This document shows, piece after piece, positions 1 to 64,000 of a stretch of DNA of 64,000 nt. Source of the stretch: Bolinopsis microptera. Lineage: Eukaryota; Ctenophora; Tentaculata; Lobata; Bolinopsidae. The stretch's first letter is position 1. Every line of letters starts with the position of its first letter. Below the pieces are notes generated by a model that was not told the DNA's origin, did no database searches, and saw only the letters and a program-made list of their open reading frames with translations. The position numbers and the translations under genes were made by a program. The stretch spans positions 19,072,975 to 19,136,974 of the forward strand of contig NC_087077.1 of the NCBI RefSeq assembly GCF_026151205.1, read 5' to 3'.

Positions 1-890
1 AGTCCTCCTCAAACTCCTCCTCCGCTCAGTCATCGCATGTACAGTTCTTTCTCAGTCCTCCGTCTCCCCATCCGCATCCTCTTCTCAGATAGCGGACAAA
101 AAAACGGACATAAACGGATACAGAACGGACAAAAACTCTCACGAAAATAACATTTAGTGCTTCCTCCTCCTCCTTCTCCAACATCCTCCGACTTCCCCCA
201 TCTTCTCCTCAGTCCTCCACCTCCTCCTAAGTCTCCTCCTCAGTCCTCATCAGTCCTCCTTCTTCCCAGTCATTCTCCTTTCCTAGTTCATCCTCGCCTC
301 CTCTGTCCTCTCCTTCTCAGTCTACTGCTCCTCCTGGAAGTTATTTTTCCTCTCCTCCCCTCAGTCCTCCTCAACCTCCTCCACTCACCTCAGTCCTCTT
401 CTTCCTCAGTCCTCTCCTCAGTTATCCTTTTCCTTCCTCAGCTTCTTATATGTACGACACATTCTCATTTCTCATTTCTGAACACAGTATTCCTATTTTT
501 TTTCCTAATACATGATGGCGTTTATTTCAAAGGGCTATTCTAGGCTTGACCTCTGGCCGCGGTCAAATAAAATAAGCACCCATCGGCTTCCCCTCGGCTC
601 GGTTCTTAACTAAGATGGCACTCCTCGGCCTTCGGCGTTTAAGATAAAATAAGTACCCTCGGCCTCTCCCTAAGCCGATCAGTGATCCTCATCCTCCTTA
701 ATAATTCTCCTTAGTCTCCTCCTCTCCCCAGGAAGTCCTCATCCTCTCCTCCTCCTTTCCTTTCAGTCCTCTCCTCTTCCTCCTTCTCTCAGTCCTCCTC
801 CTCAGTTCTCCCTCTTCCTTCTCCTCAGTCCCCTCTTCTCAACAGTCCTCCTAGCCTCCTCTTCCACCTCCTCCTCCTCATTCCACCTGT
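1..890. repeat. Pyrimidine-rich low-complexity region
   Basis: The plus strand is dominated by irregular repeats of CCTCCT and CAGTCCTC, interrupted at about 540-690 by a more complex segment that includes CTCGGC-type words. Open frames here translate only to Pro/Ser/Leu-rich low-complexity sequence and are not credible genes. No promoter or RNA gene is visible. Confidence 0.8.
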
Positions 891-1005
891 GACAATTGTA
901 TTTTGCCATATTTAACAGTACCTCTTTTATTCTCCTAGTCAGGCGGAGATGCATGGTTGGAATTCAGTGACTGACAGCACCGGTACTAGATATCAAGAAC
1001 TTAGT

Positions 1006-1038
1006 CCCCCCCCCCCCCCCCCCCCGCCGCCGCCCCCC
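1006..1038. repeat. Poly-C / CCG tract
   Basis: Twenty consecutive C followed by short CCG units and another C run. It is the first of several C or G homopolymers in the first 8 kb. The small open frame through it gives only polyproline and is not a gene. Confidence 0.8.
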
Positions 1039-1345
1039 ATATATGCAACATTAAATAAGATAGTTCCACCCTTTTGGATCATTTGCTTTTCTCTATTGTA
1101 TGATAGTGTTATGGAACTAATCTCCTATTGTAAATACACTCAAAATAAACATAGAAGAACTGTGCAAGTAGTCAGATAATATCATTAAAGCACTGATATA
1201 TTAAAACGTGATGAAATTGAAAGTTAATGCCCAGATAATTCTACTGAATTTTGGAGATTAATGTAGATATTTGTAGAATGTCATACACTTTTTTCGTGGA
1301 TTATCCATTCTACATTTATCTACAAAATTAGCTACAAATACACTT

Positions 1346-1347
<2 letters not shown>

Positions 1348-1394
<47 letters not shown>
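1348..1394. repeat. 47-nt poly-C tract
   Basis: An uninterrupted run of 47 C lies directly upstream of an open frame resembling a Helitron Rep remnant. Lengths of such runs are unreliable in most assemblies. Confidence 0.85.
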
Positions 1395-1739
1395 ACCCTA
1401 ATGTTTTCAATTCGTGGAGTCTGTCGCTTACATTTAGAAGGGTTAATTAAGGAGTGGTTCGTTGATATGTATGCGGAGATTCAATATGTTGCTGATGATG
1501 ACAGAATTAGGAGGTCCGTCAACGAGAAGACATCTAGGAAAATGTATTGGTTTGTTATAAAGCAAGAGATAACTTTAAAAGCAGCATTTCGAGCGTTTGA
1601 GTATCCAAGCCTATCCCATGTCCGTTTGCAATTATGGTCGTTACCAATAAAAGGCACACCTCCCCCACATTTATATGAGAAGCATTGTCTCGCAGCAACA
1701 CCTTATTGTCAACTACAAGATGTGTCTATTGTGTACTAA
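1395..1739 (+). pseudogene. Possible Helitron Rep-domain remnant
   Basis: An open frame of about 115 codons begins straight out of the poly-C tract and ends at a TAA. It contains GLIKEWFVDMYAEIQ, which resembles the conserved segment of the Helitron replication-initiator N-terminal domain (an R-L-x-Q-Q-x-x-V-D-x-Y-x-x-x-E type motif). No catalytic HUH or tyrosine block and no helicase part is visible nearby. If the reading is right this is a short relic of a rolling-circle transposon. It could equally be a chance open frame, because the match rests on one motif recalled from the family. Confidence 0.25.
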
Positions 1740-3059
1740 ATTGACCTTTCCGTGGTTATTCAGATTCAGCGGTATCACGCTGCAGTTCTTGGAGCTGAAA
1801 AGGGTACATGTCATAGATGGCCTGTACAATTAGGTGTTTCGTGTGTCTGGCACAGCCAAGGGTTGCTAGGTAACTGTTGGCAATGTTTCAACTTAGCAAG
1901 TTCGGGTTAGTTCAACGCAGCAGATAGCCTGTAATACAGAGTAGGTCTATAAAGTAAAAGCAAAAGGGACAACTTAGGAATTTGGAAAAAAGTGAGAACT
2001 AGTGTGTTATCATCACCTTGTACTGTTAAGATAGGCAGCAAAACGAACAATTTTCAGTGATGTTTTGGGCTTATACGGGTAAACTCCCCCTAAACTGGTC
2101 ACCCAACCCTAAAACGCCATCTCTTGATTGAGTGGATCCCCATCTTGCTTAGAAAGTATCTTACTAATTCTTTGGTAACTCCGCTTAACATAAAAATATC
2201 ATTCAGACCCTGCCACATCCTGAAATTGAAATCTAAATTGATGCCATAAGGGCATTTTTCATTGGTACGATTTGTTATTTTTGAAAAAAAGCGCAAATTT
2301 TATAACTCTGGAAGAATTCATCAATATTAACTCAGTTTCGGTCTAGTATAGTGGTATTTACATATTTTTAGCAACTTTGTACATATGACAGCACTGGAGA
2401 TTGGAAAGTTATGTACATTACTCAATAATTACTACCCACCATTAAAATGGAAGGCGGTACCAGCTTATTAAACATCATATTAGCATCAATGGTAATATTG
2501 GAAGCTTTGGCAGCTCATGGAATTAGTTTTATTTTATTAATCGCAATAAACATCCCCTCTAAAATGTCTTATTATCCCCCCTAAATGTCATTCATTTTAA
2601 CCTGATCATATTATCAGGCTTTTCCTAAGATGCACTGCATACTCAAATTTCGTTTAATAGTTGATGTTAATAATTTAACAAGTGCCAATAACGAAGTGCT
2701 ATTATCGACACACCATGCGAACAAATACAAATTTGACATTTTTAGGGGGCATATCATTAGGTTTTTACCATAAACTAGTAAGGTACCAAAAAACCGTCGT
2801 TTATGGACATTCAATTTTGCTAAAAAGCTGTCACAATTAGTCTATAGAGAAGGTCAGAATCGAGTACTGGGTTGGTTAATTGACTACAGGTCACTAAAAA
2901 TTGCCCAAATGCAGGATGATGTTAAAATTCCCAAAAAATGCAAATTAAAAACATGCAATTTGCACAAGGTTGAAATCACATGGGAATCCATTGATTTTTT
3001 TGCAATTGCTAGTTTATAAACTAGACTAGAAAACCCCTTGGTTCACTGGGAAGTGCGCT

Positions 3060-3650
3060 ATTATATTTTTTTGTTTTGTAAGTTTAATTCGCGATTTTGT
3101 AAAAAAATCTACACAACCGATAGAGATACAAGCCGATTTAAAAATGTTGCTCGCACTTAACACAACGTACTTTCAACAAAACCGATAAAAATTGACCGTT
3201 TTTTAACAATCTTTGGCACGTGCACGTGCGTGTAACAACCCGACAACCCTCCTGGGCATGGGTTACCTTTCAACTTTTTGCTTTTTGTTGTGGATTTGCA
3301 CGTGGGCGGGTCGTACATACTACAGAATTTTATCTCTGATTATAGTGTGACTAGGAAGCCCGTGGCCGTGGTAACAGGGATGATATGTATCTAGTAGTTT
3401 TCTATTTCTTTTGGCAGTCGTTTTTAGCGCTCAAAAACTATCCGTCACAACCAAAGATACAGCCGAGTTAAATGTTGCTTGTCCCTAAACACCAGGTAAT
3501 ATCACAAAAACCGATCAAAATGACGTTAAAACAATCATTGCACGTGCACGTGCGTGTAACCAATCCTCGTTACCATGGTCACTATGCAACCTTCTATTTC
3601 TCGTCTGTTTGACGTGGGCGGTTACATACAGAATAATTCTTTGAATTATA
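3060..3650. repeat. Diverged internal direct duplication (two units of about 350 bp)
   Basis: Positions about 3061-3345 and 3408-3650 share the same order of words: an AACCGAT/ACAACC block, GCCGATTTAAA-like then GCCGAGTTAAA, the E-box-rich segment GCACGTGCACGTGCGTGTAAC, and later a TGGGCGG...TACATAC...ACAGAAT block. They are diverged direct repeats inside the TIR element. Confidence 0.6.
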
Positions 3651-4280
3651 GGTAGAGATAATCTAACTACAGGTGTAAATTTGTGTTGACTGAGTTATGT
3701 TTTGCCGCGTAAGTTCTGGGTATTCAAAAAAAGTCCCCAAAATGTCAATAAAAAGTAAATTGACTAAATTTACCATTTTTTTCAACAGTGAGAGTAATTC
3801 TGGTTCGAACTCTTGTACCTCTCAGAATAGGTTATATTAGTCCCAGAAGTGGTTAAAATTAAATAATTTGCCCAGCAACATTCTGAGTGCTGCAAACCGG
3901 TTTTTAGCTGACTTTTTGGCTTGGCGTTTAAGGGGGTGGAGTGAATTTAGGTTTTGGTTTTGAGGTACTTCCTTTAGTGAGTGAATGTTTTCAAGTAGCT
4001 TAATGTTTTAATAAGACAAAAACAAATAGTACTAGTGGCAAAAGATAAATCAGGCATCCTGTAAATTTTGTAATTATCACACATATAGAGTTGACATTTT
4101 AGGGGTGGTGTTTTAAAACAAACTCCATTTCAACGTCAAAAAAATTGTACTGATTTTATTTTCAAATTTCCAAATCTTCCTGGCAGGCTAGAAAAAGGTT
4201 TAAATATTATTCCTAGACACTTCAGAACCCTGTAAATTTAGCCCTAACTCGGCAATCTGGGCCCAAAAAACAGGTGACGC

Positions 4281-4436
<156 letters not shown>

Positions 4437-4916
4437 TTTTACCCGTAATGGGTTTTTTGTTTACCATTTACGTGTTTCCAGTTACAAACAATAAGTTTAG
4501 CAGAATTGAAATAGTAATAACTGTCACTACATAACTTATTTGCGTGTTCACTTATAATTTAAGGATTAAAAGTCTTTGTATAATTGATGAAATTTAATAG
4601 GACTCGTTATGACAATCATTATTCGTAATAACTGATCTTACTATTTGTCTCAAAACAATTCTAAATAATATATGTAACTGTAAGCAAGGTTATACAGTAA
4701 TCTAAAAAGATATTTCTAACTTCCACTATTTCAGTCCTCGAATATTTCACGTTTTAACACAATTTTCTGTAAGCCATGGTGTTCTGCTGCTTAGAATTAC
4801 TGTAAACAAAAACGTCCAATCAAAACGCACTTTTCAGCTTTACCAAAATTCCACGCACAGGTTATTCCCTTGCATCGAGCGCTAAAAAAAGCACTTTATC
4901 TTAGCATCATCGAAGT

Positions 4917-5778
4917 TCATCTCGTCCGAGTAGATACTATATGGTCGTACATTGTTATACGCATCCAGCAGTACACGCCACGCAAGAAGTGACAGTCTTT
5001 TAAAGACGTAGAACCTGGTCTGGAGTACCAATTTTTAGGGCAGTTTGCACATTCCAGCGGGGAACTCTTGTACTGGTTAGCCGGGCAAGGTCCCTCCTTG
5101 CTGAGGCAGGGTTTGAAGGCGGAAGTGGCCCATATGGCACTTACACGTGGTCCATGTGTGTCGTCTTTCAGAAAACACGATCCCCTTCTTAATTCCAGTG
5201 TTGTAGTAGACTACTGCGTGACACCTGTGGAAATTTGTATTTAAAGAAATAAACCGGAGATATTTTTTATTTCAAAATTCAAATAAACTTTACATCAATG
5301 TATTACAGTTATATTCAATAGAAAAGACCACAATATCTCCTGTGAAGCAAAAACATGGAAAAAGAGAGCTAGAAAAATATCCATGAGACTCAACGCTACC
5401 AGACTCAGCTGGAGTGAGAAACAATATGTAAAACATCAAAGTAAAATTTATTTCGGCTGAACCAAAACACGGTGGTAAGACGATAATTACATTGGTGCTT
5501 ATATTCAATTGTAAATGTTTTTTAATATGAAAATGTATTCCAACATAATGATAGATACAACATAATTAAATGATTAAAGAGAGCGCGTTTATAAATGTCT
5601 TTATAATTATATGGAACCTGTGATCAGTTCTGCAGCTATCCTTGCATGCCTGGAAGTTAGGTGTGGTCCACTTAGCTCCGGCGATATCTCCACCATAGAC
5701 AACCTTTTTGGGGACATTGCAGTCATCTGCGGCCGCCAGAGCAACCAGAGCAGCACAGAATGCAACGAACAACTTCAT
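4917..5778 (-). pseudogene. Secreted PAN + GCC2_GCC3 cysteine-rich protein gene, one frameshift
   Basis: Exon 1 (5778-5618) encodes a hydrophobic signal peptide (MKLFVAFCAALVALAAA) and the start of a PAN/Apple-like domain (GGDIAG then CKDSC). It ends CAG|GT and joins in phase to exon 2 from 5224, continuing as CHAVVYYNTGIKKG. A single extra base in the four-base run at 5182-5185 then shifts the frame. On the other side the protein resumes as SCFLKDD and continues to CPANQYKSSPLECANCP...PGSTSLKDC, a typical GCC2_GCC3 (ephrin-receptor-like) cysteine module, with a stop at 4917. An acceptor lies just upstream of the ATG, so a 5' UTR intron is likely. The role would be extracellular protein or carbohydrate binding. 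The single homopolymer indel may be a sequencing error rather than true decay. Confidence 0.6.
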
Positions 5779-5910
5779 CTAAAATCAGTTGGGCAATAAA
5801 TAAATCATAGAATCAATTGACTTGACTTTAAACCCGCCACAACTTACTGTTGTATTGGCTATAAATTGGTTAGTCAATTCATAGATAATTCAGTTTAGTT
5901 AAAAATGCGA

Positions 5911-6477
5911 TAAAGGCCACAGGGGGGGGGGGGTCGAGGCTTCAAAAAATGCAAAAACATATTATGCTTTGAATCAATATATATTTTTGTGGTGGATACT
6001 TTGCCACTACTCATTTGTCTGTAGCTATTTTACTTTTTTTTATAAATGAGGTTAACCAATTCTTCAAATAACCTCATTTTTTTGATAAATCGATAATGGA
6101 GGGCAGAAATATTGATGCCATTACAACTGAAAACTACGATAAGCTTTGTTTTTATTGTTTTTGTGTTATTTCAGCAGTTAAACTTTGAAAAAATATACAA
6201 ATAAAGGCAAAATACTCAAAAATCACATAACATAAAAAAACAGTTTTTTGCCTCTCCTGAAAACCTCGAATTTTTGACTTCAAAATCTATCTTCTCCTAG
6301 AGTTTTCATTTACAATAGAATTACAGGTAAACCTCAAAATTCAACGCGCGATATCTTCAAATAGGAAACTTTGTTTTCGGTAAGGACAAAAGCATTTGAA
6401 AATTTAGATCGAGCTCTACAACATATCTCAAAATCTCAAAATCGACCTCGGACCCCCCCCCCCCCCCTGTGGCCTTA
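5911..6477. mobile_element. MITE with poly-G/poly-C TIRs
   Basis: The left end is TAAAGGCCACAG followed by 12 G and TCGAGG. The right end is CCTCGGA followed by 14 C and TGTGGCCTTA. These are inverted repeats of about 35 bp that include the homopolymer. The 567-bp interior is AT-rich and non-coding. Flanks show only a short possible duplication (GCGA). This is a different TIR from the CGGGTAA family, but it also carries a G/C homopolymer in its end. Confidence 0.6.
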
Positions 6478-7087
6478 AGCGACTAAAGCACCTATAGTTG
6501 TAATCTCAAAGATGAAAAAGGGATAACTTACTACTTTAGATAGTTACGATAATAGTACAATAACCAGAACTAAATAAATCTAAGCTTACTAATCTCATCT
6601 CAATTAAAGGTACCAGACTAATACTGAGTAACCTTAACATATTCACCATGGCTCTCCGTGATCTAAAATATAATTCCATGTATCCAGGCCGACCAGAACC
6701 AAACCATAACAGGTTCTGCTCCAAATCACATCCCCAAAAGAGAGATCAACTGAACTAACCTTTAGGTCAATCTGCCTCATATATATAATGTAATATATTA
6801 CTGTGTGTGTGGTTTGCATCTCATCTCCCTGCAAACCTATCACGTCCACGATATGCTACACCTTGATCTTTTGTCTTTTCACGTCCCCTTGCTTTCCCCT
6901 GCAGTAGCTTTCGTTAATTATGATTCTTTTCGCGTCCTCTTGCGTTTACCCTTTTGTAGCCTTTGTTGAAAAACTCATCACTATTCCAATTACATCTCCA
7001 CTCTATTTACTCTAGTAGCCGGAAGGTGTCGAGAGTGCACTTGGCTGTGTAAAAATATTGTCCCCTCAAACAAGTTAATTAAGTAAG

Positions 7088-7122
7088 TAGGTCATTGGTA
7101 ATGGACCATTACCAATGACCTA
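7088..7122. repeat. Near-perfect 35-bp palindrome
   Basis: TAGGTCATTGGTAATGG is followed, after one base, by its exact reverse complement (17-bp arms). It could form a tight hairpin. It lies in otherwise featureless DNA between the MITE at 5.9-6.5 kb and the element at 7.7 kb. Confidence 0.8.
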
Positions 7123-7723
7123 CTAATGGTACCTCTAGTTCTATACTAATCACTTATGTTTCATATTAGTCGCATAAGTGGGAAATTTATACTTCAGCAT
7201 CTAAAGGTTTTAGAGCTTGAAGATCGGGCTTAATATGACCACATTATCCATGTTTATTCTAACACTATGAAGATTCTGTTGGGCGTAGGCCCCAATTTCT
7301 CACTTTTGAAGGAAAAATGAGATATAATGATTTTCACTGAGGTGCAAAAATACTGGTCATGAGCTAGATCTGCTAGAATCTAGGTGTAGTTGAGTTTGCA
7401 ATTTGATGTCTACTATTTTTCTCGACATAGGGTCCTTTTAAGACATTAGAAACCAGAGCCGTTAAGTTATGCAACTTCTATTGGTAATCCTGGTCCTAAA
7501 GGGCGAAATCATTAAATTGCCCTCAGGCGCACATATGGACACGTTCATAAAAAGGTGGCACTAGAGCTCTACAGATTGATATTTCACTGTCAAAATTGTG
7601 TGAAGCATTTTAAAATACTTGTATCTCAAGGAGTATGCTATGAAAGTTAACCAAATTTTAATATGTGGTCCAAAAAGATTCAAATGTCACATAATTAAGT
7701 CATTTATCTCTTTATATCTGTTA

Positions 7724-7842
7724 CGGGTAAGCCACCCCCCCCCCCCCCCCATCTTCTTAGAAAGTATCTTACCTAATCATTTGTAACTCCTAAACATAAA
7801 AAAATATCATTCAGACCCTGCCACGTCCTGAAATTGAATCTA
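7724..7842. mobile_element. Truncated 5' end of a CGGGTAA-family element, copy 2
   Basis: TA|CGGGTAAGCCA is followed by a run of about 14 C and then sequence closely matching 2139-2240 of copy 1 (CTTAGAAAGTATCTTAC ... TTCAGACCCTGCCAC). Homology stops at about 7842, where the duplicated coiled-coil exon region begins. No right end was found. The C run sits where copy 1 has CTCCCCC, so the homopolymer has expanded independently here. Confidence 0.65.
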
Positions 7843-8551
7843 TCATGGAGCGATGTATAATTTATACCATAAATTACACGATGTAAACATTAACTTGAAA
7901 ACGAAGGAATGCCCCCCCCCCCCTCCCCCGGCCCATGTTCTCAACCTGGTTGTTTGCAGAGCTTGTACTGTTTCAGTCAATGTCACCAGTGAGCGCTCAG
8001 TATTATCCTCTAATGTCTCCAGTTTCACTTTCACAGCAACAATGTCTTCGTTCATGTTTGCTTTCGTGTTTTCCATTTCCTGAGTCAATGTTTTTTCAAG
8101 CTCTTCCACTTCGGTCTTCACATTGGAGCTGAAAAATAATCATTATTACTTTTTCAAGTCTGAAGTATCATACCTGAGTCCTCTATAAAGCAGTTGATTA
8201 TGTACTATAAATAGCTTAATAGTTCATTCTCACGTCGGGAATTGCCTAAATAAAAGTTAAGTCTTATCAGTATCATGGAGCGATGTATAATTTATACCAT
8301 AAATTACACGATGTAAACATTAAATTAAGAATGAAAGAATGCCCCGCCTCCCTCCCCCTGGCCCTCCCCCGATCCATGTTCTCAACCTAGATTCAGTCAA
8401 TATCTCCAGTGAGTGCTCAGTATTATCCTCTAATGTCTCCAGTTTCAATTTCAAGACAACAACTTCCTCGTTCATGGTTGCTTTCAAGTTTTCCATTTCC
8501 CGAGTCAGTGTTGTTTCCAGCTCTTCCACTTTGTTAGACGTTTCTCCTACC
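7841..8551. repeat. Tandem duplication, 430-bp period, containing an exon
   Basis: TATCATGGAGCGATGTATAA begins at both 7841 and 8271. Homology continues through a C-rich stretch and the coiled-coil exon to its acceptor, so units 7841-8128 and 8271-8551 are diverged direct repeats, each holding one exon of the minus-strand gene. Confidence 0.75.
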
Positions 8552-8848
8552 CTGAAAGATTCAAAGCATGGCATGAGTGTCTGGAAAACTGCAAATTTTC
8601 CCATACACAGCATCTATTTTTTAAGAAGTTTTAAGGGAGTAGCAAGGTATATTAATTATTATAATAATAATTATTATATTATTAATTATTATATAATACG
8701 AACACGAAACTTACAAAAGCATGATGTTGACGATCATCTGGGTCTGTTGAGTCACCAAGTTTTGTAAGGACATTGTATTCTGTATAGACGTTATCAAGAG
8801 ATCTTTTAGATCATCAATTGCTAGTTCTTTTATATCTGATGGTGGTGG
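7946..8848 (-). CDS. Coiled-coil protein, three internal exons, two duplicated (partial gene)
   Basis: Three minus-strand exons have consistent phases: 8848-8715, 8551-8387 and 8128-7946, each with an AG acceptor and a GT donor (GTAAGT, GTTGAG, GTTGAG). The first encodes PPPSDIKELAIDDLKDLL... and a Gln-rich helix. The second and third are paralogous (VEELETTLTREMENLKATMN and VEELEKTLTQEMENTKANMN) and form heptad-like amphipathic helices. No family is recognised; a structural or scaffold coiled coil is the most that can be said. First and last exons were not found. The donor of the third exon points toward the TIR fragment at 7.7 kb, so the 3' part may be beyond it or lost. Confidence 0.5.
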
Positions 8849-9145
8849 CTGAAATGTTGATATTTTGATGTTACTGAGTGGAGTTGGGTTAGAAACATAT
8901 AAGAGATACGATGATTTAACTTGTAGAAGCTTTCAATAAACATGTGTTAATCGCCGTCAGCTGAATGTGATGGGGTGGACAGATATTTTGATGTTGATTT
9001 TCCATTATGCGTATACATATCAACATGTTGTACGAAATAGTGGTCGTTGAGACAGAAAGCTTTAAAGCTAACGAAATAAATACACAGATAAAATCAAATG
9101 TAAAATCCGGATTGGAGTATTATTTATGAGTCGCATTGTTGTAAT

Positions 9146-9610
9146 GTATTCTGGGTAAAATTATCTTTATCCCGGTTGTTGCGACAAGTAAAAATGCTCT
9201 TATTAGGGAAAGGAGATTACTCGACGTTTCAATGTAACTACATCGTATTCATGATCTAAAAACAAGTGTTAAAAATTCAAAACGTAAAAAACATATATCT
9301 GAGGCAAAATTTGTGTACATTAATTTATTTTTAATCAATCAACTTTATCCAAAAATTCGATTCAAAAAAGTCATAACAAAATTCATAATTTTGTATCGAA
9401 TTTTTGGATAAAGTTGATTGATTAAAAATAAATTAATGTACACAAATTTTGCCTTAGATATATGTTTTTTACGTTTTGAATTTTTAACACTTGTTTTTAG
9501 ATCATGAATACGATGTAGTTACATTGAAACGTCGAGTAATCTCCTTTCCCTAATAAGAGCATTTTTACTTGTCGCAACAACCGGGATAAAGATAATTTTA
9601 CCCAGAATAC
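9146..9610. mobile_element. Fold-back element with arms of about 217 bp
   Basis: GTATTCTGGGTAAAATTATC at the left and its reverse complement ending CCCAGAATAC at the right bound two almost identical arms (9146-9363 and 9394-9610) around a loop of about 30 bp. The arms differ by only a few bases, so the insertion is young or maintained by conversion. The 14-mer ATAAAATCAAATGT occurs at about 9086 and just after the right end at about 9610, which may mark a duplication. There is no coding capacity. Confidence 0.75.
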
Positions 9611-9868
9611 ATAAAATCAAATGTTGGGAATTTTACTGTTGATATGAATAAAAATATGTACCATATTTGAGAGGTCTGTTGAAGAGCACGGTGCTTGTAG
9701 AAAAGCAATAACAATCAAGATGTGCACGTACTCAAACATACTGATAAACAAGTAATTTAGGGTACTTTTTGAAAATACTCGACAATCAGCTTTGAAGATC
9801 TATTAAAAACGTATTTACAAACTTTGTCATGTTTATTGTTTAAAAAACGGCTATAAACGACCCATATA

Positions 9869-9973
9869 TTTGGTCTCTTCAAATTGCAATTTATGTAATT
9901 AATTAACCTGAGACTTTATGGCCATAAAGTCTCAGGTTAATTAATGACATAAATTGCAATTTGAAGAGACCAA
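9869..9973. repeat. 105-bp palindrome (MITE-like)
   Basis: TTTGGTCTCTTCAAATTGCA and its reverse complement bound an almost perfect palindrome centred on TTTATGGCCATAAA. It has no coding capacity. It is likely a fold-back MITE or a cruciform-forming insertion. Confidence 0.75.
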
Positions 9974-10141
9974 ATTTTGTCGTCCAAGTTCGAACTAAGA
10001 ACTTCAATGTTCAATTAAATATTTTGTCCTAATTTGGTCATAAACAGCGATAAGAAAGTTTTAAATTCCTTGCAACAATTAACACTTTTACGAACATTAT
10101 ATATATTATCATGATTTATTACAATACTAGTTACTAGTCCA

Positions 10142-10265
10142 GGGACAAAAGGAAATCGCGCCATGTACGGAATCGCGATTTTTCCCATTATTTGCGACAA
10201 ATTTTATGTATAATTTAATGTATAGCCTGTTTTTGGCCAAAATAATCGCGAAATCCTTTTGTCCC
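10142..10265. mobile_element. Short MITE with TIR GGGACAAAAGG
   Basis: GGGACAAAAGGAAATCGCG at the left is matched by CGCGAAATCCTTTTGTCCC at the right, giving inverted repeats of 19 bp with few mismatches around about 86 bp of AT-rich DNA. It ends 23 bp before the first visible TBCD exon. No target-site duplication is clear. Confidence 0.6.
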
Positions 10266-10288
10266 TTTTGTTACTACCAACATTTCAG

Positions 10289-13200
10289 GAGGTCTAACAG
10301 AGTCCCTGGTGAAAGCGTCGTCCTCAGCTTTTGTAGACTACCTGACGGAGCATGAGGAGGACTTGCAGAGTGTTTGTGATGGTCTGATAAAAGTCCTGGT
10401 GTCTGATTATAAAAATGATCGTGTCGTGGTCCCCCTTTTCAAAACGGTACCTTTTTTTCTGAGCTGCTGATTATTTTCTTTTTTTCTTTAAAGATTCGGT
10501 CATTTAAAGGGGATGACCCTGATTGTTTTGCGAAACTTGATTTCGAGATAGCTATTTGACAAAATAAGTAAGGCCTGGGACTAAACCTATAGGGGACACG
10601 GTCCACGGACTCCGGGCCGGACCAAATCACATTCTCAAAACTAGGGGGGGAGGGGGGCCGGGGGATATGGATGCGACTACCATGCCATTAATGTCAGTAT
10701 TCGAAATTTCTGCAATACTGACATTGTCATTAAGGCCAGGGAGGGGGAGGTAAACATCAATTTTCCAGTTTTCACATTATTGTGATAGAACTACTGAAGA
10801 CGAACAAGTAGGAAAAAACCGGCCTTGTTTATCATTACTTATATAACAATAGCAAACAAAATTCGTACAGAGATCATGGTACGATAGACGCAAAGCTACG
10901 AAGAGTGGTCTAGGAAATAACAGGGGGAAAGCCGGTATATAAAGAGTTTGGAAGCTAAGGGAGTTGCAGGAAGGTATTTGGCTTTATGCCAGAGCTCAGT
11001 TGCAGCATCCTGTATAATCATAAATAAGGCGGCTTCTCCGTTCAGTATTAAATTTACACTAGTTAATATGCCATGAAATAATGAATATATGCATTATTCA
11101 TAGCGGATTGTAATAAAGTATTCGTCGCAACTTTATTTTTAGATCAAAACGACGAACCGGTAGGTCGGTAGGAGTTTGGAAGCTAAGATAGTTGCAGGAA
11201 GGTATTTGGCTTTATGCCAGAGCTCAGTTGCAGCATCCTGTATAATTATAAATAAGACAGCTTCTTCGTCTATTATTAAATTTACACTAGTTAATATACC
11301 ATGAAATAATGAATATTATATGCATTATTCATAGCAGATTGTAATAAAGTATTCGTCTCAACATTATTTTTAGATCAAAACGCCGAGATTTATTAAATTT
11401 TCGTTCTTATTCCTATATATATAACATGCGTATAAGGATGCGGTGAAACTATCGGACTACGATGAATGAGAACTTGTCAAATGCCACCCCATGGCAAAAT
11501 TAAAATATATTGACTCTGTTACATCGTTTCCTGTTAATCATAAAACTTCCTTGCCTACCGAAGGGTTATTACCCAAAATCTAAGTCTTAAATCAAAATTG
11601 AACATTGCAGTATAACATTTTGGGGAGGGGGGTGCGAGGGGCCCGGATCGCTTAATGCTGAAAGTTGCTCACGGAGGGGGTATAAGTGACCAAAAACTTG
11701 CTGACATAACTTGTGAACGCTCCCTATTGTTTTAGCAGCTTTCCAACACAAAAAGACATAATTGAAAACAATTTGCCGCACTTTTCGCAAATATTTGCTA
11801 CAATCGAGCCGCACAACTTTGTAGCACTTATATGTTGCCTCTGACTTATCCCTTTATGTGGCTCAAAGGTGAAAACTTCAAAATAATAAAAATTTAAAAG
11901 GGACCATGATATCTTCTTTAAAAACAAAAAAGCTCTAGCCAATAGTCTCCCGCCACATATTTAGTACAGTAAAATTGATTAAATCAAAATAAATGCCCCA
12001 CACACCATTATCAAAAATTGTTTAAATTATGTTGTGAAACGTAATATTAGTACTTATTTCTAAATTAAACGTAGTACATGTGTCAAGTACACGTATATTT
12101 TAACTCCCTCTACGGCCTACACCTTTTCTTACTTTGATCAATGTGCCTTATCAGTACAGATTATACAGCGAAGTCAAATTCAGTCAAATCCTATCAAAAA
12201 ATGATGTTCTTAGCCGAAGTTATCGCTGGTCAAAGGTCAGCGCTCATAAGTAATTGTATTGCGTAAGCGATTTTCTATTATATTGCGCATAGTGAAAATC
12301 AAGTTTATCACACGTATTGAAAATCGAGTCTAAGAATATTTTTTTCTCCAAAAGTTTTGGATCAATCACCCTGAAACTATCAGGATATATTCTGATCATT
12401 TAGAAGAGATTGTCTGGGCAGAATTTTGAGATAAGGCCAAAAAACGTTTTTTGTTAGATTTTGAAAATCTTCAACCTCAGCCATAAATAATGTCAATAGC
12501 AGACTACAATATGACATTTTTGAGAAAGGCGGCTTTTTTGAGCAGATACTTAACTATTAGTCATATTTCTAGTCATTATTATAAATTCAATCATATTGCC
12601 GAAAATACAGTCAAAAATAACCGTGAAGTTTAATTTTGTCAAAAATCATAAAAGTGGAGGAAAGTCACATTTTATGTGGTACACCCTGTACCACACCCTG
12701 TATCCCATGTATATGATTTTGCTGTCCGAAATAATTTGGACAAAATAGGGGCATGGCTGCCCCGCGGGCACCGGTGGGCGCCAGGAGTCCGTGACTCCCT
12801 CAAAAATTTCCCTCTATAGTTTGTTGCTATCTCGAAATAAAGTTTCTTAACTTATTATATATTTTTTATGGGGGAATTTTACCAGCTTAATATCTGCACT
12901 GTTTATGTTAAATTTAAATGTTCTTGTCTCAGCTGTAATAAGAAACCTGTTACTTGTTGCTAGATAATTCTCCTTACTTAGGTGGAGTTAATGCTGACGA
13001 ATGTGATCCTTGATGATGAGATGGGAAATGGTTTTGTCGCCAAGTTTGTCCACCAAATAAAGTTGGAACTGAAAGGGTGTGGCAGCGTGGGAAAATTACT
13101 CGCGACTCTGAGCCCTCTGGCTAATTGCCTCCAGTTTACTGATAACTCGTGTGTTCTCAGTCAGATCATGCTCCTGCTTTGTCATAGGTATTTTATTGTT

Positions 13201-13837
13201 TTTATTAATGATTCTTGACGTTTTTAAGTGAGTGCCGTATTAAAATTTATCAATTATTCGAACAAATTTACTCGGATATTCGAATTTAGACACTATGGAA
13301 ATTTTGACAGCACCTTTCACGATTAAAAATACAAATAAATTACTGAGCACCCAGTCTGAAGATCCCGTTCATTTCCCGGATCCCTCAACTCTCTGGTTCC
13401 CATTATAGGTACCCGCGAGTAAGAAAAGGGATGGCGGATGCGTTCTACACTGCACTGGTAACATTTGATGATGTCATTTCAAATACGGAAGAAATTTCCC
13501 AGATTCTCGAAGAAACCGTTTGGGAAGATCCAAACGTAAGTATCCCATCTCGTGGGTCTGTAATATAAAGAACTACATAATATTATATCGTTAAAACTTA
13601 TATTATTATATTATTATTACGGAAACATCCGGAATGTTAGATATTTGACCTGACTATATAAATTCAAACAAACGTATCCAGGATATAGACGAGTTGAGAG
13701 CTAAACGGAACAAGATTTGCGATCTGGTTGGAGTGTCTCAGCCCAAACTTCTGAAATCTAGCAAAGCAAAGCCTAAAGCTTCGACCGTCGAGCAGTTCGA
13801 TAGTTACAGTGATTTGGTGGGAAGGGCTGGATATTGA
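10289..13837 (+). CDS. TBCD: Tubulin-folding cofactor D, C-terminal four exons (partial)
   Basis: The exons are 10289-10446, 12982-13187, 13409-13535 and 13682-13837, all with AG/GT borders and compatible phases. Exon 1 gives GLTESLVKASSSAFVDYL and VVVPLFKT. Exon 2 includes LLATLSPLANC and IMLLLCHR. Exon 3 starts YPRVRK and has the TFDDVIS segment. Exon 4 has KRNKICDLVGVSQPK and ends at TGA. In order and spacing these match the last part of the HEAT-repeat protein TBCD, which with cofactors C and E assembles alpha/beta-tubulin heterodimers in the cytosol. Only about 215 of roughly 1,200 residues are here. The preceding exons, which should lie within normal intron distance, were not found upstream, where two minus-strand genes and many TEs sit. 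Confidence 0.85.
10672..10735. repeat. Hairpin related to the GACCATTAATGTCAG family
   Basis: GCCATTAATGTCAGTATT and AATACTGACATTGTCATTAA are inverted around about 15 bp. The same CCATTAATGTCAG...CTGACATTGTCATTAA core forms both ends of the element at 21631-23206, so this is probably a solo end or MITE derivative in the first visible TBCD intron. Confidence 0.55.
10944..11389. repeat. Tandem duplication, two units of about 220 bp
   Basis: GAGTTTGGAAGCTAAG begins at 10944 and again at 11172. Both units run through TTGCAGGAAGGTATTTGGC, CAGCATCCTGTATAAT and end near TTTTTAGATCAAAACG. Identity is high with scattered substitutions. They are non-coding and lie in the large TBCD intron. Confidence 0.8.
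11390..12981. other. TBCD intron remainder, nothing recognised
   Basis: AT-rich intronic DNA. Short G/C-rich islands near 11620-11660 and 12750-12790 may be eroded repeats. No conserved open frame, RNA gene or paired TIR was found. Confidence 0.6.
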
Positions 13838-14606
13838 GCTTGTTTAAACGATTTACCTTTAGGATAATTAAACTAGTTATTTACTAATTAATCAATTGGT
13901 AACTCACTGTGAAGTGTGTAAGATGTCTTGTACATAGTTTCGTAATTCTTTTGAAATTCTTTGGTTGCACTCGCTGGCAAGGTTCTTCCAAATTTTAATT
14001 TTGTGACCAACAATCCATATAATCAGTGATACCAAATCAATTAGTTATCGGAATTATTTTCGGGTGAACATAGTAATTTAATGTTGATATATTACTCAAT
14101 TACTGTCATATAACTCATATTATTATTATCATAGTATTTACATAATTTAAGTAACATCTTTGATTTTTCAAGGTCTGAGAAGAAATGAGAAAAAAAACTT
14201 TTTTATTTGATTATTGATGTTAAATTTGTATGTGTTTAAATAAGTATATTATTATTGTAGTGTTTTCTATTCGTTACTTTGTTGTTAATATTATTTTTAG
14301 TCAAAAGAACAAGGATTTTCATATAAATATGTACAGTTTGAAATCGTAATTTCTCTTTTTTACTGTTTACTTATCAGAACAAATTAAAATGACAAACTAA
14401 AGAGCTCTCTTCCAAACGTTGTTCAAATACTAGTATTTGTTTAATTTGTTTGATTACTGAGGACGAAATGATAGTCTCCACCTACTATAAAAAAGTTATA
14501 TTTTTCACTATAAAACTACAATTCCTACTATTCGTTTCATTTTTGGGTGCGGCCTCTAATTAATATTATAAGCCGCACATTATCCAACTTATTCAACATC
14601 ACAGCA
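13838..14606. other. Intergenic spacer between TBCD and the aminotransferase-TtcA gene
   Basis: About 770 bp of AT-rich DNA between two plus-strand genes. It must hold the TBCD 3' UTR and the next gene's promoter and 5' UTR. No clear TATA box or poly-A signal stands out from the AT background. Confidence 0.6.
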
Positions 14607-17600
14607 ATGTTAAGAAATGCCTCAAACTTGTCTTACGACATACCTGACAATATCAAAGATGAACAGATCCGAGAAATAAACAAACTAGACAACAAAACAG
14701 GATCAGATCTTGTGGAATATCTTCATCAGAACGAAATCGGCAAGGATCAGAGTTTTCGTGGTCCCTTTGGCGGAAGAAAAATAGGTTAGCGAACGGAACT
14801 TCTAACTTTATCATTTATTATATTATATTGTATACCTTGTGGGATTGTCGGTACATAATATAAATATACCCATAAAATACCCATCCCCAAACGTCTGGAA
14901 CTACAATATTATTATAATCTTGATAAACTTCCATCAATATTTAATGTAGATGAGGGCAAAGTTCGTGATGGCCCACTATCAAACCACGTTTCATATAACT
15001 TCTTCCTCAGTTTATTGCGATTGGAGTGCCTCTGGTAGAGGGTTGAAGTTTATAAACGACTATATTAATGAGGTGATTTATATAATATAGATTATTTATT
15101 CTTTAATGTAGATTAACTTTATTTTTATATATTTTACTAAGTGTGAAGGATCAACCATATACGTTATTGATATTGTTGAAATATTTAATGATAAATTGAT
15201 ATAATAATAAATGATTGTAATATTTTTATTGAGGCACATGGTGGTTTACTACTACTACTTACTACTAGGAAGTGTTGCCGTGGTATGCCAATACACATTC
15301 CATGGCCAATACCACCGCCACCCAGATCAGCATGTTTCGAGAGGAGGCTCGCCAGATTGTAAGGTGAATTTGTTTTTTGAAAATATGTGCATAATGATTA
15401 ATGATCTTTAAATCTGCATGATCCGCATAATCTCATCTGCTACCAGCATATTGATATCTGCTTTTTGTGATAATCATGTTTAAAGTTTTTGAAAGATCAT
15501 CTTATTTGAAATTCAATTTTCCTTTTTTTACAATAAACTAACTAGTATGACACACAACCAAACTCAAATATACCCTATAATTAATCAGGCACACAGTAAA
15601 CGCTAACTCCGACAAAGACAGTGTAATATTCCATGGAAACGGCACAACAGGCGTAGTCTCCCTCCTCAGGCACATCATAGACGCGGAGAACTCCATATTC
15701 ATTGTAGGAGAGGAAACCCACCATTCACTTTACACTCCGTGGAGGGACATTACTAAGAATGTGCTCCTGTTAGCTGATACCCCAGATAAGGGCGAGCAGC
15801 TGGAGCAGATCCTGGTGCAGATCCGAGCTGTGGATCCGGAGGTAGTGGTGTTTGGGTGCTTTGCTGGGGTTAGCAATGTTACCGGGGCTGTGTATGAGGT
15901 AGATAAACTCGCTCAGATCCTGCACGTCCACAATGCGCATATCATCGTGGACTATGCTAGTGGTGCACCGTACATTGAAATGAACATGAACCCGGTGATA
16001 AAAGGAGCGTATAAAGACGTTATTGTTTTCTCTCCTCATAAGTTCCTGGGCGGAGTTGAAACTCCGGGAGTGCTGGTAATTAAGAAGAACCTCTTTAGAA
16101 ACTCCACGCCCTTTGTGAGTGGCGGAGGAACTGTGTTTTATGTAAAAGAGGACGAGACGAGGTATTTTAAAGCTCCAGAGCTTCGGGAGGAAGGGGGGAC
16201 TCCTAATATAATAGGCTCAATCAGGGCAGCTCTGGCTTGCTATGTTAAACTTAATGTTGGGGTTCAAACTATCATGTCTATCAACCAGAACATCGTGGAC
16301 AAGGTTAGGGCAGGATTTAGTGACACTCCTAATCTTATACTTTTAGACGATCTTGAATACACTAAAATCCCGCTGTTTTCTTTTCTTATTCAGCACGACG
16401 GACTATACCTTCATCACAATTACGTGGTCACCTTGCTGAACGATTTGTTTGGCATTCAAACTCGAGGTGGCTGCTTGTGTGCGGGGCCATATGTTCAACG
16501 GCTCCTGGGGCTCGACACAAACCTTAACAATGCATACCTTAAACTCTTATCCGAAGACCCCAATTTGGATCGCCACCATTTGCGGCGAACCAAAGAGTAC
16601 AGCTCACATGAAATCTTCAGACCGGGCGTTGCCAGACTGTCTATCAGCTACACTACTCCTAGTGAGGTTGTAGAGTTTGTGGTCCGTGCTGTTCGGCTGG
16701 TGGCGGAGCAGGGGTGGAAGCTTCTACCCTTTTATAGGTGTAACCATGAGACGGGTGAGTGGCACCATCTCAACAACCTGCAGTTCAACAACAGACGGTG
16801 GTTATCTCATCTTAAACTTGACAGTGGTGGTGTGAGGACTAAATCGTTTCCTGTTGAATCCTATCTTGACATGGAGGAATGTCTAAAGAAAGCTGAAGAG
16901 GTGTTTAAAGGTATCACCAGATACAGTAATGTCCAAGGATCAAGTGCAGTTTTTCAGGATGCCAATGATTTGAGATGGTTTCTGTTGCCTGCCGATGTTG
17001 TTAATAAGGTCAATGCGTCACAACCGATTCTAACTAAAGCACCCTTTATTCCTAGTATGAAGAATAAAACGGACTCAGATGATACTATTGCCTTCAGGAA
17101 AAGAACATTAGACCAAATACTATATCATTGCAAATCTTCAGTAGAACAAAAACCGCTTTCCATAGCTCCAAGGAAGACGTCACAACCAGGAGCCGCCCCT
17201 TTTTCTCTCATACATTACAGTCTTACATTCCTTAATTCTCTCGTCTCATTTCCTTTCAACATCCTCTTTTATGGATTAACCTTCTTCAGTCGTCACCATT
17301 TGAACAAAACACCAGCTATCGAGTCCACTGAAGATATCTTGTCTGTCTCTTCAAGTTTGCATAACAAAACTTCTGATCATACGATACTTGAGGTAGATTC
17401 TAAGAACGGCACTCAAGCTGAATCCGTTGTATTCAATGCTCCCTCCCCTGCTAATGATAACGGGACAGCTAAATGTCCTGTCATTTCCTCCAAACCAAAA
17501 GGTTTGAATAAACAACTTTATAATCATGATTGTTTTTTTTATCAATTGAAAATTAGTGTAATTATATCCAAGACTAAAGCTGGTAATTGTAATGCGAAAT

Positions 17601-20485
17601 ATCACTGAAGCTTTATTTTCAGTTCGGTTAAAATCAAAATAACCAGTTTCTAAACCCGAAGTTATTTAAGTAATTGTATCAATTTAGATCCAGTGATAGC
17701 AAAGTGGCACGCCCCCACCAAGAACATCCTGAAACCCATGATGAAAGCCATCGAGGAGTACCAGATGATATTAAATGGTGATAAAGTGCTGTTGTGTTTG
17801 TCGGGGGGCAAGGATTCACTTTCCTTACTTCACGCCCTTAGACAGTTCCAGTTCATTGCCAAAAAGAAAGGTATGATAAGAAAAGAATTGATAACTTTTT
17901 GATACCAAAAAGAAAGGTATGAGAAGAAAAGAATTGATAACTTTTTGGTACCAAATGTTAATTTCTTCGATCCTGGTTTATCTGATAAAAATTCAGATCG
18001 GTAAGTGACTAAGTATTTTTTAAACAGAATAGAATAACCATGTCAGTAATACCATTATTAAATTATCTGCTCCGCCAACCAGGTGTAGTATTTGAGCTTG
18101 GAGCTGTAACAGTAGATCCCATGACACCAACATTCAACCCCGCCCCGCTGATTCCTTACCTAAAGGAACTCGGTGTACCGTATCTGTTCGAGAGGCAGGG
18201 TATTTTGAAACAAGCTGAGGAAATGGAGGAGGTTTCTAGTATCTGCAGGTTAGTTAGTTACCACTAACATTCGTATAATTTTTAAAACCTTTCGTTTTTA
18301 AATGATAAAATCGAGCTATATTATTATGGTACATGAAAAACCTGATTCTCTGATTGGATAAGGAGAAGGTGAAGACTTCAACTCTTCTTAAGTCAGCTCC
18401 TTATTTTTCAGTACGTTTAATTTACAGTATTTTTAGTTTCATTGCACATTCCAGTAACATGATAATTATAATTATATATTTCAGTTTGTGCAGTAGAATG
18501 AAGCGAGGTCGGATATACGCAGCTGCCCGGGCACATGGATACAACGTGATAGCAATGGGACAACACCTGGACGATCTTTGCGAGAGCTTCTTCATGTCCA
18601 TATTTCACAACGGGCTACTCAGGTGCGGCTCTTATTCAACTATATATAAAGCGAGACGATATATATATAATATATATGGATCCGTGCCATTTTACTGACA
18701 CCACGGCATCAACTTTAACGCAACTTTCCGCAAAAACCGTAAAAGATATACAACTGAAACTTTTTTGACTGGGTCAAATGCTTTAATGGCCTTCAAATCA
18801 GCATGAAAAAATAAAAATTGGCCAAGGAATAATAATTTTAGTGCCCAAAATTTGGACTCCCAAGTTGTGTCAAAAACGCGAATTAAATACTATTTAGGTA
18901 ATAATTATTTTAGTCTCTCGAGTCTTGACACCACTTTAGGGTTAGACGGGTTTCCTTCATGTCCATATTTCACAACGGACTACTCAGGTGCGAATATTAT
19001 TTAACTATCTAAGACACTAACTAAGATCCGATTACAGTGTAAGAATGTTTAGTATGAATGTTTAATGAGGGTGTCAAGTTCTTGTTTCTCGGTTTACAAT
19101 TTTGGGGTGAATGAGTTTTGCCATAAATATTACTGTTTTATCCTGGATGTAAATATTTTACAATATTTAAGTGCTGTTATAAACCAGTGGCTAAAAGTGA
19201 GGAATTTCAGAATATAATTCCTAGTCATAATATTTCCATAGCCACCGAATGATTTTTGTCAAAAAATATTTAAATTAAATTAAAATTAGTCGCTCTCAGG
19301 GGTTCTTAAGACGTTCGAATCGAGCGCATTACATATGTGAGATCTAGCTAGATTCTTGTTGATTCCTGGGACAAAAAATGCGCGACAGATATTCCTGGTA
19401 ATTCTTCATTCTCAAGAATCTACAGGGATCTAAGACTGCTTTTCTAGTCCACTACTTTTTCTAGTCGAGCAATTAGCAGGAACGTGCAAACAAGTCCCAT
19501 GCGATTATAAATATATAAATATTACTTTACTACACGTCATGGTCTAGTAGCTTAGTAGCTTAGTAGCTTAGTAGCTTAGTAGCTTAGTAGTCGGTTCTAG
19601 CTCTAATTCTGCTGCTCTTCACTTCTGAGCCTGCTGACGACAATTTTATTTCCACATTTTTGGCAGTTATGAATAACTAATAATACCTCGGTAATATAAT
19701 CAGCAAAGATGCACGATACAGTATGGTATGGAATTGAGGGTGAAACATAATGAAATCTCAAATCATCAAATCGTATTATCGTATAGTCGTTTTTAAAATA
19801 TATATCTAGTCTTTGTTTTTCTTTCCAGACCGGATTCCCAGTCACTTTTTAAATTTATGCCACTGTGACCATAACCTGTAACCCCACCAGGACAATGAAA
19901 GCAAACTACACAGTAACAGAAGGAGACCTGCGTGTCATACGTCCCCTGGTTTACGTCAGAGAACGGGATCTGCGCACCTTCGCGGAGACCAAACATCTGC
20001 CCGTGATCGCGGAGAACTGTCCGGCGTGTTTCGAGGAACCTAAGGAGCGCCACCGGGTTAAGCAGCTTCTGGCACAGCAGGTATTAAGCACGGAGATTGC
20101 ACACAACCTTTCAATGTTCTTTGATTAAGTAAATAAAGTTTGTTATGATTGTACCGTTTACATCATGATTCATGGTTATTGCGCAATTATGTCGTTTTAA
20201 TTTTCTAAATGGTAAGTAAGACGATAATATGACATTTGAGACGATTTGGATGTTGAAGTCAATTTGTTTCAGGAGCTCCTGTTTCCAAATCTGGCTAACA
20301 GTTTACAGCGAGCCATGAAACCTCTTTATTCGAAACACAAGGTTGGTATGGAATCAAGACCCATCACGATGAATGGAACGATCCCAGAACAAAATGGTCA
20401 TGATAATAAAGAATGCATTGAGATTGATTTATCTGGTAATGTTGATGGTACAGGTGATGATTTGATGTTTCCCGATGGGTGCTGA
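14607..20485 (+). CDS. Class V aminotransferase (cysteine-desulfurase-like) fused to TtcA-like PP-loop protein
   Basis: Nine exons: 14607-14784, 15011-15072, 15269-15363, 15589-17501, 17688-17870, 18083-18248, 18485-18622, 19891-20080, 20273-20485. All have AG/GT borders and joined phases, giving 1,045 residues. The N-terminal half is a fold-type I PLP enzyme: VYCDWSASGRGLKF, FHGNGTTG, the PLP-lysine motif SPHKFLGG (Lys about 263) and RGGCLCAGPY (Cys about 407), like the catalytic-Cys loop of cysteine desulfurase relatives. The C-terminal part has the ATP PP-loop SGGKDS (about 788-793), an Fe-S-type CSLC (Cys 865/868), GQHLDDLCES and a second pair CPAC (955/958), as in the TtcA tRNA 2-thiocytidine family. 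Inference: one polypeptide could mobilise sulfur from cysteine and deliver it for tRNA thiolation. A low-complexity linker at about 570-730 joins the halves. Confidence 0.85.
17859..17952. repeat. 46-bp tandem duplication spanning a splice donor
   Basis: CCAAAAAGAAAGGTATGA occurs at 17859 and, nearly unchanged, at 17905, each followed by the same AAGAAAAGAATTGATAAC tail. The first copy ends exon 5 of the fusion gene at 17870; the second carries an identical decoy donor in the intron. Confidence 0.75.
18953..19009 (+). repeat. Partial duplicate of exon 7 3' end and its donor
   Basis: CCTTCATGTCCATATTTCAC through CTACTCAGGTGCG repeats the end of exon 7 (about 18590-18650), including the donor and some intron bases, within intron 7. 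It lacks the upstream part of the exon and so is probably a non-functional pseudo-exon. Confidence 0.7.
19545..19592. repeat. Microsatellite (AGTAGCTT)n
   Basis: Five to six perfect copies of the 8-mer AGTAGCTT in intron 7 of the aminotransferase-TtcA gene. Confidence 0.85.
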
Positions 20486-20894
20486 AGTTATTTTTAAGTT
20501 AGGAAATTTATCGGCGTGAAATGATTTCAGATTCACACTTTGAAAGACCCTTTTTAATGTTTTTTTAACCGTATTTTAGCTTTTTATGGGGTGGGGTTAG
20601 AGTTATTTTAACTATATAACTTATTGTTATAACTTATTGGATTTGTTAAATTATTGCCGTGACCTTTGTGTATATTAATTTATTCATTCCGAGTATTCCT
20701 CCAAAAAATTAAACGAAATGTGTTATTATACAGAAACAGGCAGAAACCTATCTCACTTTCAAGCTTCATAGGGTGTTGAGCTTGATCATCATGTAGACTT
20801 TGGCGCATCATTCTTTGAATAATGATGTCCTTATCTATTCTTCATACTAATTTGAACCACTAACAATCCTGTCCCTCATTTTAGAGTTAGAAGT

Positions 20895-21605
20895 ATGTTT
20901 TGTTACACTACCTTACCCTCAACTCTTACTCGATGTTCTCGCTGCACCAAACCTGTATCACTCTTATACCACCATCGCAATTCCTCCAACCAACTGTCAA
21001 GAACTCTACAATCTCCTGTAAATATCTCCCAGTATCCTCACAGAACTATTGTTCAGCAGTCATCTAGAACATTCCATACATCCCATACATTACAGCTGAG
21101 TGAAACTCCTCGAGATCCCTTCGATCCGATCGTAGCTGATGACAACGTCGTGGGCCTAGTCCACCCTGAAATGATGAACAGAATGAAAACACGGTATCCC
21201 ATGATGTGGCTACTTAATGCTTCAATGACAGGAACTGGGTTACTATGCTTTACCAGCTCTAACGGTATGGTGCCGTCTTTGGGGTTTGTTCTCATATTTT
21301 CCTCACTACTTTTTACCGCAACTATGTGGTACAACGCCAGGTGTATTGGTAAGATATCCCTGAATCAGGACACAACTGCTACCTTATCTCATCTCAATAT
21401 GTTTGGCAGGCGCGTGGATAAAACTGTTCCTCTTTCATCACTTCAGTTAATGACAAAGCTAGATCACAAACAGTGGATTGATGGTAAATTGTACTATATC
21501 AATTGGGATCAGTTTAAAGCTAATGATAGGTTGTGGGAGAATGCTATCCCTGCTCAGAAACCCCATGTTCTTATTCCTGAGAATGTTTACAGAAATAAAA
21601 AGTGA
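20895..21605 (+). CDS. TMEM186: TMEM186/TMEM70/TMEM223-family mitochondrial membrane protein
   Basis: An uninterrupted 236-codon frame from the first ATG to TGA with no introns. The N-terminus is rich in Ser, Thr, Arg and His and has almost no acidic residues over the first 70 positions, as expected for a mitochondrial presequence. Two hydrophobic segments follow (around MMWLLNASMTGTGLLCF and LGFVLIFSSLLFTATMW). The segment after them, IGKISLNQDTTATLSHLNMFGRR, matches the pattern after the transmembrane hairpin in TMEM186 and its relatives (LNxxxTxxxxxHLNxxG). The family assists complex I (TMEM186) or complex V (TMEM70) assembly in the inner membrane. Which paralogue this is remains uncertain; TMEM186 is the best guess. 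A TIR element begins 26 bp after the stop. Confidence 0.55.
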   Translation: MFCYTTLPSTLTRCSRCTKPVSLLYHHRNSSNQLSRTLQSPVNISQYPHRTIVQQSSRTFHTSHTLQLSETPRDPFDPIVADDNVVGLVHPEMMNRMKTRYPMMWLLNASMTGTGLLCFTSSNGMVPSLGFVLIFSSLLFTATMWYNARCIGKISLNQDTTATLSHLNMFGRRVDKTVPLSSLQLMTKLDHKQWIDGKLYYINWDQFKANDRLWENAIPAQKPHVLIPENVYRNKK

Positions 21606-21950
21606 GGATCATAGATCGGATATGAATCATGGGTATGCAACGACCATTAATGTCAGTAGATGGAATTTTGTCTAAACTGACATTGTCATTAATGGTCATT
21701 AATGGTCATTAATGGTCATTAAATAATTGAAATTCTGAACTATCTTGGAAGCAACATGTCCAAGAAATTTACAATTATGATCACTTTGTATCACTTCTAT
21801 AAAGTTTCTCACAGCCCCCTACATCGATTGCCAGAGTCTCGTTTGAGAAAACGAATTAATATTCGCCTAATAGAGGCTCGGACCTCGGTTTCGGAATGAG
21901 TGCCAAGCACCATTCTGTTATACGTTGGTAACTTGTCTTGTCTGTTTGCT

Positions 21951-22078
21951 TGTTTGCATTTGACTTAGTATAAAATAAAATGCTTGTTTGCAGTTGACTT
22001 AGTATAAATGCTTGTTTACAGTTGACTTAGTATAAATGCTTGTTTGCAGTTGACTTAGTATACATGCTTGTTTGCAGT
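21951..22078. repeat. 28-bp minisatellite inside the TIR element
   Basis: About five copies of ATGCTTGTTTGCAGTTGACT followed by TAGTATAA, with small variants. Confidence 0.8.
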
Positions 22079-22179
22079 TTGCGTGGATTTGAATTGTATT
22101 GATTTCCTTTATTTGTGTTGATTGCTTTTGATAATTTGGATTTTCAATACCTCCTCACAGTACCTTCTATGCCATCGTA

Positions 22180-22547
22180 AGACGATATTTGGAAATAAAA
22201 GTCGGAGATCGAAATTTTTTGGTACCGGCTGTTTCGAGGGTTCTGTGCCATATCAACCGGGCTGCAAAAATTCTTCTAAGCCCTGTCAACGTCGAACAAT
22301 TCGAAAGGGCGACTCATTAAGTGCTACCTTTGTTCCAAAAAATGCTAAACGTCCCCTTCGTTGCCTCGGTACCATCTTATCAATGAGTGTCTCTTCTTCA
22401 AAAAAGGGCAACTTCAGATCTAGACGAATTCCTGCCGCATCAATTTGTCCCTATCATGATGACAGTGCTCGATTTTGGGTCAAAACTTTAAACTGCCAAA
22501 GGCAGAGTATTGAACTGTAAACGAATTGTTCTATCTAATCCTAGGAA
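22180..22547 (+). pseudogene. Decayed coding-like segment with three in-frame stops, unrecognised
   Basis: Read in the frame starting TTG GAA ATA AAA at about 22180, the segment gives LEIKVGDRNFLVPAVSRVLC, later NVEQFERATH, VLPLFQKMLNVPFVASVPSY, FVPIMMTVLDFGSKL, and a basic tail RKRSAF before LLSDSD. Stops (TAA, TGA, TAA) interrupt it three times before the terminal TGA. Composition and hydrophobic periodicity look protein-coding. An alternative frame is open for 132 codons but looks less natural. No family is recognised. It lies inside the TIR element, so it may be a dead transposon gene or a captured host exon. Confidence 0.35.
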
Positions 22548-23543
22548 AAGATCAGCTTTTTTGTTGTCCGATTCAGACTGATGACGATGTATTTCATGAA
22601 GTGCTAAAGTTGAATAAGTTCATCTACTGTGTAATTACTATATAATCGACTAGCATAATGATTTGGCTAAAATATAAATCTTGATATGATATAAGAACGG
22701 GAACGAAGTATTTAATTTTAATACCCGTGTTATTATTATTTTATTATTGATTGTTATTTTACTATTGATACGATCTGATACTCCTAAATTGCCCTTTGAA
22801 TTATTATTATTGATAACTATTATAAGTCACCAACTGTTATCTGGTTTAAATCCCGTGGCCGCAAAATTTGTTCTTCATTACATTCGAACTTAATAAATGT
22901 AATCCCTAACTCACTCTAGAATCCACTCAAGTGATATTCTGGAAGGTCTGCCTAACCACGGAAGATTCTATTCTAAGTTTTCTCTTTCGAATCTCTAATT
23001 GTAAATGTAAAATAATAACATATACTTGTAGTTAGTTAACTTACGGTAGGGTCTAAGTGATGCAGGCGTCCGTCCTTTTCGCTCTAAGAAGTGCCGGAAA
23101 AAACATGACCATTAATGTCAGTAGATGAAATTTTGACAAAACTGACATTGTCATTAATGGTCATTAATGGTCATTAATGGTCATTAATGGTCGTTGCATA
23201 CCCCCCGGTCATATGATGTTCAGTTTTGTTTCTGTTGAAAAATTGAAGACCATTTGTATCACTCGTTCATAATGTTCTCTTGTACAATGTTTATTGAGGT
23301 AACGATTCTAATATCATGTTTTACTTTTGACGTGCCTTATCTGAATCACCATTTTTCTTTTCATTTCTGATTTTAATTCATTTGGGCTATGTTTTGCATG
23401 TTAATCTTGGCTTCACTTAGTAATTTGTACGATATTCGTTGTGTATTTTTAATTCTGTATAACACTGTTTTAAAAGAGTTTTGATCTATAATCTAAGTAT
23501 TACTGATTTAAACCCTCATCTAGCAAGTAAACAGAGTATCAAA

Positions 23544-24279
23544 ATGTCGTTGAACGGCATGGACGAGAGTCACATGTCCGATATGGGGGCAACAAGAGCT
23601 AACAAGTTTAATGGAGTGCCGTGTGACGCAAGCCAGGAAACCTCTGTTCGCTGTGTTCCTCTCCGTGAACGCTACTACAAGTGCGCATGTAGGTCCTACT
23701 TTCACTTTCACTTTCACTCTTCTTTTATGACTTATTTTCAATTGAGAGTACAATCCATCTCGTTTTTTGAGATGTTTCATGATTTGTTGAGTTTATAATA
23801 TTTATATAATTTCAGTGAACACGCACCTTGATAAAGTACGGGACAGTTGTCAGTTCTGGTGGGATGATTATAAGGAGTGTATATTCCAGAAGAAGATCGT
23901 AAGTTTTTACCAATTCTAGTGAAAGTCACGTGAAAGTCAAGTAATTTGTGATCTATCTAGGTCATGGAAGAAAAAAAACTGTTCAAAACAATAATTGTTC
24001 TTAACAATCCTATCAAGGTTTGTTTTAAAAATCAAGACTTGGAATAGCAAACAACAATTGTGCATGCTAATTAAAAGATGGTTAACTTTTCAGCAAAAGA
24101 AGATGGAAGCCGTTGAAGAACTGAAAGAGGCTCGTTTAAAAGAGGTCGGTTTCAAACGACCGTTTTGGGGCGGGCACACTGCGCCCGTCTTTATCACAAC
24201 ATACACTAAAGCCTGGGAAGTAGGCCGACCTGTTCCCGCTGAGCACGAAATTGGAGAAAAAGTCGATCTTAGTTTGTAG
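23544..24279 (+). CDS. NDUFS5: NDUFS5-like twin-CX9C complex I subunit
   Basis: Three exons (23544-23688, 23816-23898, 24094-24279) with consensus borders join to 137 codons. Four cysteines have the spacing C-x9-C-x12-C-x9-C (CVPLRERYYKC and CQFWWDDYKEC). This is the same spacing as NDUFS5 of complex I, and a basic/Glu-rich helix follows. Such proteins enter the mitochondrial intermembrane space by the Mia40 route and fold as a CHCH hairpin. An extra upstream Cys creates another C-x9-C. The C-terminal region (about 45 residues with FWGGHTAPVF) is longer than expected. Other twin-CX9C proteins cannot be excluded. Neighbours TMEM186-like and DNAJC-like are also mitochondrial, but linkage in animals seldom implies co-function. 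Confidence 0.5.
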
Positions 24280-24668
24280 TTTACCAGTTTAAACTTAATA
24301 ATGAAGACAATATTATATGAGTGAAGAGATTGATCAATCTTGTTTGGAAAGTTGGAATAATTTATTAAAGGCTCTGCTATTCTGTTGGCCTGAATTGTCA
24401 TAACGGGTTTTTGGTAAGAACTTAGAATCAATACAGACACTTAATTGGAATATATAAAGATTGCATTTGTATTATGATCGTATCAAAGATTTTGTAAAGT
24501 AAATTTGAAACGAGATGCATACTCACTTGTTAGGTGCATTTAATACATTTTTCTTTATCGACTTGAACCAATAAATGGTGATGTGTGCTGTGTCCTTTTT
24601 ACTTTATCGATATTTTGATCTTGTTCTTGTAGGGTAATTTTTCATTTTCTGTAGCAAGTTTTGACACA

Positions 24669-26605
24669 ATGGGCAGAGGCCGAGGACGACCAAAGTACAA
24701 AGGACACAGCAGACATTTCACAAGCCGAGAGGAATTGGAGGAAGATAGGAAGAAGGACGAAGAAAAAGCGAGGAAGGTTACAGGACTTTTTAATTCATAT
24801 TTAGTAGTATTCGTTGTAATTCATCCTTCGTATACCATGCCGTTGATAATGGGTAATTTATCTTTGCTATTTTTCAGAGATTATTGTTATTAAATTTCAA
24901 ATTGCCATTAAATTATTTGATAATAAGCTCCTTTCAGAGAGCAGAACGCGGGTACGATTCACCTTCTGATGAGTCGTCATCTGAAGAATCAGAAGTAAGT
25001 TTGAAGTTTCATCTATTGCTGAATGCTGATGTAATGTGCATGTCGGATTTATGCAGGGATCTCCATTCTCCGATCTAGTGAGATTTATTATATTCGGTAA
25101 CATGTTGCCAAAATCGGTCACACAAACGAATGCTCTTATGAAAACCTTTTCGGTTAGTACGTGTTCATTGACTTGTCGGCGCATGTGTGACGCGCAATCA
25201 AGTCTAACTGCGCGCGTAATGATTGATCTAGCAAATAAATTGCTGTATTATAATTCTTGATTATGAAATCATAATACGTATTATAATTCGGAGATTCCTT
25301 TTTTCCTTGGGGGTCGTTCGTATATTACGTAATCAGGGGTTGGGACTCGATTACGATATATTTTGTAGTTATTAAGTTGTGTTCAGTGCATGTTACAATT
25401 TACATTTTCATCGGCTTTATCTTCGGTCGGGATGGATATTTTATGATTCAATAATAATGAACTATCAAGAAATTCCATTAGCTTCCTCCCTGTGACCACA
25501 GGCTCTCTAGTCTCTAGTTACTCTATAATTTCAACTCAAAATTAACTGATTCGAGTTTAAAGTGAATCTACTTGGAGCTACCTTAGTTCCCAAAAATTTG
25601 TGTGCCATTATATTGAGCACAATTTATTTGAGCCCGAAAAATTTGGGCAGAAAATTTGAACTCATTTGGGCGACCGAAAATTTGGGCACAAATTCTTCGA
25701 AAAATGAACGATTTTCCACTAAAATTTCAGTTAGATATTTGCCTTAGTTCATTATTATTCCTTATTATTCCAGTCATTTGCTAGCTATTCCAGTTATTTC
25801 TATTCATTTAAAATATAAGCCTTTTTACTTGGTCAAGCCATGAATGACAGATTAGAAAACTAAAATTTCAAATATTATTTCACTTGGATATGAAGAAAAA
25901 GCCATCTTTCTATAGATTTCAGGGCCACAGGCCAAATGCCAAAAGTTTGGTTAGCAAAAAATTTAGCAGACGGAAAAGATTTATGCAATTAATTTGGTCT
26001 GCAAAAAATTTGGGCGAGAGGCCCGCTCAAATTTTTTGTTGCCCAAATTTTTGGGAATTAAGGTATCACAGTATCAGTTGGCGAGTTGAAACCAAAAAAT
26101 GTTGTTTTCCTTAATTGATTCAAAAGACCTGTTTTATACCCATTTAATCGTCGCTTATGCGTAAACTTAAGGATTAACAATTCACAGGAAGAATCGAGGA
26201 GGGAAGTCGAAAAGGATCGAAAGGCTAAGGGTGTGGAGGAATGATAGAATCCAAAACCCTATTCATGTTCGTAATCGGCAAGTTAAAACCGAAAAAGTTT
26301 GACGAAGAATCCTCACAGTTTAACCAACGACAAAAGTAACATTACACTCCTTTTTGCTAGTCGATTTTACGCATTTCTTTGTTGACATTATGCGATTTGA
26401 TAAGATTGTGTGGCTTAATATAGTTCCAGAGGCATTTCAGTTCGAGTTCCGAATCTCATGGATAAACCACATTCTGTTTGCAGGAAGAGTTAGCAAACAA
26501 AACTATCAACTCCTACAATTGGAATTGCAAGACGACCAGCCCATAAGGACTTTGGCCCGTTTAGCCAGAATCCGTAAGAAGCGAAAGAGAGGCTGCCGGT
26601 GAGAG
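24669..26605 (+). pseudogene. PDAP1: PDAP1 (HASPP28)-like gene with several frameshifts
   Basis: Exon 1 (24669-24776) gives MGRGRGRPKYKGHSRHFTSR followed by an acidic helix. Exon 2 (24938-24994) gives RAERGYDSPSDESSSEES. Both are intact and match the N-terminus and acidic serine stretch of the 28-kDa heat- and acid-stable phosphoprotein. Exon 3 from 26188 reaches the family's KGVE motif, then hits TGA. The neighbouring frame continues with IQNP, and two single-base gains in short homopolymers would reconnect it. The last exon from about 26485 carries LARLARIRKKR, the conserved C-terminal helix, but in shifted frames at both ends. At least three indels are therefore implied. Intron 2 contains the MITE at 25579-26065. 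Either the gene is dying or the region is poorly polished. Confidence 0.65.
25579..26065. mobile_element. MITE with TIR TACCTTARTTCCCAAAAATTTG
   Basis: TACCTTAGTTCCCAAAAATT at the left is matched at the right by AATTTTTGGGAATTAAGGTA. The interior also has paired GCCCAAATTTTT-like words. It is 487 bp, non-coding, and lies in intron 2 of the PDAP1-like gene. Confidence 0.65.
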
Positions 26606-26639
26606 CACACTGCGGATCCGCCCGCCAAGGTATTCAAGC

Positions 26640-28656
26640 TATCCAATAAATTATAAAAATCAAATCAATGAAATGTATTATCCACCAAGAAAGAGTATGA
26701 AGTGAACAGACAGTAGCCTGTTTGAATTTTTGGCTTGATAGAAATATCGGAAAACAGAGTTGATAAATTTGTCTAAATTTCTAGTTTGCTTATATTAAAG
26801 GTCCTTGTAAATTGAAAACAGGAATTCGTCGGGGAAGTAATTTTAAGAATTTAATAAAAATGTTAGTAATGTCACGTGATCCGAATCGGCATATCTCAAC
26901 CCGCCACCATACTCACCCTTTATCGAACATCTTAATACCCGATGTTTTTTCTATTCCGTGGGCCCTTTTTCCGCACAAACTTTATCCATTTTTTTTAAAA
27001 GTTTCTTAAATTGCTTCAATTAGTAGAGATGACAAGATAATACTGGCCTATTTTCCAAAGACTGCTGCATCTTTTACGAATGTATTTCTTTTTGAGAATA
27101 TTCAGGAAAAACCGCTGATTCGCATTATCATGCTAGAGTTCGAGATTTTAATTTAGGTCCCCCAAACCTTCACATTGTCTTTAGTATTTAAAGATTTAAT
27201 GTCGAGATGCCCGCAAATGTATTCTTGTAATATATTTTAATGTCAAAATGCGGACTTTTCATTATATTCCCAAGAAGGTGATTAAGATTTGTTTTCCTTC
27301 GTACCAACTCAAATACACGAATATAACATCTGAACATAAAAAGTAACTATAAACCAACAAATTATTCATTCATAAACATTTGGTTTATGGATCGTTTCAA
27401 ATACAACAGAGCCGGTAGGGGTCTCTAAACGATTTGCGCAAGTGAAATTTATGTGTAAAACTGATTGCGGAGGAGAGGTTCAAAATCGGCCAAAAAAAGC
27501 GATCCTTGTGTGATATGTGAGCGATCCTTAATGGTAATACTGGTAAAATATTCATAGCTACGCAAACAGTTTAACTATGTCACCATGGAACAGAAACTAT
27601 GGCGGAAATCAAAACAAATCCCTGAAACTCATGATCATTAGAATTTGGGTTTTGCATTCCCGGGATGGGTGACCAGCTTCAACAACTCCCCCCTTCCCCC
27701 CTTTCAAGACTTTAAAGTCTTTGCATTCTGTCTTGATACATCATCTAGTGTCAGTTTCCAAATTAAGAGTTGTAAATGTGTCTCGAACCCGTCTGAGTCA
27801 CTGGCTGCATCGTCGCTGTGTTTACCTCAGTCATATTCAGCTGAAAGGGAAGAGTTTCAATATTATATTACAAAGCACGCCGTATCGTGAAAGAGTAAAT
27901 GGTAACACTGAAAGATTCACCCTTCCCGAAACCATTATCAGCAACAGGTGAAGTTGTGATTCAACCATGCGTAACGTTGCCATGTTGACCCCCACCACGA
28001 TTAAAGGCCGAAAAACGCGCGAATAATCTGACGCAAGACAGTAAAGCGCGCATGTAAACTCCGAAATGCGCGTCTTGCGCAAATTTTCAATTTAATTTCC
28101 ATCACTAACCAATACAAGCCGGGTAACGCTGTATACTGATTATCACTGGACAGCCTTACGAAACACTGCCTGTAAAGGATCCCGTGACACGTTCCAAACG
28201 TAAATAGTTCATATACCATGTAGTTTTCGAGATTGTCGATTGGGGTCCTCCGGCGGGGTCATGTGGAATGGGCGAGTTGCAAACCATTTCAAACAGTGCG
28301 CCACTTCCCGCCGCTATTGTCTGCTTGGATTTAATGTGTTATTCGGGAAAATCCTGGTGTATAATGCAATTTAGCCCGCGCCCAAGAATAAAGTTGACTT
28401 TTATTTGTTGCAAATCCAAACAGTGGTTCGTCCGTGATGAGGTTCAAAGTTTTCAATCAACTGAACGTTGCTGACAATTTTCAGAAAACTAACAAAAACC
28501 TCCGGAGTTGCTGCAAAGGACGTCGAACGATTACCTCAGTTTTGCAGTAGAAGGCCACAGCAATACTGGGTCCTACTGTCCCACGGTAACAAGTCAACTT
28601 AGTCCCGTGTGGTAGGTTCTCATCCGGTAAACTGAAGGAGATAATGGGGTTGAAGA
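26640..28656. other. Intergenic region, nothing firmly recognised
   Basis: Mixed-composition DNA with small open frames only. A stretch at about 27770-27950 is open on the plus strand (SHWLHRRCVYLSHIQLKGKS) but has no family match that I can name. A G-rich word near 27660 resembles part of 5S rRNA only superficially. Confidence 0.5.
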
Positions 28657-28852
28657 CAGTGGCGTATCGACCGCCCCCGCTACCCTGCTAGCAGGGGGGA
28701 GGCACCTTCGGGGGGCGGACATTTCCCTGATTGTAGGTCTGATTTCACTGAAAAAGCGCCGTATTGGTGGACTGCCCTGTCGAATTTTCCGGCTCCGGGT
28801 AGGGCGCAATTGCAATCAGCAGGGGCGGCCACAAAGTAACGTTACACCACTG
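28657..28852. mobile_element. hAT-like MITE (TIR CAGTGGYGTA)
   Basis: CAGTGGCGTATCGACCGCCC at the left and, on the opposite strand at the right, CAGTGGTGTAACG with a further inverted GCAGGGGCGGCC/GGGGGCGG core. CAGTGGCGTA-type ends are typical of hAT elements. The flanking 8-mers GTTGAAGA and TTTAAGAG are similar but not identical, so an old 8-bp duplication is possible. Confidence 0.55.
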
Positions 28853-29321
28853 TTTAAGAGGCAAACAAACTCGTGTTAAATACAAACGGTAATAACGGTA
28901 TGGGAAATCGGGCAAGATCAGAATTCCCGAAATCATCAAAGAATCTAGAGCTATTAGGAAATCCTAAGTTAATTTGATTCACTCTTACTTCTCAAGGACG
29001 ATGACTCAGGGCTAAGAGATTCTTGTGTGACATGTGGGTCGAAGATAGAGTAAATTTGTCGTTCTGACATCCTAGAAATAAAATGCGCGAGTTTTGGTCG
29101 CCCTCCCACTGCTCCCACACTTGCTCAATCCAAAACTGTGCTGAATTTTTGTGAGTAAGAAAATCAAATGTTGATGTGCTTACATAGAACAAACCAATGT
29201 TGTGATCACATCAAATTATGTCATACCCTAAACATATCAAGATCGTATTGGGTATGATTCAATATGTACACTAAAGCCTTAAATGTCTCATGTAGAGATT
29301 ATTACATTCGCTAGCCCTATC

Positions 29322-30985
29322 TTGAGAGGGTATAACCATAAGAGAGGCGCCATTCACTTCCTACAGTAAACTCGGAAAAGTGTTTAATATTAAAGAGAAG
29401 AGGTAAACAGTAAGAAGTCTTCCAGTTCACTCCTTACAGTAGAACTCGAAAAGTTTGAATATTAAGATGAGATGTATAACCATTAAGAAGGCGTCCAGTT
29501 CACTTCCTTACATAGAACCTGAAAAGTTTTAAATATTAAGATGAGAGTATAACCAGAAAGAAGGCGCCCAGTTCACTTCCTTACAGTAGAACTCTGAAAA
29601 GTTCAATATTAAGATGAGAGGTATAACCACAATAAGAGCTCCTGTTCACATCCTTTAGCATTAAACCTGAAAAGTTTTAATATTAAGGATAGAAGGTAAA
29701 AAACCACAATGAGGAGGCTCCAGGTTTTTTTTTATTTAGTTCACTTCCTTACAGTAGAACTCTGAAAATTTTTAATATTAAGAGAAGATATAACCAGCAA
29801 GAGAGGCGTCCAGTTCACTCCTTACAGTAGAACTCCTGAAAATTTAATATTAAGATGAGAGTATAACCCAGTAAGAAGGCGTCAGTTCACTTCCTTACAG
29901 TAGAACTCTGAAAAGTTTTAATATTAAGATGAGAGGTATAACCACAAGAGAGGCGTCCAGTGTCACAACCTTAGCGAGTAAACTCTGAAAGTCTTAATAT
30001 GAAGATGAGAGGTATAACCACAAGAGAGGCGTCCAGTTCACTTCCTGACAGTAGAACTCTGACAAGATTTAATAATAAGATGAGAGGTACACCCAGCAAG
30101 AGAGCGGCCAGTTCACTTCCTTAACAGTAGAACTCTGAAAAGTTATTTAATATTAAGAGAGAGGTTATAAACCAGCAAGAGAGGCGTCCAGTTCACTCCT
30201 ACAGTAGAACTCTGAAAAGTTTTAATATTAAGATGAGAGGTATAACCAGCAAGAGAGGCGTCCAGTTCACTTCCTTACAGTAGAACTCTGAAAAGTTTTT
30301 AATGATGAAGGATGAAGGTATAACCAGTAAAAGGCGTCCAGTTCAATTCCTTAGCAGTAGAACTCTGAAAAGTTTTAATATTAGATGAGAGGTATAACCT
30401 GCAAGAGAGGCGTCCAGTTCACTTCCTACAGTAGAACTCCTGATAAAGTTTTAATATTAAGATGAAGGTATATCCACAAGAGAGCGTCAGTTCACTGCCT
30501 ACCAGTAAACTCTGAAAAGATTTTTAATATTAAAGATGAGAGTATAAACCACAAGAGAGCTTCCATTCACTCCTTACATAGAACTCGAAAAGTTTAATAA
30601 TTAAGATGAAGGTATAACCATTAAGAGAGGCGTCCAGGTCACTCCTTACAGTAGAAACTCTTGCAAGTTTTAATAATAAGATTAAGTATACCACAAGAGA
30701 GGCGTCCAGTTCACTTCCTACGTAGACCTCTGAAAAGTTAAATATTAAGATTAGGTACTACCAGCAAGAGAGGCTTCCAGTTCAACTTCCTTACAGTAGA
30801 ACTCTGAAAAGTTGCATTATTAAGATGAGAGGTAAAACCATTAAGATAGGCGTCCAGTTTCACTTCCTTACAGTAGAACTCCTGGAAAAGTATTTAATAT
30901 TAAGATGAGAGGTATGACCAACAAGAGAGGCGTCCTGTTCACTCCTTACAGTAGAACTCTGAAAAGTTTTAATAATAAGATGAGA
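29322..30985. repeat. 76-bp satellite, about 22 copies
   Basis: The unit contains AACCAGCAAGAGAGGCGTCC, AGTTCACTTCCTTACAGTAG, AACTCTGAAAAGTTTTAATA and TTAAGATGAGAGGTAT in that order. Copies are head to tail with no unique spacers, which rules out a CRISPR-like array. Differences between copies are mostly one-base insertions and deletions, often in homopolymers, a pattern more like unpolished long reads than normal satellite divergence. Confidence 0.9.
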
Positions 30986-32068
30986 TAATAGCTCTTAGAA
31001 TAAATGATTAAAAACGGATCTAGCATAAACGCATGGTAAATGGATGTTTCCCAGTAAAAAGAAGTTTAGGCATAAAGCTGGTATTTTGGGGTAATAAAAT
31101 AAGGGACTCCTCAGCCGCCTGAACATGTGCTCACTATTAATTAAACAAAAAATTATCACCTCCCTCGCCAGTATCCCATCATATGTGAACAGTAAATAAA
31201 GTTGATTTTATCAACGACAGCGATTATCAATAGGGGAACAGCAAATATAGATTTGATTTTATCAACACAAGCGATCCCGTGTTACTTTACTTCTATCACA
31301 GTGATTATCAATGAACCTTGCATCAAAAACCACTTATATCTTCATGCACATGAAATTGTCCATGACGACTTGGACAGTAAGATTTAGTTCCTTGGAACTT
31401 CTGAGGAGTACCGTAAAATTGGGCAGCAGTGGTTAGGTCCGAACCACTGCCAACATCCTTTCCAGCGGAACAGCCTCATTCGCTGAAAATATGTGAAGTA
31501 TTTGTAATATTTGTATTTTTCTCAACAACTGAACACAGCTACAGGGGGTGAACACAGGTACAGTGGGGGGAATTTCATTAATCTAGATAATCGAGCAGCC
31601 TGAGTGGATTAGATCATAAATGTTTTGTTAACAAGTGGGGAAGACAGTGTTTAATATATCGTGTCCTTACTCCTCGTTAATCGGAGCGTCCATTAGTTTT
31701 TAGACTTCTGTTCAATACAGGTTCCTTTAGCTCTAGTCGCCCCTATTCCTTTGACCAGGAGCGCCCCTAAGCCAGTCAAGCCGGTTTTGCCCTGTGATAG
31801 CCGCCGTTTCGTTTTTACACCAAGTGTTTCTGATGACATGAGAATGACTTCTGATCAAGTTTACAATTCTTGTAATGTTGTTGACAGAAGATACTTTGTA
31901 TAATAGTAATACTTTTTATACAATAATTGAATTATATAATATATATACAGTGGAACGTGACACTTCCATTTAAATCATACAACAACGACGCCAAATACAT
32001 TCACAACAATCAGTTAAAAAATAGAAATGATAGCAAACAGTCCAACACTTCATATATGCATTAACAAG
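30986..32068. other. Intergenic, no gene recognised
   Basis: AT-rich sequence after the satellite. The word GATTTTATCAAC with flanking AGCGAT recurs near 31205 and 31255. No conserved open frame is seen. Confidence 0.5.
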
Positions 32069-32109
32069 TCAAATACAAATATAACAATACACATACAAAT
32101 AACAAATAC

Positions 32110-32425
32110 AAATACACATAACACATATCTGCTGTATGGAGTAAAGTCCGTTAGGATCATCCGTAAGTCGCTGAGAAGCTGTTATAAGGGACATACAATT
32201 TAGTCCACCTCCGAGTCCCGGCTGAAGTTGTGTCCTGATGATGGTATGGGGAGTACAACATCTGATACACCGCAACATGCAGCCCCACCCTCTGTCAGAT
32301 GTGTATGCGGTAACACCTGGGGTTGGAAGTTGTTGGGGACCATGTCTTGAAATGATACGAATATTGCGGAAATATTGCCTGACCAAGAGATGAGTTCTTG
32401 GAAAGTAAAAGCCTCCAAAAAACAA
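32110..32425 (-). pseudogene. ATG4: ATG4-like autophagy cysteine protease exon, frameshifted fragment
   Basis: Read on the minus strand, the frame gives PTPGVTAYTSDRGWGCMLRC. TSDxGWGCMLR is the catalytic-cysteine signature of ATG4 (peptidase C54), which processes and delipidates ATG8. Shortly afterwards the frame breaks. Another frame shows RRWTKLYVPYNSF, and the first frame returns with DDPNGLYSIQQI, matching the YSIHQI segment that follows in ATG4. The order is right but one or two small indels are needed, and a GT follows the last motif. Upstream and downstream exons were not found, so the gene is partial. A broken gene or local base-call errors are equally possible. Confidence 0.5.
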
Positions 32426-32429
32426 TCAG

Positions 32430-33530
32430 GAACTGGACAGTTAATCCAGAATAATAAAATGTAACCCTAAAAATTATTTATATTACATAATTTTGTGAAA
32501 CAAAAAATCAGACAGTTCAGGTGAGATTGTAGCTTCCTTGAAAAAACAACATATAATACGATACACACACACGTCACACGAATGGAGGAATGAAGATTAC
32601 TGAACAATAGCTCTGAAGTTTCTCCTTTAAGAGAACCAGAGGAAACTCTCGACATCCCCACGAATATGGCTCCGACATCTGTTAGCACATATCTACTACA
32701 CAGTACCTGCAAACATCATAATTATTACTTAATACGTTTAGTAGTTTATCATTTATTCACTCGACACGCCATTTAGTTACATAAATCAAGTGCTACATTA
32801 ATTAAAGACCTAACGTAACGATAAATGATCCCGCCACGAATATCCGACAAAACGAACCTGGATCCCATCTCATGAAGCAGCTGAGTTTTCTCCTCTAAGT
32901 TACCGAATACGGGGTAGGCGGTTATTGTATTGTTGATCTGTTGTTAGTGTTGTTAACGTTGCTTCTAGGTCGCTCAATTTCTCACATCAGAAATAACAGA
33001 CTTGTTAAAACGTTACGTAAACAGTCAAAAGGCAGATTGGTTAAGATGAAAAATCCGCAGCTATAACTAACGTTGCGGAAAGCTATCCAGTTATTGGTTT
33101 TAAAAAGATAAATCGTAATTCAAATCCAATCCAACGTATCCGAATAATCCGAACATTGAAGTGACTTAGATATATGGTTACACATTCCATCATCCAGTTA
33201 AATTTAGCATCAAGAAACTCTAAAAACGAGGGTAGGGTAAACCAGACACTAAATATCAAACTGTATATTGGAGAACAGGACAGCTAGTGCCAAGGATGAG
33301 GGATTGGGACTGCGATGGAGCAACACGACCGTCTAATTAGTTTATAAATCCAGTCGGATTCGATATTTGAAACCGAACCACATTAATAAAATTCTAGACC
33401 ATACAATCGAAAATTTCCTGTATCTCATGTTGTTGTGGGTCTGTTAATTGAATGCTGAAATCAGTTCGCTCTGCGATACTATAATGATCATAACACGATT
33501 ACCAGCTTTATATGCACCTTCCAGCAGATA
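32430..33530. other. Non-coding region upstream of the ATG4-like exon
   Basis: A minus-strand open frame at 32467-32712 follows a plausible acceptor and could be another exon of the same gene, but it has no motif I can tie to ATG4. The rest shows no recognisable feature. Confidence 0.35.
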
Positions 33531-33534
33531 AACC

Positions 33535-33905
33535 ACAAGTAAAAGACAGAGTAAACCACAGCCTAAACCACAGACTAGACCACAACTAAACCACAGACTA
33601 AACCCACAGAACTAAACCACAGACTAAACCACAGACTAGACCACATACTAAACCACAGACTATACCACAGACTAGACCACATATCAAACAACAGACTAAA
33701 CCACAGACTAAACAAGACTTAACCACAGACTAAACCACAGCACTAAGACCACAACTATCCTACAGACTAATCTACAGACTAAAACCACAGACTATTAACC
33801 ACAGATTAAACCACGGACTATAGCCACATACTAAACCAGCAGACTAAACCACAGACTAAACCACAGACTTAACCACAGACTAAACCACAGACTAAACCAC
33901 ATGAC
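33535..33905. repeat. 12-bp minisatellite AAACCACAGACT
   Basis: About 30 tandem copies with frequent one-base gains and losses. Confidence 0.9.
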
Positions 33906-34917
33906 TTACCCTTCTAAGGTACTCTTGCAGTCAAACTAGTGATAACAGCAAGAGAAAGCTACCCGATAGGAAATGCTGTACTCATCGACACGTCCACTCC
34001 AGGAACCATCGTCATACCATCCTTCCTATTCAAAACATGTCTGCTGAATATACATATTTTGTTACCTTATATGGTATGGTTGAAGCGCATTTGCTGAACT
34101 GCTTCACATATTGTTTATTTCCTAATTAGGTATTACTCTTGAAAGTTCCCATCTTGAACATAACTACATCTACTTTCCTACAACTAATAAACTCTTATGA
34201 AACAAAAGTTAAAAGAGTTGTCCACTCACTGTTAGATATATCATGTGAGAAATAAATGTCCAGTTCATAAGTAATATTATTGCGACAACTACAATCAGTA
34301 GCATATGCATTTGTTAAAAATGACACAAAATTCAACATGTACAATTCTGATTTATTAAACACAAAAAGGCCATATAATTGAAGTAAAATTAACTGAAAGA
34401 TAACGACTTCGAGCTCAAAGCCACTCCACTTCGAGTCATCTACTTCAGCAAATTAACATCCAGAAAATATCGTTAAAACCTATTTGAGAACAGCCTAGAG
34501 AATATGCATTTTCAAAATTAAAGTCACTATTACTACCACACTAATCTTTACAACCATGTAACATACATCACAAACCGTATAATCTTAAATGCTAAAAAAT
34601 ACTAGCGTTAATATGATTTTCTTTATCATCATCATCGTCCACTATCAGCCAATTTAACATCATACTCTACTTTTACCTAAGTTTTCATTTGCTTGCTGTT
34701 CTGTCCCTTTAACAGCTCAGTAACAAGGTGGAATTTGTCCTTGTTATCACATCCGGAGTCTGTCTTTGGCTACCATGTATTTCGATTCAGGAATGTTTCA
34801 TTTTCTCATGTTTAGAGTCTTGAAGAATGCCTCTGCTTCTGGTTAGGTCTCTCCGACCACCGTCCATTTACAGCGATGACTATTGTGAGGTACCGTGATT
34901 TGAAGTACCGGGCACGC

Positions 34918-34966
34918 TGTGAGGGTGTGGTGATGTGAGGGTGTGGTGATGTGAGGGGGTGGTCTG
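34918..34966. repeat. 19-bp tandem repeat
   Basis: GTGAGGGTGTGGTGAT is repeated two to three times, followed by GT-rich DNA to about 35130. Confidence 0.7.
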
Positions 34967-35166
34967 CAGCAGTCACCATTCAGTGTGATTGGGAGTGTAC
35001 CATCCACTTTTGTTGTAGAAAGTGGTGGGGTGGGTGGTAAGTGTGTGTAAGTGTGTTGGTAGGGTTGGGTGGTTTTGCAGCTGCCTGTGATGTTGTAGGG
35101 TTGTTGATTGTATATGTGTGTGCTTGTAGGGAGCGCGAAGTGAAACTGATCGGTTGTAAAATGCGG

Positions 35167-35207
35167 TCACACGTGTTTCTGATGACGTCCACGTGTTCCT
35201 ATGACGT
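35167..35207. promoter_or_regulatory. Paired CACGTG and TGACGTC words
   Basis: Two E-box palindromes (CACGTG) alternate with TGACGTCC and TGACGTCA. The combination recurs in the satellite near 42 kb. Whether it acts as a regulatory site is inference only. Confidence 0.3.
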
Positions 35208-35209
35208 CA

Positions 35210-36929
35210 AAGTAAAATGTCCGAGGGTGATGACTGAGGGTGTTGCTGATTTGATACTATAGTATTGCAGTGTAAGGATCGGATGGGGTGTAATTAAGGA
35301 CCCTGGTGGAATGGTGCTGATTGGTACTGTAGTAACTGGCATTATAACTGTTGGTTACATGGTTACTAAAAAATGGTGAGAGGCCGACAACAGGCCACTG
35401 CAGTGTTGCACAAGATCGCGTATACAGACAGACGATGGTTGACGGCTCAATATCCTTGAGCTATGATCGACTGATCCGTCAGGGTATGATTGATCATTCA
35501 TTTTCTCTTGCTTCCAATCATTTTCGTCAATTCTTGTTGAAACAATATCGACTCAACATGGAATCTTATTCGTTTTGGAAGGTGAGCCCTCGTGCGTCAC
35601 AGTTAACGTCGAATTGTGATGTTCTTTTAGTGAATATTCCAGCTCGAGAGAGTCAGATATGATTTACACCGTTCTAACACTTGGTGGCATTCCTTAGAGG
35701 TAAGTTACTGTTTGTACTCCTAGACAAGCGTATGGATGAGGTTCTGATTTGGTTGCTTCTGAATTGATAAACCCTCCCGTTTAGTAGCTTAATAGGGGTT
35801 AACAATTTTTCATGACAAAACCTTTTTTCGAGATAAAGACACATTGTTGTTGTTATCTCGTTGAAGGTAGTTTAGATCACCTTGTTCCTGTTTTTAGGGA
35901 TTCCTGATTAGATCAGTTTAAATCAGTGCTGGTATTTAACTTGGGATTTGCAAATCCACAGTTTCAATTCTTAAACAACCTTAGAGTTTAAGAAATAAGA
36001 GTCCTATGATCCTCCTAGCTGGTGTGAAGCATCCGCAAAAGACGTTTAATCTTTTTATGTGGTGTTTCAGTTTCTGAAGATGTGGACTGATTTATCTAGT
36101 TGACAGCGTCGTTTCAGTTTACATTGTGTTTATCATTCCTTCCAGAAGTCGTTCAGAATCTGAACTGTAGAGGAAACACCTGCAGAGAGAAAATTGTTAA
36201 CCCAAAGAAATAAATACAAGGGAGATATATACGTATACCATAGGTTTTCTCATAATTAAATTTCCAGCATATAATACGACTGAAATTTCCATCCCATCAC
36301 TGTTCAGTAGTTTTTTTGTTCAAGTGGGTACTGGTACAGGGAACTGGTAGGTACCATAAGTAATTATGCCTAAAATAAATTACCATAATATAATATACTT
36401 ACTGTGATTTATAATATAATTTGCTAAAAACAACACATAAAAAATAAATTACGGCAGCAAACTTACATTAATATGATTAAATATAAGTCCACAACTGCGA
36501 ATTGTAAGGAATCGGAATCCATAAATAATGACTGCTAAATCAGTAAAACAATAGATAACTACCGGTTTTCAGCCACAATTGATCTGTATCTGGTATGCAC
36601 TTCTTCTCATGTCAACTCCTTCATGGCTTTCAGATATCAAGATATTCTGTACTGATCTTTAAGGTCCATCCAAACACTTTACTGTCATGGTGTTCTTAGT
36701 TAGAGAATTTTCCCTGAAGATTATCTGCCGACATTGAACCGGTATTGTGAGCAGCGGGTTCTTGGTTTTCACGAGGTTGGATCAGCTTCTTTTTTACGTA
36801 GTGCTTGACCATTTAATAGAAGTCTGCTAGTTCTTTGCCATTGCTCTTTAGAAATCTTTCGAATTTGTCGTCTGGATTGACAATCTCAACTCTTCATCTG
36901 CAAGTTGAAATAAGTTTTAGATAATTAAA
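35210..36929. other. Gene-poor region
   Basis: A plus-strand open frame of 103 codons at 35351-35662 has no recognised domain and no neighbouring exon structure. The remainder is AT-rich and unremarkable. Confidence 0.4.
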
Positions 36930-37150
36930 AGCCGCATGTACACCTGTTCACTGCAAGGACACACTGTCATGTACACCCTGTCACTGCAATGGACACACTG
37001 TCATGTACACCTCGTCACTGCATGTACACACGGTCATGTACACCCTGTCACTGCTGTACACACTGTCATGTACACACTGTCATGGACACACGTCACTGAT
37101 GTACATACTGTCAATGCATCATGTACACACTGTCATGTACACGCTGTCTC
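36930..37150. repeat. Minisatellite of TGTACACACTGTCA-type units
   Basis: Irregular tandem copies mixing CATGTACACAC, CTGTCATG and CCTGTCACTGCA words. The 74-codon frame across it is a repeat translation, not a gene. Confidence 0.8.
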
Positions 37151-37159
37151 TGTACTATG

Positions 37160-38570
37160 ATTATAAATTTGGACTATAGTTTGTATTGAATTTAAGCCAG
37201 AAATCAAATTGCACCACCGAGTCCTACAGGAGTCTTCAAGCATCTAGGATCCAAGACATTTTTATCGAATTTCCCCAGACTAAGCTAGAATCCTCCACCA
37301 ATCCTCAGTGTGTAAGCTCCCTCTCTCTCTAATCATGAACCGAAAACATTGAACAATCGATCCCATTGTTTGAAAATTCACTGAAATTGATGTGGCAGTG
37401 GTTAACGGTTTAATAAAAACCCCACTAAAAATAATCTACGAATGAAATAGAATATATGACTTGAACATAATTAAATAAAACACCAAAGCTAAATTTTCAA
37501 TCTATAAAGCAAGACATTCAAAAGGACTATGTAAAAAATCATATCTTGTAACATAGTATTTTATGAACGACAGATAATATATAACGCTGCTCAAGCAAAA
37601 CGTTTTAAAGCACATACATATACCCTACCTCCCTTTGGATGCTCTCCTTTAACTCGATCACAAGATAGCAATGCGCTTATCGTTCTTGCAGCATTGCTTT
37701 TTTTCACCCTGGGTCAGTTTCACAGGACTAAGAAATATATTCCTGCTTTTCTCCAGAAATAGATTCTTTGCTGCTAATCCATTCGCTTTTCTTGTGAATA
37801 AGAACTTGAGTTCAGATCTGTCTAAGTTATTTCTTTGAGAGATGATACGCTTTTTGAGTTTTACGAGTGATGCTTTCGTTTTGAAGACAACTCAGTTTAT
37901 CTACTTCAGATTCAATATTTTTGTGGGAACTGTACCGGAAGAATCGGAAGCGCTTTTTTTCTTCAAGTTCTCTGGCGCAATTTTCACTTAAAGTTTTCGG
38001 CAGTTTTTTTGCCTTCTTTATCGTTGTCCACAAATTCCATCATCTAAATAATGTCTTGATTAAAGTAACATCATCTTTAATTCATCCATCTGAAATAACC
38101 TCCACTTTCATTCTTTCCTTCCTATTCAGTTTCACGACATTCCTGGTGTCCACATGTCCATCAATCTGAAATAACTTCCTCTTTCATTCTTTTTCCTTCC
38201 CATTCATTTTCTCGACATTCCGGGTACCTTGAGAATATAAAATCTTTAATTAGGCCTGCCATTTGTTATTTTTGAATGGTGTGTGAATACAATTGATAGA
38301 TATCAACATTAAATAGAAAGAATCCACTTTTTTATAAATCAATAAATTATAAAAAGCATTTACATGCAGATAAAAATGAGTACATTTCAATATTCGTTCA
38401 TTGGAAATCAACATTAATAAAAAGAATCCACATTGTTTATAAATCAAGTAAATTATATAAAGCATTTACATATCAAAGCTAAATGATACATTTCAATATT
38501 TCTGTTCATTGCTGCAAGACAAACTAGACCGAGTTTCTTGATTTGGTTATAGAATCGTACCTACTACTTA
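37160..38570. other. AT-rich region, no gene recognised
   Basis: A diverged direct repeat lies at about 38310-38500 (AAAAGAATCCAC ... TATAAATCAA ... AAAGCATTTACAT, twice). No conserved coding motif is seen on either strand. Confidence 0.45.
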
Positions 38571-38575
38571 TAATA

Positions 38576-38745
38576 CAGTAAAACCTCGATTATACCGTGC
38601 CCTGATTTACCTCAAAACCGTTTACCGCGGCCATTTCCATAGTTCCATTCCCCAAATAGGCTGAACATACTTAATGAACAATTAAAACCCCGAGTTACCG
38701 CGGCCCCATTTTCTCGGGGAATTACTATACCTAGAATTAGATCCC
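38576..38745. mobile_element. pogo/Tigger-like TIR fragment
   Basis: CAGTAAAACCTCGATTATAC at the left, preceded by TA, matches the typical pogo/Tigger terminal sequence. Within 110 bp the related words CCCCGAGTTACCGCGG and CTCGGGGAATTACTATA appear. A diverged similar end, CAGTAAAACCTCCTACAAAG, occurs at about 46997. No transposase is present. Confidence 0.4.
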
Positions 38746-39424
38746 TTAGATTTTCTATAGTTACAATATGCGAGCTCTCATAGCAAAGGTTGCACTGAAT
38801 AATCCAAGCCTTAAACACTACAGGTGACATGATAACATGGATGATGTATGGGGTTAATTGTGATCCAGCTCTATCCAATCATTATTACAATCAACACTTA
38901 AGTCCGGATTTAGAAATTAAACTTATCTAACTGAGCAAAAGTGAATTACTAATTGCCATGCACACTGTAAGAGCTCCAATAGCATGTGGTAAAACTGAGT
39001 TGGATGAATTATACAAGTTACGCCGTGTTCACTTGAAAGATGGTTACGGTAATATTAGCTGAGGCAAAACATCACCACGTTAAAATTTTCGTCGCAATTT
39101 ACTTATTTCAGGCTTCAGCTGCGAAAGTAGCCTCCCGCAGATGTTATATGTAAACGACTCCGCGTAATCACATGGAACACGTCATGGTGCTCTGGTCAGT
39201 AATTATGAAAGTCATATATTCACGGTGCTCTCCAATTATGTCTGGAGCCGACTAACCTAACTTACGTTGAGGAGTTATAATTGGTAACACATGTGCGTGT
39301 GCAACTGAATAAAAAACACCTTTATATCATTCCCAACTCGAACCAAGGTTCATTTCAGTTTGTTTCTGATTCCGCCTTATTAAGCTGTTTACAAATGTAA
39401 CTATTCCAACTACCTTCCCCAGAC

Positions 39425-40050
39425 ATGCAATCATCAAATGGCGAAACAAGCTACCCAGACCTCTACATAAGCCTCTCTTCTCCTGCCCAACCCTTATCTC
39501 ACACCCCCCCTAAACTCTCTAGATTTATCAAACACAACATCTCAGACAACCCTCCCTACCCAGGAACCGATTCCTACTCCTAGCTGTGTTCGACCTACTT
39601 GCTTGTGTTTATATCCCCCATTGAATACAGCGAGAGGACCGCAAGGAAGGATAACCCTGGATTATCTGAGAAATCTACAACGGGAATTCGCGAGGAGCAC
39701 TACAAGGGCTACCTTCATGTGAGGCAGGCGTGGTCGTTAGTCCGGGCAGCTATAAAGAATTTATACTTCACACTCTGCCTTGTTATTTTGACCGACTACG
39801 GGCCATTACTCGGTTTTTACAGATCAAATTATCCACTGGAGATAATGGAAGAGGTGTTTTTGGGATTATTGGATCTTGGCCGAGCTTCATATTTGCCTGG
39901 TTTTTCGTTCTTTTTTCAGGAAAGGAGATGAAATCAATCCCAATAGTATTGAATATGCCCATGTTGCCATCATCTTGGAATTTAAAACCTTCTTTTTTCG
40001 GAATCTGTATACATTTTCAAGTTTATGCTCTATCTTAGCTTTTATTTATT
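39425..40050 (+). pseudogene. Possible broken multi-pass membrane protein, unrecognised
   Basis: From an ATG at about 39425 a frame gives MQSSNGETSYPDLYISLS and then stops. Overlapping frames show hydrophobic segments: RFLLLAVFDLLACVYI near 39565 and VFGIIGSWPSFIFAWFFVLF near 39880. Frames change between them, so if this was a gene it has indels. The two segments faintly recall a MENTAL-type four-helix membrane domain, but I would not assign it. Confidence 0.2.
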
Positions 40051-40139
40051 TCGTAGCATTAGTGCAGCTTTTTGCAGTTTTCACGTCTTTTTCTCACTAT
40101 TTGGGAGCTGGTGAAATTGAATAGAATACGTCAATGACA

Positions 40140-41570
40140 ATATTGCAAGGAGAACAGTGTTAACGGAGTTTAAAAAATAATGATAACCAATTTTGGGAGC
40201 GTTGCAAACATAATTGTAATCGTTGCAATAAAGCATATGTTTCAGCTGCTACACCTATAAAGATTTGAATATTGAGGATCGTAAGTTTGGGAAGAAGTAT
40301 GATTGCTCTGATGAAAGGACCAATGCACTGTTTTTTTGTTCACTTTTCCATAACACAGCTATGGTTTCCTTGCTTTTCTTCCAACACTAAATCCAGCCAC
40401 TACCTAGGCTTTCAGCTCCTGAATCAAGAAAATGGTACTGGAAAATCTGCCGGACTCAAACACGACTGTCAACGACATGAAGAAACTCAAAACCATTGAT
40501 GAAATGGCACAGACAGGGACCTCGCTTATTGTTTCTAGATAATAACGTTAAGCATGTTCCTGAGAATTATGACATTTCGACCGGTAACACGATTGCTGGG
40601 ATAGGACCTATTAATAACTGGATATCTTTTAAATTTAATAACTGTTATTGACTCTATATTAAATATTCGCTGCAGATCGTAAATATACAAATTAAAATTT
40701 AATTTTGACGGCCCCAACGTTAAGTGGCTCTACTATGTTGTGGTTCAGCCGAATTAATATAATGTGTAATCAAGTTTTTTTTCTCGTTTTAGTTGTCATC
40801 CGGCCAAACAATTAAGCAACTTATATTGCAGGACCATTATCAATTGTATATCAAAATATCATTGTAATTTTGCATGGCTGAAATGTAACGCTTGATTGTT
40901 ATATAATAGATGATTAATTGAATTTTTCAAATAAAAAAAAAATCAGAGTTTTTCATTATCATAATCAGTTAATATAGACTCTTAAAGAAAAATATTTTTA
41001 CTCAATGGTAGATTTAAAACAGATTTGTATGGTAAGAACTAATATGTATTATGTATATAATTATATATATATATATAAATAATAAATATTCCAACATTCA
41101 TTATTCTAATTTGGCACTGAGGATTGTATTGTTTTGTACATACTAAAAAAACCCCCATATCAAGAAACGGATCGTTTGCCCCCCATTTTTGAGTGTTTCA
41201 TATTTTGTTCGCTTATATATAATATATTAATACATTATATATAATATTTAAAGAAGAAACAAAAAACCTTAACTCCAATCATGTGCTCCAAAAGTCCGAC
41301 CGTATTTATTTAAACACGTGGATTGCAGAAGCAATGGCCAAGAATGAAAAATACTATGCAGCTCTGTAAGACACACTTCGAAACTTATGCAAACTTCCAA
41401 TTTATGCAGATTTAAACGTCTCTTATATCAATTAATCCACTTCATCTTCATATTCTTATGGATGTGACTATTCTTGTCAACACCTCTGGGTTTGGGGGGA
41501 CTGGGGTGGGTTGTGGTGGTGTGTTTTTTCTTCCAATCTGGATCCATCTGACCTGTTGCATTGAGGTTGA
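40140..41570. other. AT-rich intergenic DNA
   Basis: No gene, TIR pair or RNA recognised. A simple (TA)n run lies near 41060. Confidence 0.5.
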
Positions 41571-41655
41571 GCTCCAGAATGGCTTGTATTTGAGGTTGAG
41601 GCCTCCAGAATGGCTTGTATTTGAGGTTGAGCCCTCCAGAATGGCTTGTATCACG
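41571..41655. repeat. 31-bp tandem repeat, about three copies
   Basis: CCAGAATGGCTTGTATTTGA followed by GGTTGAGGCCT, three times with small changes, on the plus strand. Confidence 0.85.
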
Positions 41656-41978
41656 ACTCTTTTCTTTTTGAATACTGTAATACACTCCCTTACATCAGCT
41701 GCATACTTTTCTGGAAAGTAATTTTAAGTTATGATTAAACCTGCCAAAAAAAATGATATCATAATTTCAGACAGCAACTCAGAGGCAATCTAAACACCCA
41801 ATACGCACTTCTTACCGCACTATCGTTCGTTATTAATTAATCCCTCAACAGACAAAATTGAGACTAATATATTATATTAAAGCTATAGTTAGACCATGTG
41901 TAGAATTTACAATATTGAACACTGTGCCTCCATAATATGCTCATCAATCAGCATAAGCCCATAATCCTGCCCATCTTA

Positions 41979-42215
41979 GTGACGTCACAACACGTGGTGG
42001 TGGACGTCACTTCACGTGGGTGTGACGTCACAACACGTGGTGTGACGTCACACACGTGGTGTGACGTCATAGGCTGGGTAATTGACGTCCACAACACGTG
42101 GTGTGACGTCGACAACACGTGGTGTAGACGTCACAACACGTGGTGTGACTCACAACACTGTGTGACTATAAGGCGGGGTCGAGTGACGTCACAACACGTG
42201 GTGTGACTCACTAAT
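41979..42215. repeat. CRE/E-box satellite (GTGACGTCACAACACGTGGT)
   Basis: About ten tandem copies of a unit of about 20 bp, each combining the palindromic CRE TGACGTCA with the palindromic E-box CACGTG. The pair together is almost self-complementary. Copies differ by one-base indels. It lies about 700 bp beyond the 3' end of the J-domain gene. Confidence 0.85.
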
Positions 42216-42909
42216 TAGCCCCAGTCATCTGCCCATTCTTATTGTGAAAATGAATTGCAAAAACTTCTATTCGGGATTAATTCTAGAATTATACATCTCA
42301 TGTAAACATTACCCTTGCAAGAACTATTTGTTGTGTAAAACTCATGAAACGTGTGCGGCAACGATAGAACTACGCTGTCGAATAATCCAACTACGAGTAC
42401 CATAAGGCTGAAATTTTTATTTATTTTTAAAACTGAAAGATTTGGCGGTGTTTACTGGTCACCAAATATGCCACACATAATATTAAAAGGTTTAAGGTAT
42501 TGCGAAATCGCACTTATTTGCAAAATATTACCGCACCTATAATATGTTTGCCTCTGAGACACATTTTCGCTTGTTCATATACACTACGTCAGCTAGGTAG
42601 TATATATAGGTAATAATATCTAATTAATACTAAAATCACACATGACAACAACAACCTAACTAATTAAATAATTATTAACTTACTTATAGTAAGCTATACT
42701 AAACTTACACGTTCACGTCTGTCTGACCAAAACAAAAGGTGTTAATCAGATATACAGTATAGCACTAAGCAATAGCTCCGGCCACCTCCTTATTCTTTAA
42801 TTTTCAACAGATTCCAAATTCTCAATACAACAGATCCCAAGTAATATAAAATCAAAATGATAAAGATGTTAGAACAAAATCCTTACAAATAAAATAGAAG
42901 AATTGAAAC

Positions 42910-45900
42910 TTATTCAGGTTTATCTTCAACAATGCCATTCAGTCCATTATTGGCATCTTTCTTCTCTTTTACAGCATATCGATCCATCAGTTCTCTGACT
43001 TCCTGAGCTTCTCGCTGTCGTCTTAAGTACTCCCTCTCCCTCGGATCATTATTCACCATTCTGGCTGCCATTATACTGTCGAGGGGTGTTTGGCCATTTA
43101 TCTGGTCAGATTCACGGTTTCTTCTGGATGCAGAGCTGAAAACGGGTGAGTACACATTGCAAGGCTGCCAAGGCAAACAAATCTGTCAATATGAACTTAA
43201 ACACTGTTGTCATAAGAGCAACTAAAAATATTTGTTAAGTTCACAATTGAAATAAGTTCAGGAGCAAATGAAAAGCCGAGTACAAAAGGTAAATTTGACG
43301 AGTATAATGAAAACAGAAACAGTTCAAAGGAGCTATAGCTTATGTTCAATATTCATATATTACACCACAGTTTTCCAATTTCTCCGGGAAAACTTTTAAG
43401 GAGATGGCCGGCTATTTTAAAAACCTCAAAACTTTATGCAACCATAAAACACCGAACAAATCACAATATAAAGTTTTGTAATGTAAAACTGTAAAACTCA
43501 CAGACGCAGATTTCCAAAGAATATCCACAGAACTATATATGCAAACACTAGTCGTGCTATAATACGGTCCCATCGTGCCCCTCTTACTTTGGCTTCTTTT
43601 TCGAAACCTGTGCCGCCAAATTTTGATTGATATTGCTTTCTCTGGGCCCTGAAAAATACAGAATTGTTGAAGGAAATAGTCATCACTTCTTAATAACAAA
43701 TCAGAGGATGAGAAGGCAAAATTATATTTCCAAATGATTTAAATAATATAGTTCAAATTATAAAATTTGTATGCATTATGATTTCAGTGATTTCAATGAT
43801 GGCTCCTTTCAATTAGCATTTGCAGATAATAATTAATGAAGTTTAAATCTTTAAAATCCCTTCTCGAACAACTTTTGCCAGTGGAGACTTTTCACTCTTT
43901 TTTAGTTACATATGATAATATTATGAAAAATTCCTAATAACCTGAGCATTTCCTGCACCATATCATGAAGAGGATCATTCCTTGCACCACCAGCTCCACC
44001 TGATGCTCCTGTAAACCTGCTGTAAATGCATAAAAATTAAGATATAATTATTGGATATCACAGTATTTATAGTGTATATAATCATGATCTATGATATAAT
44101 ATTTTTTCCGTTCACCCTTTCGTAAATTTAAGGCAATAGTGAAAGGTTACGAATGGACGTTTTTGCAGAAAAACGTGGATTTTGGTTTAATAATAATGTT
44201 ACCTACACAAATTCTTCTAAGTTTTGACATAACTTTACCTGTTACCAAAAGAATTATTTCTAGGGGGCATTCCAGCATGGCCGGTAAATGGATGTTTTGG
44301 CATTGGATTACCATAAGCCTGTGCATGAGCAGCTCGCTCCATTTGAGTATATTCTGCCTTCTTCTTAGTGTCACTCAAGATGGAATAGGCTTCTTGCAGT
44401 TCCTGGAACTCTTTTGTCTTCTTTTCATTGTCAGGAAACAAATCCGGATGACACTGAAATAATGACATTACTTTAATTGCAATTATGAACCCAATGGAAC
44501 AGATTACATGCATTGTGGAATATATCTTTGACCGATTTATAATAAAATTCATGTTTTATTTTTCAAAGTTGCTTGTTTAATTTATAAAAATTAAAGCTCA
44601 ATAATTATCTAGTTCTTGTACCTTTTTGGCTTTCGCTATGTAGGCTTTTTTGACATCTGATTTGGAGGCACTTTGTGGTATATCTAAGACTTGATAAGGA
44701 CTTCTGGTAGTTGATAATAAACGCCTGAAAGTGCAGTGCTGGATGTGAAAACAGTACGGGTATTTGCCTCACAGAATGGCCAAAAAAAAGGAAGGTCTCT
44801 CAAAGTGATTGATTGGGAACTGGGTTTTACTACCCCAGTTAATGTTTACTAAAAATAGATATTGAACAGCAATTTAAAATTGTAAATATACATATAAAAG
44901 TATGTATAAAGGCTGCACCAGCTGACTAAGAGTAATGAAACAGCGATCTCTGAACAAGATTCGCCTAAAACCAGATTAATCCCTTGAAAACTATACAGTT
45001 TTGTATAAGTGAAATAAAATGGTTAGATCCTTCGACAAAAACTAAGCACACAGAAGACAAATACTCATAGAGCTAAACTTTTTGATTTGCTCACAACACG
45101 AAAAATATTTAGAAACTCATTTTTGCCTCTCAAGGCTACAAATCTTCCCTTCACGAATGAAGAGTTTTTTGTCCTTCTCAATACCAGCTCTTCTTTTTAG
45201 CTCTAGGACAAGTTCTTTACGCTGAGTCACAAAAGTCACAAAACACACTTTATTCCAGTTTTTATCTCATAAGAAGCTAAGTTGACACTCATATTTTTCT
45301 TCCCGGGGGTTCATTTAATCTCATAACCATTTTTTCTTTGAGAAAAATTGGCCGGACAATCTTCCTCGAAAAAAACATGCCTCACAGAATGGCCAAATCT
45401 GAATTTCTATAATTTTGTTGATGGAGATACTTTTTAAATTTCTATCACCACACGTTCTTAGAAAACCTATTAAGGAATGGGGTAATAACCTAAAACTCAC
45501 GAAAAAACTGAGCTGTGAAAAATTATTTCACAAAAAAGAAAAAATGCCTGACAAAATGGCAAAAAAAAAAGAAAACGAGAAAATTTTATTTTTCTAAAAC
45601 CTTTGGCTCTTGTTTCAGGCATGCTGCTGGTATTAATATGCCTTGTTAACACCCCCATATAGGTGAAATTTCTTAGAACTGAATAAAAAGGGCATAATTT
45701 CCTACACCAAAAATGGCCATTTTGTGTGGCGTTGTTCATATTCCCTGATTTCATGATTTATAACCTTCATTCGGCTGTAAAAACACTCCATCTGGGGTGT
45801 TATTGTATAATAAATAGCTTGTGAATACTTTAGACTTATGGTTTCATTGAATAAAAGGAGTTTTAAATTTTGGCCATTTTGTGAGGCATATTTTGGCCAT

Positions 45901-46717
45901 TTTGTGAGGCGTTTAGCCATTTTAAAATTTTGTTTCAGATTCCTAAATTGAACAATGTTCGTTTTGTTTGATGAATACTATTCTTTAAACATCTTCTGTC
46001 ATACTGGTGCCAGAAGTTCTCACCAAAATGCAAACTTAGTTCAAAAATTTGAAAACAAATTTTGTGAGGCATATTTTGGCCATTTTGTGAGGCGTGTAGC
46101 CATTTTAGCATTTTTTTCTTCCTATATTGAACAATGTTCGTTTTTTTTTGATGAATACTATTCTTTGAACATCTTCTGTCATACTGGTGCCAGAAGTTCT
46201 CACCAAAATGTAAACTTAGTTCAAAAATTTGAAAACAAATTTTTCAGTGCTCAAAATTTCTACATAAACAGTCATATTTATGCCAGAAAATGTGGTCCTA
46301 GTTAATGATTTCACCACAGGAAGTGTTGCCAGAAGACTTTTGTTTCATATGGTATCCACAAAACCTACCAGTCTTTTATAAAAAATTAGTTACAAAAACA
46401 TTTACAAATTTGGCCATTCTGTGAGGCTAGCCATTCTGTGAGGCATTTACCCGTAAGGAGTAAAATCAAATTTCAGATAAAGATTTTGATTTGTTGGACG
46501 AAAAGGAACTCATTTAACTCCTATCCAGGAACTTTCCATCACGATTACATGATTTAAAAAACATATATTTCAACCATTGTGGTCTCCAGCAAACTAGAAG
46601 CCTAGTGACTGAGTACTATGTTGTAAATATACAATCAATTTAATTATAATTCTAATAATTCTAATAAATTTACCGTAAGAGAATTCTCCTTCTTTCATGC
46701 TGGAATATACGAAGCAT
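42910..46717 (-). CDS. Mitochondrial J-domain (DNAJC4/DNAJC30-like) protein, complete
   Basis: Six minus-strand exons (46717-46674, 44724-44622, 44453-44239, 44019-43942, 43648-43502, 43135-42910) have GT/AG borders and matching phases and give 270 residues. The N-terminus MLRIFQHERRRILLRRLLST is Arg-rich without acids apart from one Glu, a good mitochondrial presequence. A J domain follows: YQVLDIPQSASKSDVKKAYI, then the Hsp70-stimulating HPD motif (KKCHPDLFPD), then FQELQEAYSILSD. A Gly-rich linker, one hydrophobic segment (IIARLVFAYIVLWIFFG) and a charged tail complete it. The layout (single J domain, one C-terminal membrane span) resembles DNAJC30 and DNAJC4, though the tail after the span is long. 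It would recruit mitochondrial Hsp70 at a membrane. Intron 1 is almost entirely a TIR element. Confidence 0.85.
44757..46453. mobile_element. TIR element, CGGGTA ends, inside DNAJC-like intron 1
   Basis: The left end is TA|CGGGTATTTGCCTCACAGAA. The right end, on the other strand, is TA|CGGGTAAATGCCTCACAGAA. The word GCCTCACAGAATGGCC or its inverse recurs many times inside, at about 45380, 45710, 45885, 46080 and 46415. A tandem duplication of about 180 bp lies at about 45890-46064 and 46070-46243. No transposase is seen. It occupies 1,697 of 1,949 bp of the intron and starts 32 bp from the exon 2 acceptor. It shares the TA-flanked CGGGTA terminus with the elements at 2077 and 7724. Confidence 0.7.
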
Positions 46718-47059
46718 TTGCAGCTTCACACATCAATGTAGAGCTATGGTTATCGTGCCAGGGTCAATCCATGAACTATTAAACTGTAACATTTAATTCT
46801 CCATTAGAAGGTTAACAAATCTGTGGGTTTAAACAATAATAATGAAATAATGGAGGATATATGAAATATTTAACCGAAACTCATAAAGTCCTGAAATAAG
46901 TGCAGGTTACAATTTAATGAAGCATCAGAGGGGGGCAATTTCTTCCCCAAATTTTAAGCCTCTTCTTGCAGAAAATCAATATATTATAAATTATACAGTA
47001 AAACCTCCTACAAAGGTACATATGACCATTTCTCTGGTATTATAAGCTATAACACACCA

Positions 47060-47640
47060 GTTTTCCCTAATGATTGAACATCAGAATCCAAATGTCTTGA
47101 ACAACTACTGACCAGTCTAAAACCTTACACTCTTGGGAAAACTAATTGAAAGCGAAGTACTAAGAAGGCTACAGGAGCATATGATAATAACCTAAATTGT
47201 CCTGACTCCTGAAAAATATGCTTACAAAAGACATCATAGTTCAAAGAAACTTTTTATTAAGACAGGAAATGATGTCTTGATAGCAGGTGATGAAAGAACT
47301 GCTAGCAGTGATGCTCTAAGACCTGAGCCTTTGATACTGTAAGCCATAACTTGTTGCTCCGTATCTTGAAGCAAGCAAGAAATAAGAATCAAAGAAACTG
47401 CTCTATTTCACCAGCTTCCTTACAGTATTAAACTGGGTAAATCAGCTTCTGAGACCATAACTGAACGATTTGGAGTACCTAAGTGCCCAGTTTTAGATTC
47501 AGATCTTTTCAATTAAATATCGATATCAAATCGTGGTACAGATTTGCGAAAGAATCTGGTTTTTCTATTATTGGTTATATGCACTACGCTGATGATCATA
47601 TATATATATATAACTCTAAAACTCTGGTCACAAGAGCAAC
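47060..47640 (+). pseudogene. Decayed LINE reverse transcriptase
   Basis: Fragments in several frames and in the correct order match non-LTR reverse transcriptase: N-Y-stop-P-V with LTLLGKLIE, YAYKRHHSSKKLF, a GVP motif near 47480, and HYADDH near 47590. Many stops and shifts show it is old and dead. A pogo-like end, CAGTAAAACCTCC, lies just upstream at 46997. Confidence 0.6.
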
Positions 47641-47956
47641 TGCCTAAACGTGCAGAAGTGAAAACAAATAAATAAAATATACTAGCAGTCCTTAATACTC
47701 GTAATAAATAGATTCATTCAATGTCATAAAACTCTTAACCATACACGTGACCAGTAAAATAATTTAATTGGTCTATAGACTACTGTATAAAATTCTCAAT
47801 ATAAAAACTTTATTAACAATAATAAATTAGTTAATGATCATCAAATCATGAAATTTTTCTGTCCCTCAGATCAGGTCAAAGCCCTATTCAACCGACTAAG
47901 AAATTGTTTCTTGTTTTAATACTTTCAACACTACTATATAACAAATAATTTGAGGG

Positions 47957-48916
47957 ATGGAAGAAAAGAATGTACCCGAGAGGGCGTCGATGCGTAAGAA
48001 GAAACGAGAAGTAAAGATAAGCCCCCCAAAAGCTAAGTCAACAGCCGAGGATGTTTCTGTGCTTGCTGCAGAAGAAAAATACTGCCCTTGTGAAATCTTT
48101 ATGGCTGATGAGTTATCTTTGGAATGTGAAGCCTGTACGTTGTTCTGGCATTCAAGTTGTGTTGGCCTGTCTGGGTTGACAAATGATATGTTAGGACATC
48201 TGACTAACTGGAAGTGTCCCATTTGCTTTGTGGCACCCCACACAGTTAAGGACACTGATGACCAGAGAGCTGTCAGGGCTATTGTCAAAGAAGAGCTCCA
48301 GAAGTTCACACCAGCTTTGGCGAACTCGTTAAAAACAGTTCTCAACAACAGCACGGACAAAAGTGTGAAAAAAGCTGTTAGTCTCTATTCAGATATTACA
48401 GCTAAGTCTCAACAAACTGTTCTGAAAGATCTCAAAAGTTCAGAAACAACCAAAGAAGTTGTCCAGCAGGTACAACGTAACATTGATGCAGACAGGGTGG
48501 AGAGAGAAAGAAAGAAGAAAAATGTCTGCATCCTGAAGGTACCGGAAAGCACCAAAAACAGTGTCAAAGATCGTGAAAAAGAAGACATCGACTTTTGCAT
48601 CAACTCACTCGAGATGGATAATGGAGACATTGTGTCCTGCTTTAGAGCTGGCAGAGTCAATAAAGACATACCAGAGTACTGCAGGCCCCTTATTGTCAAA
48701 CTCTATGACGTAGAAGACGTAAAGTACTACACGAATGGAGGGAGAGGATTCCGGTCAAAGAGTGGTCATTGGATAAACGAAGATCTGTGCAGAGCTGACC
48801 GTAAGGCAAATTTTCAAGCACGGGAGGAAGCAAAGAAGAGGAAAAAGCAGAAGAATGCAGAGAAGAGTCAGAAGATCGAAGAGAAGGAGGAGGAAGCTAC
48901 GGTTGCAAAGGAATAA
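47957..48916 (+). CDS. LINE A ORF1: PHD finger + coiled coil + RRM-like protein
   Basis: 319 codons from an ATG after an AT-rich leader to TAA. Residues about 36-95 form a C4HC3 PHD finger (YCPCEIF, CEACTLFWHSSC, WKCPICF). A helical Lys/Glu-rich segment follows, then KKKNVCILKVPES...SCFRAGRVN...RPLIVKLYDVED, the pattern of the RNA-binding RRM-like domain seen in many LINE ORF1 proteins (Transposase_22-like), and a basic/Glu-rich tail. Its presumed role is nucleic-acid chaperone in the retrotransposition particle; the PHD finger may bind histone tails. ORF2 starts in the -1 frame right at the ORF1 stop. Confidence 0.75.
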   Translation: MEEKNVPERASMRKKKREVKISPPKAKSTAEDVSVLAAEEKYCPCEIFMADELSLECEACTLFWHSSCVGLSGLTNDMLGHLTNWKCPICFVAPHTVKDTDDQRAVRAIVKEELQKFTPALANSLKTVLNNSTDKSVKKAVSLYSDITAKSQQTVLKDLKSSETTKEVVQQVQRNIDADRVERERKKKNVCILKVPESTKNSVKDREKEDIDFCINSLEMDNGDIVSCFRAGRVNKDIPEYCRPLIVKLYDVEDVKYYTNGGRGFRSKSGHWINEDLCRADRKANFQAREEAKKRKKQKNAEKSQKIEEKEEEATVAKE

Positions 48917-48921
48917 GCATA

Positions 48922-51859
48922 TTGTATACTAATGCTAGTGGATTCTTTAACAAAATAGATGAAGTAAAATGTTTATTGATGCTAAACAAGAACATTGATA
49001 TTATATGTGTCACGGAGACACATTTTGATAATGATATTTTAGATGATGAAGTTCAAATTGATGGTTACACAATTTTTAGAAAAGACCGTGACTTTAAAAT
49101 TGAATCTTCTAAAAAGGATATTAGTTCTGGAGGAGGGTCCATCATTTATGTTAAGAATTATACGTATTAATTCATCATTAGTAGAAGAAAGTTGTAATGC
49201 ACTTGATTCTTTAGCTGTGTTAATAGATACTGCAAGTGGTAAACTTTGTATTGGATGTATTTATAGATCACCATCTTTAAATTCTGACCAAAATTTTAAA
49301 TTAATTTCTTTTCTTAAAAATATTTGTAATGTTAATAATGATTTTGAAACACTCCTGGTAGGAGACTTTAATTTACCAGATGTCTCTTGGGAGACTGGTT
49401 GTGTAAATGGAGGTTTGGTCAGCACTAATAAGTCATTCTTGAATCAAGAAATCTATATTGATATGTTTAACGAAGCAGGGTTGTCCTGGTATTTTACTAC
49501 TGAAATAACTAGGCGGCGAGTTGTGAAGGATAGACTCCAAGAGAGTCTGCTGGATCAAGTACTTTCCACCAATGATGCACTTATTAATAAATACACAGTG
49601 CTGTCCCCGATTGGCAAAAGTGATCATGTCAGTGTGGTAGTCGATCTAAGTGTTTCTTTAGATTCAATTAAATGTAAAGAGAAGATTCTGAAACCATCAT
49701 GGGTTAAAATAACTAATGATGATATTTTAAAGTTTAGTATTGAAAATATTAACTGGGATTTTAGTTGCTCTAATGATGTTCAGCTTATGTGGGATGAGTT
49801 ACATGGCAAACTTACGACTGTTGCTGGGATAGTACCGACTAATTCGGTCTATAACAACAACAGACCTGTGAAGCTGCCATGGGACACATCCTCATTGAAG
49901 CGCATGAGAAAGAACAAAGATAAAGCATGGACTGCATTTGATATTGAACCTTCTAGTGTTAATCTTAGTCATGCAAGTAGTAAACAGCTCATATATGAGA
50001 ATGAGGAAGTGAAAGCAAAGATAAGATATGAGAAGAAGATAACTTCCAATTTAAAGATCAATTGTAAATCATTTTATTCTTATTTGAGAAATAAGAGAAA
50101 GGTTAAAGCTTCGGTACCAAGTTTAGATAAGGAAGACGGTACACGGACAACTAGTGCAGGGGAGTCTGCAGAGGTACTTGCAAGTGCCTTTAGTTCGGTG
50201 TTTGTTAATGAGCCACTTGGCCCATTACCTAGAAGTTATAGTAAGAATACTAATAGTATATCTGATATTGTTATTACCTTTGATAAGGTTAAAAAGGAAC
50301 TATTAAAGCTTAATATTTTTAAAAGCACTGGCCCAGATGGGCATCATCCAAAGCTGCTCAAGTCCCTAGCTGGAGATGCTAGTTTTGTAACAGCTCTTAC
50401 TAAATTATTTAGTGCCTGTAGTGATACTGGAAATCTTCCGGAGGTATGGAAGTCGGCATCTGTAGTTGCACTTTTTAAAAAGGGCTCTAAGTCTGACCCT
50501 CTTAACTATAGACCAGTTTCTCTTACTTGTATTCTTTGTAAAGTTTATGAACAGTTTGTTAGATCCCATGTGTTAGAATTTTTAGAAGACCGTATTTCAA
50601 AGGACCAACATGGCCATGGGTTTGTTAAAGGAAAATCTTGTTTGTCAAATCTTTTGGAGACTTTCGACACTATACTTAATTTAATAGATGAAGGTGCTCC
50701 TGTGGACTTATTTTATTTTGATTTTAGTAAAGCTTTCGATTCTGTTCCCCATTATCGCTTGATTAACAAGCTAGAGAGTCTAGGGATAACTGGTAAAGTT
50801 TTAGATGTAACTACAGATTTTATCTCAAATACAACTATGAGAGTGTGTGTAGAAGGTGAAACTTCAGAGTGGAAGATTGTATGGTCAGGAGTTCCCCAGG
50901 GATCAGTCCTTGGACCATTACTATTTGTGTTATTTATTAATGATTTACCAGATAAAATTAAAAGTAAAGTTAAAATATTTGCTGATGATCTTAAGCTTAT
51001 AGCTAATGCCTCCGAGCATGAAACTATAGTTAATGATCTGAATGAACTAGAGATGTGGGAGAGTAAATGGCTTTTAAAGTTTAATCCTACTAAGTGTTCA
51101 GTAATGCATTTAGATGTTAACGATAACCCAAGATCAAGTTATTCTCTTAATGGAGTTACATTGGCAGAATCTGTACAGGAAAAAGACTTGGGAGTTATAA
51201 CCCATAACTCTCTGCTTTGGAATGAACAGATTAAGGCTTCAATATCTAAAGCCAACAGAATGATATGTTGGATTGTTAGAAATCTGATTATCAGGGGAAA
51301 ATCTGTGATGATATCCATTTACAAAGCTTTGATAAGACCCCATTTAGAGTATTGTGTTCAATTGTGGAGTCCAGTTGCGGCTCATGGAAGTTGGGGGATC
51401 ATCTTGGAGCTGGAGAGCGTCCAGAGGCGGTTTACCCGTCTGATTGACGAGGTGGGTACTCTTCCATACAGTCGTCGACTGGAAATCCTCAATTTAACAA
51501 CGCTGGCAGAGCGGCGAATACGTGGGGACCTCATTGAATCTTTTAAAATGATAAGTGGTTTGGCCAACTACGGAGCTGATTTGTTCAGTATGCGCAGATC
51601 TGGTCTTAATGTGGTATCAAACAGTAGATGCAGTAAAAGTAGCAGTAAAATGAAGAAAGTCCATAGTTCTTTTCTTCCGGAGAGGGTGAGACCATATTGG
51701 AACAAACTCCCCTCGGATGTCAAGAATTGTGGGACTGTGTTAAGTTTTAAAATGAGATTAGAGGCTTTCAAAAAAGAGACTATTTTAAACGGATCTGTAA
51801 ATGACAGTCATTTTTGGTATATTTCGGACGAAGTATTAATGAAACTAATAAATCAATGA
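48922..51859 (+). pseudogene. LINE A ORF2: endonuclease-reverse transcriptase, one frameshift
   Basis: The endonuclease begins LYTNASGFFNKIDEV and includes the catalytic Glu in ICVTETHFD, in the frame ending at 49170. One base shift at about 49155-49170 moves the rest into the frame ending at 51859. There YRSPSLNSD, LVGDFNLPDVSW and SDHVSVVVD complete the EEP endonuclease. The reverse transcriptase follows (GPDGHHPKLLK, NYRPVSLT, FDFSKAFDS, GVPQGSVLGPLLF, FADDLKLI). Apart from this single shift the 980-odd codons are open. The copy is therefore recent, and the shift could be a read error. No ATG is evident at the junction with ORF1, so -1 frameshifting or reinitiation is likely. Confidence 0.75.
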
Positions 51860-52324
51860 AACTAATAAATCAATGTTTTAGCTCATTTTACAAAGTCAAA
51901 TATTTAAAACAATTAAAATTGTATAGTGCTCAATTTGTAAATGACTAGTTGATCTTTGCTATTGGAAGTTTGTCAAGGACTGGCAGCTAGCGGGGCAAGG
52001 AATGCACGGGCTTAGGGGCTTTTGTGCACACCAGAACACTAGCTCGGTAGATTTTTGGAAACTAGAAGGACTGAAAACTAAAATTGTTTTTGATGGAGGC
52101 TGAGGCATGTTTTTGAGAGGGACGGTATAATAGCTTGTGGTAACAACTGGCCTTTACTTTAATAGGATGAAGTTTTAGTTTTAGGACAGGAAGAAGGCAT
52201 TAAGAAGATTTGCTCTTTGTTTACAAGGCAGAATATAAGCAATGTTGGTTATAATATGTATCAATATCTAGATCTTCGTTTATCAATTTTCACTAAATGG
52301 GTTTAAAATTTTAATAGGGAGGGA

Positions 52325-55300
52325 AATTCATCAACTTTATTAAGTACCTATCAAAAATAAATCTTATATCAATGTAATATATTAAAAATCATAATCCTAA
52401 GTCTAATAATAAATCTGTTAAAAACACTTTCTCACTACACTGCGCTCACACACGTTAGTAAGACAAAGGAAAATGCACACCCAGCTAATTTTCAATTTCA
52501 AGATAATCATTTTGGATGTGTGGACCCTAGGGTAGACTTAATGTCAAAATTTAGATTAGAGCATTCGAAATCTTTGTTTGTCCAATCAAGATCAGCATGG
52601 TTATGCTGGTTGACGAGCAGTGATTGCTTCATCCTAGACTTCAGGCAGGCCACACTTAGACAGTAGTCACGTATACCAAGCTTAGGCACAATTACGTTCC
52701 AAATACGAGTCGTTCTGCTATTGAAGTTGTCAGGGGGGTCTGCTTGGCTTAGTATAAGGGTGGGTTTCCTACTTGAGCAGGTGAAATTTTCATGGAGGGA
52801 AATCGGAGCACGGAATTTCATGATTTTATAGAGCTCAAGGAAACAATGGTAAGTGTACAGGTTTTGGACGGCAAGTATTCCGTGTTCCTTGAACAAAGGT
52901 TTTGTGTGCTCTTTCAAGAAAAATTTTTTGTTCAGATTTTGGTTGCCAAACGGTCGAGCACGAGCACAGGTCTTAAATTTATCTAGGTATGCCTCCCTGT
53001 CGCCAAACAGTACCCTGAGACAATATTTTTGTGCTTTGAATACAGAACTTATACGAGTTTTGGCTGCCCCACCCCAAACCGTGATACAATAGGAGAGGTG
53101 TGATTCAAATAGAGTGTAATACAACTGGCGGTGTAAGAAATCTGGGAGGGAGCAGCGTAGGCGGCAGAGAGTTGATGTTGCATGGCTGAGAGAACGCCTA
53201 AGTGATTTTATATGTTCTTCCCAGGTTAGCTTTTCATCGATGACGACTCCCAGAAACTTAGCAGATGCAACTTGTTTTATTGGAAAGTTATCAATGGTTA
53301 GAGTATATTCAGAATTATTGTCAGTCTGGGAGGACGATGCTGGTTTAAAGTGAATGAAACAGCATTTAGACAAGTTGACATGGAGTTTGTTTGCTCGCAT
53401 GTAGGAATATAAACTAGCTAAAAGAGAATTACCACGCATATATGCCTCCTTTTTAGATTTCCCAGTCACAAATATATTGGTGTCATCAGCGAAGGTGACA
53501 AATGATCCCAAACTGGAGCTGTTGGCGATATAATCATTAATATATAGGAGAAATAAGAGAGGTCCAAGAATCGAACCCTGAGGGACTCCAAACTGTATTT
53601 TCAAGGCGTCAGATTTCTCACCAACAACTTCAGTATATTGTGATCTATTTGTTAAGTAACTTTTTATAAGATCATTTGCCACCCCACGTATCCCATAGCC
53701 CTGTAATTTGACAAGTAATGTACCATGATCTATTGTATCAAAAGCTTTGCTAAGGTCTATGAATATGCCTAAGACATGATGCTTAAGTTTTAGAGATTCA
53801 GTTATAAGGTTTACTGAGTGATTAACTGCATGTGAAGTAGAGTGTGACTGCCTGAAGCCAAATTGTGTTTTAGATATTATACCCTGTGAGCTAGCAAACG
53901 AATATATTCTTGAGTAAATGATCTTTTCAAAGATTTTACCAAATATAGAGAGAGTAGAGATTGGGCGGTAGTTTTCTATCTCTTCAGGGTTTCCCTTCTT
54001 AAATACAGGAGTTATTCTACCAGTCTTTAGAACGTCGGGGAACGTGCCATTAGACATTAAGATGTTGATGTATCGACTAAGGATCGGTGTAATTACGTGA
54101 GATGATCTTTTGATTACACTAACAGGAATATCACTTGCTTTTACATTTTCAAATCCTTTTATTATTTCCGTTATCTCATAAGGTGTACAGTCTTCTAACA
54201 TAATCGATTTTTCATTAGTCTTTCCAAGGAAATCATAGAATGTTTTTATAGGGAGAATTGGTAAACCAGAGGCCTCACTGCTACTAAGTGTTTCATTGAG
54301 CTTAGGGGCAATAGAAACAAAGTAAGAGTTGAATCCATTGGCTATGACTCTACGATTCATGATTCGTTCGTTGTTTATGATAAAGGGAGGCTTAGTTTGC
54401 TTCTTTTTCTTGCCCCTGAGCTCATTGATTATCTGCCACGTTTTTTTGCTGTTTTCTATATTTTTATGGATTTCATTGCAGTAGTACGATCGTTTGGCGA
54501 CCTTGATAATACTTTTAAGCATTCTTCGGTAGTCACTGAAGACTTTATAGAGCAGTACATTACCCTCAGGGTTTCTATTTGTTACAGTGCTTGACCAGTC
54601 TCTACAGAGTTCATGTTTTCTTTCAACTGAGACAATGATTCCATCGGTAATCCACGGGTTGAGTTTGGGAGTCCTTTTGGTAACTTTTGGTACATCAAGC
54701 TTACAGTGTTTATCAAGTGTTTCATTGAAGCAGTCCAAGAACTCATTGAAGTTTACCGAGGGAGTCAAGTCATTCACCTTCACCTCGAGTTCATTAACAA
54801 AATTAGTGAGTTTGGAACTTGAATAATCATAGTAGCGAACATGTTTAAGTTTTTCAGTACTGTTTTCGGTAGGAATTGACGTGAAGGTGAATATAAAGGC
54901 ATGGTCACCAATCCTATCATTCAATACACCGGAGAGAAGTACATGATCTATCTCTGATGTGAGGATATTGTCAATACATGAGTTTTTACAGTTAGGACGG
55001 AAGTGGGTAGCAAGTGATATAGTAGGATACATATTGTTACGAAGTAACGTGTCCTCAAATAGCTGGCTGGAGGTTTGTACATTGAGGAGGTTAGAGTTAA
55101 AATCGCCAAGAATATGGAACTTTTTACCAGCCAACTGCTTAGATATATCCTCAAGAGTTTGACAAAAGGTCTCACTACAGCCATTTGGAGGACGATAAGC
55201 AACCCCATATGTCAGTTTATCACCCGAGCTAAGAGTAATTTCAACAAATAAGCACTCAATATCTTTTGTACAGTGAGATAGATTTTCGATTACTACAGCA

Positions 55301-56063
55301 TTCAGGCGATCAGAGACATATAAGGATACTCCTGTTCCTTTTTTCTTATCAGGGAATGGTACTTGACAAAATGTTGTATAGGAGGGGATTTGGTATAAGC
55401 CTTGTTGGCTTGGATCGATGTTGGTCTCAGCCAATCCAATGACATCAAAATTACACGGGAGGGTCTTATGTTCTATTAAAAAGCTGTCAAAATTACTAGC
55501 AAACCCATCTATATTGCAAAACAGAGCGGGCAGATAAGCAGAATTTTTATTTTTCTCAGGAAAAAGTTTGCTGATTGAGTTTGCTAGTTCTTGTTTTGTG
55601 TAACGCTTACAGTCTTCAAGTATTGAAGAGAATTTAGCTATGGTGACATCTTCCTGGTTGTTTGTATCATAGAATTTATCTGAATCATCATACCTTTGGC
55701 TGCTTGGAAATGGGCAATACCTATCTTCTATTGTACTACAGCAATCACTGCACATCCATAGACCGTTTTTGCTTGTAAATTTCGCGGATCTGAAGCACTT
55801 AGTATGAACAACTTTGCTGCAATTTTCACATTCTAAGAGTGGCTGGCCAATATTAATGTATTTACTACAGGGGTCGCACACATCTTTAATACTTTCAACA
55901 CTACTATATAACAAATAATTTGAGGATGTAGATCGAGCCTTCGAGCCGCAATCAATGTCTGAGTAAAAGAATGATCACTGGGGGATGATGCGAAGGTGTC
56001 CAAAAGGATGTTGCTGCCGGCGATGATGCTCCAACTGAAGATGAGTAGATTATGAAATTCCAC
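52325..56063 (-). mobile_element. LINE B (same family as C), lacking ORF1
   Basis: A minus-strand copy with an open ORF2 and a 3' UTR to about 52325 that resembles the one after LINE C (CACACAC/GTGTGTGAG words, AT-rich tail). Upstream of ORF2 only about 150 bp can be attributed to it and there is no ORF1, so it is 5'-truncated close to the ORF1/ORF2 boundary. Confidence 0.75.
52507..55914 (-). CDS. LINE B ORF2: PHD finger + endonuclease + reverse transcriptase
   Basis: An open frame of 1,135 codons with no ATG near its start; the first codon given is TTG and the frame continues upstream. The N-terminus is a PHD finger (CDPCSKYINIGQPLLECENC ... HTKCF ... WMCSDC). The EEP endonuclease follows with GLAETN, AYRPPNG, LGDFNSN, SCIDNIL and an intact GDHAFIF. 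The RT has NYRPIST, FGFRQSHST, FIDLSKAFDTIDH, GVPQGSILGPLLF and FADDT. The C-terminal part includes a Cys/Arg-containing segment near YTCSSRKP-like residues shared with LINE C. The reading frame is fully open, so this is a young copy although it lacks ORF1. Confidence 0.8.
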   Translation of the reverse strand: MLYSSVESIKDVCDPCSKYINIGQPLLECENCSKVVHTKCFRSAKFTSKNGLWMCSDCCSTIEDRYCPFPSSQRYDDSDKFYDTNNQEDVTIAKFSSILEDCKRYTKQELANSISKLFPEKNKNSAYLPALFCNIDGFASNFDSFLIEHKTLPCNFDVIGLAETNIDPSQQGLYQIPSYTTFCQVPFPDKKKGTGVSLYVSDRLNAVVIENLSHCTKDIECLFVEITLSSGDKLTYGVAYRPPNGCSETFCQTLEDISKQLAGKKFHILGDFNSNLLNVQTSSQLFEDTLLRNNMYPTISLATHFRPNCKNSCIDNILTSEIDHVLLSGVLNDRIGDHAFIFTFTSIPTENSTEKLKHVRYYDYSSSKLTNFVNELEVKVNDLTPSVNFNEFLDCFNETLDKHCKLDVPKVTKRTPKLNPWITDGIIVSVERKHELCRDWSSTVTNRNPEGNVLLYKVFSDYRRMLKSIIKVAKRSYYCNEIHKNIENSKKTWQIINELRGKKKKQTKPPFIINNERIMNRRVIANGFNSYFVSIAPKLNETLSSSEASGLPILPIKTFYDFLGKTNEKSIMLEDCTPYEITEIIKGFENVKASDIPVSVIKRSSHVITPILSRYINILMSNGTFPDVLKTGRITPVFKKGNPEEIENYRPISTLSIFGKIFEKIIYSRIYSFASSQGIISKTQFGFRQSHSTSHAVNHSVNLITESLKLKHHVLGIFIDLSKAFDTIDHGTLLVKLQGYGIRGVANDLIKSYLTNRSQYTEVVGEKSDALKIQFGVPQGSILGPLLFLLYINDYIANSSSLGSFVTFADDTNIFVTGKSKKEAYMRGNSLLASLYSYMRANKLHVNLSKCCFIHFKPASSSQTDNNSEYTLTIDNFPIKQVASAKFLGVVIDEKLTWEEHIKSLRRSLSHATSTLCRLRCSLPDFLHRQLYYTLFESHLSYCITVWGGAAKTRISSVFKAQKYCLRVLFGDREAYLDKFKTCARARPFGNQNLNKKFFLKEHTKPLFKEHGILAVQNLYTYHCFLELYKIMKFRAPISLHENFTCSSRKPTLILSQADPPDNFNSRTTRIWNVIVPKLGIRDYCLSVACLKSRMKQSLLVNQHNHADLDWTNKDFECSNLNFDIKSTLGSTHPK

Positions 56064-56737
56064 ATCACAACACTTAAAACCACCATCCTCTCATAAACTG
56101 CCCCTCCCTAAAAGCTCCTGACATTGATTGCTGGCTTCTGGCTGGTCTCTTCCTTAAATTATTTGTTGTGTGTAAAGTGCTGTTGATTAGTTCCTGATTA
56201 GTAAACTTTATTTATGTATCTTTGTCTCGATTTATTGGATAGTTATTATATAATACAAGTTTCTTACCCAAATTCAAACGAATTACAATACATTAACCTT
56301 ACATAACTTGTATTATTGTATAACCTTAACCAAATTATTTGATTATTGTGGCTTGTTTTACAGTAAATCCCTTTGTGGCAAGCTCGTCGACTACAATTGC
56401 TATTTCTTCAACCAGCTTTCCACAATGTCTCCTTACCCAGGAATCCCACAATTCCCTTTACCCAACCCCAGTCTGCATTATAGTCAAGCTCACCCTCAAA
56501 CCCATAAAGCAATTCCAAACGATACAATATATGCTTCATCAAACCATTTAATCTAATCAACAACATCCACCACCTCAACTACCCGACTATTCACCCTTTA
56601 AGCAACTTATTGTTAATATATCATGTTTCAATCGAAATCAATTATTCTTTATGGTATATCTAATGAAAAAACTAGTTATTATACAGTTTTAAGTAATCAA
56701 TGTTCCCCTTTTTCCATTATAAATCAGACGTCCACCC

Positions 56738-58897
56738 ATGATCTACTCATTTCAGGTGCAGCTAATTCGCCGGTGGTGGCAGCCCAGAGGGCACTCAGCA
56801 CATCCCCGTGATCAATCCACAGTCATGAAGAGAATTCCAACACCACCACCACAAAACAGACGCTCGCCCAGAAACAACTCTCCTGCAGCATCTGTTAAGG
56901 CTAAGGCTACTCCACCTCATTCCCCTAAAGTGACTAATCCTCTTCACAGAAAGAGCCCCCTCACAAGCAAGGCTAATCAGAAGAACCCTGCAGCCAACAT
57001 CTCAGGACGGCGAAGATCAAACAGTCTGCCAACTGAAAAGCTGCTTACTGTTGCTTCACCGGGACCATCAACATTACAGCCACCTACATCTCTGACCCTA
57101 AAAATTAGTCCAAGCCTCATAATAGACCCTGGTGGCCTAAGAGATAGCCCTCATAGCCCTATGAGCCCTATTTACAAACCGTTCCCACCCTTCCATACAG
57201 AAGAAGAAGAAAAAGATCAAGGAAGTCCAAAGCAACGTGCCATTAAAGGTAACTGCCCCTGTCGAGCAAGCTCTGAGGGCAAAGAATGGCTTCTCAAATG
57301 TTGCAGATGCTCTCAGCATTGGCACGCCTCCTGCAGCAACCTCAAGGGAGCAAACCAGATTACAAGTGGCTCCCCACAACAGATTGGTCTTGATGCCATC
57401 CTTCAGTACTGGGAATGTCCATGGTGCTTCACATCAATCCATCCCAAGCCAAACAGCAGCACCGCGTCTAAATTGGATGAAGCTCTTAAGTTTAGCGTTG
57501 ACTACAGCAAAAACATCCAAGCTGTATCTGATGCCATCTCGAGTGCTGTATCCAACAGCATACCCACCGTGGAGATATCTTCACTTGAGTCAAGACTGTC
57601 GCAACTTAGTGAAGAGATTTACTCCTTCCAAAAATCCAGAAGCTCTCAAATGGGCCCTCCAGCAGCAGTCAAACAAGAGATGAGGTCAACAGTAGCCCTC
57701 CCCAAATGTGTAATGCCGCCGATTAAGGACTACCAAGTAGACATCCTAGACAAAAATCTGCTTGATGAGGTCACCAGTTTTCTGACTGAGTGCAAAGAAA
57801 CTGGTAAGTTCAGCCAGATGAACGGAAGGTCAGTCCTTAAATATGGAGAAAGCTACACATACTCTGGAGACACAAACGCCCCCTCCTCTCCAGCCATCCC
57901 ACCACCATTAGCAGCTGCTATTGATAGAGTCACCTCCCAGTGCAAACTTACACACAAGCCTAACTCTGTGCTCATAAACTACTTCCCTCCTAGCACTGGG
58001 GTTGAGGAAAGCACGTTACCCTTCCACTGTGACGATGAGCAAGAAATACTTGCTGACTCCGAAATAGCCACAATTTCAATAGGAGAAGTAAGAAAGATAA
58101 GCTTTGTACCTGTCCATGAAGGCCATTCACCTACAAAAATGACTGAAATGTCCCTGGAATCCAACTCGGCCTATATTATGACTCGTTCCTCACAAGCTTG
58201 GTTCAAGCATGGAATCAAGGCCACCCAAAAAACTGAAGTCAACCCGGCCATTTACGGACGATTTTCCATTACCCTTAGAGCCATTAACAACAAATTCAAA
58301 AGAAGCACGCTCATTATGGGAGATTCGAACACCAAAACAATCAAGTTTGGGTGTGGTGCTGGTACTATGGGCCAGTCTTTCCCTGGTGAAAGAGTCAAGG
58401 CAGGTAAAGTCAGTTTGATTGACCCTTGTCGCTGCATTGGGTACAGCAACGTTGTTATCGTTTGTGGTACCAATGACCTCCGGGTAGAAAACCTTAGAGG
58501 AGAGAATGAAATCCATCAGCTGGTTGACGTTCTCCACTTGAAGATTCAACAGATAAGAAAGCTCTGCCCAAGTATCAAAATATTTGTCGCAGCAGTCCTC
58601 CCATCAAGATTGCCTCAAATGAACAAAAACATTATGACCTTCAATCGGCTTGTTGGAGAAATGTTAAGTGCCAACTTCAACCAGAGTGTGTGGCACCTTG
58701 GAGTTGGCCACTTCTTAGATAGTAGGGGACTCCTTGCCACCAACCTGACCAGAGGTGGTGATGATATTCATTTAGGAGTTTATGGTATTACCAAATTTGT
58801 GAGATGTGTGAAGCATTGGGTGTATGTGAGAGAGAGGCAAGAGCGGACAAGACGTGGAAAACACAACCAGTCAGTGGGGTCTAACAACCCCACTTAG
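56738..58897 (+). CDS. LINE C ORF1: PHD finger + AlkB-like dioxygenase + SGNH esterase
   Basis: 719 codons from the first ATG. A second Met at 56825 (MKRIPTPPP) has a purine at -3 and is the likelier start. Residues 30-160 are Pro/Ser-rich and basic. A PHD finger spans about 171-232 (CPCRAS ... CCRCSQHWHASC ... WECPWCF). Next comes an AlkB-type 2OG-Fe(II) oxygenase: YGESYTYSGD, SVLINYFPPS, the HxD pair in PFHCDDE (His 430, Asp 432), SEIATISIGEVRKI, MTRSSQAWFKHGI (His 491) and GRFSITLR (Arg 508, Arg 514). The C-terminal SGNH hydrolase has MGDSNT (Ser about 530), CGTNDLR (577-582) and DDIH (His about 678). PHD and esterase domains are known in CR1-type ORF1 proteins. The AlkB domain could demethylate the element's RNA or cDNA; that role is inference. 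Confidence 0.85.
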   Translation: MIYSFQVQLIRRWWQPRGHSAHPRDQSTVMKRIPTPPPQNRRSPRNNSPAASVKAKATPPHSPKVTNPLHRKSPLTSKANQKNPAANISGRRRSNSLPTEKLLTVASPGPSTLQPPTSLTLKISPSLIIDPGGLRDSPHSPMSPIYKPFPPFHTEEEEKDQGSPKQRAIKGNCPCRASSEGKEWLLKCCRCSQHWHASCSNLKGANQITSGSPQQIGLDAILQYWECPWCFTSIHPKPNSSTASKLDEALKFSVDYSKNIQAVSDAISSAVSNSIPTVEISSLESRLSQLSEEIYSFQKSRSSQMGPPAAVKQEMRSTVALPKCVMPPIKDYQVDILDKNLLDEVTSFLTECKETGKFSQMNGRSVLKYGESYTYSGDTNAPSSPAIPPPLAAAIDRVTSQCKLTHKPNSVLINYFPPSTGVEESTLPFHCDDEQEILADSEIATISIGEVRKISFVPVHEGHSPTKMTEMSLESNSAYIMTRSSQAWFKHGIKATQKTEVNPAIYGRFSITLRAINNKFKRSTLIMGDSNTKTIKFGCGAGTMGQSFPGERVKAGKVSLIDPCRCIGYSNVVIVCGTNDLRVENLRGENEIHQLVDVLHLKIQQIRKLCPSIKIFVAAVLPSRLPQMNKNIMTFNRLVGEMLSANFNQSVWHLGVGHFLDSRGLLATNLTRGGDDIHLGVYGITKFVRCVKHWVYVRERQERTRRGKHNQSVGSNNPT

Positions 58898-58902
58898 TAA
58901 AA

Positions 58903-61900
58903 ATGATTATGAAAATGATTAAGGATGTGTGTGAGCCATGTAGTAGATCTATTAACATCGGACAACCTTTACTAGAGTGTGAAAACTGTAATAATGCCAT
59001 CCATACTAAGTGTTTCAAATCAGCTAAATACTCATGCAAAAATGGACTATGGATGTGCTGCGAGTGTGCCAGTTCTGCAGAGGAACGGTACTGCCCATTT
59101 CCATCTGATGAGGAATCTATAGATTCTGATAGATTCTATGATAATAGAAACCAGGAAGATGCCGTAATTACATCATATGCCCTTGTACTTGAACGTTGCC
59201 GTCGCTACTCTAAACTCGAGTTCTTAAATGCAATCAAGCAGCTCAATTCCTCAAAAAAATCTATGTTATCAACTTTATTCTACAATATAGATGGAAACGC
59301 ATCTAACTTTGATAGCTTCCTAATTGAACTCAAAAGTATAGGGCACTCGTTTGATATGATTGGTCTTGCTGAAACCAATACTGATCCTGCACAGCAGGGC
59401 CTGTACCAAATTCCATCATACACAGGATTCTATCAAGAAACATTGGCAGGTAAGAAAAAAGGCACAGGTGTTGCACTCTATGTATCTGACCATTTAAATA
59501 CGGTGGTCTTAGAAAACGTATCACACTGTACTACAAATATTGAGAGCCTCTTTGTTGAAACCACAGATAGCGCAGGCAGCAAAATTGTTCATGGAGTCAT
59601 TTACCGACCCCCTAATGGCTGCTTTGATAGCTTTTGTGAAACCCTGGAACTACTTGCAAAGCAGCTAAATGGGAAAACTGTCAATTTGTTGGGAGACTTT
59701 AACTCAAACATACTTAATATTTCTACCAGTTCCCAGCTCTTTGAGGATACTTTATACAGAAACGGCTTTTACCCGACTATCTCCATTGCAACACATTTTC
59801 GTCAAAACTGTAAAAGTTCCTGCATCGATAACATTTTAACAAATAAAATTGAGAATATAGTCTTATCAGGTGTTATTGAAGAACGGCTTGGTGAGCATGC
59901 CCCTATATTTACCTTCACTTCAGTAGAGACCCCTCGCAGTACAGAGCCTCAGAAACATGTCCGCTATTATGATTACTCAAGTTCCAAATTGAAAAGCTTT
60001 GTAACTGAACTTGAGGTAAAGGTAAACCAGCTCACTCCTTCAACAAAATTTGATGAGTTTACGGCATGTTTTGACCAGACACTTGACAAACACTGCAAAC
60101 TGGAGGTACCGAAAGTGACAAAAAGAACTCCCAAACTTAACCCATGGATTACAGACAGTATCATCCAGTCTGTAGAAAGAAAGCATGAACTACGTAAGGA
60201 GTGGTCTGACACCGTTACCAATAAGAACCCTGGTGGTAATATCTTGCTATACCAAGTATTTAGTGATTATCGTAGGATGCTCAAAGCTATCATTAAAGCT
60301 GCCAAACGTTGGCATTACTGTAACGAAATTCTAAACAACTGTGAAAACAGCAAGAAAACCTGGCAAATTATTAACGAACTCAGAGGCAAAAAGAAGAGGC
60401 AAACCAAGCCCCCATTCATCATTGATAACCAAAGAATAGTTGATAGAAGAGCAATTGCTAATGGATTCAATGCTTGGTTTGTCTCTATTGCACCAAAGCT
60501 GAATGAGACACTGAATAATCCATCTAATGGCCTGCCTATATTACCCATGAAAACTTTCTATGACTTCCTGAACCCAAGAAATGAAAAAAATATTAGGTTA
60601 GAAGATTGCTCCTCGAACGAAATATTGAAAATCATAAGAGAGTTCGAAAATGGTAAAGCCAGTGACATTCCCATAAGTGTAATAAAAAAGTCATCTCATG
60701 TAATTGCACCTGTATTATCGAACTACTTCAATATCCTTATGACCCAAGGTATATTTCCTGATGTCCTGAAAACTGGTAAAATAACACCTGTATATAAGAA
60801 AGGTAACCCAGAAGAAATCGAGAACTACCGTCCTATCTCCACACTGTCCGTCTTCGGTAAGATCTTTGAAAAGCTCATATATTCTAGAATATACGGATTT
60901 GTTAGCTCCCAGGGAGTAATATCGAAGACACAGTTTGGATTTAGGAAATCTCACTCTACATCTCATGCAGTCAATTACTCTGTAGATTTAATTACGAAAT
61001 CTCTTAAACTTAAGAATCATGTTTTAGGAATATTCATTGACCTTAGCAAAGCTTTTGACACCATCGATCATTCAACACTTCTTATAAAATTAGAGGGATG
61101 TGGAGTGAGAGGAGTTGCAAATAACCTCATAAAAAGCTACTTAACAAACAGGCAACAATACACTGAAGTTGTAGGAGAAAAATCAGATACCCTATCTATT
61201 CAATTTGGTGTCCCACAGGGTTCAATTCTTGGACCTCTCCTATTTCTTCTTTATATGAACGACATCACAAACAGTTCTAAACTAGGATCATTTGTTACCT
61301 TTGCTGATGATACTAATATATTTGTTGTCGGCAAAACAAAACGTGAGGCATATGAACGAGGAAATGAGCTTTTGTCATCATTACAGTCTTATATGAGAGC
61401 GAATAAGTTACATATAAACATGTCCAAGTGCTGCTACATACACTTCAAACCCAACATGGCAGGTTCTAAGTCAGAGATTTTATCACACCCTGAACCTGTA
61501 CTAACAATAGACAACTATCCAATCAAAAAGGTTTCATCCGCAAAATTTCTGGGTGTTATAATTGACGAGAACCTATCATGGGAAGATCACATTAAAGCTC
61601 TTAAGCGAACCCTAAATCATTCCACATCAACTTTATGTAGACTTCGCTGCTCCCTTCCAGAATTTCTACATCAACAATTATATTATACTCTGTTCGAATC
61701 ACATCTTTCCTACTGTATATCTGTATGGGGTGGGGCAGCTAAGCAACGTATAAGCTCAATATTTACTGCTCAGAAGTACTGTCTCAGAGTACTATTTGGT
61801 GATAGGCTGGCGTACCTTGATAAGTTTAAGACTTGTGCACGTACTAGGCCTATAGGACACCAGAAACTTGACCAAAAATTTTTCATAAAAGAACACACCA

Positions 61901-62268
61901 AACCGATATTCAAGCATAATAATATTCTAGCTATACAAAATCTCTATACATACCACAGTTACCTCGAGCTCTACAAGATAATGAAATTCCGTGCTCCAAT
62001 ATCCCTATATGAGGGTTACACATGTTCGTCGAGGAAACCCTGCCTTCTTATCTGTCAGGTAGACCCACCTGACAACCACAACACTAGGTCAACCAAAATT
62101 TTTAACATTTTAACCCCAAAGTTCAGAATGACTGACTTTACTACTAGTGTAATGTGCTTGCGAGGAAAACTTAAAAGTGCGCTATTAGCCAATCAGCATA
62201 ACCACGCCCTGCTTGATTGGACCGTGAAAGATTTTGACTGCACAAATATTATTTTCCAAACATTATAA
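58903..62268 (+). CDS. LINE C ORF2: PHD finger + endonuclease + reverse transcriptase
   Basis: 1,121 codons starting 5 nt after the ORF1 stop. Residues about 6-58 are a PHD-type Cys/His cluster (CEPCS, CENCNNAIHTKC, WMCCEC). The EEP endonuclease (about 122-340) has GLAETN, YRPPNG, LLGDFNSN and SCIDNIL. The usual SDH block reads GEHAPIF here, so the Asp is Glu, whereas LINE B has GDH. The RT (about 560-860) has GNPEEIENYRPIST, FGFRKSHSTSHA, FIDLSKAFDTIDH, GVPQGSILGPLLF and FADDT. There is no RNase H. The enzyme would nick target DNA and prime reverse transcription there. The N-terminal PHD could guide integration to chromatin marks. Confidence 0.85.
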   Translation: MIMKMIKDVCEPCSRSINIGQPLLECENCNNAIHTKCFKSAKYSCKNGLWMCCECASSAEERYCPFPSDEESIDSDRFYDNRNQEDAVITSYALVLERCRRYSKLEFLNAIKQLNSSKKSMLSTLFYNIDGNASNFDSFLIELKSIGHSFDMIGLAETNTDPAQQGLYQIPSYTGFYQETLAGKKKGTGVALYVSDHLNTVVLENVSHCTTNIESLFVETTDSAGSKIVHGVIYRPPNGCFDSFCETLELLAKQLNGKTVNLLGDFNSNILNISTSSQLFEDTLYRNGFYPTISIATHFRQNCKSSCIDNILTNKIENIVLSGVIEERLGEHAPIFTFTSVETPRSTEPQKHVRYYDYSSSKLKSFVTELEVKVNQLTPSTKFDEFTACFDQTLDKHCKLEVPKVTKRTPKLNPWITDSIIQSVERKHELRKEWSDTVTNKNPGGNILLYQVFSDYRRMLKAIIKAAKRWHYCNEILNNCENSKKTWQIINELRGKKKRQTKPPFIIDNQRIVDRRAIANGFNAWFVSIAPKLNETLNNPSNGLPILPMKTFYDFLNPRNEKNIRLEDCSSNEILKIIREFENGKASDIPISVIKKSSHVIAPVLSNYFNILMTQGIFPDVLKTGKITPVYKKGNPEEIENYRPISTLSVFGKIFEKLIYSRIYGFVSSQGVISKTQFGFRKSHSTSHAVNYSVDLITKSLKLKNHVLGIFIDLSKAFDTIDHSTLLIKLEGCGVRGVANNLIKSYLTNRQQYTEVVGEKSDTLSIQFGVPQGSILGPLLFLLYMNDITNSSKLGSFVTFADDTNIFVVGKTKREAYERGNELLSSLQSYMRANKLHINMSKCCYIHFKPNMAGSKSEILSHPEPVLTIDNYPIKKVSSAKFLGVIIDENLSWEDHIKALKRTLNHSTSTLCRLRCSLPEFLHQQLYYTLFESHLSYCISVWGGAAKQRISSIFTAQKYCLRVLFGDRLAYLDKFKTCARTRPIGHQKLDQKFFIKEHTKPIFKHNNILAIQNLYTYHSYLELYKIMKFRAPISLYEGYTCSSRKPCLLICQVDPPDNHNTRSTKIFNILTPKFRMTDFTTSVMCLRGKLKSALLANQHNHALLDWTVKDFDCTNIIFQTL

Positions 62269-62444
62269 CTGGCTGTTCACACACATCTCAATTAAATTCC
62301 TCTAGGCTACTGTTTTCCAAGTCTTGTCCTGTGAGTAAAGAATGTGTGAGAAGGTATTAATAAAATAAATGTATATTTTTTGAATTTTTAAATCTAATCT
62401 GAGAATGAAGTATAAAGAAATTTTTAATTAGCACTGTATAGTTT

Positions 62445-64000
62445 AAGATATTTATAGCTTATTATAACCATTGATACAAAGGCCATAATCTTTCGCAAGC
62501 TCTTTAATATACACCTTGAAGCCACATTTTATATCCTTGAACCACACAATATAAACTAAAGCATGTTTTAGTGTAGACTTTTTGTCACAACAAGACTGCA
62601 ACCTATAGTAACAACTATAAACAGAACCCCTAATGTCTACTAACAAATTTCTTCTAGTCCTAAAATGAGCCCTGTCTCTAAAAACCTAACTGAACTAGCG
62701 TTTCGGTGTGTGCAAAAGCTTTCAGGCACGCGCATTCCTTGCCCCGTTAGTTACCTGTCCTTCCAAAACCAAACTAGCAGTCAAGGACAAAAAGTCATAC
62801 ACCAATTGGGCATTATATTTTATGAATTGTTTGACATCTTTTTATTCTGTAAAATGTGCTAAAATTAAATTTCTTGTTTCATTGATTTCTTGTTTCATTG
62901 ATCTTTAATAAGTTTCATAATCATGATAAACTAAGTGAGATAAACTCCCACTGGTCGGGTGGCCTTCCTTTGTCTTACTCTCTCCTGTCTCTCCCTCACA
63001 TACACCCACTGTTTCAGACATCTCACAAATTTAGCAATACCAAGCTCTCCGAGATGGATTTCATCACCATTTCTCGTGAGTTTCATAGCAAGCAACCCTT
63101 TACCGTCTAAAAAGTGGCCAACACCAAGGTGCCATACAGTCTGGTTAAAGCTAGAGTACAACATTTCATCAACCAAGCTGTTGAATGCCATAATGTTTTT
63201 ATTCATCTTAGGGAGTCTAGACGGTAAAACTGCTGTGACAAACAACTTCGCCTTAGGGCACAGTTTCTGGATCTGCTGGATTTTCAGGTGGAGAATGTCT
63301 ACCAGCTGGTGTATATCACCAGGTGACTGCACATTTTCAACTCGTAGATCGTTGGTCCCACAAACTAAGATGACGTTGCTATAACCAATGCAGAGCTTAG
63401 GGTCTATTGCACTGACCTTGTTGGCTTTAACACGTTCACCTGGGAAGGACTGTCCAAGGGTTCCAGTACCGACACCGAACTTGATGGGCTTGGTGTTAGA
63501 GTCGCCCATGATGATGCAGCTCCGGCTAAACTGTTTGCTCACAGTTCTCAGTGTGATGGAGAACCTTCCTGTCTGCACAGAAGACTGAGTTTCAGCAGGA
63601 CCTGTTTCATCAATACCGTGACGATACCAGGCTTGTGACGATCGTGTCATCACATACACTGAGTTAGATTCTGGACTCACACTATGAACATACTCAGTTG
63701 AGGCTTCGTTTCCGGTCTCATAGATGCACTTAAAGCACACCTTCCTGACGTCGCCTATGCTGATAGTAGCAATTTCTGAGTTAGCAATAATCTCAGACTC
63801 ATCGTCAGAGTGAAAAGGGAGCTTGCTACTAGTGGTGGTATCAACTGAGGGAGGGTAGCAGTTTATTAGGATGGAGTTGGGCTTATGGGTCAGTCTGCAC
63901 TTTGATGTAACTGCGTCTATGGCTGAGGCAAGGGGTGCTGGGATTGTGGGGGATAGGGGTGGGTCTGAATCACCAGTATAAGAGTAGTCTTCCCCAAACT
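62445..64000 (-). mobile_element. LINE D: ORF1-only chimera with a LINE A-type 3' UTR, runs off the window
   Basis: On the minus strand the ORF1 3' half (64000-62931) is followed, after TTATGAAACTTATTAAAG, by two copies of ATCAATGAAACAAGAA. Then comes a 3' UTR (about 62870-62445) containing ACGGGGCAAGGAATGC, CTTTTGCACACACC and GGTTATAATA. These match the LINE A 3' UTR (51880-52280) in order. No PHD, endonuclease or RT of ORF2 is present. The left part lies beyond the window. Confidence 0.7.
62931..64000 (-). CDS. LINE D ORF1 C-terminal part: AlkB-like dioxygenase + SGNH esterase (partial)
   Basis: The frame is open from the window edge to the stop at 62931, about 356 codons. It begins inside the AlkB-like domain (FGEDYSYTGD), then SILINCYPPS, PFHSDDE (HxD), SEIATISIGDVRKV, MTRSSQAWYRHGI (second His) and GRFSITLR. 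The esterase follows with MGDSNT, CGTNDLR and DEIH. The protein is clearly homologous to LINE C ORF1 but well diverged, and all proposed catalytic residues are kept. This supports selection on both enzyme domains. The PHD finger, if present, is outside the window. Confidence 0.85.
   Translation of the reverse strand, partial: FGEDYSYTGDSDPPLSPTIPAPLASAIDAVTSKCRLTHKPNSILINCYPPSVDTTTSSKLPFHSDDESEIIANSEIATISIGDVRKVCFKCIYETGNEASTEYVHSVSPESNSVYVMTRSSQAWYRHGIDETGPAETQSSVQTGRFSITLRTVSKQFSRSCIIMGDSNTKPIKFGVGTGTLGQSFPGERVKANKVSAIDPKLCIGYSNVILVCGTNDLRVENVQSPGDIHQLVDILHLKIQQIQKLCPKAKLFVTAVLPSRLPKMNKNIMAFNSLVDEMLYSSFNQTVWHLGVGHFLDGKGLLAMKLTRNGDEIHLGELGIAKFVRCLKQWVYVRERQERVRQRKATRPVGVYLT

Follow-up and report, generated by a model that had tools for sequence, protein, structure and literature searches.

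The window, the whole 64,000-nucleotide stretch of Bolinopsis microptera DNA analysed here, contains a LINE of about 7.0 kb, element A, whose first open reading frame (ORF1) is predicted to encode an AlkB-type dioxygenase, and which is nested in a second LINE, element C. The principal features, in coordinates of the window, are:

55885..62900 (+): LINE element A, full length (about 7.0 kb), delimited by its junctions and by uninterrupted copies of C
55885..55924 (+): spliced-leader sequence TTTAATACTTTCAACACTACTATATAACAAATAATTTGAG at the 5′ end of A, a block that recurs in other families and in a spliced-leader (SL) RNA gene
56738..58897 (+): ORF1 of A, 719 aa as an open frame, with a probable start at ATG 56825
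57257..57430 (+): PHD-type zinc finger, ORF1 residues 174–231, with a C4HC3 pattern and sub-cut-off Pfam scores
57716..58294 (+): AlkB-type 2OG-Fe(II) dioxygenase domain, residues 327–519, with ligands H430, D432 and H491, and R508 and R514
58301..58837 (+): SGNH/GDSL esterase domain, residues 522–700, with S530, G550, N579, D675 and H678
58903..62268 (+): ORF2 of A, 1121 aa, with an N-terminal PHD/C1-like zinc finger, an endonuclease and a reverse transcriptase
62869..62900 (+; tandem repeat to 62902): 3′ tail of A, two copies of the 16-bp tandem unit ATTTCTTGTTTCATTG
52507..55891 (−): ORF2 of C, separated by A from its own first codons and ORF1
62931..63998 (−): ORF1 of nested element C, with AlkB and SGNH, extending past the window to about 65012
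47914–47954: second spliced-leader block, at the 5′ end of the LINE at 47914–51856

Element A landed directly behind ORF1 of element C, within the first codons of C ORF2. Two uninterrupted copies of C (L013 and L014) align to the window at 55897→51838 and 65401→62901 with 99.7–99.8% identity, and since they match its minus strand on both flanks of A, A is an insertion in C. At the junctions as read, ATCTTTAATA flanks A at 55882–55891 and 62901–62910, which gives a target duplication of 3–10 bp because TTTAATA may equally begin the spliced leader or element 5′ end. The ORF1 stop codon is separated by five bases from the ORF2 ATG (58903), and ORF2 matches the Pfam families RVT_1 (7.4e-37, the sole score over cut-off), Exo_endo_phos (5e-5, an endonuclease match slightly under its own cut-off) and C1_1 (7e-4). 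With endonuclease and reverse transcriptase in ORF2, a target duplication and no LTR, A is a LINE, which we take to be CR1/L2-like from its domain content and from the tandem-repeat 3′ tail in place of poly(A). The ORF1 of C, a 693-aa ORF at locus L029, matches the AlkB profile PF13532 at 1.2e-18. The LINE at 47914–51856 (+), which has a spliced-leader 5′ end, carries a PHD-only ORF1 frame of 320 aa with no AlkB or SGNH match, so AlkB is not universal among LINEs here. The window also holds two tandem arrays (29738–30985, 76-bp unit ×16.7; 33525–33906, 12-bp unit ×31.5), a 152-base G run (4285–4436) and a 675-aa open frame (15581–17605, +) that by eye resembles a class V aminotransferase/cysteine desulfurase.

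Working from the letters alone, the earlier note had placed an AlkB domain between a PHD finger and an SGNH esterase in this ORF1 and had named a profile search, a structure model and a search for relatives as checks; all three bear the reading out. ORF1 matches PF13532 over residues 369–514 at 1.1e-16 (62.1 bits against a curated cut-off of 31.2), which excludes the outcome of no AlkB hit, and the same profile matches 14 of 14 ORF1s at E ≤ 0.1, the best at 2e-21. The HxD, distal His and Arg claimed in the note are present, the HxD...H triad and RxxxxxR being found in all 14 ORF1s and in 57 of the 58 transposable element (TE) loci fetched, and the five cofactor and metal residues do not vary among ORF1s with identity as low as 28%. 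In sequence alignments, H430 and D432 fall on the HxD of ALKBH2 and H491 on its distal His, and the structure model superposes on ALKBH2 across the AlkB domain (176 residues aligned), predicting the jelly-roll fold of the AlkB family. A chance match or frame artefact is ruled out by the profile E-values, the PDB matches and the model. The residue after HxD varies among TE AlkBs (HxDD, HxDN, HxDS and HxDR), and in the alignment the loop of the ALKBH2-type dsDNA wedge is short in the TE domains, yet many have Phe at the wedge column.

The PHD finger is the lowest-scoring of the three domains: in the window ORF1 the C4HC3 pattern is seen, PHD_4 (0.0049) and PHDvar_NSD (0.01) both score below cut-off, and matches to KMT2/PHF PHD fingers in the PDB are weak. 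PF00628 was found in 6 of 14 ORF1s at E ≤ 0.1, and the finger is absent from L027, L028 and also L015, whose ORF lacks the N-terminal part. The last domain has the SGNH fold and active-site residues, with a GDSL score below cut-off. Together, these data predict that ORF1p of element A unites in one chain a PHD-type finger, an AlkB-type dioxygenase whose catalytic residues are complete, and an SGNH esterase.

Relatives, sought in the same assembly (264.65 Mb in 232 contigs, with C1–C13 of 15–26 Mb each), proved to be many. The window AlkB as query gave at least 684 first-look candidates (150 scored, all with E below 1e-14), the AlkB of a distant family at least 774, a human ALKBH2 fragment at least 589 and PF13532 at least 587 (150 scored for each), all of these counts being lower bounds from four overlapping lists that include host genes. 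On C1, the four lists contain 38 distinct AlkB places. LINE I, the group of the window element, mostly has the PHD–AlkB–SGNH ORF1; LINE II, a second group, has an AlkB–SGNH ORF1 with no PHD match, and in the five scanned (L043, L044, L045, L048 and L050) PF13532 was found in all and GDSL_2 below cut-off in all. The reverse transcriptase of LINE II L054 is 30% identical to that of the window element. In a third ORF1 type, seen in L057 with L065/L066, AlkB is at the start and SGNH at the end, with a spliced leader upstream.

The domain extends to another class of element. At L052/L055 (G000 C9:11082000-11095500), AlkB precedes DUF6570 and Helitron_like_N within one ORF and a PIF1 helicase ORF lies downstream, which marks the element as a Helitron carrying AlkB. 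We take L053, in which SGNH precedes AlkB, L063 and L064 as Helitron-like on the sole ground that their AlkB domains group tightly with L052/L055 (100/100). AlkB-bearing frames of 3226–3388 aa are also present in the genome. Relatives were not confirmed in viral contigs with query A2 (27 pattern stretches) or the L053 AlkB (3 stretches), and none was found in phage records. AlkB is not peculiar to element A: it belongs to a family present in many TEs of this genome, a Helitron included.

The origin of these domains was approached with a tree of 41 rows (33 LINE and Helitron-like, 2 of the third type and 6 cellular) whose root is unfixed. The cellular rows are ALKBH2 and ALKBH3, each from the host and from human, plus a host paralogue and one bacterial homologue (L067, obtained by scanning prokaryote genomes with host ALKBH2); left out were near-copies, partial domains (including L015, a family of its own), L029, L038, L042, L047, L054, L058, the second AlkB of L022, L034–L036 and L039. 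The 33 TE rows lie on one side of a branch with support 100/99, apart from ALKBH2, ALKBH3, the host paralogue and the bacterial homologue. The two third-type rows sit with the cellular ones, their union with the other TEs not being rejected (p-AU 0.41), and the Helitron rows are nested within LINE I (LINE I plus Helitron 98/99), with LINE I alone as a clade not rejected either (p-AU 0.22). TE rows are 18–31% identical to host ALKBH2 (alignment A4). The host ALKBH2 and ALKBH3 domains are single open frames, accompanied by a divergent ALKBH3-like paralogue (L040 on C5, L041 on C2 and L062 on C5, respectively). Orthology of the 33 TE rows to ALKBH2 or ALKBH3 is not supported, as they split off at 100/99, and capture of a present-day host ALKBH2/3 is unsupported by the tree. 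The simplest reading is one TE-specific AlkB family that would have moved between TE classes.

We then asked how selection acts on the domain, using dN/dS on ten ORF1 pairs, six of which had usable divergence, three of these being non-independent pairs among A, B and B2. In the six, AlkB dN/dS was 0.10, 0.11, 0.16, 0.13, 0.08 and 0.08, with 0.09–0.14 for SGNH and 0.16–0.32 for the region before AlkB; ORF2 gave 0.07–0.13 in four of five pairs, the fifth (A–C) being saturated, as was AlkB in that pair. Three near-identical pairs gave AlkB values of 0.57, 0.87 and 0.69, from just 3, 4 and 7 changes. Because AlkB dN/dS is low between families and higher in near-identical pairs, selection holds the domain between families, with apparent drift in inserted copies.

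Sliding windows of synonymous divergence over 15 ORF1 pairs revealed stepped profiles. For F–G, pS is 0.03–0.13 up to residue ~185, about 0.5–0.8 at ~190–590 and at most 0.18 thereafter; A–B2 is raised at ~270–640, L–M is also stepped, and the difference between L034 and L035 sits in the N-terminal part. Pairs such as L–L031, M–L030, Q1–Q2 and L050–L051 show no step. Swapping of AlkB by itself is disfavoured by blocks that include the linker and SGNH, and by the N-terminal difference of L034–L035. Since the stepped blocks exceed AlkB, and L034 and L035 differ N-terminally, the pattern is one of general ORF1 mosaicism, and recombination between LINE families has probably made some ORF1s mosaic. 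The comparisons that appear mosaic are L020 with L022, the window ORF1 with L011, L027 with L028, and L034 with L035.

The 5′ ends of some of these elements carry the host spliced leader. The sequence TTTTAATACTTTCAACACTACTATATAACAAATAATTTGAG, or its 3′ 25 bases, occurs at 15 fetched TE loci (L006, L007, L010, L012–L014, L016–L019, L021, L027, L032, L043 and L065) and at two places in the window, with variants in some copies (L011, L028); it was not found within the fetched stretches of L009, L020, L022 and L025. Genome-wide, the 25-mer has 1202 exact occurrences (552 + 650; reversed-pattern control, 0), and 185 places have it preceded by C and followed by GTA. Among the 100 places listed, there is a tandem array of 36 copies on C3 (33 of 35 steps of 589–592 bp) and one of 12 copies on C5 (10 of 11 steps of 854–861 bp). 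These arrays, with units of 591 bp and ~857 bp, are read as SL RNA genes, those of the 591-bp array having a GTAAG donor, and one such gene lies in L068; one array unit comprises the leader exon, GTAAG, the Sm-like site ATCTTTTGG and a hairpin, and scores 26 bits against Rfam SmY (E 0.0018, below the gathering threshold of 39).

On C1, the 25-mer lies upstream, at most 3 kb away and in the same orientation, for 8 of the 38 AlkB places (mean 0.21 and maximum 2 in 2000 shifts), and for none does it lie downstream or on the opposite strand. The eight include LINE I, LINE II and the third type, as judged by search list and frame length. Such LINE RNAs were therefore trans-spliced to the host leader before copying; Derelle reportedly described trans-splicing in ctenophores in 2010. 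The leader of L006 and of L007 is joined at 56756, directly after TTTCAG, so translation probably starts from ATG 56825. Comparison of these two loci with window 55925–56755 shows about 830 bp of 5′ region present or absent within one family, and alternative trans-splice acceptor sites seem to explain the copies with and without it.

Of all parts of a LINE, the ORF1 protein is, to our knowledge, the one least understood. We propose, with a probability of roughly 45%, that ORF1p would coat element RNA in an RNP and that its AlkB domain would strip copy-blocking base methylation from the RNA template or the first-strand cDNA, oxidatively removing N1-methyladenine and N3-methylcytosine (substrates of ALKBH2, ALKBH3 and AlkB) so that target-primed reverse transcription, unblocked, could proceed along all 7 kb. 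In this scheme SGNH would anchor the RNP to membranes or lipids, a role modelled on the zebrafish ZfL2-1 esterase, which binds them according to the portion of PMC3905857 available, and the PHD finger would guide the RNP to chromatin. Demethylase activity, its substrate and its stage of action in the cycle are proposed, whereas the domain, its conservation and selection, its spread over several TE groups and the full-length insertion of its carrier are observed; either repair or unmasking of element RNA or erasure of host marks by AlkB is plausible, and the presence of the domain in many related jumping genes suggests that it serves them to shield their genetic copies or to unmask them.

The second of these activities would make the protein a counter-silencing eraser, brought to chromatin by the PHD finger, that removes host m6A from TE RNA, or 6mA from TE or target DNA, instead of mending lesions that block copying; we regard this as possible but doubtful. 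The sole tested TE-borne AlkB that we found, that of an orchid Gypsy element, demethylates m6A in ssRNA in vitro (PMC9289625, in the part available), the host genome contains seven MT-A70-family matches over cut-off (on C2, C9 and C11), and occurrence in LINEs plus a Helitron suits general anti-silencing better than a role in reverse transcription, the Helitron pointing to a role wider than the latter. However, the solved relatives nearest to the ORF1 domain by sequence are ALKBH2/8/3, and the 34 PDB sequences listed to E = 0.1 include neither ALKBH5 nor FTO, an absence that is no proof and excludes nothing. In human L1, retrotransposition is promoted by m6A and suppressed by ALKBH5, as stated in the accessible part of PMC7873242. 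It is therefore not evident that a LINE would gain from m6A erasure.

RNA binding is expected of a LINE ORF1p, but RRM, CCHC and transposase-22 are absent from the 18 Pfam families listed at E ≤ 0.1 in the 14 ORF1s. An AlkB fold could supply nucleic-acid binding to an ORF1p without a recognised RRM or CCHC, as an RNA-binding or protein-modifying module that no longer demethylates nucleic acid; we consider this quite improbable, because invariance of the five cofactor and metal residues down to 28% identity is needless for pure binding. Host ALKBH2 and ALKBH3 genes do exist (L040, L041), but that the domain is a recent, functionless passenger from a single capture of a host ALKBH fragment, or a chance match, is barely credible given the E-values, the many families, purifying selection and the 100/99 tree split of 33 TE domains. 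A broader idea, which we think unlikely, is that a TE-specific AlkB family of great age, in most cases accompanied by SGNH and reshuffled by recombination, would serve as a counter-weapon to host adenine/cytosine methylation of TE nucleic acid; at least two distant LINE groups, the third ORF1 type and the Helitron would then share AlkB because the host methylates TE nucleic acid, and this would amount to a base-methylation arms race so far undescribed in animals.

The clearing of template RNA or cDNA remains the role that we favour. AlkB is complete and under selection in ORF1p, recurs throughout a large radiation and sits in full-length elements with near-identical copies. This suggests that transposition in this ctenophore is limited by base methylation of TE RNA or cDNA, a limit that thereby becomes directly testable. 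The occurrence of one AlkB family both in LINEs and in a Helitron is a sign that retro- and DNA transposons share enzymes, and the natural series of fused AlkBs (HxDD, HxDN, HxDS, HxDR) would be useful for work on substrate choice.

Among known systems, CR1/L2-type LINEs with ORF1 types III and IV likewise have two ORFs, an ORF1 with PHD and/or SGNH esterase and an endonuclease–reverse transcriptase ORF2 (PMC4120745 and PMC3905857, in the parts available), as the earlier note had stated for PHD and esterase domains in CR1-type ORF1s, and one L2 subgroup probably has a PHD domain at the start of ORF2. In contrast to the elements described here, AlkB, dioxygenase and 2OG are mentioned zero times in the main text of PMC4120745, and PHD, AlkB and SGNH together in an ORF1 were not found in the accessible text of these two papers. 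The note's author knew of no AlkB in a LINE ORF1, and we too came across no account of AlkB from a LINE or Helitron among the open-licence PMC papers listed, judged by title and abstract start, a scope outside which Repbase Reports and preprints lie. Cellular ALKBH2, ALKBH3 and ALKBH8 have the same fold and catalytic residues and give the best profile and fold matches, yet the LINE and Helitron AlkBs stand apart from ALKBH2 and ALKBH3 at 100/99, ALKBH8 being outside the tree. Plant RNA viruses (Alpha/Betaflexiviridae and Closteroviridae) are also selfish RNA replicators with their own AlkB, thought to repair RNA (PMC9289625, in part), but they are viruses without integration, likened here by description and not by sequence. 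Retrotransposons with cytosine DNA methyltransferases repeatedly gained a base-modification enzyme, as here, although theirs is a 5mC writer and ours of the 2OG eraser type (PMC5890265, in part). The orchid (Phalaenopsis) Ty3/Gypsy element likewise encodes an AlkB with intact HxD...H and RxxxxxR; in the part of PMC9289625 available, it is a plant LTR element with an ALKBH5-like AlkB in an additional ORF, and the title calls the acquisition recent, whereas the domains here, from many families of animal LINEs and from a Helitron, are nearest to ALKBH2/8/3 and in LINE ORF1 are joined to SGNH and, in most cases, PHD. PHD and esterase ORF1s were thus already known and the orchid LTR element is the nearest precedent; what appears to be new here is AlkB in LINEs and a Helitron.
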